Shown piece by piece: positions 1 through 64,000 of a stretch of 64,000 bases of DNA. Numbering within the stretch: the stretch's first letter is position 1; the number at the start of each line of letters is the position of its first letter. Source of the DNA: Vibrio crassostreae (GTDB lineage Bacteria > Pseudomonadota > Gammaproteobacteria > Enterobacterales > Vibrionaceae); contig NZ_AP025476.1 in assembly GCF_024347415.1 (NCBI RefSeq), positions 1,922,001 to 1,986,000 on the forward strand, read 5' to 3'. The translations under genes were made by a program, and so were the position numbers. The notes under the pieces were generated by a model. The model saw only the letters and a program-made list of their open reading frames with translations. It did not search any database and was not told the DNA's origin.

Positions 1-50
1 GCTGCTTTAGCGTCATCAAAACCTTCAAACATCTATGCCTCGAAGTGTGT

Positions 51-155
51 TTAAATGTACTTTTTACTATCTTTCTCAAGGGAGTTTTTGGTTAATTCTA
101 GTATTGTTGACTTACCAGAACCCCAATTACAAAAAAAACCAACATTAATTGGCAT
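51..155 (-). pseudogene. KAP-type P-loop NTPase fragment
   Basis: A 34-codon open stretch on the minus strand reads VGFFCNWGSGKSTILEL, a good Walker A loop (GSGKST) in the context typical of KAP-family NTPases (normally G-x-W-G-S-G-K-S). It stops at 51-53. The sequence further upstream (about 180-260) can be read as short related pieces interrupted by stop codons and frame changes, so this is most likely a decayed remnant and not a working gene. KAP ATPases are common in defence islands. The family call rests on one motif and is tentative. Confidence 0.4.
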
Positions 156-371
156 TAGTTCTTTTTCAGTAACTAGGCCCTTGATTTATTATGCTGTTTC
201 ATTAAATTAATAAAATCAATTGAAGATTTCTTATCTGACTATATCAGCACTCCTTATTAGGTTTTGTATATTGTGCTTTAGCGTATAAATTCATTTATTG
301 GGAATGTAAATAAGTGAAAATCACTAATTAAATAATAGAAGCAACGTTTCAGCATCCGAAAGTACAGATGG

Positions 372-560
372 CTACAATTTGTTAGATTTTTCACCATCAT
401 CAACCCTAATACTCCTCATCGTTGCTTTATTAAAAGGCACTTTATACCTAAAGACGAAGTAACCGATACCTATTACAATATCAACGATCAATAGGAAAAC
501 ACCTAAGCCAGAAAGCAAAAAGTTCGTATTTTCATTGACCCAATTTAGAGCTTGACCCAA
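372..560 (-). CDS. Small single-pass membrane protein, unknown function
   Basis: A 62-aa protein with a hydrophobic segment at about residues 13-37 (LLSGLGVFLLIVDIVIGIGY) followed by a basic, charged tail, which suggests an N-out or N-in single membrane span. The start is a TTG with GGGAT about eight bases upstream; no better ATG is present in frame. No family recognised. It stands alone in AT-rich sequence with no operon partner in view, so it could be a chance ORF. Confidence 0.35.
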   Translation of the reverse strand: MGQALNWVNENTNFLLSGLGVFLLIVDIVIGIGYFVFRYKVPFNKATMRSIRVDDGEKSNKL

Positions 561-1157
561 ATCTACATCCCATCAAATTACGAGCCAATTTTGTAAGACT
601 CTCATACACTTGTCAAAGACGTATAGAAGTTGATTAATTACTATCAAATCAAGTCACCTTCTGTGCTGCCTTCTACTACGCGTGAGAATTTCATAATCAA
701 ACAATTTTCTTTCAATCATTCTACTGATAAGATCATAACAAGGAATGTCACAAGTAAAATAACAATTGAAATAAAATTTATTTCAATTTGTTATTAAAAT
801 TCAAAAAGGAAGAGCCTAAATTAGTGTCGTTTCGGTTTCGATATCAAGTTTTTTTTAATCTTACGCGCTGTGTTTAGGCTATGTTACAACCGGCAATTTC
901 TGTCTATGATAGGACAGGAAAGGCAACGCAATACAATTAAACATTTTAATAGAAGAGAGAATTGAACTGAATTGAGCGTTCTGATCGTCAACATCTATAC
1001 TTTCATTGGTTTGTGTCAATAGAAGAAATTGTAGACGTGAGCGATTGACAAGTTAAAGAGGTGGTCAAAAGTAAGCATACTTGTGGCTGAGGAAAGATTA
1101 TGAATGAAGTATTTTATTAAGCTAGTTTTGGAACAATTTGAGGGAGGTATAGATATA
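561..1157. other. AT-rich intergenic stretch
   Basis: About 600 bases with no convincing ORF, very AT-rich. It should hold the promoter of the HTH gene that starts at 1158. A weak inverted repeat CTGTC/GACAG lies near 900-917. Nothing else recognised. Confidence 0.5.
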
Positions 1158-2138
1158 ATGAAATTTTCTGAATATTTATTGAGAAACCGTAAAAAGTTCA
1201 AATATAACCAACAAGAGATGACTGTACAGTTATCATTATTAGATGATGAATTTAAAGATTTGAGTGTAGTCACATATAGTCGTTGGGAGTGTAATGTTAA
1301 TGTCCCAGTCATAAGAAAGATATTGAAGATACTCATATTTTTCAAAGAAAATATTTTTGATTTTTATATTACTACATCATTCAAACCATCGTTGGTAGAA
1401 GTAAAAGCTTTTAATCGGTTTCTATCTTATAATCATTACTTTAACGATTATTGGGCGTTATTTTCATACAATTCGGAAGACTATCCTGTTTTTACTAAAC
1501 ATGGTCGAGACGACCCATTTCCGGACACAGAGAAGATACAAACAAGCCTTAGGAAGTTTTTACACATTGAAAATTTGCCAAGAAAATCATCTAACGAAAA
1601 GATACATTTGCAAAAAGTTGGAGTTATGACGCTTTTAACTTGTAAAAGTAGGCAAGGAGAATTGCTTGCTCATAGTGGATGGGTTTTGGTTCCTTTTAGT
1701 AGAAGGGCTGTCGTCGCTAACAGTCTTTTGAATGGAGGTGAGGATATAATACCTATACAAGAAAAGTTAATGACATCAAACGCAGAAATAACAGAGCCAT
1801 TAATCATGATGATGCGCCCTATTCTTCACTTTAGTCGCGCATGGTTTGACTTCGTTTTGGAAAAAATCATATCAACATTACTTATCAATCCAAATATAGT
1901 CGAAATTATGATACCTACTGTTTCAATTGATAACAGCAAAGAAATGTTAAACTTTGGATTTAGTATTGTAGGAACCGAAAATTCAGCAAAAAACTTAAAG
2001 CAGGATAAGCAAAAGGGATTAGAGTTAAGGATGCTGGGAATGTCGTCAGTAGATCTTCTTTCAAACCATGGTCTAAATGTTTGGTTTAAGGAGTATCATC
2101 ACAAGAAAGCAACTCCCACAACTAAGAAGCATAAATAG
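1158..2138 (+). CDS. XRE-type HTH protein with GNAT-like C-terminus
   Basis: 326 aa if started at the ATG at 1158, which has a clean AGGGAGG Shine-Dalgarno about ten bases upstream; an upstream in-frame ATG at 1104 lacks one. Residues 1-60 look like an XRE helix-turn-helix (LLRNRKKFKYNQQEMTVQLS ... YSRWE ... PVIRKILKIL). The remainder is unassigned; the segment near residues 255-290 (VEIMIPTVSIDNSKEMLNFGFSIVG) has the shape of the last strands of a GNAT acetyltransferase, but no acetyl-CoA loop is evident. Likely a DNA-binding regulator with a sensor or enzymatic domain; no partner gene is adjacent. Codon use is AT-rich like the rest of the island. Confidence 0.6.
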   Translation: MKFSEYLLRNRKKFKYNQQEMTVQLSLLDDEFKDLSVVTYSRWECNVNVPVIRKILKILIFFKENIFDFYITTSFKPSLVEVKAFNRFLSYNHYFNDYWALFSYNSEDYPVFTKHGRDDPFPDTEKIQTSLRKFLHIENLPRKSSNEKIHLQKVGVMTLLTCKSRQGELLAHSGWVLVPFSRRAVVANSLLNGGEDIIPIQEKLMTSNAEITEPLIMMMRPILHFSRAWFDFVLEKIISTLLINPNIVEIMIPTVSIDNSKEMLNFGFSIVGTENSAKNLKQDKQKGLELRMLGMSSVDLLSNHGLNVWFKEYHHKKATPTTKKHK

Positions 2139-2714
2139 ATACCTTCTAAGCTTCCAGACAAGCCTATATGAACAATAGGAAAAATGACGTTGAAACGCAT
2201 ATCGTTCACGTGTAGCCATACGTAAATGTCGCACGCTGATTTATTCATGCTGTTGCTTTCCATTACGGCTTGGCTCTTCAAGTATAGCGGATACTTTTTC
2301 TGAACTTGTGTAGGAATCTGTCGGTTTTCGAGTTGGAAGTGTTCTCTCCTTTTAGGATCAGAATGATCATAAAAGTGAGCCTTTCAATTTCTATATAGAT
2401 ATTGAAAGGCCTGCGACAGCAGAAATCTAGCAGCCCAGGTTGATGATTTTTCGATGATTGGGCTTGTTTTTACAGTAATGCCCCTATCGAATCATAATGA
2501 ACGTTAGCGTCGGTTGAACAGGATGTGAAAGGGTTTGGTAGTAGCTACAGACAAGAGGCTGAATTAGCTTTAAATCAAATATTAGTATATGTAGGTAGCC
2601 GTAGAATATCTAAAGCACCACCACCTATAGGCCCTATTTGTTAATTAGCAAATTGGGGGGCTAAAAAATAGAGCAACTCGGGGCTGGGTCGCTCTGTTTG
2701 ACCTTGATAGGCTT
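2139..2714. other. Intergenic stretch with hairpins between cargo genes
   Basis: About 575 bases between convergent genes. It contains an inverted repeat with 10-bp arms GCCTTTCAAT / ATTGAAAGGC at about 2380-2413, an imperfect one just before it (CTTTTAGGATCA / ATCATAAAAG type), and the terminator at 2663-2696. A GTG-initiated 39-codon frame at 2525-2644 is open but has no recognisable homology and is not called as a gene. Confidence 0.5.
2663..2696 (-). terminator. Rho-independent terminator of the 273-aa gene
   Basis: Read on the minus strand: stem AGAGC ... GCTCT (with inner GAC/GTT pairing) followed by ATTTTTT. It lies 19 bases after the stop codon of the gene ending at 2715. Confidence 0.65.
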
Positions 2715-3536
2715 TTACTGCGGTTTGGTATTGAACTCAATCTTCATTGGCAGATCAGTCATAGCGTAGTGTATAAATTGCTTACCTAGCGCTGTAAGTT
2801 CATAACCCTCGTGTTCATCAAAAGCGGATACAGGTGGTTTAGGCCCACTACCTTTCGGACGTCTTTGTGGCGTTTTAGTTATTACATTCCCCATGTAGTC
2901 TCTTTCTTTATATTGGCGAATTATGCTACCAGTACTGAGATCCCTAAATAAAAGTTTGTATAGATCAGCGTCTGCTGAGTCTTCACGAACTTGGCCCTTA
3001 CCAATTTTTCTCCAGATCTCGCCTCTAGTGATCCCATCACTATTATAGATTGCACCAATAACTTGAAAATGCATTTCTGAATAGAGGTTAATCCAGTCAA
3101 TAAACATTCGTACAACATCGTCACTGGAGACCTGACAACTTGCCGCATTTGCAAGAATATTACGGATGTATTCGCGCTTCTCTTCACTTTCAGCGCAGGA
3201 CCACTCCCTGAACGTTTTCTTTACCAGTGATTGATAGGCGCGACTTTCGACTCGTTCCGAAATTGTTTCATCTTGCAGATCTAGCCTTCCCATAATTCCG
3301 ATTATAGTTTCTTCTTTTTCTTTAAGCTCATCTTCTAGCATCCGAACCCAATGGTTGAAGAAGCGGTTTACCTTATCTTGTTCATGTTCAGACCAAGCAC
3401 CAGTGATTGCTGAGAAAATACCGCCAGCTATAGGTATAGCTCCGCCAACTGCTGATAACACGCCACGAGTTACTTTGGATACTTTTCCGCTTTCAGGAAG
3501 CTTGTTATCTTTGGTGATATCAATTTCGTCACTCAT
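2715..3536 (-). CDS. Orphan protein with glycine-rich hydrophobic N-terminus
   Basis: 273 aa. Residues about 24-47 (GVLSAVGGAIPIAGGIFSAI) form a glycine-rich hydrophobic segment like those of pore-forming or membrane-inserting helices. Then comes a charged helical region (50-135) and a C-terminal part with a winged-helix look (ITRGEIWRKIGKGQV; YELTALGKQFIHYA). A proline/lysine-rich linker (RRPKGSGPKPP) precedes the end. Good terminator downstream; GGAATGA-type ribosome site near the start is weak. No family recognised. Its place as a single gene in a defence-rich island and its membrane-active look fit an abortive-infection effector, but this is inference. Confidence 0.7.
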   Translation of the reverse strand: MSDEIDITKDNKLPESGKVSKVTRGVLSAVGGAIPIAGGIFSAITGAWSEHEQDKVNRFFNHWVRMLEDELKEKEETIIGIMGRLDLQDETISERVESRAYQSLVKKTFREWSCAESEEKREYIRNILANAASCQVSSDDVVRMFIDWINLYSEMHFQVIGAIYNSDGITRGEIWRKIGKGQVREDSADADLYKLLFRDLSTGSIIRQYKERDYMGNVITKTPQRRPKGSGPKPPVSAFDEHEGYELTALGKQFIHYAMTDLPMKIEFNTKPQ

Positions 3537-3969
3537 TATTCATTCCTTGTGATTGCCCTAATGTTTTAATTCAGGTTTACATTTAGCACAACACGCAAGA
3601 TAAATCGGTGACTTGTAACGAAGGTAGAAAGATGTACCAAAGAAACAACCGTTAGAATCTAACAATAATTCGTACTACTGGATTGAATTTGAGCTAGGGA
3701 AAGTGAACCATTTCGCCACTCGCTAGTTGATACTAACAAGTCTATCTAAAGCATTTTGGGGCAATTTCTAGTTAGAAAATGCCACGGGTAAAATTCAACC
3801 TGAGAGTTTTTTGGACAAAGCCTTGTTAGTGGTTTTACTAAACTAGCATCTCACGGATAATTTCAGGTATTGAAAATCACCAATCAAGTGGCCAAACTTA
3901 CTCAGCTACTAACCCCTTTCTTATCCGTGAATGGAAAAAGGTATAAGCTCTAACTGAAGGATTTTTTCA
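3537..3969. other. Intergenic stretch carrying border repeat copy A
   Basis: About 430 bases. The first 215 show nothing clear; the second half is the long repeat copy at 3754-3910, followed by TTATCCGT (3921-3928), which is inverted with respect to ACGGATAA at 3853-3860 inside the repeat. Confidence 0.6.
3754..3910 (+). repeat. Module-border repeat, copy A (long form)
   Basis: About 157 bases, matched in the same orientation at 19834-19990 with roughly 80 percent identity by eye; the stretch 3764-3817 is identical but for the odd base. It begins with TTTGGGGCA, holds a near-perfect hairpin with arms GGCAATTTCTA (3760-3770) and TAGAAAATGCC (3773-3783), then TTTTTTGGACA, then the conserved tail GTTAG..GGTTTTACTAAACTAG and CAGGTATTG. 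No ORF in it. The two long copies are direct repeats 16 kb apart and enclose the whole defence block. Confidence 0.85.
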
Positions 3970-5271
3970 TTAAGTCCATAACTCTATAAATCCCTCAAAT
4001 GACGATAGAGCTAAAGGAAAGTGAGACTTCAATGAGACTTTATCGAAATCTCTCCCATGAGCTATATCATTACGGTGATTACGAATCTTATAAATTAAAC
4101 TATTTAACTTTCTTAGATTATGACCGTCTGATTTATTTGGAACCAAATCTAATCTCTTCGCTTTATTACACCGTTTAACCGTCGCATTAACACTAGGTTG
4201 ACTGCGGAAAGTTTTATCTGAATTTAACTTCTGATTAAAATCTTCTTCGGAGATCAAGTCCTTATAAAAATCATTCAGAACATCGTAATTTCTGCCTCGA
4301 AAAAACTCATCCACTTCATCTTGAGATACGCCATTTTGTAATAAATATTTTGGTGCTTCGATTTCAATAAAGCTTTCCAACGCTCGGTTTATATCAAGAA
4401 TTGCACGATCGTATTTCCCCAACTCATAAGCCAACTTTGAGTCTAAGTATGATCTTCTCCATATCTCAGTCGTTGGTGAGTCTAATTCTCGCTGAATAGC
4501 ACTCGTTTCAATTGTTGGATTTCGTGGCTGACCAAGCAACACAGCACTCGGGTACAAGTACTGGCCTGAATTTACTAGCTGATTACCTATGAAATAATCC
4601 AGCTTTATTGCAGGAAAAGCTCTGATACTGATGTTGTTAACCCACTCTGAATTTATAGCAACTCGATAGCAATCCAAAAAGTGATTAAATGCCTCTATAA
4701 ACAACTTATAATCAGGTACTATTTTATTAGTTATTATCGCGACACCAGTGTTGCAGCCAAGGCCATAAGCGTCATCAGCAATTTGTACAGCTTGAAGCAT
4801 TCCTCCAATTTTTAATGGCTCAAACGTAACATTAAACTTTTTATCATCATATTGAAAAGACACTTCACCACTACGAATGTCAGCAGGCAGACGGAACTGT
4901 ACTCCAGTTCTAAATGAATCATTGATTATCGCGTTAGCAATATAGATTGCCTCTCTTAGTTTCCTTAGATCGGTATCGGTGAGGCCCGCAATAGATGAAA
5001 GACGATGAGCTACACCTAGAAAGTAATAACAGCCTAGTTTTGCGCCAATGATAGGTTGCTTCTTCGCACCGTTCTTAACACCCTGCTCCGACAAAGCCGT
5101 AAGAGTAATTTGAGAGATTAATTTAATGGCAAACTCGTATGCCTTTGAAATAGTTAAGGATGTTTTCTGTATTTCATACCTTTCTATCAATCGATGCAAA
5201 TCGTCAGTATTAAAATCAGTTAATCTAGATGCTATCACTTTACTAAGTAAGTTTTTTTTTGTGGATACCAT
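3970..5271 (-). CDS. HEPN-like domain protein (putative RNase)
   Basis: 433 aa from the ATG at 5271 (GGAAAAGG just upstream); a longer frame to 5325 would need a TTG. The C-terminus reads KIRNHRNDIAHGRDF at about residues 402-416, which contains the R-x4-H motif of HEPN ribonucleases in the usual helical setting. Helix-rich segments ahead of it (DSKLAYELGKYDRAILDINRALESFIEIEAP) match the four-helix HEPN layout, here with a long insertion. The N-terminal 270 residues are unassigned. HEPN proteins commonly act as toxin or abortive-infection RNases. No antitoxin partner is adjacent; it is a lone gene bracketed by two border repeats. Confidence 0.6.
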   Translation of the reverse strand: MVSTKKNLLSKVIASRLTDFNTDDLHRLIERYEIQKTSLTISKAYEFAIKLISQITLTALSEQGVKNGAKKQPIIGAKLGCYYFLGVAHRLSSIAGLTDTDLRKLREAIYIANAIINDSFRTGVQFRLPADIRSGEVSFQYDDKKFNVTFEPLKIGGMLQAVQIADDAYGLGCNTGVAIITNKIVPDYKLFIEAFNHFLDCYRVAINSEWVNNISIRAFPAIKLDYFIGNQLVNSGQYLYPSAVLLGQPRNPTIETSAIQRELDSPTTEIWRRSYLDSKLAYELGKYDRAILDINRALESFIEIEAPKYLLQNGVSQDEVDEFFRGRNYDVLNDFYKDLISEEDFNQKLNSDKTFRSQPSVNATVKRCNKAKRLDLVPNKSDGHNLRKLNSLIYKIRNHRNDIAHGRDFDKVSLKSHFPLALSSFEGFIELWT

Positions 5272-5536
5272 ACCTTTTCCAATATTACTGAAATCTGGAA
5301 TAGCATCCCATAAAAAGAAGTACAATGCAAAGTGATGAGTATCTGTCTAATTTTGCGTTATAAAGTCGAAATTTTATGAACATAAGGAAGGACTTTTACA
5401 CGCGGGTTTACAAACAAAGTTAGAAAATAAATAACTTTTGGTAAGCCAAAGACGATTATACGGGGTAACTGAGCGTTTTTACTCTAAGTAAGCAATGGGG
5501 AAAACTCGAGTCAGCGGAGACACACTGACTCATTGA

Positions 5537-5601
5537 TGGACATAAATGTGCCAGTGCGTTTGCTAAATTAGAAAACCACCAATAACTACAGGTATGGCAA
5601 A
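5537..5601 (+). repeat. Module-border repeat, copy D (short form)
   Basis: Starts TGGACATAAATGTGCCAGTG, continues GTTTGCTAAATTAG and ends CAGGTATGGCAAA. This is the conserved tail of the longer repeat at 19834-19990 with the same order and near-same spacing of blocks. It lies between the HEPN gene and the gene at 5826. Confidence 0.7.
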
Positions 5602-5650
5602 GCTAGTGCGATGAGTAAAGTAGCGCTAGCAAAAAGATTAGTTTCGGTAT

Positions 5651-5684
5651 GCAGATGGTCAATTACGTTAAATTGACCATCTGC
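5651..5684. repeat. Perfect 14-bp inverted repeat
   Basis: Arms GCAGATGGTCAATT and AATTGACCATCTGC, loop ACGTTA. No T-run follows on either strand, so it is not a standard terminator. It sits 50 bases after border repeat D. Confidence 0.75.
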
Positions 5685-5825
5685 GCCCAACGACGTTCCT
5701 GTCCCATATGACTTAGCAAGGTGTACAGTTTTTCTGGTACCGAACACCAAAAGTTACACCATCAGCACACTTTATATAGTACGATGAACCATAAATATAG
5801 TAACTTAACATTTAGGGTTAATTTA

Positions 5826-6392
5826 ATGTACATAAACTTTAAGAAAATTATCGGTCCAGTTTTATTGATATCTATTGCTTTGACTATGGCTATTCGTAAT
5901 GGGGATATAAATAAGCTTTTTGGCATTAATGAACCTAAAAGTATAGATATAATAAGCTTAATGACACAGGATCCCGAAGTTCTACTTAATGCCGATATAA
6001 GTTTGGATATCGCTGTTAGTACTATAGATTTAGTAGTCAATGATGATAGCCAATCTAACAAAGACATGCTTCTAGGCAGTCATGCAGTAACAAGAAAAAC
6101 CCTTATTTCAAATAACCAAGTAGGATTTTATATGGATATTTGGGAAAATATGACTTTAGAATTAGCACAAGGAGTTTTTTCTAACTTAGAAAAAAAATAT
6201 GGCTCATCGATTGAGTTATCCATACCTAATCATAAAAAAGAATGGATAAAAGATGACAATGGGAGCAGTCGTATCTTGCAAGAATTTGAAATAAAAAATA
6301 GAAATCTAAATGTTTCGATACAGATCCAAGAAAAACAGTCGTATAGAAAAACCTACGCATTGATCGTATCGTATACAAAAAAGGCAATTTAG
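5826..6392 (+). CDS. Small membrane-anchored protein, unknown function
   Basis: 188 aa from the ATG at 5826, which has TTTAGGG ten bases upstream; longer in-frame starts lack a ribosome site. Residues 8-23 (IIGPVLLISIALTMAI) form a signal anchor, the rest is polar and probably extracytoplasmic, with predicted beta strands near the end (LNVSIQIQEKQSYRKTYALIVSY). No family recognised. It converges on the gajB-like gene (stop codons about 100 bases apart), so it is probably not part of that operon. Confidence 0.55.
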   Translation: MYINFKKIIGPVLLISIALTMAIRNGDINKLFGINEPKSIDIISLMTQDPEVLLNADISLDIAVSTIDLVVNDDSQSNKDMLLGSHAVTRKTLISNNQVGFYMDIWENMTLELAQGVFSNLEKKYGSSIELSIPNHKKEWIKDDNGSSRILQEFEIKNRNLNVSIQIQEKQSYRKTYALIVSYTKKAI

Positions 6393-6493
6393 CTGCACTA
6401 TCGAGTTTAAATATCCTCCTAAAGAGAAACTGCTTACCATGAGAGTAAGGAGATAATCATTTAAGAGCTACTTTGCCAAGCCAGTTCTTATCC

Positions 6494-8242
6494 TTAAAGC
6501 TGACTGGTTGGTCGGTAAGGGTTTCCATTGGTCGTTTTGTGCCCACTTTCAGAAATTAGATACAAGTGCTTCCTCGCTCTAGACGAAATCACATAAAGTA
6601 ATCTTCTCGCAACATAGTTCTGATGTGACCTACTACAGTCGATAATGTCATTCCAATGCGGGACTTTACCATTAAGCAGGCCTGTACAGATAACAACGTC
6701 ATATTCATCCCCTTTCGTTGAATGGCATGTAGTGATTTTTACTCCATTCGAAGATGAAAAGAATCTGCTCAAGTCTGATGCCTTGTAATCCATCCCATAC
6801 TTAGCCATTCGTTCCGTAGTAGCACTTAGTATGCTTTGTTTAGCTTTACAAGCTTCAGTCGTCTCATAAAGATCAATCTCCAGATTTTCGCAAGCTTTCT
6901 CAATAACTAGCTCTATCCAAGGTTCAATTTCACTATTCATATTGAGCGATATGGAATTAACCGTTTTTAGTAGCACTCTTGGGTCAATTCTATCCTGAGT
7001 AGAACCCGCATCATACAATTTATCGGATAGTTCGATAGCCAACCTACGACGCTTAACAAAGTTATTCATATTAACTTTAAGCAACACTAACCGAATCAAT
7101 GGAAGCCATAGGTTGTCTTGATTCTTTGGAATTGGTGAAATCAAAAAACCATCAATGTCGAAGGATTTCGCTAGTGCATCAATTCCTGTAGATAATGCCA
7201 TCACATCGAACCAACTAGGACAAACTACTGCTATATCTTGCCCTTCAATTCCCTGCGCTAAATGAGTCTCAATAATACCTTTGACATACTCAGGCAATTG
7301 AGTTTTATCAACAGTAGACTCTAAGTGAACCACCGACGGGAATTCCTTAAGTTCAGATAGAGCACTAACCTCATAACCAGCATCTTGATACCTAAGATAG
7401 TGGTTGATGACTTTTTGACTGCTACGAAAACAACCAGTAAGGCGCTTCTCTTCTATTCCCTTATCTAGATCAAAAAAATGTTCTAGTTCTTTCTTACCTT
7501 TTACTACAGCCCCTAATCCCGTGTAAATAGCCTGCTCTTTATCCCCAATCATAGTGAGTTTAGTTTGTTTGTGAGAAATAATTAGCTTGAGAATCTCATA
7601 CTGCATCGCCGACGTATCCTGATATTCGTCGACTAGAACGTGGTATAAAAGTTTTGCTAAACGGCGTGCTATCTGTGGATTGGCGACAAGTAATCGGTAG
7701 CTGATGTTGAGAATTAGGTCAAAGTCTATGTAACCGTTAGTGGCCAAATAACGATGGTAATCAATTACGATCTTATACTCAACCGAGCCTTTTTTATACA
7801 CGGGTTCATAATCGCAGTTAAGTGAAGTAACTATCTGGTCATAACCTTTTTTCTTGTAGTGTATTTTTAGCTCTACTAACTTGGCTTCTCGTTCGTGCTC
7901 ATCGATGACCACAAACCCGCCACATAAACGAGGTATATTATTAATATTGGGTCTAACAATCCATTGAAGGCAAAAGGCGTGTATGGTTCCCACCCATAAA
8001 GAGTTACTTTCTACTCCGTATGAAAGCAACCTTTCAGTGATAGTATCTGCTGCGATGTTTGTATAAGTGATAGCTACTACTTTACGCTTACCTATTAACA
8101 AATCGTCAGAGTTATCTAAGATATGATAAAGCTTAGAAACCAGAGTTTTGGTCTTGCCTGAGCCAGGGCAGGCAGAAAGTAGCATATCGTCAACGTAAGT
8201 AACTGCATCCATTTGCTCTAGAGTTAGGTTTCGATATGGCAT
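6494..8242 (-). CDS. gajB: UvrD/Rep-type helicase, Gabija GajB-like
   Basis: 582 aa, superfamily 1A helicase: Walker A PGSGKT at 25-31, motif Ia region AITYTNIAADTI, motif II DEYQDT at 205-210, motif III-like MIGDKEQAIYTGLGA, motif IV region RLTGCFRSS, motif V/VI region TTCHSTKGDEYDVVI and ARRLLYVISSRARK near the end. In Gabija, GajB senses nucleotide depletion or DNA ends and works with the GajA nuclease. It starts inside the stop codon of gajA (TAATG), so the two are translationally coupled. It is somewhat longer than the well-studied B. cereus GajB (about 490 aa). The pairing with an OLD-family partner makes the call strong; another OLD-UvrD subtype is the alternative. Confidence 0.85.
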   Translation of the reverse strand: MPYRNLTLEQMDAVTYVDDMLLSACPGSGKTKTLVSKLYHILDNSDDLLIGKRKVVAITYTNIAADTITERLLSYGVESNSLWVGTIHAFCLQWIVRPNINNIPRLCGGFVVIDEHEREAKLVELKIHYKKKGYDQIVTSLNCDYEPVYKKGSVEYKIVIDYHRYLATNGYIDFDLILNISYRLLVANPQIARRLAKLLYHVLVDEYQDTSAMQYEILKLIISHKQTKLTMIGDKEQAIYTGLGAVVKGKKELEHFFDLDKGIEEKRLTGCFRSSQKVINHYLRYQDAGYEVSALSELKEFPSVVHLESTVDKTQLPEYVKGIIETHLAQGIEGQDIAVVCPSWFDVMALSTGIDALAKSFDIDGFLISPIPKNQDNLWLPLIRLVLLKVNMNNFVKRRRLAIELSDKLYDAGSTQDRIDPRVLLKTVNSISLNMNSEIEPWIELVIEKACENLEIDLYETTEACKAKQSILSATTERMAKYGMDYKASDLSRFFSSSNGVKITTCHSTKGDEYDVVICTGLLNGKVPHWNDIIDCSRSHQNYVARRLLYVISSRARKHLYLISESGHKTTNGNPYRPTSQL

Positions 8243-10362
8243 TATATTTCGACAAACCTCACAAAAGTATCACCATCATAGAAAGATTTATACACCTTCA
8301 GTTTCTCGTCAAAAGTATCTACTTCGTTGATTGCAGCTTTTTCCTCCGCATTCATTTCCTCGAGATTAAACGCCATCATTTTCAACAATATATCGTCCAA
8401 GTTTTTTCCAGTAAGAGAGAACTTAATCGATCGTAAAATATAATCAGGTAGCAGATTATTAATTTGTGTGTGCCCTGCCATTTGCGTAGCCAACCACCCC
8501 TTGCCAATCTTCTTAGCAAACTTAAGAGCACGGTTATATCTAACACGCAGATCCTTATCTTTGATTTCGCTCTTAACACTAGTCAGTCGCTTGCCTTTTT
8601 TATAGTTAGAATCCATAAGTTTTGTAAATAAATCAAAGTTTTGAGTAAGTTTTACCAATTCTGTTTCAAAGGTATTCTGTGCATAAAATGCTTTAACATA
8701 TGGATTATCCTCTACATATTCATCTAAGGCTTCTTTTCGTTCCTTCCCCGACTTATCTGCATTCATTTGAGACTTCACAAAGTCGTCAGTGGCGAATGTA
8801 TCATTGGTTTCGGTTACAAAAGCTTCGTCTAGATCTGTAAGAATTGCACAATAATTCCTTATTCGTTCCTTATGGAAAAGGTCAGATATGTGTTTGAAAA
8901 CTGTACCGTCCATCTTTATCAGACTAACCCCCATCTCATCTAAACTTACTCCAAGAGTAGATTTAACAAGCGCTGGTATGAGGATTAGCTCAGCATCTCC
9001 TTCGACTAAAATCACACTTTTTGCAAAGAGTATGTCGCTCCTCACTGCATCTAAATAACGCTCAATACATTGAATATTGTCCCTTTCTAGCATATTGGAA
9101 GGTAGATACACCTCTGTTTTTGTCTGCTTTCTCGACAAAATGTTCATAGATGAAATCTTTGACACAGAGCTAATCTGAGTTGAATGGGTGGATACAAATA
9201 CCTGAGTGTTTTTGAAGTTGAAGTTCTCAAAGAGCGTTTTTTGAATGTGCGTATGTATATGAGCTTCAGGCTCCTCAATCATCAAAAAGTGTGTGATGTG
9301 ATCATCACTATCTCTGATTACCTCATATTCGTAGAGTTTTAAAGCCAAGTATATTAAATTCGCTCCACCCAAGCTGAGGTCTTCAATTCTTCCAGTACCT
9401 TGGTAGTCCAACGAATCTTCAACGACCAAGCCTAATGATTGAACTAACTCTACAAAATCTTCAGGTAGTTGGGATGACACTCTGATCTTCGGAGAATACG
9501 TAGACCCTATCGTACTAACTAAAGAACTGGATATATCTTCACTCAGGGCTTTTATCTCAGGGATCGACGATATCTTGTTGTTTATATCAATAATGTCGTC
9601 TACAACACTCTTATCATCTTCAATCTCTTTGCTTTTTAGGGTTAGTAACTTATACAGTGGATTCGTTTTATAGTAGCGAAGGTCTGCGACAACATTTCTC
9701 AATGCTTTGACGTATGTACAAGCAACTTCATTTAACAATGAGAAATACGGTGGTTTCTTATTACCGAATGTAGCTTCACTTTCTTTGCTTGGGTCAGGGA
9801 ACTTATACTCATCAAAGTCGCCTACCGTAGCCTTATACGTATTATCATCGGTGAAATCGAGCTTAGTTCTAACGAAAGCGACTGGCTCATACGTATCGCG
9901 TGTAATTGCCTTTGATTTTAGATAGCCTTGGATTGCTTCAGAGCGTGCAATCTTGTCATCGTGCTTACAAGTTAGCTCATACAGATCTTGTCTTATAGAA
10001 AACTTAGGGCGATAAATAAACGAGTATGTACCATTAGAAGAGTCAACTTTTTTGCCTTCATCATTCAAGATATAGTTCGACAAAACTTGCTGCTCTTCAG
10101 AATCAGTCAACCCTTCAAAGTGCAGAGTTATTACGACCCAATGCCCAAATGGCTCGCCGATTCCACGATGGAAATCATCGGCACTTAGAAACTTTGAATT
10201 TGCTGGTAAGGAGTCATCTAGAATAAGACGCATAGCTTGGAATACGTTTGTTTTACCAGACGCATTTTCTCCAATAACTGTATTAACTGAGTCTTTTTCG
10301 AAGTAAAAGTTTGAACGTTCAAAGTTCTTGAAATTAACAATGGACAACTGACTGATATACAT
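8242..10362 (-). CDS. gajA: OLD-family ATPase/TOPRIM nuclease, Gabija GajA-like
   Basis: 706 aa. Walker A GENASGKT at 31-38, ABC signature LSLGG at 329-333, Walker B FLMIEEPEAH at 359-368, H-loop STHSTQ at 391-396. The TOPRIM nuclease domain follows: ILVEGDAE at 451-458 gives the catalytic Glu, LTDLDEAF at 508-515 the acidic DxD, and NTFETELV near 565 matches the downstream metal-site region. This is the class 2 OLD layout (with a UvrD partner). GajA cuts DNA when nucleotide pools fall during phage replication. Longer than B. cereus GajA (about 580 aa), with extra sequence mostly between the ATPase lobes and after TOPRIM. First gene of a two-gene operon; promoter should lie just above 10362. 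Confidence 0.88.
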   Translation of the reverse strand: MYISQLSIVNFKNFERSNFYFEKDSVNTVIGENASGKTNVFQAMRLILDDSLPANSKFLSADDFHRGIGEPFGHWVVITLHFEGLTDSEEQQVLSNYILNDEGKKVDSSNGTYSFIYRPKFSIRQDLYELTCKHDDKIARSEAIQGYLKSKAITRDTYEPVAFVRTKLDFTDDNTYKATVGDFDEYKFPDPSKESEATFGNKKPPYFSLLNEVACTYVKALRNVVADLRYYKTNPLYKLLTLKSKEIEDDKSVVDDIIDINNKISSIPEIKALSEDISSSLVSTIGSTYSPKIRVSSQLPEDFVELVQSLGLVVEDSLDYQGTGRIEDLSLGGANLIYLALKLYEYEVIRDSDDHITHFLMIEEPEAHIHTHIQKTLFENFNFKNTQVFVSTHSTQISSVSKISSMNILSRKQTKTEVYLPSNMLERDNIQCIERYLDAVRSDILFAKSVILVEGDAELILIPALVKSTLGVSLDEMGVSLIKMDGTVFKHISDLFHKERIRNYCAILTDLDEAFVTETNDTFATDDFVKSQMNADKSGKERKEALDEYVEDNPYVKAFYAQNTFETELVKLTQNFDLFTKLMDSNYKKGKRLTSVKSEIKDKDLRVRYNRALKFAKKIGKGWLATQMAGHTQINNLLPDYILRSIKFSLTGKNLDDILLKMMAFNLEEMNAEEKAAINEVDTFDEKLKVYKSFYDGDTFVRFVEI

Positions 10363-10606
10363 GAGTATTAAGCTCTAAAGATTGGCTTTTTTCGAATTAA
10401 GCGATAATAAACTACTTTAGCTACTGTACGTGTGACGAGGCTCGATTTATCGCATTTTTGAATCACCACCGTATCAGTAGGCACATGCCGACCATATCAG
10501 TATGTAACCTGCACCAGATTGAATCATTAGGAAAGTTTGTCTAAATATGATGCTCAGGATTGTTTTGATTAATGGCTCTAAGTGGAAATGGGGCAAAGAC
10601 GATTTA

Positions 10607-10869
10607 CGAAACAACTTGTTTCGCATTTTTGCAAGACCCTCTTGCAAAATTTAGGTATTAAAATTTGTCCAACAGGTTGTTGGACAATTTGGCCATGTAG
10701 GGGTTGTTGCAAACTCTGCAACTACTGAGGATTCCTCGGTAATTGTTCATTAGCTAATCCTATGGTTTTACTGTGGCTCCTGAAGCATTGGGGTATCTCT
10801 GAGTTACGATGATAGGTACCTCTAGTTTTCACTCCACATCGCAACTTGCGCATCGCAACTTGCGATGTG
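10607..10869. repeat. Array of five or six short hairpins
   Basis: Inverted repeats read directly: CGAAACAA/TTGTTTCG (10607-10623), TTTTGCAAGA/TCTTGCAAAA (10627-10649), TTGTCCAAC/GTTGGACAA (10665-10687), GTTGCA/TGCAAC (10706-10722), GAGGA/TCCTC (10727-10737) and CACATCGCAA/TTGCGATGTG (10835-10869, with a nested palindrome at 10851-10867). Loops are 1-5 nt except in the last, whose 15-nt loop can refold. Most share a CAA/TTG core. None has a T-run, so they are not ordinary terminators. Confidence 0.7.
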
Positions 10870-11340
10870 TGATTACTTAAAAGTTCTCAAAGTAAGATTA
10901 AAGATTTTAATAAATAAAAATCATAACCTTAAGGATGAACCCCGTTGGACCATTGTTGATAATAGTAAGCATTAGAGGGCGAGCATATCACTTAAAAAAC
11001 GGTCCTAAACAGAGAGGTTTGCTAGTTTATTAGTAGCGTTGCTTTTGACACTTCGAGTTATGTTCCTAATTTCGCTAGATCATATATTCAGCGAATTGTC
11101 TTCGTATAGGTTAGCTAAAGAGCCCATGGCATTATATAAGTAAATTAGTAGCGAGAGCTTGGAGAAGTTTCCCTGGAAGTAGTTAGTACCAATAGGCCCA
11201 CATAGAAAACCTCAAAAACTTCACTTCTGCATTCCGGAGGAGGATTAATGCTTATCGATATTGAATGTTTCAGGAGCAATAACTGAGGCCACTCTAACAA
11301 TGCTGGCATTTTCATGAGACGCGACAAAGCCGGCAATCTC

Positions 11341-11516
11341 TCGACCAATTCTTTTAAACTTTTTAGTCGAAAAAGAAATAACATTTACTTTTCTGGTCGA
11401 GATTATGCTCAAATCCTAACTTCGACCAAAAGGGTCAACTAATAGAGTGCTGTGTTCGACCAGGATAATTAAACCTTTTAGTCGAGTGACTATTTGAATT
11501 AACCTCTTTGGTCAGA
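11341..11516. repeat. Cluster of GTCGA motifs
   Basis: Seven matches to TTTT(A/G)GTCGA or its complement in 176 bases: TCGACCA at 11341, TTTTAGTCGA at 11361, TTCTGGTCGA at 11391, TTCGACCAAAA at 11421, TTCGACCAG at 11455, TTTTAGTCGAG at 11476 and the degenerate TTTGGTCAGA at 11507. Both orientations occur. Looks like a multi-site protein-binding region; the binder is unknown. Confidence 0.55.
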
Positions 11517-11855
11517 GGCGTGATAGCTATGAACTGCGTTAGCTTGTTTGTTTGAGGAAGTAAGCTTGCTGCATTCGGTTCTTCGCTTTACACTGATAGC
11601 GAGAGCCTCGGTTATCCCTGCTTTATTCTTTGAGTTACTATTTACTGTCTGGCCAGAAGTAATGGTATCAATTTGAATCTAGCGTAATTGCAAAGCAGCC
11701 CACCGAGGACATACGATAGGCCTAAGGTACTCTCCCTCCCATATTTGGTGATGAAATACCAGGCACCGCACCCAGAATTCAAATTAATGAAAACATTCTG
11801 TACGTAGCTGTTATACAACAACCTGTGGCTTTGTCGTATCTGAAAGAAAGAGCAA

Positions 11856-11878
11856 TTGTGCAAGGACTTCTTGCACAA
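11856..11878. repeat. Inverted repeat, 9-bp arms
   Basis: TTGTGCAAG (11856-11864), loop GACTT, CTTGCACAA (11870-11878). Same CAAG/CTTG core as the hairpin at 10627-10649. It lies just past the stop codon of the antitoxin-like gene and could stabilise its 3' end. Confidence 0.6.
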
Positions 11879-11930
11879 ATTATTTTACTGCCATCTAAAT
11901 TGATTGAGTTAAAACTGAAGGTTAGCTAGT

Positions 11931-12182
11931 TTAAAATGGGAAGTGATCTTCTTCATACCCTTCAACCCAAGTTACTAGCTTTTCAAGCTCATCACCCTCG
12001 GGTGTGCCTGGTTCAGCCACATCAAACAAGGATTCAATTCTTTTCAAAACGGCTTTATAGTCGCTTTCTGAGGGTTCTAGTCCCACTTCATCTAATGAAA
12101 CTGTAGCAAGCCCATCAGCGTGGGCAGTATTAGGTGTAATACCCTTAAGCAGTTCTTTTTCTGATAGCTTTTTCTTGCTCAT
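11931..12182 (-). CDS. HigA-like antitoxin, short form without HTH
   Basis: 83 aa. Residues 43-83 (YKAVLKRIESLFDVAEPG..., TPEGDELEKLVTWVEGYEE, HFPF) match the N-terminal dimer region of HigA-type antitoxins, which normally continues into an XRE helix-turn-helix. Here the protein stops exactly at that point. The first 40 residues (KKLSEKELLKGITPNTAHAD) resemble the C-terminal toxin-binding tail of AbrB/MazE-type antitoxins, so it may be a chimera. No toxin gene is adjacent on either side. It could be a remnant, an orphan antitoxin or a small regulator. Start ATG has a weak AAACGAC upstream. Confidence 0.55.
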   Translation of the reverse strand: MSKKKLSEKELLKGITPNTAHADGLATVSLDEVGLEPSESDYKAVLKRIESLFDVAEPGTPEGDELEKLVTWVEGYEEDHFPF

Positions 12183-12304
12183 AAGTCGTTTCTCGATTCG
12201 AAAATGACATTAGATTAGTTTATAGCACAATGGACTACTAGCCGTAATGTAGAACCTTATTCAAATAGTTTCATGCGCTCTAAACACGTCTTGGGGGCAT
12301 TTTT

Positions 12305-12327
12305 GAGCTAGCAGCATTTACTAGCTC
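12305..12327. repeat. Hairpin next to a TTGGGGGCA motif
   Basis: Arms GAGCTAG (12305-12311) and CTAGCTC (12321-12327). A TTGGGGGCA motif ends six bases upstream (12291-12299), giving the same motif-plus-hairpin arrangement seen at 3756, 19836 and 28056. Possibly a further, decayed border element between the antitoxin-like gene and the helicase operon. Confidence 0.45.
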
Positions 12328-12448
12328 TTTCGGGTAGGAGTAATCCAAAACTGAAGTGTGGTATTAACGAGCCTCTAAGCCGCGCCACCCAGAGTCAAAA
12401 CGCTGAATTTTGATTGAGTTAAACGACTTGGTAAAACAATAAGCCTAC

Positions 12449-13828
12449 TCAAGAAGCCAAAAATGCCGATATTACCCGCTGTCTAAAAGCTCCGAGCCGA
12501 AGCTCATCAAACGCGCCAAGTGCGACATCAATACTCTCAGTGTTCCTTGTCGTGCTATTCCATACCAGCTTAGAGCTAAGTCCTCCTCGCTCTTCTAGCA
12601 GCCCCTTTTCGCTAAGACGGTTGTGCTTAGTATCTGGCTCGGCTTCTGCAAACTTTTCCCATTTTGCATATATACACGACTCAGGAATATCTTGTTCAAT
12701 CCTTTCTGCATAGTCAATCAAGCTTTGTTCAGCAAAGGTGAATAACCACGCTTGTTGATTTGTCGCGCCGTTCACACGAAGAATTCGCCCGAGCACCTGT
12801 CTGAAGTACAATTCGGTTTTGACTGAACTCATGTGACAACACACTTGAAGGCGCGGAATATCGGTTCCCTCACTAATCATTCCAACGCTAACAATCCATT
12901 GAGTATCGCTTCGTCTATAACGTTCAATCTCTGCTAAAGGCTCTTCATGCCGATAGGTCACTATTGAGACCGATTGAGCATACTTTTCAAAAAGTACCTT
13001 TTTAATTGTTTGTGCGTGTTGAACTGATGCAGCAACAATTAACCCTCCAGCCGTCGGGGATCGAGAACGGATTTCTTCAAGCTTTTTGCAACCCAATCCA
13101 AGTAAGTACTCCATTGCATCTTTATTATGAATGATGCTTTGATATGAGGACTTAGTCTGCTTAATCATTTCCAATATTGAAGAAAAAGACTCCACCTTCT
13201 CATCGCTCGTCACGGTCAAATGTTCATTATCAACCAAAACAATCTTAGGGGCTCTGCAAACCTTATCGCCGATTGCTTGTTTTAACGTGTATTGATAATC
13301 AACCAAAAGTATTCCGTCAGGATCGCTGTACTGTCCCAATACTATCGGCAAAGAGTCTGAACGCCACGGAGTCCCTGAAAGAGCAAGGGTATACGTTGCC
13401 AGCCCTTGAATCTTTGCAAGGACTTGTTGCCCCCAAACATTCGCATTTTCAACCTCTGTACCAGAGCAGTGGTGTATCTCATCAAAGACCACAAAAACTC
13501 GATGATTTCTTAGCGTCAGCCAAAACTCCTCATTTAGAAATTGAATCGACTGATAAGTGAGAGATCGTCCAATAGAACCTAACCCTCCATTAAAGGTACA
13601 ATTAAGAATCTGTGAAAAGGTTTTCTTTATTCCGCTTGAAACCGTTAAAGAAGGTGAGAAACATAATACAAGGTCGATCTTGTCCTCTTGCATCAACCTT
13701 GAAGCGACCGTCGCAGCCAGTACCGTTTTTCCAGCCCCTGGAGTTGCTTGGCAGAAGAAGTGCTGCTGGTTTGAGCTGTATTTCTGTAATGCCTTCTCTG
13801 AGCATTCTGCCTGCCATGGCCTTAGCAC
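12449..13828 (-). CDS. Superfamily 2 DEAD/DEAH helicase
   Basis: 459 aa. Motif I TPGAGKT at 29-35, motif II DEIH at 116-119, motif III SGTPW near 155, motif V region GMISEGTDIP and motif VI QVLGRILR near 340. This is the compact UvsW/RadD-like form: ATPase core only, with no nuclease or specificity domain. It overlaps the stop of the upstream 177-aa gene by 7 bases, so they form a coupled operon. With the divergent XRE gene it makes a self-contained three-gene unit. Role unknown: either DNA repair/replication help for the island or part of a defence system. Terminator not obvious downstream. Confidence 0.8.
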   Translation of the reverse strand: MLRPWQAECSEKALQKYSSNQQHFFCQATPGAGKTVLAATVASRLMQEDKIDLVLCFSPSLTVSSGIKKTFSQILNCTFNGGLGSIGRSLTYQSIQFLNEEFWLTLRNHRVFVVFDEIHHCSGTEVENANVWGQQVLAKIQGLATYTLALSGTPWRSDSLPIVLGQYSDPDGILLVDYQYTLKQAIGDKVCRAPKIVLVDNEHLTVTSDEKVESFSSILEMIKQTKSSYQSIIHNKDAMEYLLGLGCKKLEEIRSRSPTAGGLIVAASVQHAQTIKKVLFEKYAQSVSIVTYRHEEPLAEIERYRRSDTQWIVSVGMISEGTDIPRLQVCCHMSSVKTELYFRQVLGRILRVNGATNQQAWLFTFAEQSLIDYAERIEQDIPESCIYAKWEKFAEAEPDTKHNRLSEKGLLEERGGLSSKLVWNSTTRNTESIDVALGAFDELRLGAFRQRVISAFLAS

Positions 13829-14355
13829 GACTGGTTATCCTCACAAAGTGTTTTGAGAACACTGGTGAGTACATTCACTCTTCCTAACAACTGCGCTGAA
13901 TGCTCTCTTGCTTGCTCAAGAAGTGGAAGCAACCTCGGCTCGAGTTCAGGAAAGCGGCTACAGAGAGATTGATACTCATTAATCTCCCCAAAAACAATCT
14001 CTAGCTCACCTTTGTACTGATTGCGTTCATGTCTTAATACCGAGTAATCAGACGAGGTGGAAAAAGTAACCTTAGTTTTGTCTGATGCAGTATCGATTTG
14101 AAGGCCTTTAAATAAGTCTGTTTGAAAGTATCGTTTCTGCTGCCCCGTCCCTTCAACTCGAAGCCAATTGTTCTTCACCAAACGAAGGAGCTGTCGATAA
14201 ACCTTACGACGAGCATCATCCAAATCAACATAGGAGTCATCAATCGAAACAAATGCATCTCTTAGCTCAACAACTAAAAAACCATCCATCTCTTTTTCAA
14301 TCAATAGGTTGTGCATTTCATCACTGATTTTCAAAGAACGCTTCATGTACCGCAT
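13822..14355 (-). CDS. Helicase-associated protein with winged-helix-like N-terminus
   Basis: 177 aa; a second ATG three codons in (14346, MKRSLK) is an equally good start. Residues 20-90 (VVELRDAFVSIDD, DDARRKVYRQLLRLVKNNWL, GTGQQKRYFQTDLFK) look like a winged-helix DNA-binding unit with a wing hairpin. The C-terminal 70 residues are helical and probably coiled coil (GELEIVFGEINEYQSLCSRF; PLLEQAREHSAQLLGRVNVL). No family recognised. It precedes and overlaps the helicase gene and likely serves as its DNA-binding or loading partner. Its promoter region carries the twin palindromes at 14367-14420. Confidence 0.65.
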   Translation of the reverse strand: MRYMKRSLKISDEMHNLLIEKEMDGFLVVELRDAFVSIDDSYVDLDDARRKVYRQLLRLVKNNWLRVEGTGQQKRYFQTDLFKGLQIDTASDKTKVTFSTSSDYSVLRHERNQYKGELEIVFGEINEYQSLCSRFPELEPRLLPLLEQAREHSAQLLGRVNVLTSVLKTLCEDNQSC

Positions 14356-14366
14356 ATACCACTAAA

Positions 14367-14387
14367 ATACTAAGGATTGCTTAGTAT
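14367..14387. promoter_or_regulatory. Operator palindrome 1 for the XRE regulator
   Basis: Perfect arms ATACTAAG and CTTAGTAT with spacer GATTG, eleven bases upstream of the 177-aa gene. The same core CTAAG-N5-CTTAG recurs at 14402-14420. Matching sites in the divergent intergenic region next to an XRE gene are the standard autoregulation layout. Confidence 0.8.
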
Positions 14388-14401
14388 ACAGAAATCAGTA
14401 A

Positions 14402-14420
14402 AACTAAGAAAATCTTAGTT
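14402..14420. promoter_or_regulatory. Operator palindrome 2 for the XRE regulator
   Basis: Perfect arms AACTAAG and CTTAGTT with spacer AAAAT. Centre-to-centre distance to operator 1 is 34 bases, a little over three helix turns, so two dimers could bind cooperatively and silence both divergent promoters. Confidence 0.8.
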
Positions 14421-14448
14421 ACCGTGAAATCAAAGAAATGAAACTTAA

Positions 14449-14769
14449 GTGCCATTCGAAAACCCAATTCCAGTGCGGCTCAAAGAAGCCCGCAAAAAAG
14501 CAAACCTCTCTCAAAAAGCATTGGGAGTACGTATAGGTATGGATGAAAGCTCTGCTAGCCCAAGAATGAATCAATACGAGAAGGGTAAACACACCCCAGA
14601 CGTACAAACCTTAAAGCTATTGGCCGATGAACTAGGTGTGCCTTTAAGTTACTTTTTCTGTGAAGATGCAAGCGCCGCAGAACTAGCATGTATTGTTTCT
14701 CAAATGACAGAGAGTGAGAGGAAAGAATTAATTTCATCATTGCTAGCCAAAAGTAAACGTGAAGTCTAG
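14449..14769 (+). CDS. XRE-family transcriptional regulator
   Basis: 106 aa, GTG start. A canonical XRE domain covers residues 9-68: RLKEARKKANLSQKALGVRI, then the recognition helix (SASPRMNQYEKGKHTPD) and LKLLADELGVPLSYFF. The short C-terminal tail (LACIVSQMTESERKELISSL) is typical of small stand-alone repressors. It is transcribed away from the 177-aa/helicase operon across the twin CTAAG operators and most likely represses both directions. Such repressors often guard costly or toxic genes in islands. Confidence 0.85.
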   Translation: MPFENPIPVRLKEARKKANLSQKALGVRIGMDESSASPRMNQYEKGKHTPDVQTLKLLADELGVPLSYFFCEDASAAELACIVSQMTESERKELISSLLAKSKREV

Positions 14770-14908
14770 TTGCATATCCAGACTTAGATTTGGTCTGCGG
14801 CCTGACTAAATAGGTACTATTTAGGATCTTCCTTTACTGTTTCTTGTTGGCAGAATTCAAAGTCGCTTGGTGATCACACACTGGTTTATATCGGCGCTAG
14901 AACGTTTC

Positions 14909-14973
14909 TGGACATTTCTGAGTTAGAGACTTTGCTAATTTTACGGATAACGGATTAGCTCAAGTATCGCAAA
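14909..14973 (+). repeat. Module-border repeat, copy C (short form)
   Basis: TGGACA, then GAGTTAGAGACTTTGCTAATT, ACGGATAA and CTCAAGTATCGCAAAG, in the same order and orientation as the other copies; ACGGATAA is shared with copy A. The more divergent of the short copies. Marks the left border of the SMEK/radical SAM operon block. Confidence 0.6.
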
Positions 14974-15007
14974 GAGTTTTGAACCATTAAGGCATCATTA
15001 CTCTAAC

Positions 15008-15060
15008 GCTGTGGTCCAATTCATCGAACCACAGCAGTACCGTTGTTTAAGAAAACAACG
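15008..15060 (-). terminator. Two adjacent hairpins after the radical SAM gene
   Basis: Perfect 8-bp stems: CGTTGTTT/AAACAACG (15041-15060), eleven bases past the radical SAM stop codon, and GCTGTGGT/ACCACAGC (15008-15035). No long T-run follows on the minus strand, so they may act in 3'-end stability or weak termination. Confidence 0.5.
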
Positions 15061-15070
15061 TAATTGGTAT

Positions 15071-16105
15071 TTACCTGTTTCCACAAACTACAAGCTCATC
15101 GAATAGTGGGCAGCCGTTCATACAAACTGAGCTGTGGCTACAGACCCCACAGCGATCCGAGCTGAAATAACGTCGAAAAGATTTGAAGTTTTTAGATTTT
15201 ATCCATATATCTAGAAGCTTTGTCTTATTATTTAACTGCTCTCCTTCTACTAATCCAGCCTGAAAAGAACAGGGATATACTTTTAAATCTTCTGATACAT
15301 ACAACGAAAATCTACCTGCATCGCATGCGTCCACCATTGACGTATTAGCGTTCGTTCGCGCAAAGACGCCGCTGACGCAACAAGCATCAAAACCAACTTT
15401 CAGCTTTCTTTGCTGAGAGGTAGCTAATTCAAAAAGCTCATTTAGCCTAGGGCTATTACGCAAGAGCCTTTCTTCAAAAACTTTTCTACCAGATGGTTTG
15501 TAATTTAAGAATATTATAGCGTTTATTCCTGTAAGAAATTCAGGGGGCTGTTTTAGCCAGTCAATTGCGGTGTCAACGCTCTTGGCGTCCAAGATAAAAT
15601 GAATATTGGTTTTGACACCGAGGTTGTTCAGCTTCTTTAGCGTCCTAGCTGCCTCATCGTACGGTGGATACGCAGAAACAGCTACAGCACCACAATACTT
15701 GCGAGTAGCACTAAGGATTTTATCGCTCAATCCACGACCGTTCGTTGTATAGTTAGGCACTATTCCTTTGGAATATGTATATTCTAAAATCTCTAAAAAA
15801 TCAGGATGCTGATTAGGGTTTCCGCCTCCTAAAGCCACCTGAAATGTATGCATGTCTGCTGCTTGGTCAATCACTTTCTTGTAATCATCTAGCGCCATAT
15901 GTTTGCCGTATTTCGTTGATGATTTGTAGCAAAAAGGACAACCTTTATCACACCAATTTGTGATTGAAATATCCATCAACTCAGGTCCGTGTGGTGACCA
16001 GAACGGCTCTCTCTTCCCTTTGTCAGGAACCCGAGCGAAGAAACCATTATCTGGATTGAAAAAGGATGTATAACCCAAATTATTATATCGAATAGCTTTT
16101 AACAT
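15071..16105 (-). CDS. Radical SAM/SPASM peptide-modifying enzyme
   Basis: 344 aa. The radical SAM cluster motif C-x3-C-x2-C is at C52, C56 and C59 (NWCDKGCPFCY); a glycine-rich SAM loop ALGGGNPNQHP is at 91-101. The C-terminal SPASM/Twitch region has cysteines at 261, 279, 319, 322, 328, 332 and 341 (CGVCSHSSVCMNGCP), enough for auxiliary iron-sulfur clusters. Enzymes with this layout usually modify ribosomally made peptides or proteins. No RRE leader-binding domain is apparent. It is the last gene of a four-gene operon and begins three bases after the 132-aa gene, its most likely substrate or partner. Confidence 0.85.
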   Translation of the reverse strand: MLKAIRYNNLGYTSFFNPDNGFFARVPDKGKREPFWSPHGPELMDISITNWCDKGCPFCYKSSTKYGKHMALDDYKKVIDQAADMHTFQVALGGGNPNQHPDFLEILEYTYSKGIVPNYTTNGRGLSDKILSATRKYCGAVAVSAYPPYDEAARTLKKLNNLGVKTNIHFILDAKSVDTAIDWLKQPPEFLTGINAIIFLNYKPSGRKVFEERLLRNSPRLNELFELATSQQRKLKVGFDACCVSGVFARTNANTSMVDACDAGRFSLYVSEDLKVYPCSFQAGLVEGEQLNNKTKLLDIWIKSKNFKSFRRYFSSDRCGVCSHSSVCMNGCPLFDELVVCGNR

Positions 16106-16108
16106 TAT

Positions 16109-16507
16109 CTACCACACATTGTTGTAAGCGTTGATGTAGAAGCTGTCTGACTCAACCTCAAACATAGACACACACAACAACGATTCTGCAAGGGAGCCAT
16201 CGCTGCTAAGTTTTGATGTTGTGACAATTTTTCCTTGTTCAATGGCATCTTTCATTTTATTTACAACATCCGGAGTAAATTCATATGCGGCAAAGCTTTC
16301 GGCATCTTCTTTTGTTAATACCTGCTTTCCGGAATCACGTAGCGAAGTTTTAATTTCGTTGTACATTTGATAAAATAAATCTCCTACAGGGCCTTCTCTG
16401 TCTACTCCAACGGCTTCGAAAAAAGCTTCCTCGTTCAACTCTTCGTCTGAAATGTACACAAACGATGTGGACGAGCTATTTGATATAAAATCAAATTTAA
16501 CCTTCAT
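16109..16507 (-). CDS. 132-aa protein with SNSSSTSF motif, possible modification target
   Basis: Starts MKVKFDFISNSSSTSFVYIS; the GAGG ribosome site overlaps the end of the preceding gene (11-base overlap). From memory, an N-terminal K(V/I)(K/R)xxF(I/V)SNSSSxSF stretch recurs in otherwise unrelated small bacterial and phage proteins; its function is, to my knowledge, unexplained. The rest is acidic and helical (DEELNEEAFFEAVGVDREG) and ends in aromatic/asparagine-rich FYINAYNNVW. The position directly before a radical SAM/SPASM gene makes the serine/threonine-rich N-terminus or the C-terminal tail candidate sites of modification. That role is inference. Confidence 0.7.
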   Translation of the reverse strand: MKVKFDFISNSSSTSFVYISDEELNEEAFFEAVGVDREGPVGDLFYQMYNEIKTSLRDSGKQVLTKEDAESFAAYEFTPDVVNKMKDAIEQGKIVTTSKLSSDGSLAESLLCVSMFEVESDSFYINAYNNVW

Positions 16508-16868
16508 TATTAGCCTCTTCTAACTTTTTAATACATTCCAGAACAGTACCTAGCTTATTATCTTCAAAGTCTTCATTGATGATCTGCGGTAACCAATCCA
16601 CAATGAACACACTACTTGTTTCTAGCTCGTCTTCACTTAGAGTTTTGCCATAACGTGCTATCAGGTAATCTGTGAAGTTTGCATACTCCACGCAATAATA
16701 CTTTTTGAATTCAGCTTTGGCTTCAATAGATGCTACAAAAAGTGCATCGAAAACAGTTCCAAAAAGCTGCTCGCCAAGACCTCGAGGAGATATTCCCAAT
16801 GCTATAAGAAACTCCTCTTTATTTGGCTTCCATGAGGTCGTCAAAATTAGCGCTATGTCGCCTCTCAT
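16497..16868 (-). CDS. Small acidic protein of the SMEK/radical SAM operon
   Basis: 123 aa from the ATG at 16868, which has AAGGA nine bases upstream and overlaps the ATPase stop (ATGA); a longer frame reaching 16922 is not needed. Starts MRGDIALILTTSWKPNKEEF. Mixed alpha/beta composition, one cysteine (YYCVEYANF), acidic C-terminus. No family recognised. It ends by overlapping the 132-aa gene by 11 bases. The tight coupling of all four genes implies they act together. Confidence 0.7.
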   Translation of the reverse strand: MRGDIALILTTSWKPNKEEFLIALGISPRGLGEQLFGTVFDALFVASIEAKAEFKKYYCVEYANFTDYLIARYGKTLSEDELETSSVFIVDWLPQIINEDFEDNKLGTVLECIKKLEEANNEG

Positions 16869-19510
16869 TCTTCTATTTCCTTCAAACAATTCTGCACTTT
16901 TGTAGAAACAGCATTTCTGCATACTTCAATTGCACCCAGAACTTCTGGTGTGTGTTGAAACTTAGAAAAGAAATTGAGAGTACTTTCTTTCACATCCCAA
17001 TGAGCATATGGAACAAAATGTAATGCCATAGCTAAAGCCGGAATACCCAACCCCAATTGTTGCTCTTCTCTAAGATCCTTCAAGCTATTTAGCAGGTTGC
17101 TAACGTTATCCCGCCAGATATGGCGTCCGCCATAATAGCTAGAGCTAGAAAACATTACTTTCATGAAATGTTCGGATTCTATCTCATCAAGTTTGCTAAC
17201 ATGATCTAGTAAAATTCGAATGTTTAGGTGGTCCGACTCTTCTCTTTTTCTAAACAAGAACCAAGCAACAGCCCGAAGGTTACTTTCCTCGGATCTATTC
17301 TTCAAAGTACCTTCGACTCTAACCACGTCTTCGGGGGTTTGAATATCTGCTGATAAAAGTGAAAGATTGTTCAGATAGTGATTTGAGAAGTCTTTTGAAG
17401 ATTCACATGCAGACAAAACTGTATCGTTTCTTTGCTTCCGTGCCAAAATATACGCGTAACGGAAAAAACCTTCATAGACTGGCCATTCGATGATTTTTTC
17501 AAAAATACTATCAACTTTTAATTGATGCGCTGAAAGTTCAGTCACAGTATAAAACGCAAGTAAGAAATCACGCAGTTCATCGTATGTAAATGAAATATTT
17601 TCAATACCTAAAGATGCAAGCCCTGTTGATGGGACCTCTCTTCGCAAAATGATATCTTCCCCAATCAGTTGTTCAAGAATCTGCCTCTCGGATTCATCCC
17701 CTTCAACAGGTATCTGAGAAAAAATTCCATCTTCCAACATTCGTCTACATATCTTATACAATGAGTTCAATACGTTACGCTTAGAGTGGTGAGGGAACTC
17801 ATTCACCTTCATCATCAAGTATTTCTCTAGAATATCTCCTTTGTAGATATCCGGAACATATCCAATATTCTTGTTCTCGTTAATTTCTGAGAAAATTCGC
17901 AGTAAAATAAGATCGTTTTTTAAGAACTCAGATGCATTATTTGAGAACTTGCCTTTGATATTGAAGTGGCTTAGATAAGCATCAAGAAGTCTAACTTTAT
18001 TTTTGTCCGACATTTTTTGGCGAAGATCTTTGACACGGTATACGAGATTGGAGTGTAGAGATTCGAATACACTAGCAAACTTATGATCGAAAAATTCATT
18101 CCTACAGGTAAAGATGATCTTTACATATTCATACTGGCACATTGCATCTAGGAAAATTCGAAGCTCAGCAGCAAATCTATCAAGATCGCCAACTTCATTT
18201 ATTCCATCAATGGCTATCACAAAAGGCTTTTGACACTCTTCGGCAACTTTGTTTAATAGTGTTAAAAGGTCATGGAGGTCTTGGACATCTGGAGCATATC
18301 GGTTGTTTTTGATGTACGACAAAATGCGATTAGGACCCGGATGATCATTCAGTGCACGTGCAGGAATAAAGGCTGTGGGAATCTCAAATGATCTAAATTG
18401 GTTTTCAATTAAATCGCAAATGAAGTTTGTTTTCCCTTGCCCTGCCATGCCCGTGATTAAAAATATTTTGGCTTGTGTAATTCCAATTTTTTTTGAAACC
18501 TTTTCGATAGAGCTGAACACTCCGCTTCCGCTCGATTCGATACTGTGTTGAAAGACATCCCAGTAGCCTGACAAGTAACCCTCAGGTACAAACCGTTCAG
18601 CTCGTTCACCATACCAAGAGAACGGAGAAAGATACTCTTGTATGTCTTCGAGCGCAGCACGTTGCTTAGTCAGACGTTCTTGAAGCTCATGCATGCTACT
18701 TGGCGATTCTAAAGCTGTTATTTCAAGTAAACTATCTATTACAGGTTCAATTTTCGCTTTTCTTAAAAGCTCATTAAAATGAACTAGGTTGATTCGCCGT
18801 ATATCGTCATCAATCTTTCTGAAGAAAAACATTGGATTTGCGAAGTACCTCATCTCCTCTTTCGTTTCTGAGGTTTCAACAAACACTGATGGTATGTATT
18901 TTCTTGTTCGCTTTTCATCCTCTATTTTTAGCTGATTAACCCTTAAGAACTCATCCAGATTTCTACGAAATTGGAGGTTAACATCCGTCCGTTGGAATTC
19001 CTTTTCAAGATGGCCATTGATGTATTCAAGTTGCTCATTACTAATTTCATTGAGCAATTGAGCCAAGTCTTGGTAGTCGAGAATATTATTCGATGGGTCA
19101 AACGCAATAGATAGATTCTCCACTGATTGCATCAATTGCTGTGAGGTATACGACTTCTGTCTTTCAGTTATTACATAAACGTAGATGTCGTCAAAATCAC
19201 TGCCAAGGTTGTGAGAATCGAATTTCTTCAACGTTTCACAGATTTTAGCGCTTGAAGCATCAGAAGTAATTTGGATTGAAACCCTACTAGTTTTACATCC
19301 AAGGTCAACTGCCGGAAAATTCATTCGGATTCGATTTTGATTTTGTAGATCGGGGCAGTTTAGAGCTGTCGCTAAAATAGGAATCAAGAAGTCCTCCGCG
19401 ACAGTGTTTATGTCAAATTGCCCCATCGCATTCGCTACCTTCACCTCATGAGCAAAACGGCCTAAAAGAGTACTTGATTGTTGCAGAAGTTCTTGTCGAG
19501 TCATATCCAA
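16865..19510 (-). CDS. SMEK-domain STAND/NACHT-type ATPase
   Basis: 881 aa (start is a TTG at 19510; an ATG two codons in, at 19504, is equally possible). Residues 1-110 match the SMEK domain found at the N-terminus of many bacterial conflict ATPases: AVDLGCKTSRVSIQITSDAS followed by AKICETLKKF. The D ... IQIT arrangement recalls a PD-(D/E)xK nuclease core (inference). The ATPase shows Walker A GMAGQGKT at 354-361, Walker B VIAIDGINE at 431-439 and a sensor strand IIFTCRNEF at 465-473, as in STAND/NACHT NTPases. The C-terminal 400 residues are helical and may hold the sensor. STAND proteins of this kind detect phage proteins and trigger an effector. First gene of the four-gene operon. Confidence 0.8.
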   Translation of the reverse strand: MDMTRQELLQQSSTLLGRFAHEVKVANAMGQFDINTVAEDFLIPILATALNCPDLQNQNRIRMNFPAVDLGCKTSRVSIQITSDASSAKICETLKKFDSHNLGSDFDDIYVYVITERQKSYTSQQLMQSVENLSIAFDPSNNILDYQDLAQLLNEISNEQLEYINGHLEKEFQRTDVNLQFRRNLDEFLRVNQLKIEDEKRTRKYIPSVFVETSETKEEMRYFANPMFFFRKIDDDIRRINLVHFNELLRKAKIEPVIDSLLEITALESPSSMHELQERLTKQRAALEDIQEYLSPFSWYGERAERFVPEGYLSGYWDVFQHSIESSGSGVFSSIEKVSKKIGITQAKIFLITGMAGQGKTNFICDLIENQFRSFEIPTAFIPARALNDHPGPNRILSYIKNNRYAPDVQDLHDLLTLLNKVAEECQKPFVIAIDGINEVGDLDRFAAELRIFLDAMCQYEYVKIIFTCRNEFFDHKFASVFESLHSNLVYRVKDLRQKMSDKNKVRLLDAYLSHFNIKGKFSNNASEFLKNDLILLRIFSEINENKNIGYVPDIYKGDILEKYLMMKVNEFPHHSKRNVLNSLYKICRRMLEDGIFSQIPVEGDESERQILEQLIGEDIILRREVPSTGLASLGIENISFTYDELRDFLLAFYTVTELSAHQLKVDSIFEKIIEWPVYEGFFRYAYILARKQRNDTVLSACESSKDFSNHYLNNLSLLSADIQTPEDVVRVEGTLKNRSEESNLRAVAWFLFRKREESDHLNIRILLDHVSKLDEIESEHFMKVMFSSSSYYGGRHIWRDNVSNLLNSLKDLREEQQLGLGIPALAMALHFVPYAHWDVKESTLNFFSKFQHTPEVLGAIEVCRNAVSTKVQNCLKEIEE

Positions 19511-20010
19511 ATGAAATCTAAGCTATTAATTTAAAATCATATTTACATGCTCAACAGTACACTAATGCCCGAGTATGGTCTGTGTATAGATCAACAAATT
19601 TGGTATCTAATGATGAGAGTTGAATACTATGTTTCAATAGATAACTTAAGATTGTATCTAGTGTCACTATTCTACTGAACTAATTGTGCAATAACCTATT
19701 GCACTATTGGGTGCTGGAGTTAACCTAACAGCACTTTGGAAGTGGTCTCTTTCACGAAGTAAGCGGTACTGATTTTAGTCAACGGCCTATTGACCTAATT
19801 TTTGTTATGAAGGTTTACTGCTGCCCAAACACGGTTTGGGGCACTTTCTAGTTAGAAAATGCCACGGGTAAAATTCAACCTGAGAGTTTTTTGGACAGAA
19901 ACGTGTCAGCGAGTTTCCTAAATTAGTGATTTATGAATCACTTCAAGTATTGCAAACCTCCAATCAAGTGGCCAAATTCACTCAGCCACTACAGTACCAC
20001 TACACTGTTG
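19511..20010. other. Intergenic stretch with repeat copy B
   Basis: About 500 bases between the SMEK operon start and the end of fucO. Contains the hairpin GTGCAATA/TATTGCAC at about 19686-19704, the imperfect TTAGTCAA/TTGACCTAA repeat at about 19775-19799, and the long border repeat. The SMEK operon promoter must lie in the first 200 bases. Confidence 0.55.
19834..19990 (+). repeat. Module-border repeat, copy B (long form)
   Basis: Direct repeat of 3754-3910. Starts TTTGGGGCA, hairpin arms GGCACTTTCTA (19840-19850) and TAGAAAATGCC (19853-19863), then TTTTTTGGACA, GAGTTTCCTAAATTAG and CTTCAAGTATTGCAAA. A preceding TGCCCAAAC (19822-19830) can also pair with GTTTGGGGCA. It ends 20 bases before the fucO stop codon and separates the defence block from the fucose operon. 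Confidence 0.85.
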
Positions 20011-21159
20011 CTATAACGCCAACTCGTAAAGGTGATAAACGTCTTCACTGGTCAACGTTCTTGGGTTGCCTCCCATACAAACATCATCCATGGCTTTTTG
20101 AACCCAACCATCAATATCTGCATGCTTAACCCCAAGGTGAGCCAGCCCAGAAGGGATACCCACTTCACGAGACAACGTGCAAATCAGGTCCACCGCTAAT
20201 AGGGCTGCATTAGTGTCGTCTAACTGAGACGTATCCCCACCCATCGCTTCAGCTACTTCCCTAAACGCACTTGGAACCGTTTGAGCATTGAATGCGCTCA
20301 CCACAGGCAGCAAGATAGCATTACAAACGCCATGCGCTAGGTTGTGTGTTGCCGAAGGCTGATGTGACAACGCATGAACCGCGCCTAATCCGGCTGAGTT
20401 GAACGACATCCCCGCTAAAAATTGCGCATCAGCAAGTGCCGACCGAGCTTCTATGTTCGCTCCATCCTTTACTGCCATAGGCAGCCATTTGGCAATTAGC
20501 TTAACCGCCTCAAGTGCGGTCGGAAGTGTTAAACGATGGGCGCCAGGAGTCACAACCGACTCAATGGCATGGGTCAGCGCATCCATACCCGTTGCAGCGG
20601 TAACAGAGGCAGGCAAACCAACCATCAATGATGGGTCGTTAACCGCAACATCTGGAATCTGTTTGGTGTCGACGATCACCATCTTAACGAGATTCTTCTC
20701 ATCGGTAATCACCGAATTGGACGTCATCTCCGCCGCTGTTCCCGCCGTTGTATTAATGGCAATAAAGAACGCACCGCTATTCTTAACCAGGCCGACCCCA
20801 TTATAATCGGTGATTTCGCCGTCATTTGATGTGACAATACGAATCGCTTTCGCACAATCAATAGGGCTACCGCCACCAACCGCAATCAAACAATCGCACC
20901 CGCTCTGTTGGTAAAACTCAGCACCTTGATTAACCAAACTAACGGTCGGGTTAGGGGTGACCTTATCAAAGGTGACATAGTCGAACCCTTTATCATCGAG
21001 TGCACGATAAAGAGAATCTAATATCCCCAATTCAATCAGGTTTTTATCTGTCACTATCATTGCTTTTTTTACGGGTCGACAGTCCAACACTGCAACAGAT
21101 TCTGCCACCGCACCTACGCCGGATAATGATAGTTTTGGTAAATTTAATGCAAACACCAT
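20011..21159 (-). CDS. fucO: Lactaldehyde reductase / 1,2-propanediol oxidoreductase
   Basis: 382 aa from the ATG at 21159, with AAAGGA six bases upstream (a second ATG two codons earlier leaves no room for the ribosome site). Iron-dependent alcohol dehydrogenase of group III: NAD-binding GGGSPIDCAKAI near residue 95 and the metal ligands in HALSHQPSATHNLAHG near 260-275. It reduces the L-lactaldehyde made by fuculose-phosphate aldolase to propanediol. Last gene of the fuc operon, 40 bases after fucA. Length fits E. coli FucO (382). Confidence 0.9.
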   Translation of the reverse strand: MVFALNLPKLSLSGVGAVAESVAVLDCRPVKKAMIVTDKNLIELGILDSLYRALDDKGFDYVTFDKVTPNPTVSLVNQGAEFYQQSGCDCLIAVGGGSPIDCAKAIRIVTSNDGEITDYNGVGLVKNSGAFFIAINTTAGTAAEMTSNSVITDEKNLVKMVIVDTKQIPDVAVNDPSLMVGLPASVTAATGMDALTHAIESVVTPGAHRLTLPTALEAVKLIAKWLPMAVKDGANIEARSALADAQFLAGMSFNSAGLGAVHALSHQPSATHNLAHGVCNAILLPVVSAFNAQTVPSAFREVAEAMGGDTSQLDDTNAALLAVDLICTLSREVGIPSGLAHLGVKHADIDGWVQKAMDDVCMGGNPRTLTSEDVYHLYELAL

Positions 21160-21205
21160 AGTCATTCCTTTACGGTAAGAGCCCGACGGATCGGGCCGAT
21201 ATCAA

Positions 21206-21859
21206 TTACTTCTCAACTCGCAATCCATACGTCTTGAACTTATCGAGTACATGATCCATCTCTTGGTTTGGAAGCACTGGAACGTCTGGCTGAATCGCTG
21301 CACATTTGAGATAAAGCTCAGCCAATACCTCGGTTTCATGTGCTAACCACAATGCTTTCTTCAGATTTTCACCAACGGTGATCATGCCATGATGTTGAAG
21401 AAGAATAGATTTACTTTGACGAATGCCAGCATCTACATAATCAGCCAACTTAGGAGAGCCAAAGGTAGCATAAGGTACACAAGGTATTTCTGCCGCGCCC
21501 GATGCTGCAACCATATAGTGGATCGCCTGGATTGGACGATTGAGTATAGACACTGCTGTCGCGTTAATGGCGTGGTTGTGAACAACGGCATGGCAATCCT
21601 CTCTCGCTTGGTAGCAGGTTAGGTGGAAAGCCCATTCGCTTGATGGAATTTTGCCTTCCTCAAATTCTCCGGATTCGCTGACAAAAACGATCTTTTCCGG
21701 TGTCAGATTCTCATATTCAATACCCGTTGGAGTGATCAATAAACCATCTTCATAGCGCACCGAGACATTACCTGCGGTGCCTTGGTTCAATCCCAGCTTA
21801 GTCATCTCTAAGCATGTATCGATAATGTCTTGTGCTAGTTCATTTCTTGTTATTGTCAT
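21206..21859 (-). CDS. fucA: L-fuculose-1-phosphate aldolase
   Basis: 217 aa, class II aldolase/adducin family. Zinc ligands visible as HNHAINAT near residue 93 and QHHGMI near 155; the GNVSVR substrate loop is near residue 28 and the Glu base is in PSSEWAFH near 73. Splits L-fuculose 1-phosphate to dihydroxyacetone phosphate and L-lactaldehyde. AGGAAG lies eight bases before the ATG. Twelve bases after fucU, same strand. Confidence 0.92.
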   Translation of the reverse strand: MTITRNELAQDIIDTCLEMTKLGLNQGTAGNVSVRYEDGLLITPTGIEYENLTPEKIVFVSESGEFEEGKIPSSEWAFHLTCYQAREDCHAVVHNHAINATAVSILNRPIQAIHYMVAASGAAEIPCVPYATFGSPKLADYVDAGIRQSKSILLQHHGMITVGENLKKALWLAHETEVLAELYLKCAAIQPDVPVLPNQEMDHVLDKFKTYGLRVEK

Positions 21860-21871
21860 CGTATTACTTCC

Positions 21872-22306
21872 TTAAGCTGGCGTTACGCCTTTCTTTAAAA
21901 TGATGTTTCCGTATTTAGCGGTTTCGCCCGTCAGTACAACTGCAAAGCATTTTTCGGCGCGGTCGTAAAAATCAAAACGATCCATGTGTTCTAATGCAGG
22001 CTTGTCTTTAGTGGTCTTTGTGATTGCCGCCATGTATTTCGATTCAACTGTTGGGTCGAGCTGGTCACCCTCTACGGCTTGCATCATGATCAGCGGGCTT
22101 TGGCAGTACGCGTCGAGCTCAAATAGCGGTATTGTGCCCTCTAACAGCGTATCGATATTCACGCCATCGGCTCTTAGCACCACATGCGATCCAAACGTCT
22201 CCGCAGGAAAATGGGCGTCGGCAAACAGAATTTCATCGCCATGCCCCATTCGACTTAATACGGCAAGCAGTTCTGGGCTTATTGCCGGATGGATTCCTTT
22301 AAGCAT
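21872..22306 (-). CDS. fucU: L-fucose mutarotase
   Basis: 144 aa from the ATG at 22306, which follows GGAGG at the ideal distance; a longer frame to 22342 only adds sequence overlapping fucK. Begins [20 protein letters not shown] followed by [14 protein letters not shown], the RbsD/FucU signature with the catalytic His in GHGD. Interconverts alpha and beta fucose so that the isomerase receives its preferred anomer. Overlaps the fucK stop by 8 bases. Confidence 0.92.
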
Positions 22307-23747
22307 TGTGTATTTCCTCCAATAACTGGGCGTATTGTTCACGGCTCTCAGACGGGGTGACGACTTGGTAAGCAGGCTTCATATTTTCTTGGGCATGATT
22401 GGCATCAATAAATACCCCAGCCCCTGCAAAGGCATACATCGCTGCCCCCGTCACTGTGGCTTCAGACTGTTCAACCACATGGATAGGGATGCCAACAACG
22501 TCAGCTCTTATTTGGTTCCACAGTCTATTTTTAGACCCACCACCCACCACCATTAAACACTTGGTATTTAAGCGACAAGTCGTGGAAAGATAGTGCAGAC
22601 TGCTCTTGAGTTTGAAGGCCAGTCCTTCTAGAGCGGCGCGGTATATCTCGCCCCTTGTGGCATTAATGGACAGGCCAGTAATCGCACCATTTCCTTTACC
22701 GTCACCACCAAGTAAAAAGGATGGATCGAACCTAACGCCATTTGCACCGATAGGGGCCGCTTCCCCTTCCGAAACCATCACCGCGTATTTACTGCTGCTC
22801 TCGGCAATATCCGTAAAGTAGGTGTTGGCGACCCATTCCATTACTGCACTAGAGAGCCATTGGATTGCTGGGTTAAACAAACCATTTTTAGCATCAAGCT
22901 CTGTTGTCATGCCCTCTTTGAGATAGTCAGGTTTTAACTGAGGACGTGGCGAACGAGCCATCAAGATCTCCCAAGTCCCTGAGCTTAAGAAAGACTGATT
23001 CTCTTTGGCACCAGAGCCGAACAAAGCAAACTGAGTGTCGTGACCTGCTGAAATCACTGGAACTCTGTTTGGAATGCCAAGCAGGAAGGCGACATCGTCT
23101 TTTAAACAACCCACTATTTCGCCCGCTTCAACCATGGGAGGGAAGTGCGCCTTCGTCAGCTCTAGGTACTGTAATACCCCTTCATTCCAGTCACCGCTGT
23201 CTAGGTCCGTCATCATCGACGTGCCAGCCATGGTTCGATCGGTTGTTAATTCGCCCGTCAGCTTTTGTGTCAACATCGACGAAATAAACACCCACTTATC
23301 CATATTGCTATAGACTTTTGGTTCGTTGTCTTTCAACCACTTAAGCTTGAATAAGGTATTGAACGAATAGTCCCCGATGCCGTTGGTCAAATACAGTTCA
23401 TCGCGGTCAATATCTTGCGAGATCTGGCTCATCACAGGCGCGGTACGAGCACATTTCCAAGAAATAATGGGATAGATCTGCTTTCCATCTTTATCGAAGG
23501 GCGCCCCGTCCACTCCAAAGGTAGTGACAGAAACGGCAACAATATCCGTCGAATTAATTTGAGCCGTTACCTGCTTTGAACACTCAACAAGCTTTTTCCA
23601 AATCTGTTGAAAATCCCAAACATGTTTAGTGCCATTCTGTAGCGTTTCATTAGCAATATAGTGCGACGCAACAATTTCACCTTGCTGGTTAATCGCAATA
23701 GAGCGGGCGTTGGTGGCTCCGCAATCAAGAATAATAGCAATCGACAT
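22299..23747 (-). CDS. fucK: L-fuculokinase
   Basis: 482 aa, FGGY sugar kinase. N-terminal ATPase fold phosphate-1 motif [12 protein letters not shown] at 8-19, SSGTWEIL near 255, and a phosphate-2-type [14 protein letters not shown] near 405. Phosphorylates L-fuculose to L-fuculose 1-phosphate. AGGGGTG ribosome site. Third enzyme gene of the operon, 59 bases after fucI. Confidence 0.92.
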
Positions 23748-23806
23748 AACTCACCCCTTTAAGGCCTACCCCAAGTTGGGGCAGGCAAAATTAGTTACCT
23801 ATTGAA

Positions 23807-25558
23807 TTACTTATAGATAGGGCCGAAGTTCTGACAAGCGCGATAGTCCTGTCCCTCAACATCCTGACCAAATGCAGACCAAGTATGCGGACGAAAGATG
23901 TCTTGGCTATCCACGTTATGCATCGATACCGGAATACGCAGCATTGCAGCGAGAGAGATTAAATCGCCGCCAACGTGGCCTGAAGTGATAACACAGTGGT
24001 TAGCGCCCCAGTTTGCCATAACTTCATAAACCGATTTAAATGCGCCTTGGCCAGTCAAGCGAGGGACGAACCAGGTCGTTGGCCAAGTCGCGTTAGTGCG
24101 CTCATTTAGGGTGTTATGAACATCTTCTGGCAGTTCGATAGAGTGCCCCTCAGCAATTTGCAGCACTGGACCAATACCCGCGATAATGTTGATTCGATGC
24201 ATGGTAAATGGCATGCCACCTTCAGTTAGGAACTGAGACGAGAAGCCGCCCCCACGGAAGTATTCTTCAATGGCTGGGCACCATTTCGTTGCATTTAGAG
24301 ACGCTTCAACGTCAGCTTGTGTCAGTTCCCAGTGCGGTTTCATCGCCGGCTTACCATCAGCTGTTTTCGCTTTACCTGCCCCATCGAGCGCTGCTGAGCC
24401 AGAGTTAACCAGGTGCAAGAAACCGGAATCTGGGCGGGTTCCTGTCACACGCTCTACCGCATCTTCAGACCAGTAGGTACGAACATCATGGAAAACCTGA
24501 GCCTCACCCGTCAGTAGCTTACCAAGCATCATATTTACGCCGTTCAACGCGTCGTTTTCTGTTGCCACACAGATTGGTTCACGAATGCCGTTCCAATCAA
24601 ATGAGGAGTTCAAGATGGCCTCTGAAAAATCGCCATTGGGCAAATGATCGGTCCAATGACGCTGACCTTGGAAGCCAGCCAGAATAGCATTGTGTCCTAG
24701 CGATTCTTCACCAAAGCCTAGATCTGCAAGTTTTGGGTTGCCTCGCATCAAATCGCGCATGATCATGGTCATCTTAATGACGGTATCCCAATCCTCTGCT
24801 TTACGCTCTTCGGTGAAAGGGGTGCCGTTATAATCTTTACCTTCTTTACACCAGTCTCGTACCCAAGCACGCGCCAGTTCAAACTCTTTCTTGTCATAGA
24901 CTTCTCGATCCAAACGGCGTTTGATTTCTGTCATATCGACATATTCATTACGCATGCCCAGATACTTCTGGAAGAACTCAGGGTTAACCACAGAGCCCGC
25001 GATGCCCATAGATACAGAGCCCATCGAGAGATAAGATTTACCGCGCATTGACGCGACGGCTAAACCTGCACGGCAGAAGCGAAGAATCTTGTCCTGTACG
25101 TCACTTGGGATTGACTCGTCTCCTGCGTCTTGCACTTCTTTGCCGTAAATTGAGAATGCCGGTAAACCCACTTGTGAGTGGCCTGCCATCGCAGCGGCTA
25201 GGTATACTGCACCTGGACGCTCAGTACCATTGAAGCCCCAGATGGCTTTTGGTGTATGCGGGTCCATATCAATGGTTTCTGTGCCATAACACCAACACGG
25301 TGTTACTGTCAGTACAAGGCCCACATTTTCACGTTTAAATTTGTCAGCCGTCGCAGCAGATTCTGCTACACCACCAATACAAGAGTCGGCAAGGACACAC
25401 TCCACTTTCTCTCCGCTAGCATGGCGAATATTCTCTTGAATAAAATGAGCTGCGCGCTGAGCCATTCCCATAGTTTGATCTTCAAGAGATTCGCGTACAC
25501 CCATTTGACGACCGTCGATGGTAGGACGAATACCGATTTTAACTAACTGTGACATCAT
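23807..25558 (-). CDS. fucI: L-fucose isomerase
   Basis: 583 aa (E. coli FucI is 591). N-terminal [20 protein letters not shown] and the metal/substrate segments [15 protein letters not shown] and [17 protein letters not shown] are typical of the fucose isomerase family. Converts L-fucose to L-fuculose using manganese. AAGGAAC ribosome site. Base composition is clearly more GC-rich than the flanking defence genes. Confidence 0.95.
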
Positions 25559-25622
25559 TGATGTTCCTTATTATTTCTTTAATTCAGGGGGGCAGGTTAA
25601 TGCTGCCCCTGTGGATAATTCT

Positions 25623-26924
25623 TTACTTAACTTGGTAACCTTTTGCGCCGTAGTACACTAGGTAAACGAAGCCAATGAATGGGATAACAAATGCGGCGCC
25701 AATGCCTGCTGCATCTGAGATTTGCCCCATGATGGCGGTTAGCAGTGCACCACCCAGAATTGCCATGATTAGGAAGCTTCCACCAAACTTTGAATCAGAC
25801 CCTAAATCTCTCAGTGATAGCCCAAAAATAGTTGGGAACATCAGAGACATACATGCAGACACACCGACTAGTGCATAAGCTCCTGCTAACCCACCCACTG
25901 CCATGATTACAGCAACTAAAATCGCAGCGATCGCAGCCAAAGCAGCAAGTAGTTTTTGTGGTTCAATGTGTTTCATTAGCGCGACACAAACCCAGCGCAT
26001 GACAGAGAAAATCACAATAGATGTCAGTAGGTATGTTGATGCTTCTGCTTCTGTACCGCCGACTTCTTGCATCACGTAACGAATAGTCCATGACCAACAA
26101 CCAATTTGCGCACCGACATAGAAAAACTGAGCTAACACGCCTTTGGTGAAGTGGCTTCGCTTGACAATACGGCGGTACGCCTGACCAAATGTAGACTCAC
26201 CGGTAGTACTTGTGTCCTTTGCGGCCGGCATTTTAGTTTTAAGAATCAATAGCCAAATTAAAGCAATAACAACTGCTACGCCCATATAGGGCATCATTAC
26301 TGCGTACAGTTCGTCAGATTGAATTTTCGCTAGTTCGTCAGCAGCCATGGCCGCACGTTCACTATCCGTTGCAGGGTTTAGTTGCGATAAGATGTAAAAT
26401 TTGCCAATTAACACCCCAGTGATCGAACCAATAGGGTTACAAGCTTGAGCAATATTTAGACGTCGAGTTGCGGTTTCTTCAGGACCCATCGCTAATATGT
26501 ATGGGTTGGCACTTGTTTCTAGAATGGAGAGACCGCCAGCTAGAACAAATAATGCCAGCAAGAAAGGTAAATATTCCATTGCTTGCGCGGCGGGATAAAA
26601 TAGCAGTGCGCCGGTTGCAAACAATCCAAGGCCCAAAAGCACTCCGGCTTTATAACTGTATCGCTGTATGAAAAGCGCAGCGGGAAGAGCCAAACAAAAA
26701 TAAGCGCCATAGAAAGCCGTTTGTACCAAACCCGATTGCATATCGGTTAAAGTAAATACTTTTCGAAACTGTGCAATAAGTACATCAGTCATGTTATTTG
26801 CCAAACCCCACATGGCAAAACAACAACATAGTAGCCAAAAAGCAAATTTAATTTCCTTTGGTATTACCTCTACTTTATTATTCCTCTGTGTTTCAGACGA
26901 ACTTATATTGAGAGTATCACTCAT
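25623..26924 (-). CDS. fucP: L-fucose:proton symporter
   Basis: 433 aa, major facilitator superfamily with about 12 membrane segments starting FAFWLLCCCFAMWGLANNMT. The FYGAYFCLALPAALF segment and the central acidic/linker region (KTKMPAAKDTSTTGE) fit the FucP family. AAGGAT ribosome site. Second gene of the transcript, 64 bases after fucR. Confidence 0.92.
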   Translation of the reverse strand: MSDTLNISSSETQRNNKVEVIPKEIKFAFWLLCCCFAMWGLANNMTDVLIAQFRKVFTLTDMQSGLVQTAFYGAYFCLALPAALFIQRYSYKAGVLLGLGLFATGALLFYPAAQAMEYLPFLLALFVLAGGLSILETSANPYILAMGPEETATRRLNIAQACNPIGSITGVLIGKFYILSQLNPATDSERAAMAADELAKIQSDELYAVMMPYMGVAVVIALIWLLILKTKMPAAKDTSTTGESTFGQAYRRIVKRSHFTKGVLAQFFYVGAQIGCWSWTIRYVMQEVGGTEAEASTYLLTSIVIFSVMRWVCVALMKHIEPQKLLAALAAIAAILVAVIMAVGGLAGAYALVGVSACMSLMFPTIFGLSLRDLGSDSKFGGSFLIMAILGGALLTAIMGQISDAAGIGAAFVIPFIGFVYLVYYGAKGYQVK

Positions 26925-26988
26925 AAGATATCCTTATTATTAATTAAATTATTTATTTTTATTTTAAAGTTTGTTTTGTTTCACGTTA

Positions 26989-27675
26989 TTACAAATCAGT
27001 TATTACTACATCTACCGATTCGTTATCACATATTTTAAGAAGACTTCTTTTTTTGTATTTAGATTTATCGGCAATTAGAATAACTTGATCAGATATATCG
27101 ATAAAACTTCTTTTTATTTGATAGTTATATTCATTTGAATCCCAAACTCCTGAGTCATAATCAAACCCAACGCAGGAAAAGAAGCAGACGTCCAAAGACA
27201 TATTAGCCAGTGTCTCCACTGCTAGTGGACCATAGAAACTACTGTACTTCTCGGAATAACTGCCACCAGTACAAATTACATTAATATTACTTTTACCTTC
27301 AAGGGCAATAACATTCTGAAGAGAATTGGTAATAATAGTGCAACTGATATTTGGAATCTCTCGAGCGAGACACCAACTCGATGAACTTGCGTCTAAACCT
27401 ATTACCATTTCTTCTTTAATATAATCTAACGCTTTGCTTACCAGTAATTCCTTTTCTTCTATATAGTCCTTAGAACGCGCATGAAAAGAAAGACCTTCAT
27501 CAATTTCTTGAACACTAATAGCCCCACCATGAACTCTTTTAAGTGCGCCCGATTCATCAAGCTTTTTTAAATCTCGACGAATGGTTTCCACAGAAACATT
27601 AAAGGCTTCTGCTATTTCTTCGACGGTTGCACTTCTTTGATCATTTATTAGTTCAACAATTTGTAGGCTTCTCAT
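26989..27675 (-). CDS. fucR: DeoR-family regulator of the fucose operon
   Basis: 228 aa. N-terminal DeoR winged helix at 1-57 (RSATVEEIAEAFNVSVETIR, RDLKKLDESGALKRVHGGA), then the DeoR C-terminal sugar-phosphate sensor with VIGLDASSSSWCLAREI, TNSLQNV and TGGSYSEKYSSFYGPLA. In E. coli FucR is an activator responding to fuculose 1-phosphate; whether this one activates or represses cannot be told. GGGAG ribosome site. First gene of a seven-gene same-strand cluster; promoter lies above 27675. Confidence 0.85.
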   Translation of the reverse strand: MRSLQIVELINDQRSATVEEIAEAFNVSVETIRRDLKKLDESGALKRVHGGAISVQEIDEGLSFHARSKDYIEEKELLVSKALDYIKEEMVIGLDASSSSWCLAREIPNISCTIITNSLQNVIALEGKSNINVICTGGSYSEKYSSFYGPLAVETLANMSLDVCFFSCVGFDYDSGVWDSNEYNYQIKRSFIDISDQVILIADKSKYKKRSLLKICDNESVDVVITDL

Positions 27676-28055
27676 AATGGTCTCCCGCTTGCTTGATTAT
27701 TAATTTACCAATGAAAAAATGGCAAAACTGTGACGAAATCGCCATCAAGCCCGTTATTGACCGATTTGTGACTGATATTGTGGACTATTAAACACAAATG
27801 CCCGCAACTTATAAAAACAGTCATTCATTAATAAGGAATTATAATTGTTAGAACAGCTTGTAATCACCACTTACATAGATTGAGTGATATTGCGAATACT
27901 TGCCTATTTAGACCAAAGCGTATAACTCAGGGGAGGACACGAAATGTCTGCACAGAGACAGTAATAAGTATCCACAAAGTAAACATGAAACAATGATTGG
28001 CTGAACTTGGCTAACTAAAGTGGGTAAAAACAGGAGGATTAGTACTCTAAGAAAC

Positions 28056-28175
28056 TTTGGGGCAGATCTGCGTTACGGTGATCTACCCCGTCAGCACGGA
28101 TTTGGACAAAAATGCGTTACGAAAAATCGAACATTAGCAATTCATGAATAACGTTTTAGAAAGTCAGAGTGCAAA
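28056..28175 (+). repeat. Module-border repeat, copy E (diverged)
   Basis: Same plan as the long copies but diverged: TTTGGGGC at 28056, a hairpin with GGGG-c-AGATC / GATCT-a-CCCC arms, then TTTGGACA (28101-28108), ATTAGCAATTCATGAATAAC (compare ATTAGTGATTTATGAATCAC in copy B) and GTGCAAAAG. It closes the fucose block on the right. Confidence 0.6.
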
Positions 28176-28229
28176 AGATTTGTGAGAATTGCAAAAGGTC
28201 GGGTACTAAGCATTAGTGAGGATTGAGTA

Positions 28230-28261
28230 CAGTTCAAAATGTTACATAACATTTTGAACTG
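28230..28261. repeat. Perfect 15-bp inverted repeat
   Basis: Arms CAGTTCAAAATGTTA (28230-28244) and TAACATTTTGAACTG (28247-28261) with a 2-nt loop CA. One of the strongest dyads of the window. It lies between border repeat E and gmtX, with no T-run beyond. Confidence 0.85.
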
Positions 28262-28418
28262 GCCAAGTGGTGAAGCCACAACAAATATTAGCAGGGATTG
28301 CACTTTTGGGGATATTGTCGTAAATTTTGGGCTTATCCGTATTATTCTTGGTAGAATCAGTCAAATGTAGCAGAACGCCTTTAGCGTGTAGTTCACCTTC
28401 TAGTGCTTTGAAGGTTTT
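28242..28418 (-). pseudogene. Possible fragment of a STAS-domain (SulP-type) protein
   Basis: An open frame of 58 codons without a start codon reads FKALEGELHAKGVLLHLTDS early on, which resembles the STAS-domain end of SulP anion permeases (L-x2-L-x2-EL-x3-G-x-x-LHLS). The remainder shows no match. Closed upstream by a stop codon. Possibly debris of a chromosomal gene broken by the island. Low confidence. Confidence 0.25.
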
Positions 28419-28436
28419 TTAGGGTAGAACTTTAAT

Positions 28437-28607
28437 TTAATACGGCTCACCCACAACCAATCCTTTTGCCACTTCGATACGATTAAGCTGACCTCTGAAC
28501 ACGATTTGTTTACAGTCACCTTCCGTCTGTGGGACTTTCCAGCTCTCAAATACATCAAGGTTTATTACGCCTTTTGCTGCCCACTCGCCATTACTTATCA
28601 ATCTCAA
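28437..28607 (-). CDS. Small ORF overlapping the end of gmtX
   Basis: 56 aa from a TTG at 28607, or 54 from a TTG at 28601; both lie inside the last codons of gmtX. The product reads NGEWAAKGVINLDVFESWKV, then PQTEGDCKQIVFRGQLNRIE and VAKGLVVGEPY, which has balanced, protein-like composition. Coupled translation after gmtX is plausible. Not recognised; it could be a fourth small gene of the GMT operon or a frameshifted tail. Confidence 0.4.
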   Translation of the reverse strand: MRLISNGEWAAKGVINLDVFESWKVPQTEGDCKQIVFRGQLNRIEVAKGLVVGEPY

Positions 28608-29268
28608 CTAATAGCTTGCGAAGCCCTGTGACAAAGCCTCGTGGAAAAACCTCGCAACTGTACTCCATGTCTTTCACCTGACCTGCCATAGTGGTTTGCC
28701 AGTCGTTCTTGTCCATACATTCATCAGAAATGGCATAGACTAGGGCTTTTTTCTCTGATTCGGTGAGCACAGCCGATATGGGTGATAGTACTTCGACGCT
28801 TGGCTCTGTGGTGGCACAAAACTGGCGTACAGGGCGTTTATCGATAGTAATATTGGCGTACTGTTTAAGCAGGTTCACTTCTTTGCGATAGCGGTTACGC
28901 TCAGCGATAATTTGACCAAACAAGGCACGAACAGCAGGATCTGGAATACGTTCTAGCAACTTATGATCCGCAGGGATAGACTTAGACCGAGAGGTGTTGG
29001 ATACCGGCATTTTAGTGTTGGTATTGAACTTTTGCGCCCACGCTTCGATTAGGGTTCGGTAGTGCTTGTTACGAGTGGCACGTAAGGCTTCATAACCCGG
29101 CCCACCTTCCGCTGACGACACTCGCCCCATTTGCGTAATAGAGAAATCGCGTTGTCCCGACTTCGCATATGTTTTCAGGATACCGTTTAACTTATCGAGG
29201 TTTTGTTGAGTGCGTGGCACTTTACCGTCTTTTAAGTCAGCAAGAATGACATCAATATCTAATTCCAT
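28591..29268 (-). CDS. gmtX: Gamma-mobile-trio protein GmtX
   Basis: 225 aa, third gene of the trio. Begins with a DVILADLKDGKVPRTQQNLD segment and a helical, basic body; no catalytic motif, coiled-coil-like region RALFGQIIAERNRYRKEVNL near 135-155. Its start overlaps the gmtZ stop by one base (TAATG). GmtX is the accessory member of the trio that defines GMT islands in Vibrio and other gammaproteobacteria; its biochemical role is not known to me. Assigned by protein look plus synteny with gmtY and gmtZ. Confidence 0.8.
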   Translation of the reverse strand: MELDIDVILADLKDGKVPRTQQNLDKLNGILKTYAKSGQRDFSITQMGRVSSAEGGPGYEALRATRNKHYRTLIEAWAQKFNTNTKMPVSNTSRSKSIPADHKLLERIPDPAVRALFGQIIAERNRYRKEVNLLKQYANITIDKRPVRQFCATTEPSVEVLSPISAVLTESEKKALVYAISDECMDKNDWQTTMAGQVKDMEYSCEVFPRGFVTGLRKLLVEIDK

Positions 29269-31937
29269 TAGTCCTCCAATAAGTTCAGTAGAGCGATGCT
29301 GTTTAGGTGAATAGCTTTATCGGTAAGAGCGAGGATACCCTCAGAAAGCAGCTTATTATCGGCCATGTATTCATCTGCTTCGATATAACTAGCAACTTTA
29401 CGGTAGCCTTCAAGCTTATCGTTTGGATCAGCGATTTTCGCCATTTGGCGCATCATGGCATTGGCTGCGATAAGTTGCTGTTTATCATCCATTTCCATAA
29501 AAATAGGCTCAAAGCCTTTTTTCATCAGAACACGACTAAGCTTGCGTGAACGCTTTTCTATTACAGGGGTTTTGCGTAGTTCATCCTGCAAATCAGGATA
29601 GAATTCTGCATCTTCACAAATCAAGGATAGGTGTAGCAACTCAGAGTCGGTTTCGACAAACTTCAAGGCGTGACTGATATCTTGCTTGGAACCAACCGCA
29701 ATCAGTTTATCTGTAGTATCGTCCTCTTTCCTGGCTTCTTCGACACGAATGATTTTGCCAATAAGTTCAAAACACGCAATCCAGTCTTTGGCGTATTCAT
29801 TGGCTTCGATTTGCTGTTTTTCGTAGCGGCGCTGCAGTGCTTGCAGTTGATCGTGCTTGATGAACGGTTTGCCTTGCTCTTCACTGAAGAACTGCTCATC
29901 CTTTAGGGTTTCCATCTCGCGTTCGATTTCCACCGACAGGTTTGCCGTCTGATGCGCTTTATAACTCAGTTGATTGAAGTGGGCATTGAGCGCAGGGAGG
30001 TATCGAGCCTCTGTAATAAACCAACGGCAGCGAATACAGTTTTCAGGGCCATGTGGAACGCTGTCATGAATACGATTGATAGCAACTCTTGCATCCTTAA
30101 TCAACTCCCCCCCATTCCAGCAGCCTCCAAGGGTGCTGACTTCATCCGATTTTACGGTGTTACCACCGACCAAGCACAAACCATAAGAGCGCTCTTCCCA
30201 ACCGATCGGGTTTCGGTTAACCAGCGCCGCTTGGATGCTGCCATCATCTCTATACACCATCTTGCATTGGATTTGCTCCATTGAGGCATCTTTGAGGAAG
30301 TTGCGTACCGATTGTTTGGATTTGGCATTCAATGCATCATGCGCTTCATCCATTTTCTCAGCCATCACAGACGGGGTGATTTTGTTGTAGTAAATGGTCA
30401 TCAATAGACGTGTATGGCCTGCTAGCAGTTTAGAAATAACAGGTAGTGGTAATTGCGTATCCATCGTGTAAGCGGTGATTAGCGAGACACGTAAGCTATG
30501 TAATGGGAAAAGCGTAGCAAGCTTAGAACCATCGTACTTATCTTCAGGATAATCTATAACCAGCTTTAAACGTTCGCCGTTATCAAGAGTATCCCCTTGA
30601 GCTGCAATTTTATTTTCTAGGGTTAGTAAAAGTTGGTACCACAACGATGTTATGTTTGAGTCCCCGGTTAGCGGCTTATTCTTATCGTCACCTTTTGCTG
30701 AGGCATCGCGAAACAAAAACGCAGTTTCTCCCATGTTTTCTAGCTGCTGGCTAGTTTTAGGTTTTCCTGTATGCTTTTTAAGCAGCGTGGTGCAATTCGT
30801 TGGCTTGTAAATAGGATTGTATTTTTCTTGCCAATTGCGCAGTTTTTCCAGCCAATACAGCACTTCCTCATTTTGCCAAGGAATAGTGTAGCCGCATTCA
30901 AGCTCATTTTTATTTTGATCGGCTGTCTTATTGGTATTAATATACAGTCCAGTCGAATACTGCCCGGTTATGGTGTCGTGCATGCGACGAAATACCCCTT
31001 TTCCAAAAGGGCGCTTGGGGTTACCTAGTACGAAGTCGTTCTTATCGTTGAGCCCCCATCGTCCGTTTTTATAACGCCATGTGTCGGCTTCTCCACTATC
31101 TAACATGCGTACCTGATAAGTACGAAGTGGTAAATGTAGCTTTATAAAAATCGCCATCGATTTGACGGGAGACCAGAGTTGATAAATTGTGATTGTTTTA
31201 TTGTTCCGAATAACTTCTTTCGAGCGCCACACGCAATCAGGGTCGGATTTATCAACTTGCTCTGATTCAACCTCGAACCAGTCACCATCTCTACCTGCTT
31301 TACCTTGCCCAGTTTGTTGCTGTGCCCATGTCCAGTGTTTAAAATGACGGTAATGAAAGGCCTGATGCAAGGTTTCGCGTTGCTGAAGGTTTTGCTCAAT
31401 AACTGCCAGTTTTGCTTTATTTGGTAGTGGGCATAAAATTTGGCGTAAGTCCTGAATATAGCGATAGGGCAACGGATTGCGCACAGTTTCAATGGATGAA
31501 TGAGTCACTGTAATTTTATTTAATGGGTTTTTAACCAAAGGTATTATATTTCCCTTATCATCTTCCTCAGAAAAATGTTTAGTAATGATAAAGTCGACAA
31601 AATCTTTAGGATAGTTTACCGCTTGTCGTACATTGGTCGGATAATTAACTCTCGTTCTCGCTGCCCTCTCTAACTCGGCACTGCTGCATATATGACCGTT
31701 ATATCCTTTGAAAAACAGCCCCACATCGATGGCGTAGGGGGCATAATTTAGGATGTAGGTTTCAAAAAATATTTTTAGCGCATCACTCTTATGGTTAATT
31801 CCGGCAGTTTGCTTTGCCATCCATTCAGCCGCGAATTCTTGCCACTGAATCCACTTGGTGCCATGTGTAGTGAGCATCCAAGAAAAGCTGAAATCTGATG
31901 TCCGTTCACCACGTTTTTGGGCTTTTAGTTTTTCCAT
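29268..31937 (-). CDS. gmtZ: Gamma-mobile-trio integrase GmtZ
   Basis: 889 aa. Mid-protein tyrosine-recombinase box: HSLRVSLITAYTMDTQLPLP (H-x2-R) then LLAGHTRLLMTIYYN with the GH and the candidate nucleophilic tyrosine, around residues 483-525. A cysteine pair in GPENCIRCRWFITEARY (near 640) may bind metal. The long N-terminal half lacks recognisable domains. It begins two bases after gmtY and overlaps gmtX, so the three form one coupled operon. Confidence 0.85.
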   Translation of the reverse strand: MEKLKAQKRGERTSDFSFSWMLTTHGTKWIQWQEFAAEWMAKQTAGINHKSDALKIFFETYILNYAPYAIDVGLFFKGYNGHICSSAELERAARTRVNYPTNVRQAVNYPKDFVDFIITKHFSEEDDKGNIIPLVKNPLNKITVTHSSIETVRNPLPYRYIQDLRQILCPLPNKAKLAVIEQNLQQRETLHQAFHYRHFKHWTWAQQQTGQGKAGRDGDWFEVESEQVDKSDPDCVWRSKEVIRNNKTITIYQLWSPVKSMAIFIKLHLPLRTYQVRMLDSGEADTWRYKNGRWGLNDKNDFVLGNPKRPFGKGVFRRMHDTITGQYSTGLYINTNKTADQNKNELECGYTIPWQNEEVLYWLEKLRNWQEKYNPIYKPTNCTTLLKKHTGKPKTSQQLENMGETAFLFRDASAKGDDKNKPLTGDSNITSLWYQLLLTLENKIAAQGDTLDNGERLKLVIDYPEDKYDGSKLATLFPLHSLRVSLITAYTMDTQLPLPVISKLLAGHTRLLMTIYYNKITPSVMAEKMDEAHDALNAKSKQSVRNFLKDASMEQIQCKMVYRDDGSIQAALVNRNPIGWEERSYGLCLVGGNTVKSDEVSTLGGCWNGGELIKDARVAINRIHDSVPHGPENCIRCRWFITEARYLPALNAHFNQLSYKAHQTANLSVEIEREMETLKDEQFFSEEQGKPFIKHDQLQALQRRYEKQQIEANEYAKDWIACFELIGKIIRVEEARKEDDTTDKLIAVGSKQDISHALKFVETDSELLHLSLICEDAEFYPDLQDELRKTPVIEKRSRKLSRVLMKKGFEPIFMEMDDKQQLIAANAMMRQMAKIADPNDKLEGYRKVASYIEADEYMADNKLLSEGILALTDKAIHLNSIALLNLLED

Positions 31938-31939
31938 TA

Positions 31940-33490
31940 TTAACCTCTCATCTTTGGATGCTTACCAGTGAAATACCCTTGTGGGTCAATGTCATCGAAT
32001 CCATACTCGACCAACTCTTTCCAATCTAAGGGTTTGATTTTGGATTCAAGGTTTGCCAATCGCAGCGTAGCTTGGGTCAGTTCGTCAGAAATTTTTTTCT
32101 GACTTTTACCAGTATAGGGTAATTGTGAGTCTAGGGATTTGTGGTGCATGCAGCGGCGTATAACCAAAGGGTTAAGTCCTGAATCATCCAACCGTCTACC
32201 GTAATTATGTCTATGTCCATGGGGGTCTAAACCTTCTGTTTTGTTAGGCTCTAAGCCAATACGTTTTAATCCGTTGGCATAGTTGTCGTAGAAAGCAGAC
32301 TTTGTGTAAGGATTACTTAGTGCGCTGTGATGAAAGGAAATAAACGCATAAGGGTGGTGACAGTCAACACTGGCACGGTACTTTTGATAGTCTTTCCAAA
32401 GTGACATAAACACTTTGCCATAATCTGTAGGGAACCACTGAACCTGTATGTAGTTATCTTTATGGTCAGCCACACGGTTCTTCCACCCAAGGTGAATTGT
32501 GCCTTTCATGCGCTGACGAGGGATACGACCATACTGTTCTTTTAGATAGGTCTCTCTATTTTGTGTACCAGAGCGACTACGCCAACCATCCGGGGCTTTT
32601 CCGTCTATTTCGTTATAAATTCTGACAATTGCGGAATCAGGATTATTCGGATCTTCAAATACGTCGGTCACCCAAAGCGTTAACGTTTCGCTTCCCCGCA
32701 ACCCGCCACCATGCATGAGCAGTAGAATTAACTTATCTCTGAGCACCACACGCGGGTCTTTAGCACCACCGATACCATTCATATAAAAATCTTCCCAATG
32801 ACTTTCAGGGAATGCAATTGCGTCATCTTCGATTTTTGTGAGCGCCGTTCGACCTTTAATAGTTCGTGCCTTACGGATGGTTTTATTGACCGTCTTATCT
32901 TTGATATGACCAAGAAAGTCGTTCTGGTTTTTGCGATACCATGCAGCGTAATTGAGTCGTTGCTCATGAGGCATGGCATCACGCAAAGGGTTCATTGTTA
33001 CAGTACCTTGTTTTTCTGCCAACCAATCGGTGAATATAGTCAGTCGATGGATGTGCGCATTCACGTTACGGGTTGAAGTTGGCAACCAATACAAACAAGA
33101 TGGATCAATCCCATCCTCGCCAACAGTTCCCGTATATAAACGCTTAGAAAAGGTCTGAAAGAGTAACTTCGGATCGTCAAACAACCCTCTATTCGCTTCC
33201 ATGTAATCTAACAGCAAGGACACCGCTTGAAGAAACCCGTTCATTACAGAGTGACTCACACCGTCAGCCTCTAATTTGAGTAGGTAGTCAGTTACAGTAC
33301 TCAGTTCTCCTTGCTCTGTCAGTAAGATAGGAATCTGGCTTTTGATACCTGTATTGTCTTCTACAATAGTCGCCCTGACTTTAACTGATGACAAATTATA
33401 TTCCCCATACACACAATACACATTAAACACTGTATATCTACATGTATAATTGAGCAAGAAAAAGGCAGTTCTCTCTGCCTTAGTACACAT
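31940..33490 (-). CDS. gmtY: Gamma-mobile-trio tyrosine recombinase GmtY
   Basis: 516 aa as the longest frame; a TTG at 33394 with GGGGA upstream (protein beginning SSVKVRATIVEDN) looks like the better start because the first 32 residues are cysteine-rich and unlike the family. Catalytic residues of tyrosine recombinases are present: Arg in GGGLRGSETL, HRHNYGRRL (H-x2-R), His in CMHHKSLDSQ and Tyr in PYTGKSQ. It sits at the outer edge of the island, next to chromosomal efflux genes, as expected for GMT elements. Confidence 0.87.
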   Translation of the reverse strand: MCTKAERTAFFLLNYTCRYTVFNVYCVYGEYNLSSVKVRATIVEDNTGIKSQIPILLTEQGELSTVTDYLLKLEADGVSHSVMNGFLQAVSLLLDYMEANRGLFDDPKLLFQTFSKRLYTGTVGEDGIDPSCLYWLPTSTRNVNAHIHRLTIFTDWLAEKQGTVTMNPLRDAMPHEQRLNYAAWYRKNQNDFLGHIKDKTVNKTIRKARTIKGRTALTKIEDDAIAFPESHWEDFYMNGIGGAKDPRVVLRDKLILLLMHGGGLRGSETLTLWVTDVFEDPNNPDSAIVRIYNEIDGKAPDGWRSRSGTQNRETYLKEQYGRIPRQRMKGTIHLGWKNRVADHKDNYIQVQWFPTDYGKVFMSLWKDYQKYRASVDCHHPYAFISFHHSALSNPYTKSAFYDNYANGLKRIGLEPNKTEGLDPHGHRHNYGRRLDDSGLNPLVIRRCMHHKSLDSQLPYTGKSQKKISDELTQATLRLANLESKIKPLDWKELVEYGFDDIDPQGYFTGKHPKMRG

Positions 33491-33655
33491 TATACACCCT
33501 TTAGGTTACTGTATATAACGTTATCGTGCTCTTTTTGTTTCTATGTCGACAACAATTAAACCCTTAATAGCATTCACATTATATTAACGAGCGGCTATGC
33601 TAATTGTTCATATGAGGTAATCTGTTCAAGACAAATGATTATCCCCCTGTTAACA

Positions 33656-33673
33656 TTAGAGCTAATACTCTAA
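33656..33673. promoter_or_regulatory. Palindromic operator upstream of the efflux operon
   Basis: TTAGAG-CTAATA-CTCTAA, perfect 6-bp arms, starting 29 bases before the TolC-like start codon, where a repressor would overlap the transcription start. No regulator gene is adjacent; the neighbour on the left is the GMT recombinase. Confidence 0.6.
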
Positions 33674-33684
33674 TTTGGTATTTA

Positions 33685-35133
33685 ATGCAGATGACCAAAC
33701 CGACATTCCGACGCCTTGCGATTGCCAGTATTCTTATCGGTGCTATCAGCTCGCCAAGCTATGCTGCTCCGCTCACTTTTTCTGAGGCGTGGCAAATACT
33801 CCAAGAGAACAATAACTCTCTTGCAGCTCAACAAGCTAACGTTGAGCGTTATCAACACCTTCAAAATGCAACCGGAAGTCTTAACCTGCCTTCTGTAACG
33901 CTTGGCGCGAACTACACTCACCTTGATAGTGATGTGACTATCAATGGCGAACAGTTCGCAGATAGCCTAAGTGGCGTACCTTCAATTGGTCTTCCCGTGC
34001 CGCCTCAAATTATCAGTGCGCTTGGTGGGATTACTTCCACGATTACCGAGCAAGATATCTTCAGCTCATCCATTCGTGCGGTGTGGCCTATCTTTACTGG
34101 CGGACGAATTACCGCTGCGCAAAATGCTGCAGAAGGTAAAAGCGAAGAAGCGCAGAGCCAGTTATTGATGGAGAAGCAAGCTCGCTACGAAGACTTGAGT
34201 AAATATTACTTCTCTGTGATCTTAGCGGAAGACGTCGTGAGAACGCGTCAAGCCGTCGAAACAGGCTTAACTCAGCACCGTGATTTCGCAATTAAGCTTG
34301 AACAGCAAGGGCAAATCGCACGAGTAGAACGCCTACAAGCCGATGCTTCTTTAGATAAAGCGATTGTAGAGCGCACGAAAGCTCAGAACGATCTCAAGAT
34401 TGCTCAACTAGCACTGACTCAGATCCTTGGTCAAAATGAAAGTGTAGAACCCTCAGAGCAACTGTTTATCAATAAGAACCTGCCTCATATGGACGTGTTC
34501 ATTGACCAAACTCTCATGACCTACCCCGGCCTTAAAATTCTTGATGCAAAAGAGAAACAAGCAAGCAGCTTAATTAAAGCCGAGAAAGGTAAGTACTACC
34601 CAGAGGTATACCTTTACGGTGACTACAGCCTGTATGAAGATGACTCTCTAGCCAGTGAAATGAAACCCGATTGGTTAGTTGGTATTGGTGTAAATGTGCC
34701 GTTGATTGACACTACAGGCCGTTCCGACAAAGTCGCTGCGGCTCACAGTGCCGTATCGCAGGTTCAATTCCTTAAGTCGCAAGCCAAACAAGACTTAACC
34801 GTATTGGTACAAAAGACCTACCTTGAAGCAAACCAAGCGATTGAAGAGGTTCAAGGCCTAAACTCAAGCTTGTCTTTGGCTCAGGAAAACCTATTCCTTC
34901 GTAAAAAAGCCTTCACACAAGGTCTCTCTAACTCATTAGAAGTGGTTGATGCCGAGCTATATCTTGCGAGCATTAAGACACAGCAATCTGCTGCTCGATT
35001 CAAATATCTTATCTCTCTCAACAAGCTTTTGGCGCTTACCAGCGAAATGAATGCTTACTCAAGTTACTTAACTTCTTCTGTTACGTCTGATTTCGACTCA
35101 AAAACAGACACCGCTAGCCAGTCAAAAGGATAA
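33685..35133 (+). CDS. TolC-like outer membrane efflux protein
   Basis: 482 aa. Signal peptide (RRLAIASILIGAISSPSYA, cleavage before APLTF), then two OEP repeats rich in long helices with Ala/Gln/Glu (TQHRDFAIKLEQQGQIARVE; RKKAFTQGLSNSLEVVDAEL). Forms the outer membrane duct for the HlyD-like protein and the two permeases that follow on the same strand. A second ATG two codons in (33691) is also possible. First gene outside the GMT island on this side. Confidence 0.88.
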   Translation: MQMTKPTFRRLAIASILIGAISSPSYAAPLTFSEAWQILQENNNSLAAQQANVERYQHLQNATGSLNLPSVTLGANYTHLDSDVTINGEQFADSLSGVPSIGLPVPPQIISALGGITSTITEQDIFSSSIRAVWPIFTGGRITAAQNAAEGKSEEAQSQLLMEKQARYEDLSKYYFSVILAEDVVRTRQAVETGLTQHRDFAIKLEQQGQIARVERLQADASLDKAIVERTKAQNDLKIAQLALTQILGQNESVEPSEQLFINKNLPHMDVFIDQTLMTYPGLKILDAKEKQASSLIKAEKGKYYPEVYLYGDYSLYEDDSLASEMKPDWLVGIGVNVPLIDTTGRSDKVAAAHSAVSQVQFLKSQAKQDLTVLVQKTYLEANQAIEEVQGLNSSLSLAQENLFLRKKAFTQGLSNSLEVVDAELYLASIKTQQSAARFKYLISLNKLLALTSEMNAYSSYLTSSVTSDFDSKTDTASQSKG

Positions 35134-35136
35134 CTC

Positions 35137-36111
35137 ATGAAACCTATTAAGCCCCTTCTTCTATCTATAGTTGGTATCGGCATTATTGGCTGGGTCGGAT
35201 ACAGTTTTTACCAAGCTTATCAACCTCAACCTGTTAAGCTTCAAGGTCAAGTCGATGCACAGCAATACAGTATCTCATCGAAAGTGCCTGGCAGAATTGA
35301 TGAAATATTCGTGCGTAAAGGCGATTCGATTGAAAAAGGCGAATTGATCTTTTCTCTTCTTAGCCCTGAAATTGATGCGAAGCTAGAACAAGCAAAAGCC
35401 GGTCAGAAAGCTGCGGGGGCATTAGCTCAAGAAGCCGAGAATGGCGCGCGTACTCAACAGATTCAAGCAGCTAAAGATCAATGGTTAAAAGCCAAAGCAG
35501 CTGCCGATCTCATGGACAAAACTTACCAACGTGTAAACAACCTTTACAACGATGGTGTGGTTGCCGAGCAGAAGCGTGATGAAGCGAAAACTCAATGGCA
35601 AGCAGCGAAGTACACCGAAAGTGCTGCGTTCCAAATGTATCAATTGGCGCAAGAAGGTGCTCGTGACGAAACCAAAGTGGCAGCCGCTCAAAAAGCGTTA
35701 ATGGCGGCGGGCGCAGTGGCGGAAGTTGAAGCTTACGCAAAAGACACACAGATCCACAGCTGGTTTAATGGCGAAGTGTCTCAAGTTCTATTGAGCAGCG
35801 GTGAACTCGCACCACAAGGATTCCCTGTTGTGACTGTCATCGACACCAAGGATGCTTGGGCCGTGCTCAATGTGCGTGAAGATATGCTTAAGCATTTCGA
35901 GAAAGGCAGTCAGTTTGAGGCATACCTACCGGCTCTGGATAAATCATTAACTTTCCAAGTCACACACATCGCTGTAATGGGTGATTTCGCAACTTGGCGC
36001 TCAACAGACGCAGCACAAGGCTTCGACTTACGTACTTTTGAAGTAGAAGCGCACCCTGTCGACACGAGCGAAACACTGCGTATGGGCATGAGCCTAGTGG
36101 TTGAACTTTAG
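35137..36111 (+). CDS. HlyD/EmrA-type membrane fusion protein
   Basis: 324 aa. Single N-terminal membrane anchor (PLLLSIVGIGIIGWVGYSFY), then the lipoyl-type half SSKVPGRIDEIFVRKGDSIE with a coiled-coil hairpin (QAKAGQKAAGALAQEAEN...) and the second barrel half (WFNGEVSQVLLSSGELAPQG). Bridges inner-membrane permease and TolC-like duct. Three bases after the previous gene. Confidence 0.9.
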   Translation: MKPIKPLLLSIVGIGIIGWVGYSFYQAYQPQPVKLQGQVDAQQYSISSKVPGRIDEIFVRKGDSIEKGELIFSLLSPEIDAKLEQAKAGQKAAGALAQEAENGARTQQIQAAKDQWLKAKAAADLMDKTYQRVNNLYNDGVVAEQKRDEAKTQWQAAKYTESAAFQMYQLAQEGARDETKVAAAQKALMAAGAVAEVEAYAKDTQIHSWFNGEVSQVLLSSGELAPQGFPVVTVIDTKDAWAVLNVREDMLKHFEKGSQFEAYLPALDKSLTFQVTHIAVMGDFATWRSTDAAQGFDLRTFEVEAHPVDTSETLRMGMSLVVEL

Positions 36112-36118
36112 GTGACGT

Positions 36119-37438
36119 ATGTCTACTAACTCTCAATATACAGGATCGCAATCTAGAGGCTCGCAATCAACTGAGCATCATAGAGCGAAGAATACCTTGC
36201 TTAGGCAGTGGGCGATTGTCCGCAAAGACAAATGGTTGTTGTCTTGCCTAACTTGGATTCCTTTGCTGCTTGCTGCCAGTATCTGGCTGATTTTTTCACA
36301 AGGGATCGCTCGTGACTTACCCGTTGCAGTTGTCGACCTTGAGCACAGTCAAATCTCGCAACAGTTCACACGCCTTGTTGATGCGTCACCAACGCTGCAA
36401 GTCTCTCAGAAATACAACTCTCCGAGTGATGCGGCAAAAGCGATGATTGAACGCGATATCTATGGCTATGTTGTGATACCAAGACACTTCGACCGTGATC
36501 TCTACCTAGGCTTAAACCCGCAAGTGTCTGTGTTCTATAACAGCCAATTTATCTTAATCGGTAAGCTAGTGAACTCTGCGTTGCTGCAGGCTCAAGGGAC
36601 TTTTAACGCGCAACTTGAAGTCGTGAAACAGCTGTCACACGGCGATACCACGGTGCAATCAGCATTAGGCCAAGCAGTAACAGTGCAAAGCCAGATCACG
36701 CCACTGTTCAACAAAAACACCAGTTATGCTCAATTCTTGGTGTCTGCGGTTATCCCTGCACTGTGGCAGATCATGATTGTGGTGGGCACGATATTGGTTT
36801 TGACGGCGAACGTTAGAGCTCGTGGCCTTCACGCTTGGTTATCCAACGCCCCTGTGAAGTCACTCGCATCAACATTAACGCCCTACCTTGTCTTGTTTTT
36901 GATGTTTGGTATCGCGTTTAGCTTTTGGTTCTATGTGCTCTTAGACTGGCCATTTAACGGCAACTTTGGGGCATTGACCATCGCCCAACTGCTTACTGTG
37001 ATTAGTTGTATCATCATGGGTTGTTTGTTTTTCTTCTTAACACTTGATCCTGCAAGGGCGATGAGTTTCGCTGGCGCATTTACGGCACCAAGTTTTGCAT
37101 TCATGGGTATTACCTTTCCAGTAACCGACATGAACACTGCAGCGCAAATCTGGAGAAGCTTATTGCCTGTGAGTCATTACATCGAAGTACAAACAGCACA
37201 ATCTAGTTATGGCGTGAGCGCAGCAGAGTCGCTGATCAGCCTCTCTTCTATGTTGTGGTACGCGGTTCCTGCTTTCGTGGTGATATTGTTAATTAAGAAA
37301 CACTTGGTGCAAGCAGCTCTGTCTGCACAAACGGCTCTGTCTGCAAAAGCAGCTATATCAGCAAAAGCGGCTTTATCTGCAAAAACAACGCCGTCAACAC
37401 AGCCAGAAGTATCAGCACCACAAGGAGTAAAACGATGA
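36119..37438 (+). CDS. ABC-2 type permease with repeat-bearing tail
   Basis: 439 aa. YhhJ-like ABC-2 permease: first span WIPLLLAASIWLIFSQGI near 43-60, a large periplasmic loop (DLPVAVVDLEHSQISQQF), then five spans, with the family motif FPVTDMNTAAQIWRSLLPVS near 340. The last 40 residues (A-L-S-A-K type repeats) are encoded by an 18-bp tandem repeat and are unlikely to fold. Overlaps the next gene by four bases (ATGA). Confidence 0.85.
   Translation: MSTNSQYTGSQSRGSQSTEHHRAKNTLLRQWAIVRKDKWLLSCLTWIPLLLAASIWLIFSQGIARDLPVAVVDLEHSQISQQFTRLVDASPTLQVSQKYNSPSDAAKAMIERDIYGYVVIPRHFDRDLYLGLNPQVSVFYNSQFILIGKLVNSALLQAQGTFNAQLEVVKQLSHGDTTVQSALGQAVTVQSQITPLFNKNTSYAQFLVSAVIPALWQIMIVVGTILVLTANVRARGLHAWLSNAPVKSLASTLTPYLVLFLMFGIAFSFWFYVLLDWPFNGNFGALTIAQLLTVISCIIMGCLFFFLTLDPARAMSFAGAFTAPSFAFMGITFPVTDMNTAAQIWRSLLPVSHYIEVQTAQSSYGVSAAESLISLSSMLWYAVPAFVVILLIKKHLVQAALSAQTALSAKAAISAKAALSAKTTPSTQPEVSAPQGVKR
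37313..37384 (+). repeat. 18-bp tandem repeat inside the permease gene
   Basis: Four units of the type GC(A/G)GCTCTGTCTGCAAAA at 37313, 37331, 37349 and 37367. In-frame, six residues each (A-A/T-L/I-S-A-K). Copy-number change would alter the tail length without a frameshift. Confidence 0.8.
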
Positions 37439-38616
37439 GCTTTACTCAGCTACTCAAACAAGAACTCTTAGCGGTCCTGCGCAACCCTGTCGTGCTTCTT
37501 ACGGTATTTGGTGGTGTGGTCTTCTATTCATTCTTGTACCCATTGCCTTACGCGAATCAAGTGCCTCAACAACTGAAAGCCTCGGTTGTGAACTTGGATA
37601 AGAGTCAAAGCAGCTACCAATTAGAACGAATGGTGGATGCCACCTCTCAAATCGAGTTGGTTCGTCGAGACTCCACTATCGCCGATGCTAAACAAGCCGT
37701 GCTTAACCAAGAGATTGGCGGATTCCTTGTCATTCCAGAAGACTTCTATAAAGATTTGTTGCTTGGCAAGAGCCCGACGCTTTCTTACGCTGGCGATGCT
37801 TCTTACTTTTTAGTCTACGGAACCATTGTTGAAGGGCTTGCCAAGGCAGGTGGCACGTTAGCTGCGCAAGTTAAGGTCAGACATTTGTTAGTCGAAGGGG
37901 TGCCTTTAGAGTCTGCAGCCAAAGGCTATAGTGCATTCAGCTTGAACCTAAAACCAACGTTTAACAGTCGCATGGGATACATCGATTACGTAGTCCCAGC
38001 CGTCTTTGTGTTGATCCTGCAACAAACCCTAGCCATGGCTTCTGGTTTAGTTGGTGCAACCCAAAACGCTCAATCAACGTTTGGCTACTGGAGTAAAACC
38101 TCTCCGGCGAAACTGATTCTTGCTCGTTGTTGTACCTTAGTCGGCATTTATTACCTTTTGTCGATGTACTATTTCGGCGCAAGCTTTTCGATGTATGGGA
38201 TAAACCTACTCGCCTCAACAACACAGATCTTAACCTTATTACTGCCCTTCTTACTGGCAGGCTGTTTGATCGGGATTTTTATTGGTGAGTTAGTACCACG
38301 AAGAGAGTTAGTCACGGTTGTGGTGTTAATCAGTTCAATGCCACTGATCTTTTCTTCAGGTTTTATCTGGCCTGTAGAAATGATGCCACAGTGGTTAGTA
38401 CTGCTATCGGATCTATTTCCAAGTACCCCTGCGATTCAAGGCTTCTTGGCGCTGAATCAGATGGGCGCTTCCTGGCAAGAAGTAGCACCTCAATGGACGC
38501 TGTTATGGGGACAAGTTGTTCTATGGGGTTCGTTGCTGGCACTTAAGCTCTACCACAAATCGAGTAAAAGTGTCGTTATTAGCAGCGCTAGTACCAATAA
38601 TAGCAACAGCCATTAA
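37435..38616 (+). CDS. ABC-2 type permease, second subunit
   Basis: 393 aa, paralogue of the previous gene with the same plan: span near 17-35, periplasmic loop containing ASVVNLDKSQSSYQLERMVD, then five C-terminal spans and the motif SSGFIWPVEMMPQWLVLLSD near 305. In E. coli the comparable YhhJ works with the ATPase RbbA; no ATP-binding gene is present in this operon, so the ATPase must be elsewhere or the pair works differently. Ends 21 bases before a strong terminator. Confidence 0.85.
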   Translation: MSFTQLLKQELLAVLRNPVVLLTVFGGVVFYSFLYPLPYANQVPQQLKASVVNLDKSQSSYQLERMVDATSQIELVRRDSTIADAKQAVLNQEIGGFLVIPEDFYKDLLLGKSPTLSYAGDASYFLVYGTIVEGLAKAGGTLAAQVKVRHLLVEGVPLESAAKGYSAFSLNLKPTFNSRMGYIDYVVPAVFVLILQQTLAMASGLVGATQNAQSTFGYWSKTSPAKLILARCCTLVGIYYLLSMYYFGASFSMYGINLLASTTQILTLLLPFLLAGCLIGIFIGELVPRRELVTVVVLISSMPLIFSSGFIWPVEMMPQWLVLLSDLFPSTPAIQGFLALNQMGASWQEVAPQWTLLWGQVVLWGSLLALKLYHKSSKSVVISSASTNNSNSH

Positions 38617-38637
38617 GCTGTTTGGCTCATCGAAAAC

Positions 38638-38670
38638 CATTAAAAAGCTCTGCTAAAGAGCTTTTTAATG
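38638..38670 (+). terminator. Strong bidirectional terminator of the efflux operon
   Basis: Perfect 14-bp arms CATTAAAAAGCTCT / AGAGCTTTTTAATG with a 5-nt loop. Confidence 0.85.
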
Positions 38671-39196
38671 CCTTCAAGCTTGGTGCACATTAACCGTCGA
38701 ACGGTTATCAGCCGCCAAAAACATATCAAGTTTTCAAGCTCGCTTCACTCACTGCTAACAGGTTGCGAACGCTTTATTTGAAAATCACATCTCAAGATCC
38801 ATAGAATCGTTTTAAACAAGAATAAACCGCCCACCTAACAGAATTCGCCTGCCGCTATTGCTATCACTGCATATGCCTTTCCTAGTGCGAAAATCATCGA
38901 CTTATTCCAAAATGATGACAAAACCCGAATAATTGTAAATTTATTGTAAAAATTTCTTTGATGGCATTATTTTTATGTATAGGGTTATCAGTAAGACTTG
39001 ATAGGCCGAATATCATAGTCTGATTGATGGATGTACCGAAAGGATCTCCATATAAAACGTGATTAGTAGTTATATTTATTTCGCATTTTGACTTAGTAAC
39101 AGAGCTTTTGTCGCTACCAAAGAAATATATAAGCTATTGAAATACATAACAAACACAACAGCAACAAACATAATTTAATAAAAAGCAGGGAAAACC
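38671..39196. other. Leader/promoter region of the first symporter
   Basis: About 525 bases, no ORF. A short dyad ACCGTCGAACGGT lies near 38694. The last 250 bases are very AT-rich. No glycine aptamer is visible here, unlike the second symporter. Confidence 0.5.
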
Positions 39197-40738
39197 ATGA
39201 AAAACATACGTGAATTATTTTTTGGGTTTATATTATTGTTTAGTTCCAGTGCATTTGCAGAAGAAGGATCATTTAACCAAGCTATCAGCAACTTAAGTCA
39301 AAGTGTTGATGGATTTTTCAACGAATACACAGGTTGGTTCGTTGGACTAATATTTAAAAGCGTACCGGTAGGTGAAGCAAGCTTCCCGATTATTGTAGGC
39401 TGGCTATTGCTCGCTGCGATCATCTTTACTGTTTACTTTGGCTTTGTTCAATTTAAACGTGTAGGGATGGCAATAGATATTATCAAAGGCAAGTACACCG
39501 ATCCTAACTCTAAACACGAAGGGGAAGTTTCTCACTTTCAAGCGTTAACAACTGCGCTTTCTGGTACTGTTGGGCTTGGTAATATTGCTGGTGTGGGTGC
39601 TGCACTCGCGATTGGTGGTCCTGGCGCGACATTCTGGATGATCTTGTGTGGCCTTCTGGGTATGGCTTCTAAGTTCTGTGAGTGTACCTTAGGTGTGAAA
39701 TACCGAACTGTCCTACCTTCAGGTGTTGTTTCGGGTGGTCCAATGTACTACCTAAGCCAAGGTCTTGGTGAAAGAGGTTTAGGCGGACTAGGTAAAGTGC
39801 TCGCTATTGGTTTCGCATTAATGTGTATTTTGGGCGCATTGGGCGGTGGTAACATGTTCCAAGCTAACCAAGCACACGCCATGTTAACTTACGCATTTGA
39901 CGTACCAAGTGAATACGGTGTAATCACTGGCCTTGTACTTGCCTCTTTAGTTTTCTCTGTGATTGTTGGTGGTATGCCTTCTATCGCATCGGTAACGGAA
40001 AAAGTTGTTCCTTGGATGGCTGCTCTGTATATCGGTATGGCTCTGATTGTTATCGGTTCTAACCTTGATCAAGTTGGTCCTGCGTTCAGCGCAATCTTTA
40101 CAGGTGCATTTACTGGTGAAGGTGTTGTTGGTGGATTCATTGGAGCGTTAATTCAAGGCTTGAAGCGTGCAACGTTCTCGAACGAAGCAGGTGTAGGTTC
40201 AGCAGCTATCGCTCACTCAGCGGTTAAAACAAAAGAACCAATCACCGAAGGTCTAGTATCACTATTAGAACCGTTCGTTGATACAGTAATCATTTGTACA
40301 ATGACCGCATTGGTTATCACTATCGCTGGCTTAAACGTAGGTCCATTCGATGGTTCTGGTTTAACGGGTGTAACGCTGACTGCTGCATCGTTTACTGAAA
40401 CGGCAGAAGTATTCAAATACACACTCGCTCTCGCGGTAATCATGTTTGCGTTTTCTACCATGATCTCTTGGTCGTACTACGGTCTTAAAGCTTGGACTTA
40501 CCTATTTGGTGAAGGCAAAACAACGGAGCTGATTTTCAAAGTGATGTTCTGTGTGTTTGTTGTTATTGGTGCCACGATTCAATTTGGTGCGGTAATCGAC
40601 TTCTCTGATGCGGCTATCTTTGCGATGTCTATCTTCAACATTCTTGGTCTGTACTTCTTGATGCCTGTTGTTAAGAAAGAACTGCAATCATTTGTTGCTC
40701 GCGTGAAATCTGGCGAAATCAAAACTTATGAGAAATAA
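39197..40738 (+). CDS. Alanine/glycine:cation symporter (AGCS)
   Basis: 513 aa with about 11 membrane spans. An extra N-terminal signal-like segment (FFGFILLFSSSAFAEEGSF) precedes the family core. AGCS motifs: ALSGTVGLGNIAGVGAALAI near 123-142, GGPGATFWMILCG, and RATFSNEAGVGSAAIAHSAV near 325. Sodium- or proton-coupled uptake of alanine or glycine. Good AGGG ribosome site. Terminator downstream at 40834. Confidence 0.9.
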   Translation: MKNIRELFFGFILLFSSSAFAEEGSFNQAISNLSQSVDGFFNEYTGWFVGLIFKSVPVGEASFPIIVGWLLLAAIIFTVYFGFVQFKRVGMAIDIIKGKYTDPNSKHEGEVSHFQALTTALSGTVGLGNIAGVGAALAIGGPGATFWMILCGLLGMASKFCECTLGVKYRTVLPSGVVSGGPMYYLSQGLGERGLGGLGKVLAIGFALMCILGALGGGNMFQANQAHAMLTYAFDVPSEYGVITGLVLASLVFSVIVGGMPSIASVTEKVVPWMAALYIGMALIVIGSNLDQVGPAFSAIFTGAFTGEGVVGGFIGALIQGLKRATFSNEAGVGSAAIAHSAVKTKEPITEGLVSLLEPFVDTVIICTMTALVITIAGLNVGPFDGSGLTGVTLTAASFTETAEVFKYTLALAVIMFAFSTMISWSYYGLKAWTYLFGEGKTTELIFKVMFCVFVVIGATIQFGAVIDFSDAAIFAMSIFNILGLYFLMPVVKKELQSFVARVKSGEIKTYEK

Positions 40739-40833
40739 CTTCTCTTCAGTGCTTATCGTCAAATAACACTGTTCTAAAAATTTTTGTAATACCCTTTGCT
40801 TGAGAAAGCGAGAACAGTACTGCAATTAACCTG

Positions 40834-40871
40834 AAATCCCTACCGGCTTATGGTTTAGCTCGTAGGGATTT
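40834..40871 (+). terminator. Terminator shared by symporter and small zinc-ribbon gene
   Basis: AAATCCCTAC / GTAGGGATTT stem followed by TTTG on the plus strand. It overlaps the last codons of the convergent small gene ending at 40855. Confidence 0.7.
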
Positions 40872-41031
40872 TTGTATCTGAATTTTCTTGCTCAAGCCGT
40901 TCAGGAGCTTGGCTTACTTTTTTACGATCTACCGCCTCTTCTACTTCAATCATATCTCGTTGCGCTAATGGCGAGTTACAATCATCAAAACAGTAGGCTA
41001 CGGTGCAGTTCTCACACAGATATTCATTCAT
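40855..41031 (-). CDS. 58-aa protein with cysteine pairs (zinc-ribbon-like)
   Basis: Reads MNEYLCENCTVAYCFDDCNS then a charged helical tail (EEAVDRKKVSQAPERLEQEN). The C-x2-C-x5-C-x3-C arrangement suggests metal binding. AGGGA ribosome site eight bases before the ATG. Its 3' end lies inside the terminator stem of the symporter. Too short for homology by eye; composition and ribosome site favour a real gene. Confidence 0.55.
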   Translation of the reverse strand: MNEYLCENCTVAYCFDDCNSPLAQRDMIEVEEAVDRKKVSQAPERLEQENSDTKIPTS

Positions 41032-41281
41032 GGTTTAATCCCTGTCCATTGAGATGGTCTAATCACAGAACTACAACAGACCACGTGTTCATCCTAGAAC
41101 ACCGCTATTATGCTGTTTCTCAACCTTATAAATATGCGTGCAAAGTCACCAAGTATTCAATTAATTACATATTAAAACTATTTTACGGCTCTAATCACGG
41201 ATAGCTTAGTAATAGTGTGAAAACGGTTATGCACTAAGCTACGGAACAGATTAACAGCATAAATAAGCCATTTGGAACGAA

Positions 41282-41315
41282 AAACGCCCACACCATTTGC
41301 ATGATGTGGGCGTTT
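41282..41315 (-). terminator. Terminator of the coiled-coil membrane protein gene
   Basis: AAACGCCCACA / TGTGGGCGTTT stem with a T-run on the minus strand (TTTTTCG), 40 bases past the stop at 41357. Confidence 0.8.
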
Positions 41316-41356
41316 GAATAGCTATAGCTAAAGACGAATGAGTTAAAGGTTTGAGT

Positions 41357-42091
41357 CTATAAACCCATCTCTTCGGTTAGCGTTTTGATTTGCTTGAGAT
41401 CCATGGTGTGGACTTCAATCATTTGTCTGATATCGCTTAGTCGAGAGTTTGCGTTGTCTTGCTTCTCACATGCGTCAGATTTCGCATCCCATGATGTGCC
41501 GTCTAAGAACACATCACACGCTTTCTTAAGTGAACCAAGGTTCTGTTCAAGCTCGTCTCTTTCTTTCTCAAGCTTTTCAAGCTCTTGAGATATTTGCAAT
41601 TCTTTACGGAACAGTTCACGAGAACGTTCAAACAAGGTCGACTGCATATCCGCCTGACGGTTTAGCTTTTGATTATCTTGCTCTGTTTTGTCTAGAGTTT
41701 GCTTTTGTTCGTTTATTTGCTGTTCTAACGAGTAGTTCGCCTTCTCTAAAACCGCAGACTGTTTGGCTAACTCTTGGAGCTCTTTTTGATGCTCTTCAGC
41801 TTGTTTTGCTAGCGCGACTTCGACTTTGGCGTCGATCTCGGTATCAACTTTTGCCACCTTAGCTTCAACCGACGTCATCAATTCTGTTTTGCTATCACGC
41901 AGTTCTTGATAACGAGTTTCGAGTACCTGATAAGTGGACTCCCACTTAGAAGCCGTGACTGTAGAACCGATTAAGCCACCCAGAGCTAAACCTATAACCG
42001 CAGCAATGCCGATATAGAGCTGACTGCGCTTATCGCGTTCTTCAATAACAACCACTTCATCTTGTTCGCTTTGTCCAGATTGCTGGTTCAC
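41357..42091 (-). CDS. Membrane-anchored coiled-coil protein
   Basis: 244 aa. Short acidic N-terminus, one membrane span at about 26-46 (LYIGIAAVIGLALGGLIGST), then a continuous coiled coil rich in Glu/Lys/Gln (about 55-190) and a small C-terminal part with two cysteines (KKACDVFLDGTSWDAKSDAC). Envelope or cell-shape related proteins often look like this, but no family is recognised. Monocistronic with its own terminator. Confidence 0.7.
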   Translation of the reverse strand: MNQQSGQSEQDEVVVIEERDKRSQLYIGIAAVIGLALGGLIGSTVTASKWESTYQVLETRYQELRDSKTELMTSVEAKVAKVDTEIDAKVEVALAKQAEEHQKELQELAKQSAVLEKANYSLEQQINEQKQTLDKTEQDNQKLNRQADMQSTLFERSRELFRKELQISQELEKLEKERDELEQNLGSLKKACDVFLDGTSWDAKSDACEKQDNANSRLSDIRQMIEVHTMDLKQIKTLTEEMGL

Positions 42092-42241
42092 TAGCGGGTA
42101 CTCCCAAAAATATGTTTAACGTTACGCGGTCACTGGTACTAATACCAATACTGATAGTGTAGGTTCAGTTAAACCTATCGCTCAAGTCAGAAGCACTTAA
42201 GCTTTTGCCAACACGTTCATCCCAACTGCTCACAGAGAGGT

Positions 42242-42400
42242 TTAACGAGTTAACTCCGAAATCATCAAGCTGGCAGTATACAAAAGGAAGCTGCTAACGA
42301 TAACTATCACTACCCCTTTTTGCAGTTTTTCGTTTGTCCGGTAACGAAATAGTACAAATGCCAAAGCCAATAAAAAAACAATCGCTATTAGTCGTGTCAT
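42242..42400 (-). CDS. 52-aa two-span membrane protein
   Basis: Starts at the ATG at 42400 behind an excellent AAGGAGGAG ribosome site; the longer frame to 42472 is not credible. Two hydrophobic segments, LIAIVFLLALAFVLF and GVVIVIVSSFLLYTASLMI, separated by a basic loop. Vibrio genomes often carry such small proteins; function unknown. Confidence 0.7.
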   Translation of the reverse strand: MTRLIAIVFLLALAFVLFRYRTNEKLQKGVVIVIVSSFLLYTASLMISELTR

Positions 42401-42574
42401 AACTCCTCCTTGTTTCTCTATTTTATACCATTTAAATAAGCAAGTTACGTCAGAGACTCGTTGTTTGATCATTTAATTGAACAACATTTGTGCAAACAGA
42501 TATTTTGTAGCTGACATCACATTTTATATGATCTAGGATACGCCTACAGATTACCTAATTATTTAGGTAATTGT

Positions 42575-42818
42575 TCCGATGAAGACTGCAGGAGAGTGGT
42601 TTTTAACTAAATTTTAACATTTAGTTAGCTTGACCCGCCGAAGAAGTAAATCTTTCAGGTGCTTTATGCTGGAGAAATCCAGAAAAGTGAGGACTGTCGT
42701 TGGAGGAACCTCTGGAGAGAACCGTTAGATCGGTCGCCGAAGGAGCAAGCTTAGTGCCCGTTACTTATCTATAAGTGATTCGCTAAGTGAAACTCTCAGG
42801 CAAAAGGACAGAGGAGTG
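42575..42818 (+). promoter_or_regulatory. Tandem glycine riboswitch
   Basis: Two gcvT-type aptamers. Aptamer I runs from about 42578 (GCAGGAGAGTGG ...) through CCGCCGAAGAAGTAAATC, TTTCAGGT and GAGGACTGTCGTTGGA; aptamer II from GGAACCTCTGGAGAG (42703) through CGCCGAAGGAGCAAGC and AACTCTCAGGCAAAAGGAC to GAGG (about 42815). These match the conserved cores of the V. cholerae VC1422 riboswitch. It lies 134 bases before an AGCS symporter, the known target class, so glycine should control uptake or efflux. Confidence 0.92.
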
Positions 42819-42951
42819 GAAAGCAACAAGCCTTAATTAACAAAAGAATTCTATCTAGAAATCCGTATGTATTAAGTAGTGCTACCGATCCCTGTGATCT
42901 GCACTGCCTTCCCTCTTCTCCTTAAATTTTTTAATTTATTAAGGGGAATCT

Positions 42952-44322
42952 ATGAACCACCTACAAGCTACACTACAAACCATCAACCAATTCGTTTGGG
43001 GACCACCACTGCTTATTCTGCTAGTGGGTACAGGTATCTACTTTACTTTTCGCTTAGGCTTACTCCAGTTTAGACACCTCCCAACCGCACTAAAAATGGT
43101 ATTCAGCAAAGACAAATCCGGTACGGGTGATGTATCCAGTTTTGCCGCTTTGTGTACCGCGCTTTCAGCGACCATTGGTACTGGTAACATCGTTGGTGTA
43201 GCGACCGCAATCAAGATTGGTGGCCCTGGTGCCCTGTTCTGGATGTGGCTTGCCGCTGTATTTGGCATGGCGACCAAATACGCAGAATGTCTACTTGCTG
43301 TTAAATACCGCAGAACCGATAGCAATGGCGAAATGGTTGGCGGCCCTATGTACTATCTTCAATACGGTGTTGGCTCAAGAATATTGGCGGTGATGTTCGC
43401 TGTGTTCGCTTTGGGTGTTGCCTGCTTCGGTATTGGTACCTTCCCACAAGTTAACGCTATCTTAGATGCAACTGAAATCTCATTTGGCGCTTCTCGTGAG
43501 ATGTCTGCTGTCGTGCTTACGATATTGGTGGCGGTGGTAACCCTTGGTGGTATCCAATCTATCGCTAAAGTAGCAGGGAAAGTTGTTCCTACTATGGCGG
43601 TGATGTACGTCGTCGCGTGTTTAAGCGTTCTGATTTCAAATGCAGACCAACTACTGAATGCCATTACCCTTGTTGTTACCTCTGCGTTTACAAATACTGC
43701 GGCAACAGGCGGTTTCTTTGGTGCGAGCATCATGCTTGCTATCCAATCTGGTATTGCTCGTGGTGTATTCTCTAATGAATCTGGTTTAGGTAGCGCACCA
43801 ATGGCTGCGGCGGCTGCAAAAACAGATTCATGCGTAAAACAAGGTCTTGTCTCTATGACAGGTACCTTCTTCGACACCATCATCATTTGTACGATGACAG
43901 GTTTGGCACTTATCTTAACAGGCGCTTGGCAGACTGACCTTTCTGGTGCTGCGATGACCACTCATGCATTTGCTGTTGGTCTGAATGCAGACACGCTTGG
44001 CCCTATGCTGGTTTCAGTTGGCCTAATCTTCTTTGCGTTTACTACGATTTTAGGCTGGAACTACTACGGCGAGCGCTGTGTTGTTTTCTTGCTGGGTACT
44101 AAAGCAGTCTTACCTTATAAGATCATCTTCATTGCGTTGGTGGCTTCTGGTGCATTCTTGAAGCTCGACATGATCTGGATATTGGCAGATATCGTCAACG
44201 GCCTGATGGCAATTCCAAACCTAATCGGCCTTATCTTACTACGCCATGTTGTTATCGAAGAAACTAAGCTGTTCTTCAAACCTTTAACGTCTTCAAAAGA
44301 TTGTGAAGCTGTTAAAGCATAA
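42952..44322 (+). CDS. Riboswitch-controlled alanine/glycine:cation symporter
   Basis: 456 aa, AGCS family. Core motifs ALSATIGTGNIVGVATAIKI near 65-84, GGPGALFWMWLAAVFGMATK and RGVFSNESGLGSAPMAAAAA near 273. About 11 spans. Unlike the symporter at 39197 it has no extra signal segment. AAGGGG ribosome site seven bases before the ATG. Glycine riboswitch upstream and strong terminator downstream make it a single-gene unit. Confidence 0.93.
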   Translation: MNHLQATLQTINQFVWGPPLLILLVGTGIYFTFRLGLLQFRHLPTALKMVFSKDKSGTGDVSSFAALCTALSATIGTGNIVGVATAIKIGGPGALFWMWLAAVFGMATKYAECLLAVKYRRTDSNGEMVGGPMYYLQYGVGSRILAVMFAVFALGVACFGIGTFPQVNAILDATEISFGASREMSAVVLTILVAVVTLGGIQSIAKVAGKVVPTMAVMYVVACLSVLISNADQLLNAITLVVTSAFTNTAATGGFFGASIMLAIQSGIARGVFSNESGLGSAPMAAAAAKTDSCVKQGLVSMTGTFFDTIIICTMTGLALILTGAWQTDLSGAAMTTHAFAVGLNADTLGPMLVSVGLIFFAFTTILGWNYYGERCVVFLLGTKAVLPYKIIFIALVASGAFLKLDMIWILADIVNGLMAIPNLIGLILLRHVVIEETKLFFKPLTSSKDCEAVKA

Positions 44323-44340
44323 TCAGAATTGATTGAACCA

Positions 44341-44367
44341 AAGCCCGCATTCAAATGCGGGCTTTTT
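44341..44367 (+). terminator. Terminator of the second symporter
   Basis: AAGCCCGCAT / ATGCGGGCTT stem, TCAA loop, followed by TTTTTT. Confidence 0.9.
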
Positions 44368-44714
44368 TATATCCCTTCGATACTTAAACTGATTGAATTA
44401 TTACTATCGTATATCCACAAATAAAATAAGATTTTAATTAGACCACTGTTCTAATTAATTTATTGGTAAAGATTGAACCAAAACCCTCTAATTAAAAGCT
44501 CGCTAATAAAATCATCACTTAATTAGATGTTACTTATATTTAACAGATTGTGACTAAATGGCAGAGTTTCTTTCATAAACAAATAAAGAACGCTTTTGTT
44601 ATGACCACTCAAAAACACACCAGAATAAAACATGTGACTTTAATTCATATAATAGTCAGTTTATAGTCATCTAAATTGTTGAGAGAATTATAATAAAAAT
44701 AAAACGTTGGCTAT
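44368..44714. other. Promoter region of the ToxR-like gene
   Basis: About 350 AT-rich bases. No clear dyad or ORF. No strong ribosome site precedes the ATG at 44715. Confidence 0.4.
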
Positions 44715-45536
44715 ATGATCAGATTCGACCCGATTAAAAACCGTATTTATAACGACGAACGTTCTATTAAGATAGGATATCGTGAGACTCGCGTTTTAGA
44801 GTTATTACTTAAAAACTCACCTGAGATTGTGAACAAACAAGATATTATTAGCTTCGCATGGGGAAGCGAGTTCATTGGGGATACGTCACTTGCGAAGTGT
44901 ATCAGCTTACTTCGCCAAGGGTTCGTTAAGCTTGGTATCAGAGAAACACCCATCGTCACGGTGCCGAAGGTCGGTTACCGCCTTATCGACGAATGCGTCT
45001 TTATTGACTCGCAACCACAAAGCGAAACCACTGTTCCTCTCACTCCTGTGAGTGACAAAGTTCCACTCGGTCATAGTAGTATTGCTGCCTCTATTGCGAG
45101 CAACGATACACCTGAATCCAAATCGACTTCACTTGCCTATTCTCCACTTAGCTATTCTCAAGTCAGCTTATACAAAAACAGACTGTGTTACTTCATAACG
45201 GGCTGTTTGCTGTTGTCCTCGGCACTGTTGGCTTTTGCTAAGGTTCACGATAAAAGCCTTGGTGATATCACTCCCTTTAACCGACTTAATGAACAATGGG
45301 TTGGGCAGGTACAAGTTTTTCAAGAAACAGAGATGTCTTTGAGCCCAGAACTCGAGGCTATTCTCTACAAATACCAATGTGATTGCGTGGCATACATCAG
45401 CGATGAGCCAGGCTATTCAGAACTCTCCATGCTCAACAAGACAACACGTCAATCCATCAATATCTTTTACACAGCCACACAATTAGATCGAGCGAGTGAA
45501 GAGATAGCTTTATTCCTAAAGAGAGGCCAATTATGA
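44715..45536 (+). CDS. ToxR-like membrane-bound transcription regulator
   Basis: 273 aa. N-terminal winged helix of the OmpR/ToxR type (ETRVLELLLKNSPEIVNKQD, FIGDTSLAKCISLLRQGFVK, VTVPKVGYRLI at 80-91), a Ser/Thr-rich linker, one membrane span at 157-176 (LCYFITGCLLLSSALLAFAK), and a periplasmic domain of about 95 residues with a CDC pair. The next gene overlaps by four bases (ATGATG region) and codes for a small periplasmic partner, as in toxRS and vtrA-vtrC. Probable target is the aerolysin gene downstream. Confidence 0.85.
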   Translation: MIRFDPIKNRIYNDERSIKIGYRETRVLELLLKNSPEIVNKQDIISFAWGSEFIGDTSLAKCISLLRQGFVKLGIRETPIVTVPKVGYRLIDECVFIDSQPQSETTVPLTPVSDKVPLGHSSIAASIASNDTPESKSTSLAYSPLSYSQVSLYKNRLCYFITGCLLLSSALLAFAKVHDKSLGDITPFNRLNEQWVGQVQVFQETEMSLSPELEAILYKYQCDCVAYISDEPGYSELSMLNKTTRQSINIFYTATQLDRASEEIALFLKRGQL

Positions 45537-45994
45537 TGCCATTCGTAGCTCTGTTTTCCTCGTTAGCGTTATTGATTGGTATATGGAGTATTCCTTCTTC
45601 TCCTCCCCAAAAAGAGCACCGTTATCAACATAGCGTGGTAGACCTTGTGTTAGATGGAAATGTATTACGAACTGATGGACTCACCAAAATAAGTGATAAT
45701 AAGGTTCTGCATCTTATGTCCGTCCAAGATGACAACATGCCCGACCCGATTGTTCTACGATTTAGAGGAGAGGCAGGCCCTTCTCAATCCCTATTCTTTT
45801 CAATAGCTGGCACTATCGACTTAGTCTCGGTGCAAAAAATAAATAAAACGATGAATGACAGCTTATTGTCGCCCTACCTACTTATCAACAATGACCCTTT
45901 AACATTGAAGGTTGATATATTAAGTTCAAATGATCTATTTGCTATCATTCGAACATGTAATACAGGAAGAACTCAACTTTTGGCTAAACGATAA
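45533..45994 (+). CDS. ToxS/VtrC-like periplasmic partner
   Basis: 153 aa. N-terminal membrane anchor FVALFSSLALLIGIWSI, then a beta-rich periplasmic domain. ToxS and VtrC bind and stabilise the periplasmic half of their ToxR-like partner and can create a bile-salt pocket; assignment here rests on gene order, overlap, size and topology, since these partners diverge strongly in sequence. Confidence 0.65.
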   Translation: MMPFVALFSSLALLIGIWSIPSSPPQKEHRYQHSVVDLVLDGNVLRTDGLTKISDNKVLHLMSVQDDNMPDPIVLRFRGEAGPSQSLFFSIAGTIDLVSVQKINKTMNDSLLSPYLLINNDPLTLKVDILSSNDLFAIIRTCNTGRTQLLAKR

Positions 45995-46270
45995 TTTATC
46001 GCCGTTTGGCCATCAGATGAATTCATTCCGTTTTAATTAACACCGTTCTGAATATTACACATGAAAAACGAATGGTTATATTTATTACTGCATCAATAAA
46101 CATCTCTTGCATTTTGAGCATTAAATTAATCGAACGTTTAAAACACTGGATTAAATTTAAACATCCAAGTCTCATTTATCGCTTTACTGTTGACATTTAC
46201 ATCAAATAAAAACGATGTGAATAATATATCTCATTTCGTAATTAACCATTCACTTCGCTCGCGATTGACC

Positions 46271-46291
46271 ACGTCAAAAACTATTTGACGT
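46271..46291. promoter_or_regulatory. Palindrome upstream of the aerolysin gene
   Basis: Perfect 8-bp arms ACGTCAAA / TTTGACGT with spacer AACTA, 253 bases before the start codon. Candidate operator. Confidence 0.5.
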
Positions 46292-46405
46292 TAATGTATC
46301 AATCATAACGCCTCATTTTTCTAAAAACGGTTTGAGCCCTATCAAACATTTTCTTTTTAGTTACAGCCTCTTTCACCGAAAAAACAATTGAGACAATACA
46401 AACCA

Positions 46406-46439
46406 TTGAATTAAAAGGGTAATTTAATTCAACCCTTTT
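46406..46439 (+). promoter_or_regulatory. Two interlocked hairpins (alternative RNA folds)
   Basis: Stem 1 TTGAATTAAA (46406-46415) with TTTAATTCAA (46423-46432); stem 2 AAAAGGGT (46413-46420) with ACCCTTTT (46432-46439). Order 1a-2a-1b-2b with shared bases, so they exclude each other or form a pseudoknot. Located 105 bases before the aerolysin start. Confidence 0.45.
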
Positions 46440-46544
46440 CAGTATCTATCTATTTATCAACATGAAAAAGTGAACTTGTCTTGTTAATTGCACGGCACAA
46501 AAAACATTATCAAAATAGAAAAACTACAAATGAGGGAATTGTTA

Positions 46545-48023
46545 ATGATCCGAATAAACAGAAGTCTCTTAGCAACCGCAGTGTTGTCTGTTCTATCTAC
46601 TGGCGTAAACGCAAAAATTTACCCAGACCAAATAGTCCATGACCAACTTGGTGACGATGTATGTCGCTCTGGCTATCGCCCGTTAGACCGTTTTGAAGCG
46701 GAAGAGCAAAAGAGTGCTTTACTGGCTAGAATGGGCACTTGGCAGATCACAGGCTTAAAAGGAAACTGGGTGATCATGGGCCCGGGATACAACGGCCTTA
46801 TTAAACAAGACACAACCAACGGCAAAACGTTCTGCTATCCGAACAATGACCAGTCTGAAATTCCAAACTACTCTGCTAAATCGGTTCCAGAAGGCAGCGA
46901 GTTGGATGTTCAATACGAGTTGGTCAATAACCGTAACGACTTTGTTCGTCCGTTAAGCTATTTAGCTCACAACCTTGGTTACGCATGGGTTGGCGGCAAT
47001 AATAGTCAGTACGTGGGTGAAGACATGACGATCAACCGCTCTGGCGACAGCTGGGTGATACAAGGAAACAATGGTGGTTCTTGTAGTGGTTATCGCTGTG
47101 GGGAGAAAACCAAAATCACCGTCGACAACTTTGCCTACACCGTTAACGACGACAATTTTTGGCATGGCGATGTTGTTGAATCTGACCGTGAACTAGTGAA
47201 GACCGTTTACGCGACAGCAAGAAACAACAGTAATATCGCGCAACAAGTGGTTGTCGACCTGAAAGTAGATGAATCAACAAACTGGTCGAAAACGAACAGC
47301 TACGGATTCTCACAAAGTGTTCAAACAGAGAATACGTTTAAGTGGCCTCTTGTTGGCGAAACTAAGCTCACCATTAAGTTCGAAGCCAACCAAAGCTTCT
47401 CTAAATCCAATGGTGGCTCCACTAGCGAGCAAGTGACACTTCAAGCGCGCCCTATGGTTCCAGCAAACTCAGAGCTACCGATTCGAGTTGAGTTGTATCG
47501 TTCAAGTATCTCCTACCCTTACCGATTCAACGCCGACATTAGTTACGACGTTGAGTTTAACGGTTTCCTTCGTTGGAGTGGCAACGCATGGCACACACAT
47601 CCGGATAACCGCCCTTACAAAGCCCACACCTTCACTATGGGTCGCGGCAGTGATAAATCTGCAGACATTCGCTACCAATGGGATCACCGATACATTCCAG
47701 GTGAAACCAAATGGTGGGACTGGGGCTGGGCAATTAAAGAAGCGGGCTTATCTAGCATGCAATACGCAACAGGCGGAAGCTTACGTCCCTTCCACTCTTA
47801 CGTATCGGGTGATTTCTACGCAGACTCTCAATTTGCAGGCACCATTGAGATTGGCCAAGCAACACCGATTGCCAACAATCTACGCAGCAAAAGAAGCACT
47901 GATTCCGTCAACGAAACGACTGAGCGCATTGGCGATATTGAAGTCACTACCAACTTCAATGCTGATGAGTTGAGTGACTTAGGTTTCGAAGGTGCTGAGA
48001 TGAACATCAGTGTCGTGGAATAG
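46545..48023 (+). CDS. aerA: Aerolysin (pore-forming toxin precursor)
   Basis: 492 aa from the ATG at 46545 with GAGGG nine bases upstream. Signal peptide 1-23 (..STGVNA|KIYPDQ). Close match to Aeromonas proaerolysin along its length: lobe 1 (GYRPLDRFEAEEQKS), WVIMGPGYNGLIK, SYLAHNLGYAWVGGNNSQYV, the stem region NWSKTNSYGFSQSVQTENTF, FLRWSGNAWHTHPDNRP, and SIRYQWD-like segment DIRYQWDHRYIPGETKWWDW. The activation loop keeps a furin-type site RSKR|S, leaving a 42-residue C-terminal peptide. Secreted, binds GPI-anchored proteins, forms heptameric pores. Terminator downstream. Confidence 0.95.
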   Translation: MIRINRSLLATAVLSVLSTGVNAKIYPDQIVHDQLGDDVCRSGYRPLDRFEAEEQKSALLARMGTWQITGLKGNWVIMGPGYNGLIKQDTTNGKTFCYPNNDQSEIPNYSAKSVPEGSELDVQYELVNNRNDFVRPLSYLAHNLGYAWVGGNNSQYVGEDMTINRSGDSWVIQGNNGGSCSGYRCGEKTKITVDNFAYTVNDDNFWHGDVVESDRELVKTVYATARNNSNIAQQVVVDLKVDESTNWSKTNSYGFSQSVQTENTFKWPLVGETKLTIKFEANQSFSKSNGGSTSEQVTLQARPMVPANSELPIRVELYRSSISYPYRFNADISYDVEFNGFLRWSGNAWHTHPDNRPYKAHTFTMGRGSDKSADIRYQWDHRYIPGETKWWDWGWAIKEAGLSSMQYATGGSLRPFHSYVSGDFYADSQFAGTIEIGQATPIANNLRSKRSTDSVNETTERIGDIEVTTNFNADELSDLGFEGAEMNISVVE

Positions 48024-48116
48024 CTACACCGTCAATAATTAGGCTGCAAATAACTACGCTGTGAAGAACTTCGTTGTTTAATAAGCGCGGCACAAATCTA
48101 CAAGCAATAAAACGCA

Positions 48117-48142
48117 AAAGCCCACGACACGTCGTGGGCTTT
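48117..48142 (+). terminator. Bidirectional terminator after aerA
   Basis: Perfect 12-bp arms AAAGCCCACGAC / GTCGTGGGCTTT, 2-nt loop, between convergent genes. Confidence 0.88.
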
Positions 48143-48168
48143 CATATGTTCTATTAACAAACAGTGAA

Positions 48169-48804
48169 CTACACAGGTTCTTCCATCAGAAGCTTAACGC
48201 CCAGCCCCACCAGCACCATACCAGTCACGCCTTCCATCCACTTCATAAAGCTCGCATTCTTTAGCAAGTTTTTAGCCGAGTTAAGCGCACCAGCCAAGCC
48301 ACATTGCCACACCATCGCAATCATAAAGTGGACCGAAGCCATCAACATAGATTGTAATAACGGCGAACCTTCAGGGTTTACGAACTGAGGCAGAAAAGCC
48401 AAATAGAAAACCGCTGTTTTGGGGTTAAGCACATTAGATAAGAAACCTTCACGCAAAGAACGTTTGGCACTGTAGGCTTGATGCGCTTGCTCACCAACTT
48501 TCAACCCGCCGCCATTTTTCATCAAAGCGCGTAAACTGCTTAAACCAAGCCAGATCAGGTAAACCGCACCTACCATCTTAACGGCTTGAAAGAGTTCAGC
48601 TGACTGGGCGAGGATTGCAGATATACCCACAGCAGAGAAAAACGCGTGTACATACAAGCCGCTACAAATACCAAAGCTGGTCATACAACCGTCAGCTAAG
48701 CCAGAACGGCTCGTATTGCGAATTACCAATGCCGTATCTAAGCCCGGCGTTAGCGTTAAAATAGTGATGGCAATCAGAAATGCCTCAAAGTTCAAAATAT
48801 CCAT
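48169..48804 (-). CDS. LysE/RhtB-family amino acid exporter
   Basis: 211 aa from the ATG at 48804 (MDILNFEAFLIAITILTLTP); the longer frame adds an Asn/Asp-rich stretch coded by a repeated AATGAC and is unlikely. Six spans and family motifs TPGLDTALVIRNTSRSGLAD near 19-38 and GFLSNVLNPKTAVFYLAFLP near 118. Probably exports threonine, homoserine or a similar amino acid. No clear Shine-Dalgarno. Confidence 0.85.
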   Translation of the reverse strand: MDILNFEAFLIAITILTLTPGLDTALVIRNTSRSGLADGCMTSFGICSGLYVHAFFSAVGISAILAQSAELFQAVKMVGAVYLIWLGLSSLRALMKNGGGLKVGEQAHQAYSAKRSLREGFLSNVLNPKTAVFYLAFLPQFVNPEGSPLLQSMLMASVHFMIAMVWQCGLAGALNSAKNLLKNASFMKWMEGVTGMVLVGLGVKLLMEEPV

Positions 48805-49115
48805 ATCATTGTCATTGTCATTGTTGTTCAGCGATCCATCATCAATACCGCTTATCTGAACAATTCGCAAGCAACAATTGCCATCAGCTATACAACTCAC
48901 TGATTTTGTGCACAATGGTACAGTTTAATTTGTTAACAAATAGTAAATTACTGGCATATCACTGCCCTACCTTGTTTAGGCTATATCTTCTACTAAGAAG
49001 AACTGCCTCAGAAACAAAGTGAAGTGACCAACTTCAAAGTACTTAACATCGAGATGCCCCTTAAACTGATGCAGCCTTATGGGTCATTTAAAGAAACCAA
49101 ATTAAGAGTAGTCAA
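48805..49115. other. Divergent promoter region
   Basis: About 310 bases between lysE-like and peptidase genes. Near 48806-48830 a repeated AATGAC/GTCATT hexamer. No ORF; nothing else seen. Confidence 0.4.
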
Positions 49116-50594
49116 ATGAGCGCATTCAAAAAACTAGTCGAACACTCTCAAAAATGTTCACGCTTTCAGCACCTAGCCTCTATTTGTGGTTGGGACCAAG
49201 CTTCCATGATGCCGACTGGTGGCAATCAAGCACGTAGTGAAGCGATGGCCGAGCTTTCTGTTCATATTCACGGTCTAATGACTCAGCCACAACTCGGCGA
49301 TTGGATTGCAGACGCTGAAAACGAAGCATTAAACAACGAGCAACAATCGTCCCTACGTGAAATCAAACGCCAATGGCAACAAGCTAACCTACTTCCAGAA
49401 AAACTGGTTGAAGCGAAATCTCTAGCGGGTTCAAAATGTGAACATGCGTGGCGTAGCCAACGTGGGGAAAACGACTGGGTTGGTTTTGAAAAGAACTGGC
49501 GTGAAGTGGTTGAGCTATCGCGCGAAGAAGCACAAATCCGCGCAGACGCCGCTAACTTAACCCCTTATGATGCGATGCTGGATATCTACGAACCGGGCAC
49601 CAGCTCTGCTTCGCTTGATATCTTGTTTGCAGACGTTAAAACCTGGCTACCAAACCTGATTGACGAAGTCATCGAAAAACAGTCGAGCGAGCAATTTAAC
49701 GCGCCATCTGGTATCTACTCGACAGAGAAGCAAAAAGCACTTGGTCTAGAAGTGATGAAGCTTCTACAATTCGATTTTGAACACGGCCGACTAGATGAAA
49801 GTGTTCACCCGTTCTGTGGCGGCGTGCCTTCAGACGTGCGTATCACAACTCGCTACGATGAAGCTGAATTCGTTCAAAGCTTAATGGGCATCGTCCATGA
49901 AACGGGCCATGCACGTTACGAACAAGGTTTACCTAAACACCTAGCGGGCCAACCAGCAGGTGAGGCTCGCTCTATGGGTATCCATGAATCTCAGTCTCTG
50001 TTCTTCGAAATGCAAGTTGGTCGCAGCGATCCATTCATCGGACACTTAGCCAACCTAGCAGGACAACAGTTCTCAGGCTCAGAATTTGAGAAAGATAACT
50101 TCCAGAAGATCTACACTCGCGTGAAGAAAGACTTCATCCGTGTTGATGCCGATGAGCTGACCTACCCAGCGCACGTTATCTTACGTTACGAAATTGAACG
50201 TGACTTGATCAACGGCAAAATCAAACACACTGATGTCCCAGAACTTTGGAACACTAAGATGCAGTCTTACCTTGGTTTAAGCACTCAAGGCAACTTCACT
50301 AATGGCTGTATGCAAGACATTCACTGGACAGACGGCGCATTCGGCTACTTCCCGTCTTACACACTAGGTGCGATGTACGCAGCTCAGTTCATGGCGGCAA
50401 TGAAGAAAACGGTGGATGTGAACTCAGTGATTGAAAGCGGTGATCTATCCCCTATCTTCACTTGGCTAGAATCGAACATTTGGAGCAAAGGTAGCCTGCT
50501 GAGTACCGACGATTTGGTGAAAGGCGCAACGGGTGAAACACTCAATGCTGAGCACTTTAAACAGCATTTGATGAACCGTTATTTGAAAGGTTAA
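49116..50594 (+). CDS. M32 metallocarboxypeptidase (carboxypeptidase Taq type)
   Basis: 492 aa, all helical. Zinc motif HETGH at 261-265 with the third ligand Glu in GIHESQS at 289-295; M32 hallmarks HPFCGGVPSDVRITTRY (231-247) and IRVDADELTYPAHVILRYE (near 346-364). Cytoplasmic, removes C-terminal residues except proline. Monocistronic. Confidence 0.93.
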   Translation: MSAFKKLVEHSQKCSRFQHLASICGWDQASMMPTGGNQARSEAMAELSVHIHGLMTQPQLGDWIADAENEALNNEQQSSLREIKRQWQQANLLPEKLVEAKSLAGSKCEHAWRSQRGENDWVGFEKNWREVVELSREEAQIRADAANLTPYDAMLDIYEPGTSSASLDILFADVKTWLPNLIDEVIEKQSSEQFNAPSGIYSTEKQKALGLEVMKLLQFDFEHGRLDESVHPFCGGVPSDVRITTRYDEAEFVQSLMGIVHETGHARYEQGLPKHLAGQPAGEARSMGIHESQSLFFEMQVGRSDPFIGHLANLAGQQFSGSEFEKDNFQKIYTRVKKDFIRVDADELTYPAHVILRYEIERDLINGKIKHTDVPELWNTKMQSYLGLSTQGNFTNGCMQDIHWTDGAFGYFPSYTLGAMYAAQFMAAMKKTVDVNSVIESGDLSPIFTWLESNIWSKGSLLSTDDLVKGATGETLNAEHFKQHLMNRYLKG

Positions 50595-50602
50595 GCATAG
50601 CG

Positions 50603-50634
50603 GCCAGTAGACGTTAGAACAATGATCTACTGGC
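50603..50634. terminator. Hairpin between convergent genes
   Basis: GCCAGTAGA / TCTACTGGC arms with a 14-nt loop, no long T-run. Serves either gene end. Confidence 0.6.
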
Positions 50635-50659
50635 TCGTTTCTGGACAAACCTTTTGGGA

Positions 50660-53600
50660 TTATGAAAGCTTGTCTATATATCCCTCGATATCAACATCAT
50701 CAATTAGCCCGTCTGGTAAGTAGCGCTTAGCATAACTTAGGTAAGTTCCGCTAGTGAGCAATAATTTAAACACGTCTTTATCAATGTGCCCGCCTAATGC
50801 CATTTTAGACATGATGTGGATAGCCTCACTTAGCGATTTGGCTTTCTTATAAGGTCGGTCGGCAGCGGTTAGCGCCTCAAAAATATCGGCTACTGCAAGA
50901 ATACGCTCAGGAATCGACAACTCTTTCCCAGTCAAGCCTCTCGGATAACCAAAGCCTTCCATCGCCTCATGGTGAGTCGTCGCATAGCGAGGAACGCGCT
51001 CAAGCTCGGGCGGGAATGGGATGCTCTCCAACATTTTGATTCCACTTCTCATGTGTTCATTAATCTTAAAGCGCTCTTCTGCCGATAATGTGCCACGCTG
51101 TACAGCTAAGTTATATAACTCACCATGGTTATAGAGAATATCGGGCACCTTCATATTGATACCAAACTCAGGGTCGATATAAAACGGCTGTTCACGTTCA
51201 ATCACATGTTCAGGGCGATCGGTCAGTAATTTCTCTACTGCTGGTGTCGCTTTAAACTGATAACGCGCTTCCTCTAATGGAGATAAACCCAATCCACGAT
51301 CGAAGTATCGCACCCACTCTTTTTCAGCCAGTTCATGCAGACGTGCAATATCTTGATCAGACATGAATTCTGCCCCTACGTTAGCGTTGGCAATAAAATT
51401 AAACTCTTCGGTAAGTACTGCAAATTCTTGTTGTAATGCTTGTTCTGGCTGCCCATCAACGCCCAGTTCTTGCAAGTTTTTGAGTAAGTATTGGATTTGT
51501 ATATCTCGCCACAGCACCTCAAAGCGCATACGAACTTCGTGGATTCGGTTATAGTTGGTTTCTAATTTACTGCCTTTATCGACCACAAACTCTGGCGTCG
51601 CAATTTTGCCACAATCATGTAGCCAAGCGGCGATACGAAACTCACGTCGTTCTTCATCATTTTCAAAAGCAAACCCTTTAAACAAAGCTTGCTCGGATTT
51701 CTCGGCGGCTTCAGACAACATCAGAGCAATCTCTGGTACACGGTTACAATGGCCCGCTGTATAGTGAGATTTTTCATCGATCGCGCGCGCGATAAGTTGA
51801 ATCACAGACTCAAAAAACTCATTTTGACGCTGCTCAAATTGCTGTAGCGAATGACTACCTCTCATCAGAGATAAACCAAGCTGATGAATTTCTTCAATAC
51901 GGGAATGAACACGCTGCACTTTTTCGTACTCACGATCTTTAACGAACCTGACCTGTTTTCTTAATGCATTAATTGGCTCCGAAATAGGTTTTGCCATTGC
52001 CCACGCAATTGGGATTAAGAGAGTAAGCACAAGGAATGACGCACCAACTGCGTAAACTACCGTTTCATTTACGCCTGCCATTAAGTGGGCTTTAGGAATC
52101 ACAACAGCAAAATAACGCCCCTCTTTATGTGTCAACTTAGCAACATAGACATATTTCTCGACACCATGGACTGATACCAAGCGCACTGAATTAACAAATG
52201 TTGGATCTTTTGCGAATTCAAGAAGTTCCTCGTATGGCACAAAAGTATAAGTTGACTGGGCTGTACTACCCTTAAACCATTTTTCACGCAGCTCAGTTCT
52301 CTGCTCTGGCGTAATAGCGCTGACCGCAAGATTAATTATCTCAACTAAAGCTCTTTGATCTTCATTTATTAAGTAATAAAAGGCGTTCGGAATATTGGGC
52401 CCTTTAAGCAAATTAATTACCAAATTTTGGCGGAACGTTTCGCGTATCTTGTTTGTCAAAATTTTTTGAATATCAAGCACAGCAACAATATCGCCATTCA
52501 ATACACCATCAATCGCGTCGTGCAATGAAGCGTAACTAATGATGGTCATTTGGGGATAAGCTTCTTCCAAATCATCTTGAATGCTCCACCCTTTCAGCAA
52601 ACCAATCCGAGTTTGCTTTACTTGCTCTAGGGTATTGATGTGTTGGTTTTCCTTCTTAGTCAGAAAAGCAAACTTAGCGTGATATAAAGGTTTACCAACC
52701 ACACCAATACTAGAAAGATCGTCTTGATCGGCAACAGAGTGAAGAATGTCAATATTTCCGCTATCAAAGTCTTTCACAAGCTCATTCCAGCTACGGCCGT
52801 TCACAAACCTAAATTTTAAGCCTGTCATTTCCGATATCATTTTGAATAAGTCTATTGCGAATCCATTCGGACGCCCACCCACGGCAAAGTCGACCGGGCC
52901 CCAGTTGTTTTGGTTTGACACTGTTAGTTCCGGAGCTTGATCGACTAACATTCGCTGCTCATCGGTCAAATCCACTGGAGAGACTGATGGTAACCGCCCT
53001 TCAAGATCCACCACTTTATTCGTTGCAATCAACTGCCCATTTTCTTGATAGATAAAGGCTTCAGCCTCTGGGGCTTTCTTGTTTTTAACAAATCGATTAG
53101 TCAATTGCGCTTCTAAAGAGGAAAGGAGGATATCTACACCCACCACAGTTTTTGAACCCGGTACTTTGATTGAAAAAGTTTCACCTGAGACTTTTAGCGT
53201 ATTAAACAAGTAAGGCGATGTGTTATAAGTTTCATCATATTCAGCATTTTCAAACCAACTACGCTGAGTGGGGATAAAATTACTCGACTCATTCGAGGTA
53301 TGTCGTGAATTAAAATTCTCATCGTAATAGATACTCACCTTACTACGTTCTCGATTCACTCCGCGGTGAACTATAAGCAACCACTTATCACCGGGTTTCG
53401 CCTTCACACGCGAACGAACCTCCTTAGAAGAAAGATTAATCAGCTGGAAGAAATCGTTATTTTCTTTAGCCACAAAAATACTATGGATACTAGACTCTCT
53501 CACTAACAATTGAGACAAAGGGACAATGATACTCTCTTCCGGTGTATCCACGCCGATCAGAGATACCAGTTGAGCGCCCCTCCGCGTTATGTTGTCAGCT

Positions 53601-53797
53601 AAATTTTGAAGACTAGACAAATGGCTCGATACACCAGTTGCAATGGTTTGATATTGAGTAAGGGTGTGTTGCAGCTCTGTTTTTTTCGCAAAATGGTATT
53701 GCAAGAGAATAGCAACACTGGCCGTCACGAGAGTGCAAAAGACAAACATACCCCCTAACACTGTCCTTAACGATATGCGTGTGTATTTTTTCTTCAT
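50660..53797 (-). CDS. Large HD-GYP phosphodiesterase with periplasmic sensor and SBP domain
   Basis: 1045 aa. First span 13-32; periplasmic region 33-580 containing a Cache-like part (about 50-250) and a solute-binding-protein-3-like part (about 285-510: GPVDFAVGGRPNGFAIDLFK, SGNIDILHSVADQDD); second span 581-602 followed by HAMP. The HD-GYP domain starts near 665: HYTAGHCNRV, HDCGK at 727-731, and HHEAMEGFGYPRGL near 955 give the complete catalytic and GYP motifs, with a large insertion after the HD pair. Expected to break down cyclic di-GMP in response to a small ligand such as an amino acid. Monocistronic. Confidence 0.9.
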   Translation of the reverse strand: MKKKYTRISLRTVLGGMFVFCTLVTASVAILLQYHFAKKTELQHTLTQYQTIATGVSSHLSSLQNLADNITRRGAQLVSLIGVDTPEESIIVPLSQLLVRESSIHSIFVAKENNDFFQLINLSSKEVRSRVKAKPGDKWLLIVHRGVNRERSKVSIYYDENFNSRHTSNESSNFIPTQRSWFENAEYDETYNTSPYLFNTLKVSGETFSIKVPGSKTVVGVDILLSSLEAQLTNRFVKNKKAPEAEAFIYQENGQLIATNKVVDLEGRLPSVSPVDLTDEQRMLVDQAPELTVSNQNNWGPVDFAVGGRPNGFAIDLFKMISEMTGLKFRFVNGRSWNELVKDFDSGNIDILHSVADQDDLSSIGVVGKPLYHAKFAFLTKKENQHINTLEQVKQTRIGLLKGWSIQDDLEEAYPQMTIISYASLHDAIDGVLNGDIVAVLDIQKILTNKIRETFRQNLVINLLKGPNIPNAFYYLINEDQRALVEIINLAVSAITPEQRTELREKWFKGSTAQSTYTFVPYEELLEFAKDPTFVNSVRLVSVHGVEKYVYVAKLTHKEGRYFAVVIPKAHLMAGVNETVVYAVGASFLVLTLLIPIAWAMAKPISEPINALRKQVRFVKDREYEKVQRVHSRIEEIHQLGLSLMRGSHSLQQFEQRQNEFFESVIQLIARAIDEKSHYTAGHCNRVPEIALMLSEAAEKSEQALFKGFAFENDEERREFRIAAWLHDCGKIATPEFVVDKGSKLETNYNRIHEVRMRFEVLWRDIQIQYLLKNLQELGVDGQPEQALQQEFAVLTEEFNFIANANVGAEFMSDQDIARLHELAEKEWVRYFDRGLGLSPLEEARYQFKATPAVEKLLTDRPEHVIEREQPFYIDPEFGINMKVPDILYNHGELYNLAVQRGTLSAEERFKINEHMRSGIKMLESIPFPPELERVPRYATTHHEAMEGFGYPRGLTGKELSIPERILAVADIFEALTAADRPYKKAKSLSEAIHIMSKMALGGHIDKDVFKLLLTSGTYLSYAKRYLPDGLIDDVDIEGYIDKLS

Positions 53798-54119
53798 TTT
53801 TATTGGCTCAGCTCAGTGCCTTAATATTTCAACTGACTAAAGTATCGTTCAAGAACAACTTTGACGCCAATGATGAGTATTCCCATGCATCAACGAAAAT
53901 TCGTTCGTAATGAGGCACCTATATCCTGACAACCAAGCAAAATTGCCAACAATGGAATCAAGTCTTTCTGCTTCTATTAATTTGAGTATCGTGAATATTG
54001 ATATTCAAGAACTAATTTTAGGTCGTATTAAGTCTTAAACGCTCGGTAGCTTAGGAATAAACGAATAATAAAGGCTGAGCAGATTATCTGACTCAGCCTT
54101 TTTACTTTTTAGACCTAGA
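53798..54119. other. Intergenic stretch with terminator
   Basis: About 320 bases: promoter of the HD-GYP gene and the terminator of the YdjM-like gene at its right end. No ORF. Confidence 0.45.
54070..54102 (-). terminator. Terminator of the YdjM-like gene
   Basis: AAAGGCTGAG / CTCAGCCTTT stem with T-run on both strands, 18 bases past the stop at 54120. Confidence 0.85.
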
Positions 54120-55124
54120 TCATTTATCGCCAGTAAGCATATCTAAGAAGATCTGTCTCGACTCAGGTGTGTTGTCTCTATGAGTTTCGTATCTTACATG
54201 CGTGTTTGCATCAACTGCTTTTGATAGTTTGATGCTCCAAAGCGCTTTCATTTGGTTAGGTACAATTGAATATCGGACATCGATAATACGTAGATCGTCT
54301 GTTGGATCCTGAGTAATATAACCATTCGAGAACCAGCGGAAACGTTCAATGTCTTTGGCTTGTTGAGAGTCAGGGTCAAGCCAAGGCAAATCCCTGCCAA
54401 CGTTCAGCTTAACGATCGACTCTCCGGGATACGTGCTTACCGATGTACCAACCCGCACTGCGTCTACATGATAATGAGCCTCTGTTTCGTACACTACTTT
54501 CCAAACCAAGATATTCGCAAAGCTCGGCTTAGCCTCTAAGCGAATAGGCGTATGTTGGCGTTCTTGTGCTAATTGCCATCCTACCGCTTCTGCTCTATCC
54601 CTTTGTATCATCCCCAATGTTGGATAAATCAGTGCCCAAGCAAATGCAGCGCGTGCTAGCCATGGAGTTCGCTTCCATGTCGCCAACACCAACAATATTA
54701 AGATAGGAATGGTATAGACAGGGTCGATAATCGAAATGGTATTCCAAGCATAACGTTCATTGGTGAGCGGCCAGAACAGTTGAGTGCCATACGTAGTACA
54801 AGAATCGAGTAAAGCATGTGTGCCATAACCTAACGCGCAATACAGCCAACTCTGTTTAAACGAGAGACCACGCCTTTTTGCAATCAAAGGGTACAAAACC
54901 AGAGCGCAAATCAAGCTGCCAATAGGAATAAATAGAAGTGAATGGGTAAACTGTCGATGGAACTCCAATGCAAGTAAAGGATCGCTCTCCGATCGAATAA
55001 ATGCATCTAAATCTGGCGCCATTCCAGATAGCAAACCTAGAACCCCAGCGACCACCAAATGTTGTTTTTTACTCGCCGATTGTGACAAAGAAGCGCCTAG
55101 CACGCCCTGCGTTAACGGATCCAT
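54120..55124 (-). CDS. YdjM-like membrane-bound metal-dependent hydrolase
   Basis: 334 aa. N-terminal MDPLTQGVLGASLSQS, GLLSGMAPDLDAFI, HRQFTHSLLF and GYGTHALLDSCTTYGTQLFW carry the His/Asp residues conserved in the YdjM (DUF457) family. Four or five spans, then a C-terminal soluble domain. The family includes LexA-controlled inner-membrane proteins; exact reaction unknown. No clear LexA box was seen upstream. Confidence 0.85.
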   Translation of the reverse strand: MDPLTQGVLGASLSQSASKKQHLVVAGVLGLLSGMAPDLDAFIRSESDPLLALEFHRQFTHSLLFIPIGSLICALVLYPLIAKRRGLSFKQSWLYCALGYGTHALLDSCTTYGTQLFWPLTNERYAWNTISIIDPVYTIPILILLVLATWKRTPWLARAAFAWALIYPTLGMIQRDRAEAVGWQLAQERQHTPIRLEAKPSFANILVWKVVYETEAHYHVDAVRVGTSVSTYPGESIVKLNVGRDLPWLDPDSQQAKDIERFRWFSNGYITQDPTDDLRIIDVRYSIVPNQMKALWSIKLSKAVDANTHVRYETHRDNTPESRQIFLDMLTGDK

Positions 55125-55255
55125 AAATCACCCACTTTTAGCATTCCCTTGATCTGAACAAGTACATTTAGCTATAGCAGTGAATCCAGTTAAACAACAA
55201 GATTTTGTCAACATACTCATAGACATAATCGTATAAATGTAGACAGGCAAACAAA

Positions 55256-55281
55256 AAAGAGCAGCCTGATGACTGCTCTTT
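55256..55281 (-). terminator. Terminator of the TauE-like gene
   Basis: AAAGAGCAG / CTGCTCTTT stem followed by TTTTG on the minus strand, 64 bases past the stop at 55346. Confidence 0.8.
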
Positions 55282-55345
55282 ATTCGTTTATGGACACCTC
55301 ATCAAGTGTTCATATTTACGAGCGGGGAAAGGTCTCTAACCATCA

Positions 55346-56164
55346 TTAACGAGCCACCATGCTTGCCGCGATAACAACCAACAGCACTGAGAATATCTTC
55401 TTGATGGTTGGAACGGGTAAATGGTTTGTCGCTTTTGCGCCTAACGGGGCCGTAAACCAAGACGTGCACACGATACCCAGAAGTGCTGGTAAATAAACAA
55501 AACCCGCAAAGCCATCAGTTAGAGCAAAGTGGCTGCTGCCCGAGGTGATGTAACCGATAGAGCCAAATAACGCGATGACAATGCCACAAGCCGACGCACA
55601 GCCAATCGCCTTTTTCATATCGACAGAAAAGAACGTGAGCAATGGAACGAGCAATGCACCGCCACCAATCCCTATCATGGCAGACAAACCACCCGTAATG
55701 GTTGTCAGAACAGTTAGCACACCTTTGTTTGGCAGTTTTCGTTCTTTAGGTGCATCATTTTTGCTGCTTAAGAACATCTTGATTGCAATGAGAACCACAC
55801 TCACAGCAAACACAATACGAACGACTTTTTCTGGCAACAGAGCCGCCATAAAGCCGCTAATCAGTGCACCCAGAGCAACACCCAACATGATCCAAGGCGC
55901 CAGATCCCAAGGCACGTTTCCATTCTTATGGTGAGCAAGTGCAGAAGACGTTGAAGTAAATAGAATCGAAGCCAGTGAGGTCGCGATCGCAGCGACAACC
56001 ACTTGATCAGACGGTAGAACGTCTAAATAAAGTAAAATGCTGCTTAGGACGGGAACAATGATCAGCCCTCCGCCAATACCTAACAAACCGGCGAGAAACC
56101 CAACACCACTGCCTAGTAAAGCACAGTAGAAAATCAACAACAGCAATTCACTCATTTCATCCAT
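55346..56164 (-). CDS. TauE/SafE-family sulfite or organic anion exporter
   Basis: 272 aa, eight spans in two halves with the repeated glycine-rich motif (GFLAGLLGIGGGLIIVPVLS near 21-40 and GGLSAMIGIGGGALLVPLLT near 158-177). Such proteins move sulfite, taurine-derived or other small anions. Divergent from mesX across 309 bases. Confidence 0.88.
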   Translation of the reverse strand: MDEMSELLLLIFYCALLGSGVGFLAGLLGIGGGLIIVPVLSSILLYLDVLPSDQVVVAAIATSLASILFTSTSSALAHHKNGNVPWDLAPWIMLGVALGALISGFMAALLPEKVVRIVFAVSVVLIAIKMFLSSKNDAPKERKLPNKGVLTVLTTITGGLSAMIGIGGGALLVPLLTFFSVDMKKAIGCASACGIVIALFGSIGYITSGSSHFALTDGFAGFVYLPALLGIVCTSWFTAPLGAKATNHLPVPTIKKIFSVLLVVIAASMVAR

Positions 56165-56473
56165 CTCTTATTCAATTAATTATCTTAAATAACACAGTAT
56201 TAATGTGGTTATATTTCCATTAAGCTAATTAATATAACTGACACCGACTTGAATATTCAAACATATAGATCATGAAGATTCTTCATGATGAATGTGAAGT
56301 AATACCATTATTAATCCCACTCCCATCCACGTATAAAAACTTTAAGCAAATAAACTTATACGACACTTTTAGTGAAGACAGCCTCGATTCTTAATCCGGT
56401 CACACGCAAACATAAAGCATTTAAATATTAAAGACCGAGAGAATCAGACAACGAATTGGGATACCAGATCAAC
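56165..56473. other. Divergent regulatory region of TauE-like gene and mesX
   Basis: About 309 bases, AT-rich, holds the MetR-type box at 56273-56285 and a palindrome TTGAATATTCAA at 56249-56260. Confidence 0.55.
56273..56285 (+). promoter_or_regulatory. MetR-type binding site
   Basis: TGAAGATTCTTCA fits the MetR consensus TGAA-N5-TTCA exactly and is embedded in a longer palindrome (ATCATGAAG / CTTCATGAT). It lies 189 bases before mesX, a methionine synthesis gene, where homocysteine-dependent activation by MetR would make sense. Confidence 0.65.
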
Positions 56474-57451
56474 ATGAATAATGAATTTAACTTTACGATT
56501 AAGAGCATTAGCCTCGACGAAAACTACCAGCCTGCAGACAGCACGCGTATCACAACTAACTTTGCTAACTTGGCTCGCGGCGACAGTCGTCAAGCGAATT
56601 TACGTAATGCACTACAGATGATAGACAACAGTTTCAATGCCTTAGCACATTGGGACAACCCAAAGGGCGACCGCTACTCTGTAGAGCTTGAAATCATTTC
56701 TGTTGATATGGACATTGAAAGCAACGGCGAAGCATTCCCTTCAATTGAAGTGCTGAAAACCAATATCCTGGACCACAAAACGAACGAGCGCATTGAAGGT
56801 ATTATCGGTAATAACTTCTCTTCTTATGTTCGTGATTATGACTTCAGCGTACGTCTATTGGATCATAATAAAGGCCAAGATAAATTCAGCATTCCAGTCG
56901 ATTTTGGTGATTTACACGGCAAGCTATTTAAGTATTTCGTTAACTCTGACGCTTACAAAAAGAACTTTAATAAGCCACCTGTTATTTGCTTAAGCGTGTC
57001 AGATAATAAAACCTATTACCGCACTGAAAACCAACACCCAGTATTAGGTTTTGAATACCAACCGAATGAGTCTTCTTTAACTGAGCAATATTTTAAGAAG
57101 ATGGGCTTACAGGTTCGTTATTTCATGCCGCCAAACAATGTTGCACCTTTGGCCTTTTATTTCTTTGGTGATCTGCTGAACGATTACTCTAACCTAGAGC
57201 TTATCAGCACCATCAGCACCATGGGTACGTTCCAGAAGATCTACCGCCCTGAAATCTACAACGCGAATGCTGTTGCAGGTAACTGCTACCAACCAAACTT
57301 GAAAAACTTGGATCACTCACTGACTCAAATCGTTTATGACCGAGAAGAGCGAAGCAAACTAGCTGTTGAACAAGGTAAGTTCGCAGAAGAAAACTTCATT
57401 AAGCCATACCAGTCGGTACTAGAAAACTGGTCTGCCAACTACGCGCTGTAA
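56474..57451 (+). CDS. mesX: MesX (DUF1852), partner of methionine synthase MesD
   Basis: 325 aa from the ATG at 56474 (MNNEFNFTIKSISLDENYQP); the longer frame has no advantage. DUF1852 family: QANLRNALQMIDNSFNALAH, WDNPKGDRYSVELEIISVDM and MGTFQKIYRPEIYNANAVAG segments. MesX has been proposed as an oxygenase needed for activity of the folate-independent core methionine synthase MesD; the adjacent gene here is that synthase, 69 bases downstream. Confidence 0.85.
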   Translation: MNNEFNFTIKSISLDENYQPADSTRITTNFANLARGDSRQANLRNALQMIDNSFNALAHWDNPKGDRYSVELEIISVDMDIESNGEAFPSIEVLKTNILDHKTNERIEGIIGNNFSSYVRDYDFSVRLLDHNKGQDKFSIPVDFGDLHGKLFKYFVNSDAYKKNFNKPPVICLSVSDNKTYYRTENQHPVLGFEYQPNESSLTEQYFKKMGLQVRYFMPPNNVAPLAFYFFGDLLNDYSNLELISTISTMGTFQKIYRPEIYNANAVAGNCYQPNLKNLDHSLTQIVYDREERSKLAVEQGKFAEENFIKPYQSVLENWSANYAL

Positions 57452-57520
57452 TCGCTCTACTTTACGCGCATTAGGAAACGTACGATCCACTTTAGGAATC
57501 TAAGGACAGGCAGAATTATT

Positions 57521-58549
57521 ATGAAAACACTATTACCGACTTCAACAGCAGGCAGCTTGCCGAAACCGTCTTGGCTAGCACAACCAGAAACACTTTGGTC
57601 TCCATGGAAACTGCAAGGCGCTGAACTCACAGACGGCAAACAAGATGCGCTGCGTGTCTCTCTACACGAGCAACAGCAAGCAGGCATTGATATTGTAAGT
57701 GACGGCGAACAAACACGTCAGCACTTTGTAACGACTTTCATTGAACATCTGAATGGCGTTGATTTTGAAAAGCGTGAAACCGTTAAAATCCGCGACCGTT
57801 ACGATGCAAGTGTACCTACAGTGGTTGGCCCAGTTTCTCGCCAGAAATCCGTTTTTGTCGAAGATGCTAAGTTCTTACGTCAGCAAACGGATCAACCAAT
57901 TAAATGGGCTCTACCGGGGCCTATGACCATGATAGATACGCTTTACGATGCGCACTACCAAAGCCGTGAAAAACTGGCGTGGGAATTTGCAAAGATCCTC
58001 AACGAAGAAGCGAAAGAACTTGAAGCTGCAGGCGTTGATATCATTCAGTTCGATGAACCTGCATTTAACGTGTTCTTTGATGAAGTGAACGATTGGGGTA
58101 TCGCTTGTTTGGAAAGAGCCATTGAAGGACTGAAATGCGAAACGGCTGTACATATTTGCTATGGCTACGGCATCAAAGCAAACACAGATTGGAAAAAGAC
58201 ATTAGGCACTGAATGGCGCCAATATGAAGAAGTCTTCCCTAAACTGCAGCAATCCAATATCGACATCATCTCATTAGAGTGTCACAACTCTCATGTACCT
58301 CTTGAACTACTTGAACTGGTGCGAGGCAAGAAAGTAATGGTCGGTGCGATCGATGTGGCTACCGATTCCATTGAAACACCGGAAGAAGTGGCCAGCACTC
58401 TTAGAGAAACACTTAAGTACGTTGATGCAGACAAGCTCTACCCTTGCACTAACTGCGGCATGGCTCCCCTGCCTCGCGAGATCGCCTCAGCTAAGTTGAA
58501 TGCACTCAGCGCTGGCGCAGAGATCGTTCGTAAAGAGCTTTCAGCGTAA
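57521..58549 (+). CDS. mesD: MesD, folate-independent core methionine synthase
   Basis: 342 aa, MetE C-terminal catalytic barrel only, without the N-terminal folate-binding half of MetE (about 750 aa). TSTAGSLPKPSWLAQPETLW, SDGEQTRQHF, DEPAFNVF, VHICYGYG (His and Cys ligands), ECHNSHVP and PCTNCGMAPLPR supply the zinc site and homocysteine pocket. Works with MesX and oxygen; methyl donor is not established. Same operon as mesX; AAGGACAGG upstream. Confidence 0.88.
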   Translation: MKTLLPTSTAGSLPKPSWLAQPETLWSPWKLQGAELTDGKQDALRVSLHEQQQAGIDIVSDGEQTRQHFVTTFIEHLNGVDFEKRETVKIRDRYDASVPTVVGPVSRQKSVFVEDAKFLRQQTDQPIKWALPGPMTMIDTLYDAHYQSREKLAWEFAKILNEEAKELEAAGVDIIQFDEPAFNVFFDEVNDWGIACLERAIEGLKCETAVHICYGYGIKANTDWKKTLGTEWRQYEEVFPKLQQSNIDIISLECHNSHVPLELLELVRGKKVMVGAIDVATDSIETPEEVASTLRETLKYVDADKLYPCTNCGMAPLPREIASAKLNALSAGAEIVRKELSA

Positions 58550-58578
58550 CGCTTCACGAGCGACACAAATATACCTGG

Positions 58579-58607
58579 AGCCTAAGTATCACATTGATGC
58601 TTAGGCT
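58579..58607 (+). terminator. Terminator of mesXD
   Basis: AGCCTAAG / CTTAGGCT stem with TTCTGT after it, 30 bases past the mesD stop. Confidence 0.7.
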
Positions 58608-58681
58608 TCTGTATTCTTCTCAACTGCCACTCTCTATTTATCTAATCTCTTATCTATCTCACCTCTTATCGAACTAACCTC

Positions 58682-59128
58682 TTATCTATCTAAGAAGGTA
58701 GCCATCTTCTTCAGAGTAATTAGTGCCTTATCCAGCTCGTCTCTTTCAATGCCTTCAGCGCCACTTTCTGCCCATAATTCCTGTTTTTTATCTAATAGCG
58801 AATACGCTTCCTTGCCCTTTTCAGTCATGTTAACCAACTTTGCTTTTTTGTGATTCGGGTTATCAAGCCAAGTTAGCAGGCCATCTTTCACCATGATGTC
58901 GGTAACACGCTGTGTCGCTTGTCTGCTTTGCCCCATAATACGAGCAATTTGAGAAACGGTGACCAAATCATCAGACTTTTCGATCGCCCCCATCACCTTC
59001 CATCTGGCACTGCTTAGCCCTAACTCTTCAGTTAATTTGTCACCCTCAGCATTCAATAAACCACTGACCTTAAAGATCTCTAGTGCGATCTTTGTGAAAA
59101 CTTCTCCATTCGTATCCATAACACCCAC
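58682..59128 (-). CDS. MarR-family regulator
   Basis: 148 aa (ATG three codons in, at 59119, is also possible). Winged helix: LSSARWKVMGAIEKSDDLVT, VSQIARIMGQSRQATQRVTD, then wing KDGLLTWLDNPNHKKAKLVN. Divergent from the small membrane protein gene; two TTGACAACATG sites in between are probable operators. Confidence 0.9.
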   Translation of the reverse strand: MGVMDTNGEVFTKIALEIFKVSGLLNAEGDKLTEELGLSSARWKVMGAIEKSDDLVTVSQIARIMGQSRQATQRVTDIMVKDGLLTWLDNPNHKKAKLVNMTEKGKEAYSLLDKKQELWAESGAEGIERDELDKALITLKKMATFLDR

Positions 59129-59129
59129 T

Positions 59130-59146
59130 TTGACAACATGCTGTCA
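59130..59146. promoter_or_regulatory. MarR operator candidate 1
   Basis: TTGACAACATGCTGTCA, a near-palindrome with TGACA/TGTCA arms, directly upstream of the marR-like start codon. Confidence 0.65.
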
Positions 59147-59167
59147 TTAAATTAGACTTAAACCAAA

Positions 59168-59185
59168 TTGACAACATGTTACCAA
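59168..59185. promoter_or_regulatory. MarR operator candidate 2
   Basis: TTGACAACATGTTACCAA repeats the 11-base TTGACAACATG of candidate 1 at a distance of 38 bases, just before the divergent gene. Confidence 0.65.
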
Positions 59186-59203
59186 ATTAATGGAGAGAAT
59201 GAT

Positions 59204-59650
59204 ATGAAACCAATAATCCACAGAACAGCGGCATTAACAGCAACACTGTGTGTCGCTACATTTTTTACTAGCACATTGCTTGTGGAGCTGTTTGGCACTT
59301 TGGAATCAGTGAAGCTAGTTAAGTCGATGATCGTTTTTCCAGGCTTGTTTATTCTTGTCCCAGCCATTGCTATTACTGGTGCGACCGGTGCAGCTATGGC
59401 AAAACAACGTAAAGGGAAAATAGTTGAGCGTAAAAGTAAACGCATGCCAATTATCGCGTTCAACGGGATCGTTATTTTGATTCCAGCCGCGTACTTTTTG
59501 AATCAGTGGGCAAGTTTAGGAGAGTTCGACTCTGTGTTTTATGGCGTTCAGATTTTAGAACTGATAGCAGGCGCAACCAACCTAACACTGATGTCTTTGA
59601 ATATTATGGACGGCAGAAAGTTTCGTCCTAAGAAAGTAAAGCTAAGCTAA
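59204..59650 (+). CDS. Small four-span membrane protein under MarR control
   Basis: 148 aa from the ATG at 59204 with GGAGAG upstream. Four hydrophobic segments: AALTATLCVATFFTSTLLVE, IVFPGLFILVPAIAITGATG, IIAFNGIVILIPAAYFLNQW and GVQILELIAGATNLTLMSLN. Function unknown; pairing with MarR suggests a role in response to aromatic or toxic compounds. Confidence 0.75.
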   Translation: MKPIIHRTAALTATLCVATFFTSTLLVELFGTLESVKLVKSMIVFPGLFILVPAIAITGATGAAMAKQRKGKIVERKSKRMPIIAFNGIVILIPAAYFLNQWASLGEFDSVFYGVQILELIAGATNLTLMSLNIMDGRKFRPKKVKLS

Positions 59651-59681
59651 GCTCATCGTTTTTAAGCAAGCAGATGAGCTT
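59649..59681. terminator. Terminator between convergent genes
   Basis: AAGCTCATC / GATGAGCTT arms with a T-rich 15-nt loop; shares bases with the end of the membrane protein gene. Confidence 0.7.
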
Positions 59682-59694
59682 TATAGTTGGCAGC

Positions 59695-60606
59695 TTACCA
59701 AGTTTTATCTAAATCTTGAGCGTATAAAGAGATCGCTCTTTGGTACTCTTTGATCGCTTCGCTATTAGTCGTAGAAACCAACAACTCGAGCAACAGAGAC
59801 GTTGCCTCTTTATGGCGACCCAAATTATACAAGCACATCGCGTAGAAAGGCTGAACTTCAAGGGAATCAGGATACTCAGCCATAGTCTGTTCGAAATAGC
59901 TTAAAGCCTCTGCATAAAGGCCTAGGCTTCGATAAGTGCTCGCCAAGCCGAACAACGCATCAAAACGCTCTACTGAAGAAAGCACGCCAGACAGAGACAA
60001 TACATAGTGCTCAATCGCCTGTTGCTCTTTTCCTTGATTGTCGTAAGACCAAGCTATGTGCAAGTGCGCTTTCGCAGCATACTTTTCATCATCGAGTAGT
60101 ATCGCCAGCAACTCTCGTGATTCTTGATACTTGGCTTCTTTTCGCAATTCGATCGCTTGTTTGATAATGGTGTCCATAGTTCTTCCTAAAATCAGTTCCA
60201 TTTCAACGAGTCCTTTCACTTCAGACAACTGAGTAAAACCTTTTGCTTGATAAAGCTTAATCGCGGGATTCTCACTGAACACGCGCAGCACTAAATAAGC
60301 CGATGATTGATTGTTCGCATGTTCAATAGCTAAATCGAGACACTTAGAGCCAAAGCCTCTACCTTGATAGTCAGCTAATATCTGCAAGTCCCGAAGAAAC
60401 GTTGTATCACTGGTGTAACTGAAGCGGATAACACCAATACGGCTACCCTCTACATAAATTTCATAGTTATCCAGTTCATCCCAGCTACGTAAAAACTGAC
60501 TATGACCCCAAGCGATTCCACGAGCTTGATAGTAACTCGCCATATTCGTTTTAGTGATCGATTCAGCGAACATAGGATCTGAACCTTTGACCAACCTTAC
60601 TTCCAT
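59695..60606 (-). CDS. GNAT acetyltransferase fused to TPR domain
   Basis: 303 aa. Residues 1-140: GNAT fold with the acetyl-CoA loop ADYQGRGFGSKCLDLAI (79-95) and the end motif NPAIKLYQAKGF. Residues 144-303: tetratricopeptide helices (KEAKYQESRELLAILLDDEK; LFGLASTYRSLGLYAEALSY; EVQPFYAMCLYNLGRHKEAT). At codon 144 (60177) there is an internal ATG with AGGAAGA five bases ahead, so the TPR half may also be made separately; the two halves look like formerly separate genes joined in frame. Confidence 0.8.
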   Translation of the reverse strand: MEVRLVKGSDPMFAESITKTNMASYYQARGIAWGHSQFLRSWDELDNYEIYVEGSRIGVIRFSYTSDTTFLRDLQILADYQGRGFGSKCLDLAIEHANNQSSAYLVLRVFSENPAIKLYQAKGFTQLSEVKGLVEMELILGRTMDTIIKQAIELRKEAKYQESRELLAILLDDEKYAAKAHLHIAWSYDNQGKEQQAIEHYVLSLSGVLSSVERFDALFGLASTYRSLGLYAEALSYFEQTMAEYPDSLEVQPFYAMCLYNLGRHKEATSLLLELLVSTTNSEAIKEYQRAISLYAQDLDKTW

Positions 60607-60691
60607 ATTGTGTCCTTTGTTTCTAAATCAAACATTAAGCAATACGTAATTTAAGTACCAAGAGTATTGCATCGTGTTTGAACCATCCTAA

Positions 60692-61198
60692 TCAATCTGG
60701 TTCCTTGTGTAACGCCTTCTCTAACCACATTGAACTGATGTATTGACCGTTTTTCTTCGCATATTCATTGAACACTCCGACTTCTCGAAATCCAAAACGT
60801 TTATGAAGTGCTATTGAAGCCTCATTAGGTAAAGCAACACCTGAGAGTACGCGGTGAACACCATAATCACTAATCGATGCAAATAGCTGAGAATAAAGCT
60901 TAGAGCCTAAGCCTTTACCTTGAGCTTCTGTCGCAAGATAAATAGTGACCTCTGCGGTATCTTCAAATGCCGACATAACCCGGTATTGCTGAGAACACGC
61001 GAAGCCTAATAACGCATCACCTTCTGTCGCGACATAAAGTTGATATTTACTTTGACTAGAAAATTGAGAAAACCACTGCTGGCGATTTTCCAACGACAAC
61101 TTCTCTTCTTCAAAGCGCGCATTGGTATGTTCAATATAAAAGTTGAAGATATCGGTGATGCCTGCAATATCAGGTAATGTCCCTACTCTGATTTCCAT
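60692..61198 (-). CDS. GNAT N-acetyltransferase (Pat/phosphinothricin type)
   Basis: 168 aa. Starts EIRVGTLPDIAGITDIFNFY; acetyl-CoA loop ATEAQGKGLGSKLYSQLF near 90-107 and NEASIALHKRFGFREVGVF near 125-143, typical of the phosphinothricin/methionine sulfoximine acetyltransferase group. Substrate unknown. Confidence 0.88.
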   Translation of the reverse strand: MEIRVGTLPDIAGITDIFNFYIEHTNARFEEEKLSLENRQQWFSQFSSQSKYQLYVATEGDALLGFACSQQYRVMSAFEDTAEVTIYLATEAQGKGLGSKLYSQLFASISDYGVHRVLSGVALPNEASIALHKRFGFREVGVFNEYAKKNGQYISSMWLEKALHKEPD

Positions 61199-61245
61199 GT
61201 AATGTCCTTTTAGTTGTCTATTTTTGAATGACTAATAAACAGGCA

Positions 61246-61713
61246 TCAATAGTGACTGCAGAACTGACTCTCGCAAGGAATACCATCACGATCACCATCT
61301 ATTTTCACATTGGGACAGTTTGCCAAATAAAACTTTGCTTCATCGCAAGATAGCATCTCACTACAATGCGTTTTACCTTGGCAACTAAATCCCATATTCT
61401 CATATGCAGGATTTAACTTAGGCTCCAATACCAAAAGATACAAACCTGCGCCAATAAGCCCGACGAAAAGTGCAGACAAAATAATTGAAAGAGGGTTAGA
61501 TTGGGATGTTTCTATACCAACTAGTTGAGCACTCGAAGCGCTGAGTTTAGAGCCACTATTCGATAATTGAAATTCAACTTCATCCCCAATTTGAGGACGA
61601 CGATAACCGTCCGTAAACTTCGATATATGAACAAAAACATCGCCCTCTAATTCATCGGAGTTAATGAACCCGAAGCCTTTCTCATCAACCCAGCGAACAA
61701 TTTTTCCATTCAT
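61246..61713 (-). CDS. Cold-shock domain / membrane span / Excalibur fusion
   Basis: 155 aa. Residues 1-66: cold-shock domain (GKIVRWVDEKGFGFINSDEL, DVFVHISKF) able to bind RNA or ssDNA. Span at about 75-95 (LSIILSALFVGLIGAGLYLL). Residues 105-155: six cysteines and the Excalibur calcium motif DGDRDGIPCESQFC. The soluble RNA-binding part must be cytoplasmic and the calcium-binding part periplasmic. Monocistronic. Confidence 0.88.
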   Translation of the reverse strand: MNGKIVRWVDEKGFGFINSDELEGDVFVHISKFTDGYRRPQIGDEVEFQLSNSGSKLSASSAQLVGIETSQSNPLSIILSALFVGLIGAGLYLLVLEPKLNPAYENMGFSCQGKTHCSEMLSCDEAKFYLANCPNVKIDGDRDGIPCESQFCSHY

Positions 61714-61915
61714 AGCTATTCCTTCTTCAAACCGCTTTCAACTCTTGACTAGTATCACCAACAATATGCAGATTACATTATGACAGCTTAATATGGGGGC
61801 AAATTACTCGATGGACTCTTAACTTTACTCATTTTAGTCAGAATGTCTTTGCCCTTCCCATAAACAAGAGATAAACCAAAGTAGGCTGAAACCCACAAAG
61901 CAAAATTAAGAGTGG

Positions 61916-62590
61916 CTAACTTGAAGAGCTAACCATTGATTTTAACGATCGCACCGTATTTTGGTAACTCACTCGTGGGTTGTTTCCCCAATACGCCAAG
62001 GCGTAAACGCCTAGTACCTGTGAAGTCCAAAGTAAAGCCGATATCAGACAAGTACTATAAATATCGGGGAGCATAGAGATTGCCTTGTGATATTTTTCGT
62101 CTGGAATTGTCCCTTGCACTTCCATGATGCTCAAGGTGACGTTAATCGGCGTATAACCTATCCAGAATAAAACCCATGAGCTAGCAGCAACAGGTGATAA
62201 AAACAGAAACGGCTTTAACCATCGGTGAGGAAATAAGAAATATAAAAGCATAGACACATACAATACACTAAGAAACAGACTCCAAGAGCGCACGTTAATA
62301 TTGGCAATCCAATAACTTTCTTCAGCATACATAAACAAAACAACGGTTCCCAAAATACTTGCAAACATAAGTTTGCCGATATTAGTCGTCCTCTTTATCC
62401 GAAATAGGACATAACTTAATATGGTCACCAAGACGGCAAACCACACCATAATGTCCCAGTCCATTGAGAAAAAGCGCGGAGCGTAGGTATTGTTAAGTAT
62501 GACAACGCCCAGTAAAACTCCGATAGATAAGTACGCAATGACTGACCGTACCATGAACCAACCTAGCTTTTTCATTACTTCATTATTCAT
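61916..62590 (-). CDS. Six-span membrane protein, unknown function
   Basis: 224 aa, about six hydrophobic spans (SVIAYLSIGVLLGVVILNNT, IMVWFAVLVTILSYVLF, LMFASILGTVVLFMYA and others). A few charged residues in the short loops; no motif recognised. Confidence 0.6.
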   Translation of the reverse strand: MNNEVMKKLGWFMVRSVIAYLSIGVLLGVVILNNTYAPRFFSMDWDIMVWFAVLVTILSYVLFRIKRTTNIGKLMFASILGTVVLFMYAEESYWIANINVRSWSLFLSVLYVSMLLYFLFPHRWLKPFLFLSPVAASSWVLFWIGYTPINVTLSIMEVQGTIPDEKYHKAISMLPDIYSTCLISALLWTSQVLGVYALAYWGNNPRVSYQNTVRSLKSMVSSSS

Positions 62591-62703
62591 CAGCGCAGAC
62601 CAACTTTAATTGAGAACGGAAAAAGGCAGAGTTCCCTAACGTAATTACCTTCTGCAAATGCGTATCGAAAGTGCCAAATGTTGGATATCATGAAAATTGT
62701 CCT

Positions 62704-63159
62704 TTATTGGTCAACACCAAGATTGTCACCCAGCTTTTCTATAAACCAAGTCCCTTGGCACGGGCCGTTGGTTAAATGCCAACGACCATCAAATCGCTTG
62801 CTGTTGCCAGTTGCTGAAAAGCGATAATCCCACTGGCGATGTTTGGCATATAACCGTAAGTCGCCGCTTTCTGTAACCCAACCTTCTAATGGTGTTCCGT
62901 TGTAGGTAAGCCTTAGCGTGACTTTACCTTCATGAATGATTCCAGTGATGGTTGTACGTTCACACATATTATTGCCAGTGGTATTAATACGACGGCCTAG
63001 CCACTCACCGTCGAAATCAGTAGATGGCACAAATTGCGGACTATCAGGAAGTTTAGGAAACGACTCGGAATTACTGGACCCGAACCACTGAAGCTCACGA
63101 CCAACAAGGAAGAAGACAACAAAGCCGATTGATATCGCTATCACAAATCCCTTTTTCAT
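62704..63159 (-). CDS. Membrane-anchored beta-sheet protein
   Basis: 151 aa. N-terminal anchor VIAISIGFVVFFLVGREL, then a beta-rich domain with two cysteines (NMCERTTITGIIHEGKVTLR; TNGPCQGTWFIE) that may form a disulfide in the periplasm. The FDGRWHLTNG pattern resembles small lipocalin-like folds. No family named. Confidence 0.6.
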   Translation of the reverse strand: MKKGFVIAISIGFVVFFLVGRELQWFGSSNSESFPKLPDSPQFVPSTDFDGEWLGRRINTTGNNMCERTTITGIIHEGKVTLRLTYNGTPLEGWVTESGDLRLYAKHRQWDYRFSATGNSKRFDGRWHLTNGPCQGTWFIEKLGDNLGVDQ

Positions 63160-63197
63160 TAGCCTCTTCCTAATCCGCTGACCTTAAGAAAAGAACC

Positions 63198-63857
63198 CTA
63201 ACATAATGAAAAATAATAACTTACTATCAATTTAATTAATTTTGATATATTCCACAAATTGCATTCAAATGTTGAATATAGAGAAAGCGGCACCGTACAA
63301 AAATGCCGCGCATTGAGAATCAATGATGTGCAGTGCCGAAAACTCTGCACAGAAAAACTAACCTTCCAAGGCATTGCCCAATACTGAACGGTTTTCTCCG
63401 ACACCGAGCCTGTCTCGCTCGCCGCTGATACTAGAAAGTCGCATAACCGAGTTGCAACCTCTTCATTGCCTAGCAAGTATAAACTGCGAATGGCTCGTGT
63501 TAGTCGAAGCTGGTTATGGTCGTGATTCTTCAACCATACATGGTTCGCAGGGCTAAGTGGCAACAATGAAGATATCTCACTTCCGTCTCGCTGCATTCCC
63601 CAAAACTCAAGCATCAGGTCAAGCACTTGTAGATGAGCTGTGCGAAGATCTTCTGAGTTAGCAAAAAGCGCCCTATCTTCTTGAGTAACCAACGGGGCAT
63701 GTTGATTAAACTTAGTCCCTTCATCTATTGGGAAAAAGACTTGAATATACTTATGGTCATGCTCCAACCAAAAGTGATTATAAGCTAACAACTGTTCAAT
63801 ATTACGACCAAATTTGTCTGGCACTTCACCAGATATAAAGCGAGCAATCTCACTCAT
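63198..63857 (-). CDS. Opioid growth factor receptor-type (OGFr) domain protein
   Basis: 219 aa. Residues 5-165 match the bacterial OGFr-domain family: RNIEQLLAYNHFWLEHDHKY, IQVFFPIDEGTKFNQHAPLV, and LLPLSPANHVWLKNHDHNQL then RLTRAIRSLYLLGNEEVA. Function in bacteria unknown. After VQYWAMPWK the sequence turns into a Cys/Leu/Ser-rich tail of about 50 residues unlike the family, so the original stop may have been lost or a frameshift occurred near 63360. Confidence 0.75.
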   Translation of the reverse strand: MSEIARFISGEVPDKFGRNIEQLLAYNHFWLEHDHKYIQVFFPIDEGTKFNQHAPLVTQEDRALFANSEDLRTAHLQVLDLMLEFWGMQRDGSEISSLLPLSPANHVWLKNHDHNQLRLTRAIRSLYLLGNEEVATRLCDFLVSAASETGSVSEKTVQYWAMPWKVSFSVQSFRHCTSLILNARHFCTVPLSLYSTFECNLWNISKLIKLIVSYYFSLC

Positions 63858-64000
63858 TTTTAAATCCTACTGACTATAAACCCCCACTTGTGGGCGAATG
63901 CATTATTACGCAGTAAGCCGTGAAAAGCCTAGTCCTTTACGTTGTAAGTACAGATCTGACTTCGAACTCCACATACCACGCATTAGGAATCACTTTTGCA
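63858..64000. other. Right edge of the window
   Basis: About 140 bases, contains the promoter region of the OGFr gene; no feature recognised. Confidence 0.3.

Follow-up and report, generated by a model that had tools for sequence, protein, structure and literature searches.

Which function could bring an immune-type ATPase, two small proteins and a radical SAM enzyme together in one operon is the question raised by this locus of Vibrio crassostreae. In the window, that is, the whole stretch of 64,000 nucleotides analysed, four genes follow one another on the minus strand: a STAND ATPase gene (16865-19504; 879 aa from its ATG, or 881 aa from an alternative TTG start at 19510), a gene for a 123-aa protein (16497-16868), a gene for a 132-aa protein (16109-16507) and a radical SAM (rSAM)/SPASM enzyme gene (15071-16105; 344 aa), the best conserved of the cassette. 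From the first gene to the last, neighbours overlap by 4 bases (ATGA) and then by 11 bases, and the last two are separated by 3 bases. A sequence-only reading had described four same-strand ORFs with stop/start overlaps acting as one unit; coordinates and junctions proved correct, and the unit recurs with unchanged gene order in 31 of 36 rSAM-bearing loci retrieved from public genomes, the remaining 5 containing only partial rSAM genes. Three more non-duplicate loci from the viral collection have the same order. Full-length STAND ATPase and rSAM genes occur in an identical set of 7 plasmids, and the rSAM genes without partners in genome loci are partial. Among intact genes, we saw no case of the rSAM and small genes occurring by chance without the ATPase, the situation that had been named as an argument against the proposal. 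The operon is real and conserved.

Judging from its domain matches, the STAND protein is an Avs2-like STAND/NACHT ATPase with an exchangeable N-terminal effector. The effector here is a nuclease-type SMEK domain (residues 11-150; 19055-19474, minus strand), with matches to Pfam SMEK_N (E=3.6e-41) and, over residues 1-182, to the PADLOC profile Aga_REase-PNTD1-PNTD2 (1.4e-49); SMEK is called a nuclease domain in PMC10810196. The NTPase core (18110-18475, minus strand) contains a Walker A motif, GMAGQGKT, at residues 352-359 and a Walker B-like AIDGINE from residue 431, and residues 248-657 match PADLOC Avs2 PDLC02164 (1.4e-22). SMEK_N was matched by 25/25 aligned cassette proteins (cassettes scanned as candidates), with E37, D67, Q78, T80 and K87 invariant. 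In two Bacteroidota cassettes, a PNP domain (L029) or an NNH5 domain (L030) takes its place, and the Avs2-like core was present in 7/7 diverged members tested (PADLOC 9.8e-25 to 1.1e-31). The SMEK plus STAND plan initially recognized thus stands as regards both domains, but SMEK is one of several interchangeable effectors and hence no defining feature of the system.

Avs2-class ATPases are known to exchange their N-terminal effectors, and Avs2 itself is activated by the phage terminase through its C-terminal sensor. The cassette proteins share with Avs2 a homologous NTPase core and the region after it, but they comprise 819-1047 aa against 1317-1576 positions in Avs2 models, and their matches stop at 658-781 of the 1504 positions of the best model. 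The STAND protein of the window reached 54.5 bits with NCBIfam Avs2 NF041813, below the equivalog cut-off of 1000 bits. Unlike Avs2, the cassette also encodes the rSAM, 132-aa and 123-aa proteins. It has a SMEK N-terminal effector in common with the SMEK short prokaryotic Argonaute systems; here, however, SMEK is fused to a STAND ATPase and is replaced by other domains in L029 and L030, and no Pfam match to pAgo or APAZ was obtained in the four cassette genes or the ten neighbouring genes scanned.

The genomic surroundings are those of a defence island. A Gabija system with both GajB (6494-8242, minus strand; PADLOC PDLC00127, 3.2e-201) and GajA (8242-10362, minus strand; PDLC00072, 1.8e-273) lies 4.7 kb from the cassette, these PADLOC neighbour matches having no matched control. 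The same island includes an unassigned pair formed by a ResIII/RadD-like helicase and a 177-aa protein (12449-14355, minus strand), and an HTH_3 regulator (14449-14769, plus strand) is found nearby. The island is missing from the one relative compared. The four-gene cassette is probably an anti-phage alarm. It is read here, with fair confidence, as an Avs2-like immune ATPase system that moves horizontally and has captured a tag-modifying radical SAM module. The earlier expectation that no described defence system has this composition agrees with our searches, which found none in PADLOC-DB or the papers covered.

The tag is the N-terminal segment MKVKFDFISNSSSTSF of the 132-aa protein (residues 1-16; 16460-16507, minus strand). 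Its consensus is MKx[KR]x[DG]F[VI][ST]NSS, and the S[ST]SF that comes next varies more; in 32 aligned members of the 132-aa family, F7, N10, S11, S12, S13, T14, S15 and F16 are invariant, and F7-x-[ST]9 is present in 35/35 cassette tags. In 30 genomes, covering 30 of the 36 rSAM loci, a single tag was present in each of the 25 with a whole cassette and no tag in the 5 whose rSAM is partial. Across 398 sampled Pseudomonadota genomes, the tag was detected at E<=0.001 in a single one, the V. crassostreae source genome itself. Given this rarity and the recurrence of the gene order in 31 of 36 loci, the association is not due to chance. Neither small protein matched Pfam above the cut-off. The 132-aa protein had 257 homologues at E<=1 among 278 candidates, and its family aligned with the 123-aa protein over 50 columns (hhalign probability 92.4, P=5.2e-7), so that the latter, which lacks the tag, is probably a relative of the former, at least in part. 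AF2 models reached a pLDDT of 92.9 for the 123-aa protein and 84.1 for the 132-aa protein.

The same rSAM family is present in viruses, where it accompanies 1-8 mostly unrelated proteins bearing this type of tag. Among viral contigs selected by their rSAM, the tag was located in the flank of 45/49, the other four having two tags each elsewhere in the record, and 149/150 flank tags were on the rSAM strand (three near-duplicates dropped). Conversely, 15/21 contigs selected by their tag encoded the rSAM; the two sets overlap in seven records, and a single virus lineage seems to account for four of the 15. The 6 contigs in which no rSAM was detected measure 10-83 kb and are possibly fragments. All four named phages chosen by their rSAM contained the tag, and neither tag nor rSAM was detected in any of 11 hand-picked large reference phages (0/11 for each), with the same searches recovering the positive controls. 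In pseudo-T-even phages, about 20 kb separate the tagged genes from the rSAM. Two ORFs of the viral contig L045 resemble the rSAM in sequence (E 9.9e-21 and 4e-13), and the tag is absent from the 19 kb of this contig. The proteins behind the viral tags form 61 BLAST clusters; the SNSSS-type motif noted earlier at the N-terminus of unrelated small proteins is real, with bodies that are mostly unrelated. Of 171 viral G-type tags, 170 have Phe or Trp at position 7 and 169 have Ser at position 9, the unusual residues being one Leu7, one Trp7 and two Ala9. Viral tags mix AGY and TCN Ser codons, which indicates that selection acts at the protein level. Another N-terminal motif array, EAFKxP-like, is visible in L046.

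Tag and enzyme also covary, since residue 6 of the tag (Asp or Gly) follows the rSAM lineage. Where the rSAM tree divides most deeply (SH-aLRT 100), 41/43 tags on one side have Asp6, as against 0/150 on the other, and the covariation comes down essentially to this single division. Two records with their near-copies supply seven of the eight D-type viral tags, and the eighth comes from a 10-kb contig without the rSAM; two Verrucomicrobia cassettes have Gly6. Modification of the tag of the 132-aa protein by the rSAM is strongly supported by this co-occurrence and covariation, and the 132-aa protein is the predicted substrate. The view that the enzyme modifies a small protein is hence retained for the 132-aa protein, with the refinement that the likely target is the tag, as part of a wider viral tag-rSAM module.

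Any chemistry assigned to the rSAM is guesswork, given that none of the best 25 of 54 matching NCBIfam families was matched above its equivalog cut-off. The enzyme matches Pfam Radical_SAM (3.5e-13) and SPASM (2e-4), and both the CX3CX2C cluster motif (C52, C56 and C59; 15929-15952, minus strand) and the SPASM-type auxiliary cluster cysteines (C261, C279, C319, C322, C328, C332 and C341; 15083-15325, minus strand) are invariant in 19 aligned rSAMs. The CX2CX5CX3C part is missing from the aligned phage relatives. At E<=0.001, a search with one phage rSAM retrieved 2241 proteins from the database, some of which may differ in function. Scores better than that of the viperin model were reached by SPASM-type enzymes such as mycofactocin maturase (79.5 bits, under its cut-off of 265), and such scores, the complete SPASM cysteines and the close association with the tag make it very improbable that the rSAM produces a small antiviral nucleotide, as prokaryotic viperins do, with the small proteins as regulators, despite a PADLOC pVip match over residues 47-198 (1.6e-12), since the NCBIfam viperin model NF038283 gave 35.6 bits against a cut-off of 180. 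In anaerobic sulfatase-maturating enzymes, a short motif directs an rSAM/SPASM enzyme to whole proteins, as proposed here, although these act on one homologous substrate family and their motif is internal, unlike the tag. Triceptide-forming 3-CyFE enzymes combine an rSAM/SPASM architecture with a Phe-x-Ser motif, as in the cassette; MscB joins Phe C4 to the C-beta of Ser, linking positions i and i+2, according to PMC11002830. Their substrates differ from those of the cassette and phage enzymes, which are whole proteins, several per virus. The modification might tentatively be pictured as an intramolecular radical cross-link within the tag, with a Phe7-Ser9 (F-x-S) cyclophane of the kind made by triceptide enzymes as the leading candidate, though a strict Phe-Ser link would not fit the tags with Leu7, Trp7 or Ala9.

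In the mechanism we propose, the modified 132-aa protein would pair with its 123-aa relative as a sensor or adaptor that sets the ATPase and stands in for the greater part of Avs2's long C-terminal sensor. Upon phage infection, the ATPase would oligomerize and its N-terminal effector, here the SMEK nuclease, would act against the infected cell; the domain swap, the defence-island location and knowledge of the family point to this last step. Among the alternatives, a decoy is the one that survives best, but we consider it unlikely on balance: the 132-aa protein would be a host copy of a phage tagged protein, and the STAND ATPase would fire once this copy is bound, replaced or re-modified by phages bearing the tag-rSAM module or by a partner of the tagged phage proteins. 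It is favoured by a viral tagged protein from L050 of the same body family, matching the 132-aa profile nearly full length (E=2.8e-19, positions 1-125, tag included) and falling into the same BLAST cluster as the cassette protein after tag removal. The 123-aa profile had no match at E<=0.1 in the viral ORFs searched, cassette loci excepted, and phage rSAMs are more diverse, with cassette rSAMs confined to one side of a branch (96/98). This tree has only a midpoint root, however, which is compatible with gene capture in either direction. In KP15 and RB43, with two tagged proteins each, the match to the cassette protein is confined to the tag (positions 1-18), the body being unmatched, and a pure decoy would have no need of the cassette's own rSAM.

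Two further readings appear improbable. The tag could be a modified peptide that is cleaved off to serve as a toxin or signal downstream of the ATPase, for which the FxSxx peptides provide a precedent: as outlined in PMC7159879, FxSxx/VMAP/AP-ATPase systems associate rSAM/SPASM genes and a small motif protein with an NTPase, the AP-ATPase effectors, and their motif is F-x-S, as in the cassette. In those systems, however, the motif is found at the C-terminus of diverging precursors, which a zincin peptidase cleaves (PMC7159879), whereas the cassette tag is N-terminal on a conserved body with a predicted fold (pLDDT 84). Pfam recognized no peptidase or exporter among the four genes, and the many different bodies behind the viral tag argue that the bodies matter. 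Alternatively, and with equally low probability, the tag could be a targeting or packaging signal like the capsid-targeting sequences of T4, with the rSAM acting elsewhere and co-occurring as part of a large-phage gene set. The arrays of tagged genes in large phages, and the EAFKxP-like array of L046, are in line with such a role. Against it, the bacterial operon retains tag and rSAM with no virion genes, the tag is absent from the 11 large reference phages, which lack this rSAM, and it covaries with the rSAM lineage. Modification of the tag by the rSAM, within an Avs2-like alarm, is thus the reading that we retain.

We found no description of the rSAM-tag pair in PADLOC, Pfam, NCBIfam, PHROGs or the open-access literature searched, and no explanation for the sharing of one short N-terminal tag by dozens of viral protein families that seem unrelated. 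As the tag is so closely tied to one rSAM family, its role can be tested by mass spectrometry. As a speculation that we rate as possible but doubtful, a single rSAM in large phages would modify many unrelated proteins in one and the same way at their N-termini. Bacteria would have made a tripwire from a copy of this enzyme and one tagged substrate, coupled to an Avs2-like ATPase whose killing domains can be swapped, and a phage would give itself away by interfering with the tag chemistry or imitating it. If the reading retained above is correct, it would reveal a post-translational modification system of general use in large phages, along with an immune ATPase system with interchangeable effectors whose sensor is a radical-SAM-modified protein. 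The tag-enzyme chemistry, apparently undescribed, would be used by bacteria and phages alike, and the enzyme-tag pair may become a tool for N-terminal protein modification.

The four minus-strand genes of the sequence-only reading are all present in the window sequence, with the coordinates and junctions claimed there: a SMEK-STAND ATPase (16865–19504), a 123-aa protein (16497–16868), a 132-aa protein carrying a short N-terminal tag (16109–16507) and a radical SAM/SPASM enzyme (rSAM, 15071–16105). Family scans recognized SMEK_N and a STAND-type NTPase in the large protein and Radical_SAM and SPASM in the last one, and gave no match above the cut-off for the two small proteins. With PADLOC, the ATPase core scored as Avs2-like (1.4e-22), and the N-terminus matched the nuclease of short-Argonaute systems (1.4e-49). 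The 123-aa protein lacks the tag and has a 50-column core in common with the 132-aa protein (hhalign P=5.2e-7). The rSAM is single-copy in this genome; a second, weak match (1.1e-4, 35% identity, residues 45–125) is a different protein.

The four-gene cassette is a conserved system. A search with the rSAM through genomes sampled at one per species yielded 36 loci, 31 of them with the same four-gene order and with adjacent genes mostly overlapping or spaced by just a few bases; among these, the ATPase is truncated by the contig end in L024 and split in L017. The other five contain only a partial rSAM, one cut by a contig end and four being C-terminal halves (L032, L034, L036 and L038) that begin at residue 151, 159, 177 or 196, with 75–79% identity, an open frame and unrelated DNA in front. 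The viral collection adds three non-duplicate cassette loci. The rSAM is the best-kept gene (50–88% identity to that of the window) and the STAND protein the least kept (23–77%). Seven plasmid records have the rSAM, and these same seven are the ones with a full-length ATPase; five further plasmid matches span just 16–20% of the ATPase sequence and lie at its SMEK end. Proteobacteria, Bacteroidota, Verrucomicrobia and one cyanobacterium are among the taxa named in cassette record titles; L004, a 5-kb contig with a Micrarchaeota label, is possibly misbinned. Such cassettes are rare: of 398 genomes sampled from the window's phylum, only the one that contains the window has the rSAM (E<=1e-30).

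The N-terminus of the 132-aa family is conserved as MKx[KR]x[DG]F[VI][ST]NSSSTSF, with F7, N10, S11, S12, S13, T14, S15 and F16 unchanged in all 32 members compared, the most distant at 29% identity. Among 296 sampled cellular Bacteroidota, the tag occurred only in the cassette genome used as centre. Two codon-restricted patterns retrieved 22 viral stretches; one match (L062) was spurious, and the other 21 contain a genuine N-terminal tag, frequently with several different proteins of one contig tagged. An rSAM of the cassette family was present in 15 of these 21 records, four of which (G014, G015, G017 and G022) resemble one virus lineage, and was absent from the other six, which span 10–83 kb. 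Conversely, of 49 viral contigs picked by rSAM alignment (seven records overlap with the tag-selected set), 45 had N-terminal tags within the examined flank, and the remaining four, of pseudo-T-even type and including KP15, have two apiece in other parts of their records. Four named phages selected through their rSAM carry two (KP15, RB43, leB) or five (D479) tags. L045, a viral contig of 19 kb, goes against this pattern: two of its ORFs (within 4262–7160) contain rSAM-related sequence, and it has no tag; the first ORF has a CX3CX2C motif followed by unrelated, intein-like sequence, and the two may be one enzyme gene carrying an insert.

After removal of three near-duplicates, 42 of 46 contigs held 150 pattern-matched tags, one to eight apiece; 149 share the strand of the rSAM, and in 149 the motif starts at residue 7. 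A start pattern fixing only residues 1, 2, 4, 6 and 7 continues as [VI][STNA]NS in 151 of 152 cases, the sole exception being a one-residue variant. A looser count, whose pattern itself required R or K at position 4, gave 171 tags, all with R4, N10, S11 and S12; position 7 is F in 169 (one Trp, one Leu), position 9 is S in 169 (two Ala), and positions 13–15 vary more. Neither the tag nor the rSAM was detected in eleven hand-picked large reference phages (T4, RB69, phiKZ, 201phi2-1, G, AR9, KVP40, XacN1, Atu_ph07, SPN3US and S-PM2), with positive controls detected in both searches (KP15, RB43 and D479 for the rSAM). A table in PMC3468402 gives KVP40-type phages a QueE radical SAM gene; going by that table, since KVP40 lacks the tag, having a different radical SAM enzyme is not enough for the tag to be present. 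Fisher's test of 49/49 vs 0/11 gives 2.9e-12, for contigs that are not independent. The rSAM occurs in 172–180 of 50,697 INPHARED records. Tag and rSAM constitute a wider module.

By BLAST, most of the protein bodies that follow the tag show no relationship to one another (61 clusters from 158), and both Ser codon families occur in viral tags; the tag is maintained at the protein level. The largest body family (25 members, 14 loci) has CxxC-like motifs suggestive of zinc binding (e.g. L048:3271–3885 and L053:3332–3823). In the pseudo-T-even phages, the two tagged genes bracket a protein of ~738 aa (KP15, L094:2516–6886; RB43, L096:2050–6446), annotated in KP15 with a metal ion-dependent adhesion site. 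A tag-like start, MKIRNIRLGFATNSSSSHSIV, is found on an enzyme too, the 489-aa rSAM relative in viral record G024 (L147:1423–2892). Successive ORFs of another viral contig (L046:767–2911) share a different near-N-terminal motif, EAFKxP-like, reminiscent of capsid-targeting sequences. Three relatives of the phage rSAM used as query (P0289, P0348 and P0351; ~52–53% identity) are labelled as Promethearchaeota and Heimdallarchaeaceae MAGs and perhaps come from archaeal viruses.

In a tree of 62 rSAMs (19 cassette, 43 phage), one branch (SH-aLRT 100) parts the 19 cassette and three phage enzymes from 40 phage enzymes; in an earlier 76-row tree, a branch with support 96/98 likewise has the 23 cassette rSAMs all on the same side. 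Tags on the cassette side have Asp6 in 41 of 43 cases (33/35 cassette; 8/8 viral, seven of these from two records or near-copies and one from a contig without rSAM), and the 150 on the other side have Gly (138), Thr (8), Ser (3) or Tyr (1). Such covariation would be expected if the enzyme recognizes the tag directly, though most of it comes from a single split.

At its N-terminus, the ATPase has a domain that is swapped from cassette to cassette. From 35 cassettes (the window, 31 genome loci and three viral-collection loci), 25 SMEK candidates and seven diverged members were scanned, the incomplete L003, L017 and L024 being left out. SMEK_N matched in 25/25 candidates; two diverged cassettes carry PNP_UDP_1 (L029, 2.1e-16; PADLOC PN-superfamily effector, 1.7e-19) and NNH5 (L030, 3e-11), and no effector domain was recognized in the other five (L021, L022, L023, L026 and L027). 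All seven retain the Avs2-like NTPase core. Gene content and order, tag, co-occurrence, covariation and effector exchange form the established part of our model. In its further steps, the rSAM would modify the tag of the 132-aa protein, this protein, once modified, and the 123-aa protein would serve the Avs2-like ATPase, whose C-terminus is far shorter than that of Avs2, as its sensor or adaptor, and infection would set the effector free. As to the chemistry, MscB forms a Phe-Ser cyclophane, according to PMC11002830, and F7-x-S9 of the tag would fit a bond of this type; the guess has no support from family membership, and in rare tags position 7 or 9 is occupied by another residue. Cassettes and viruses have one body family in common (L050, E=2.8e-19), which permits an alternative reading of the 132-aa protein as a decoy or tripwire. 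The closest published idea, in PMC7159879, is that of FxSxx peptides and rSAM/SPASM genes connected with NTPase conflict systems; the cassette differs in motif position, peptidase and body conservation. Among the papers listed by searches of the open-access literature, a corpus without most subscription papers and bioRxiv, we found no description of the tag or cassette.

A complete Gabija system (GajA and GajB, 6494–10362) lies in the same island, 4.7 kb away from the cassette on its rSAM side, and a ResIII/RadD-like helicase gene overlapping one for a 177-aa protein without family (12449–14355) is possibly a further defence pair. G+C is 37.5–43.5% across 8000–20000 vs 44–50% over the subsequent fucose genes (1-kb bins). 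In the one same-genus genome compared, fucO and fucA are retained (85–86% protein identity), and none of twelve island proteins was found in the 16 kb beside them. Among large neighbours of other cassettes (60 of 171 scanned with PADLOC), there were strong single matches to MkoC, PtuA, MzaA and PDC; these come from the best 25 of 65 matching families, with no matched control, and are only consistent with an immune role. Overall, the cassette looks like an immune system.
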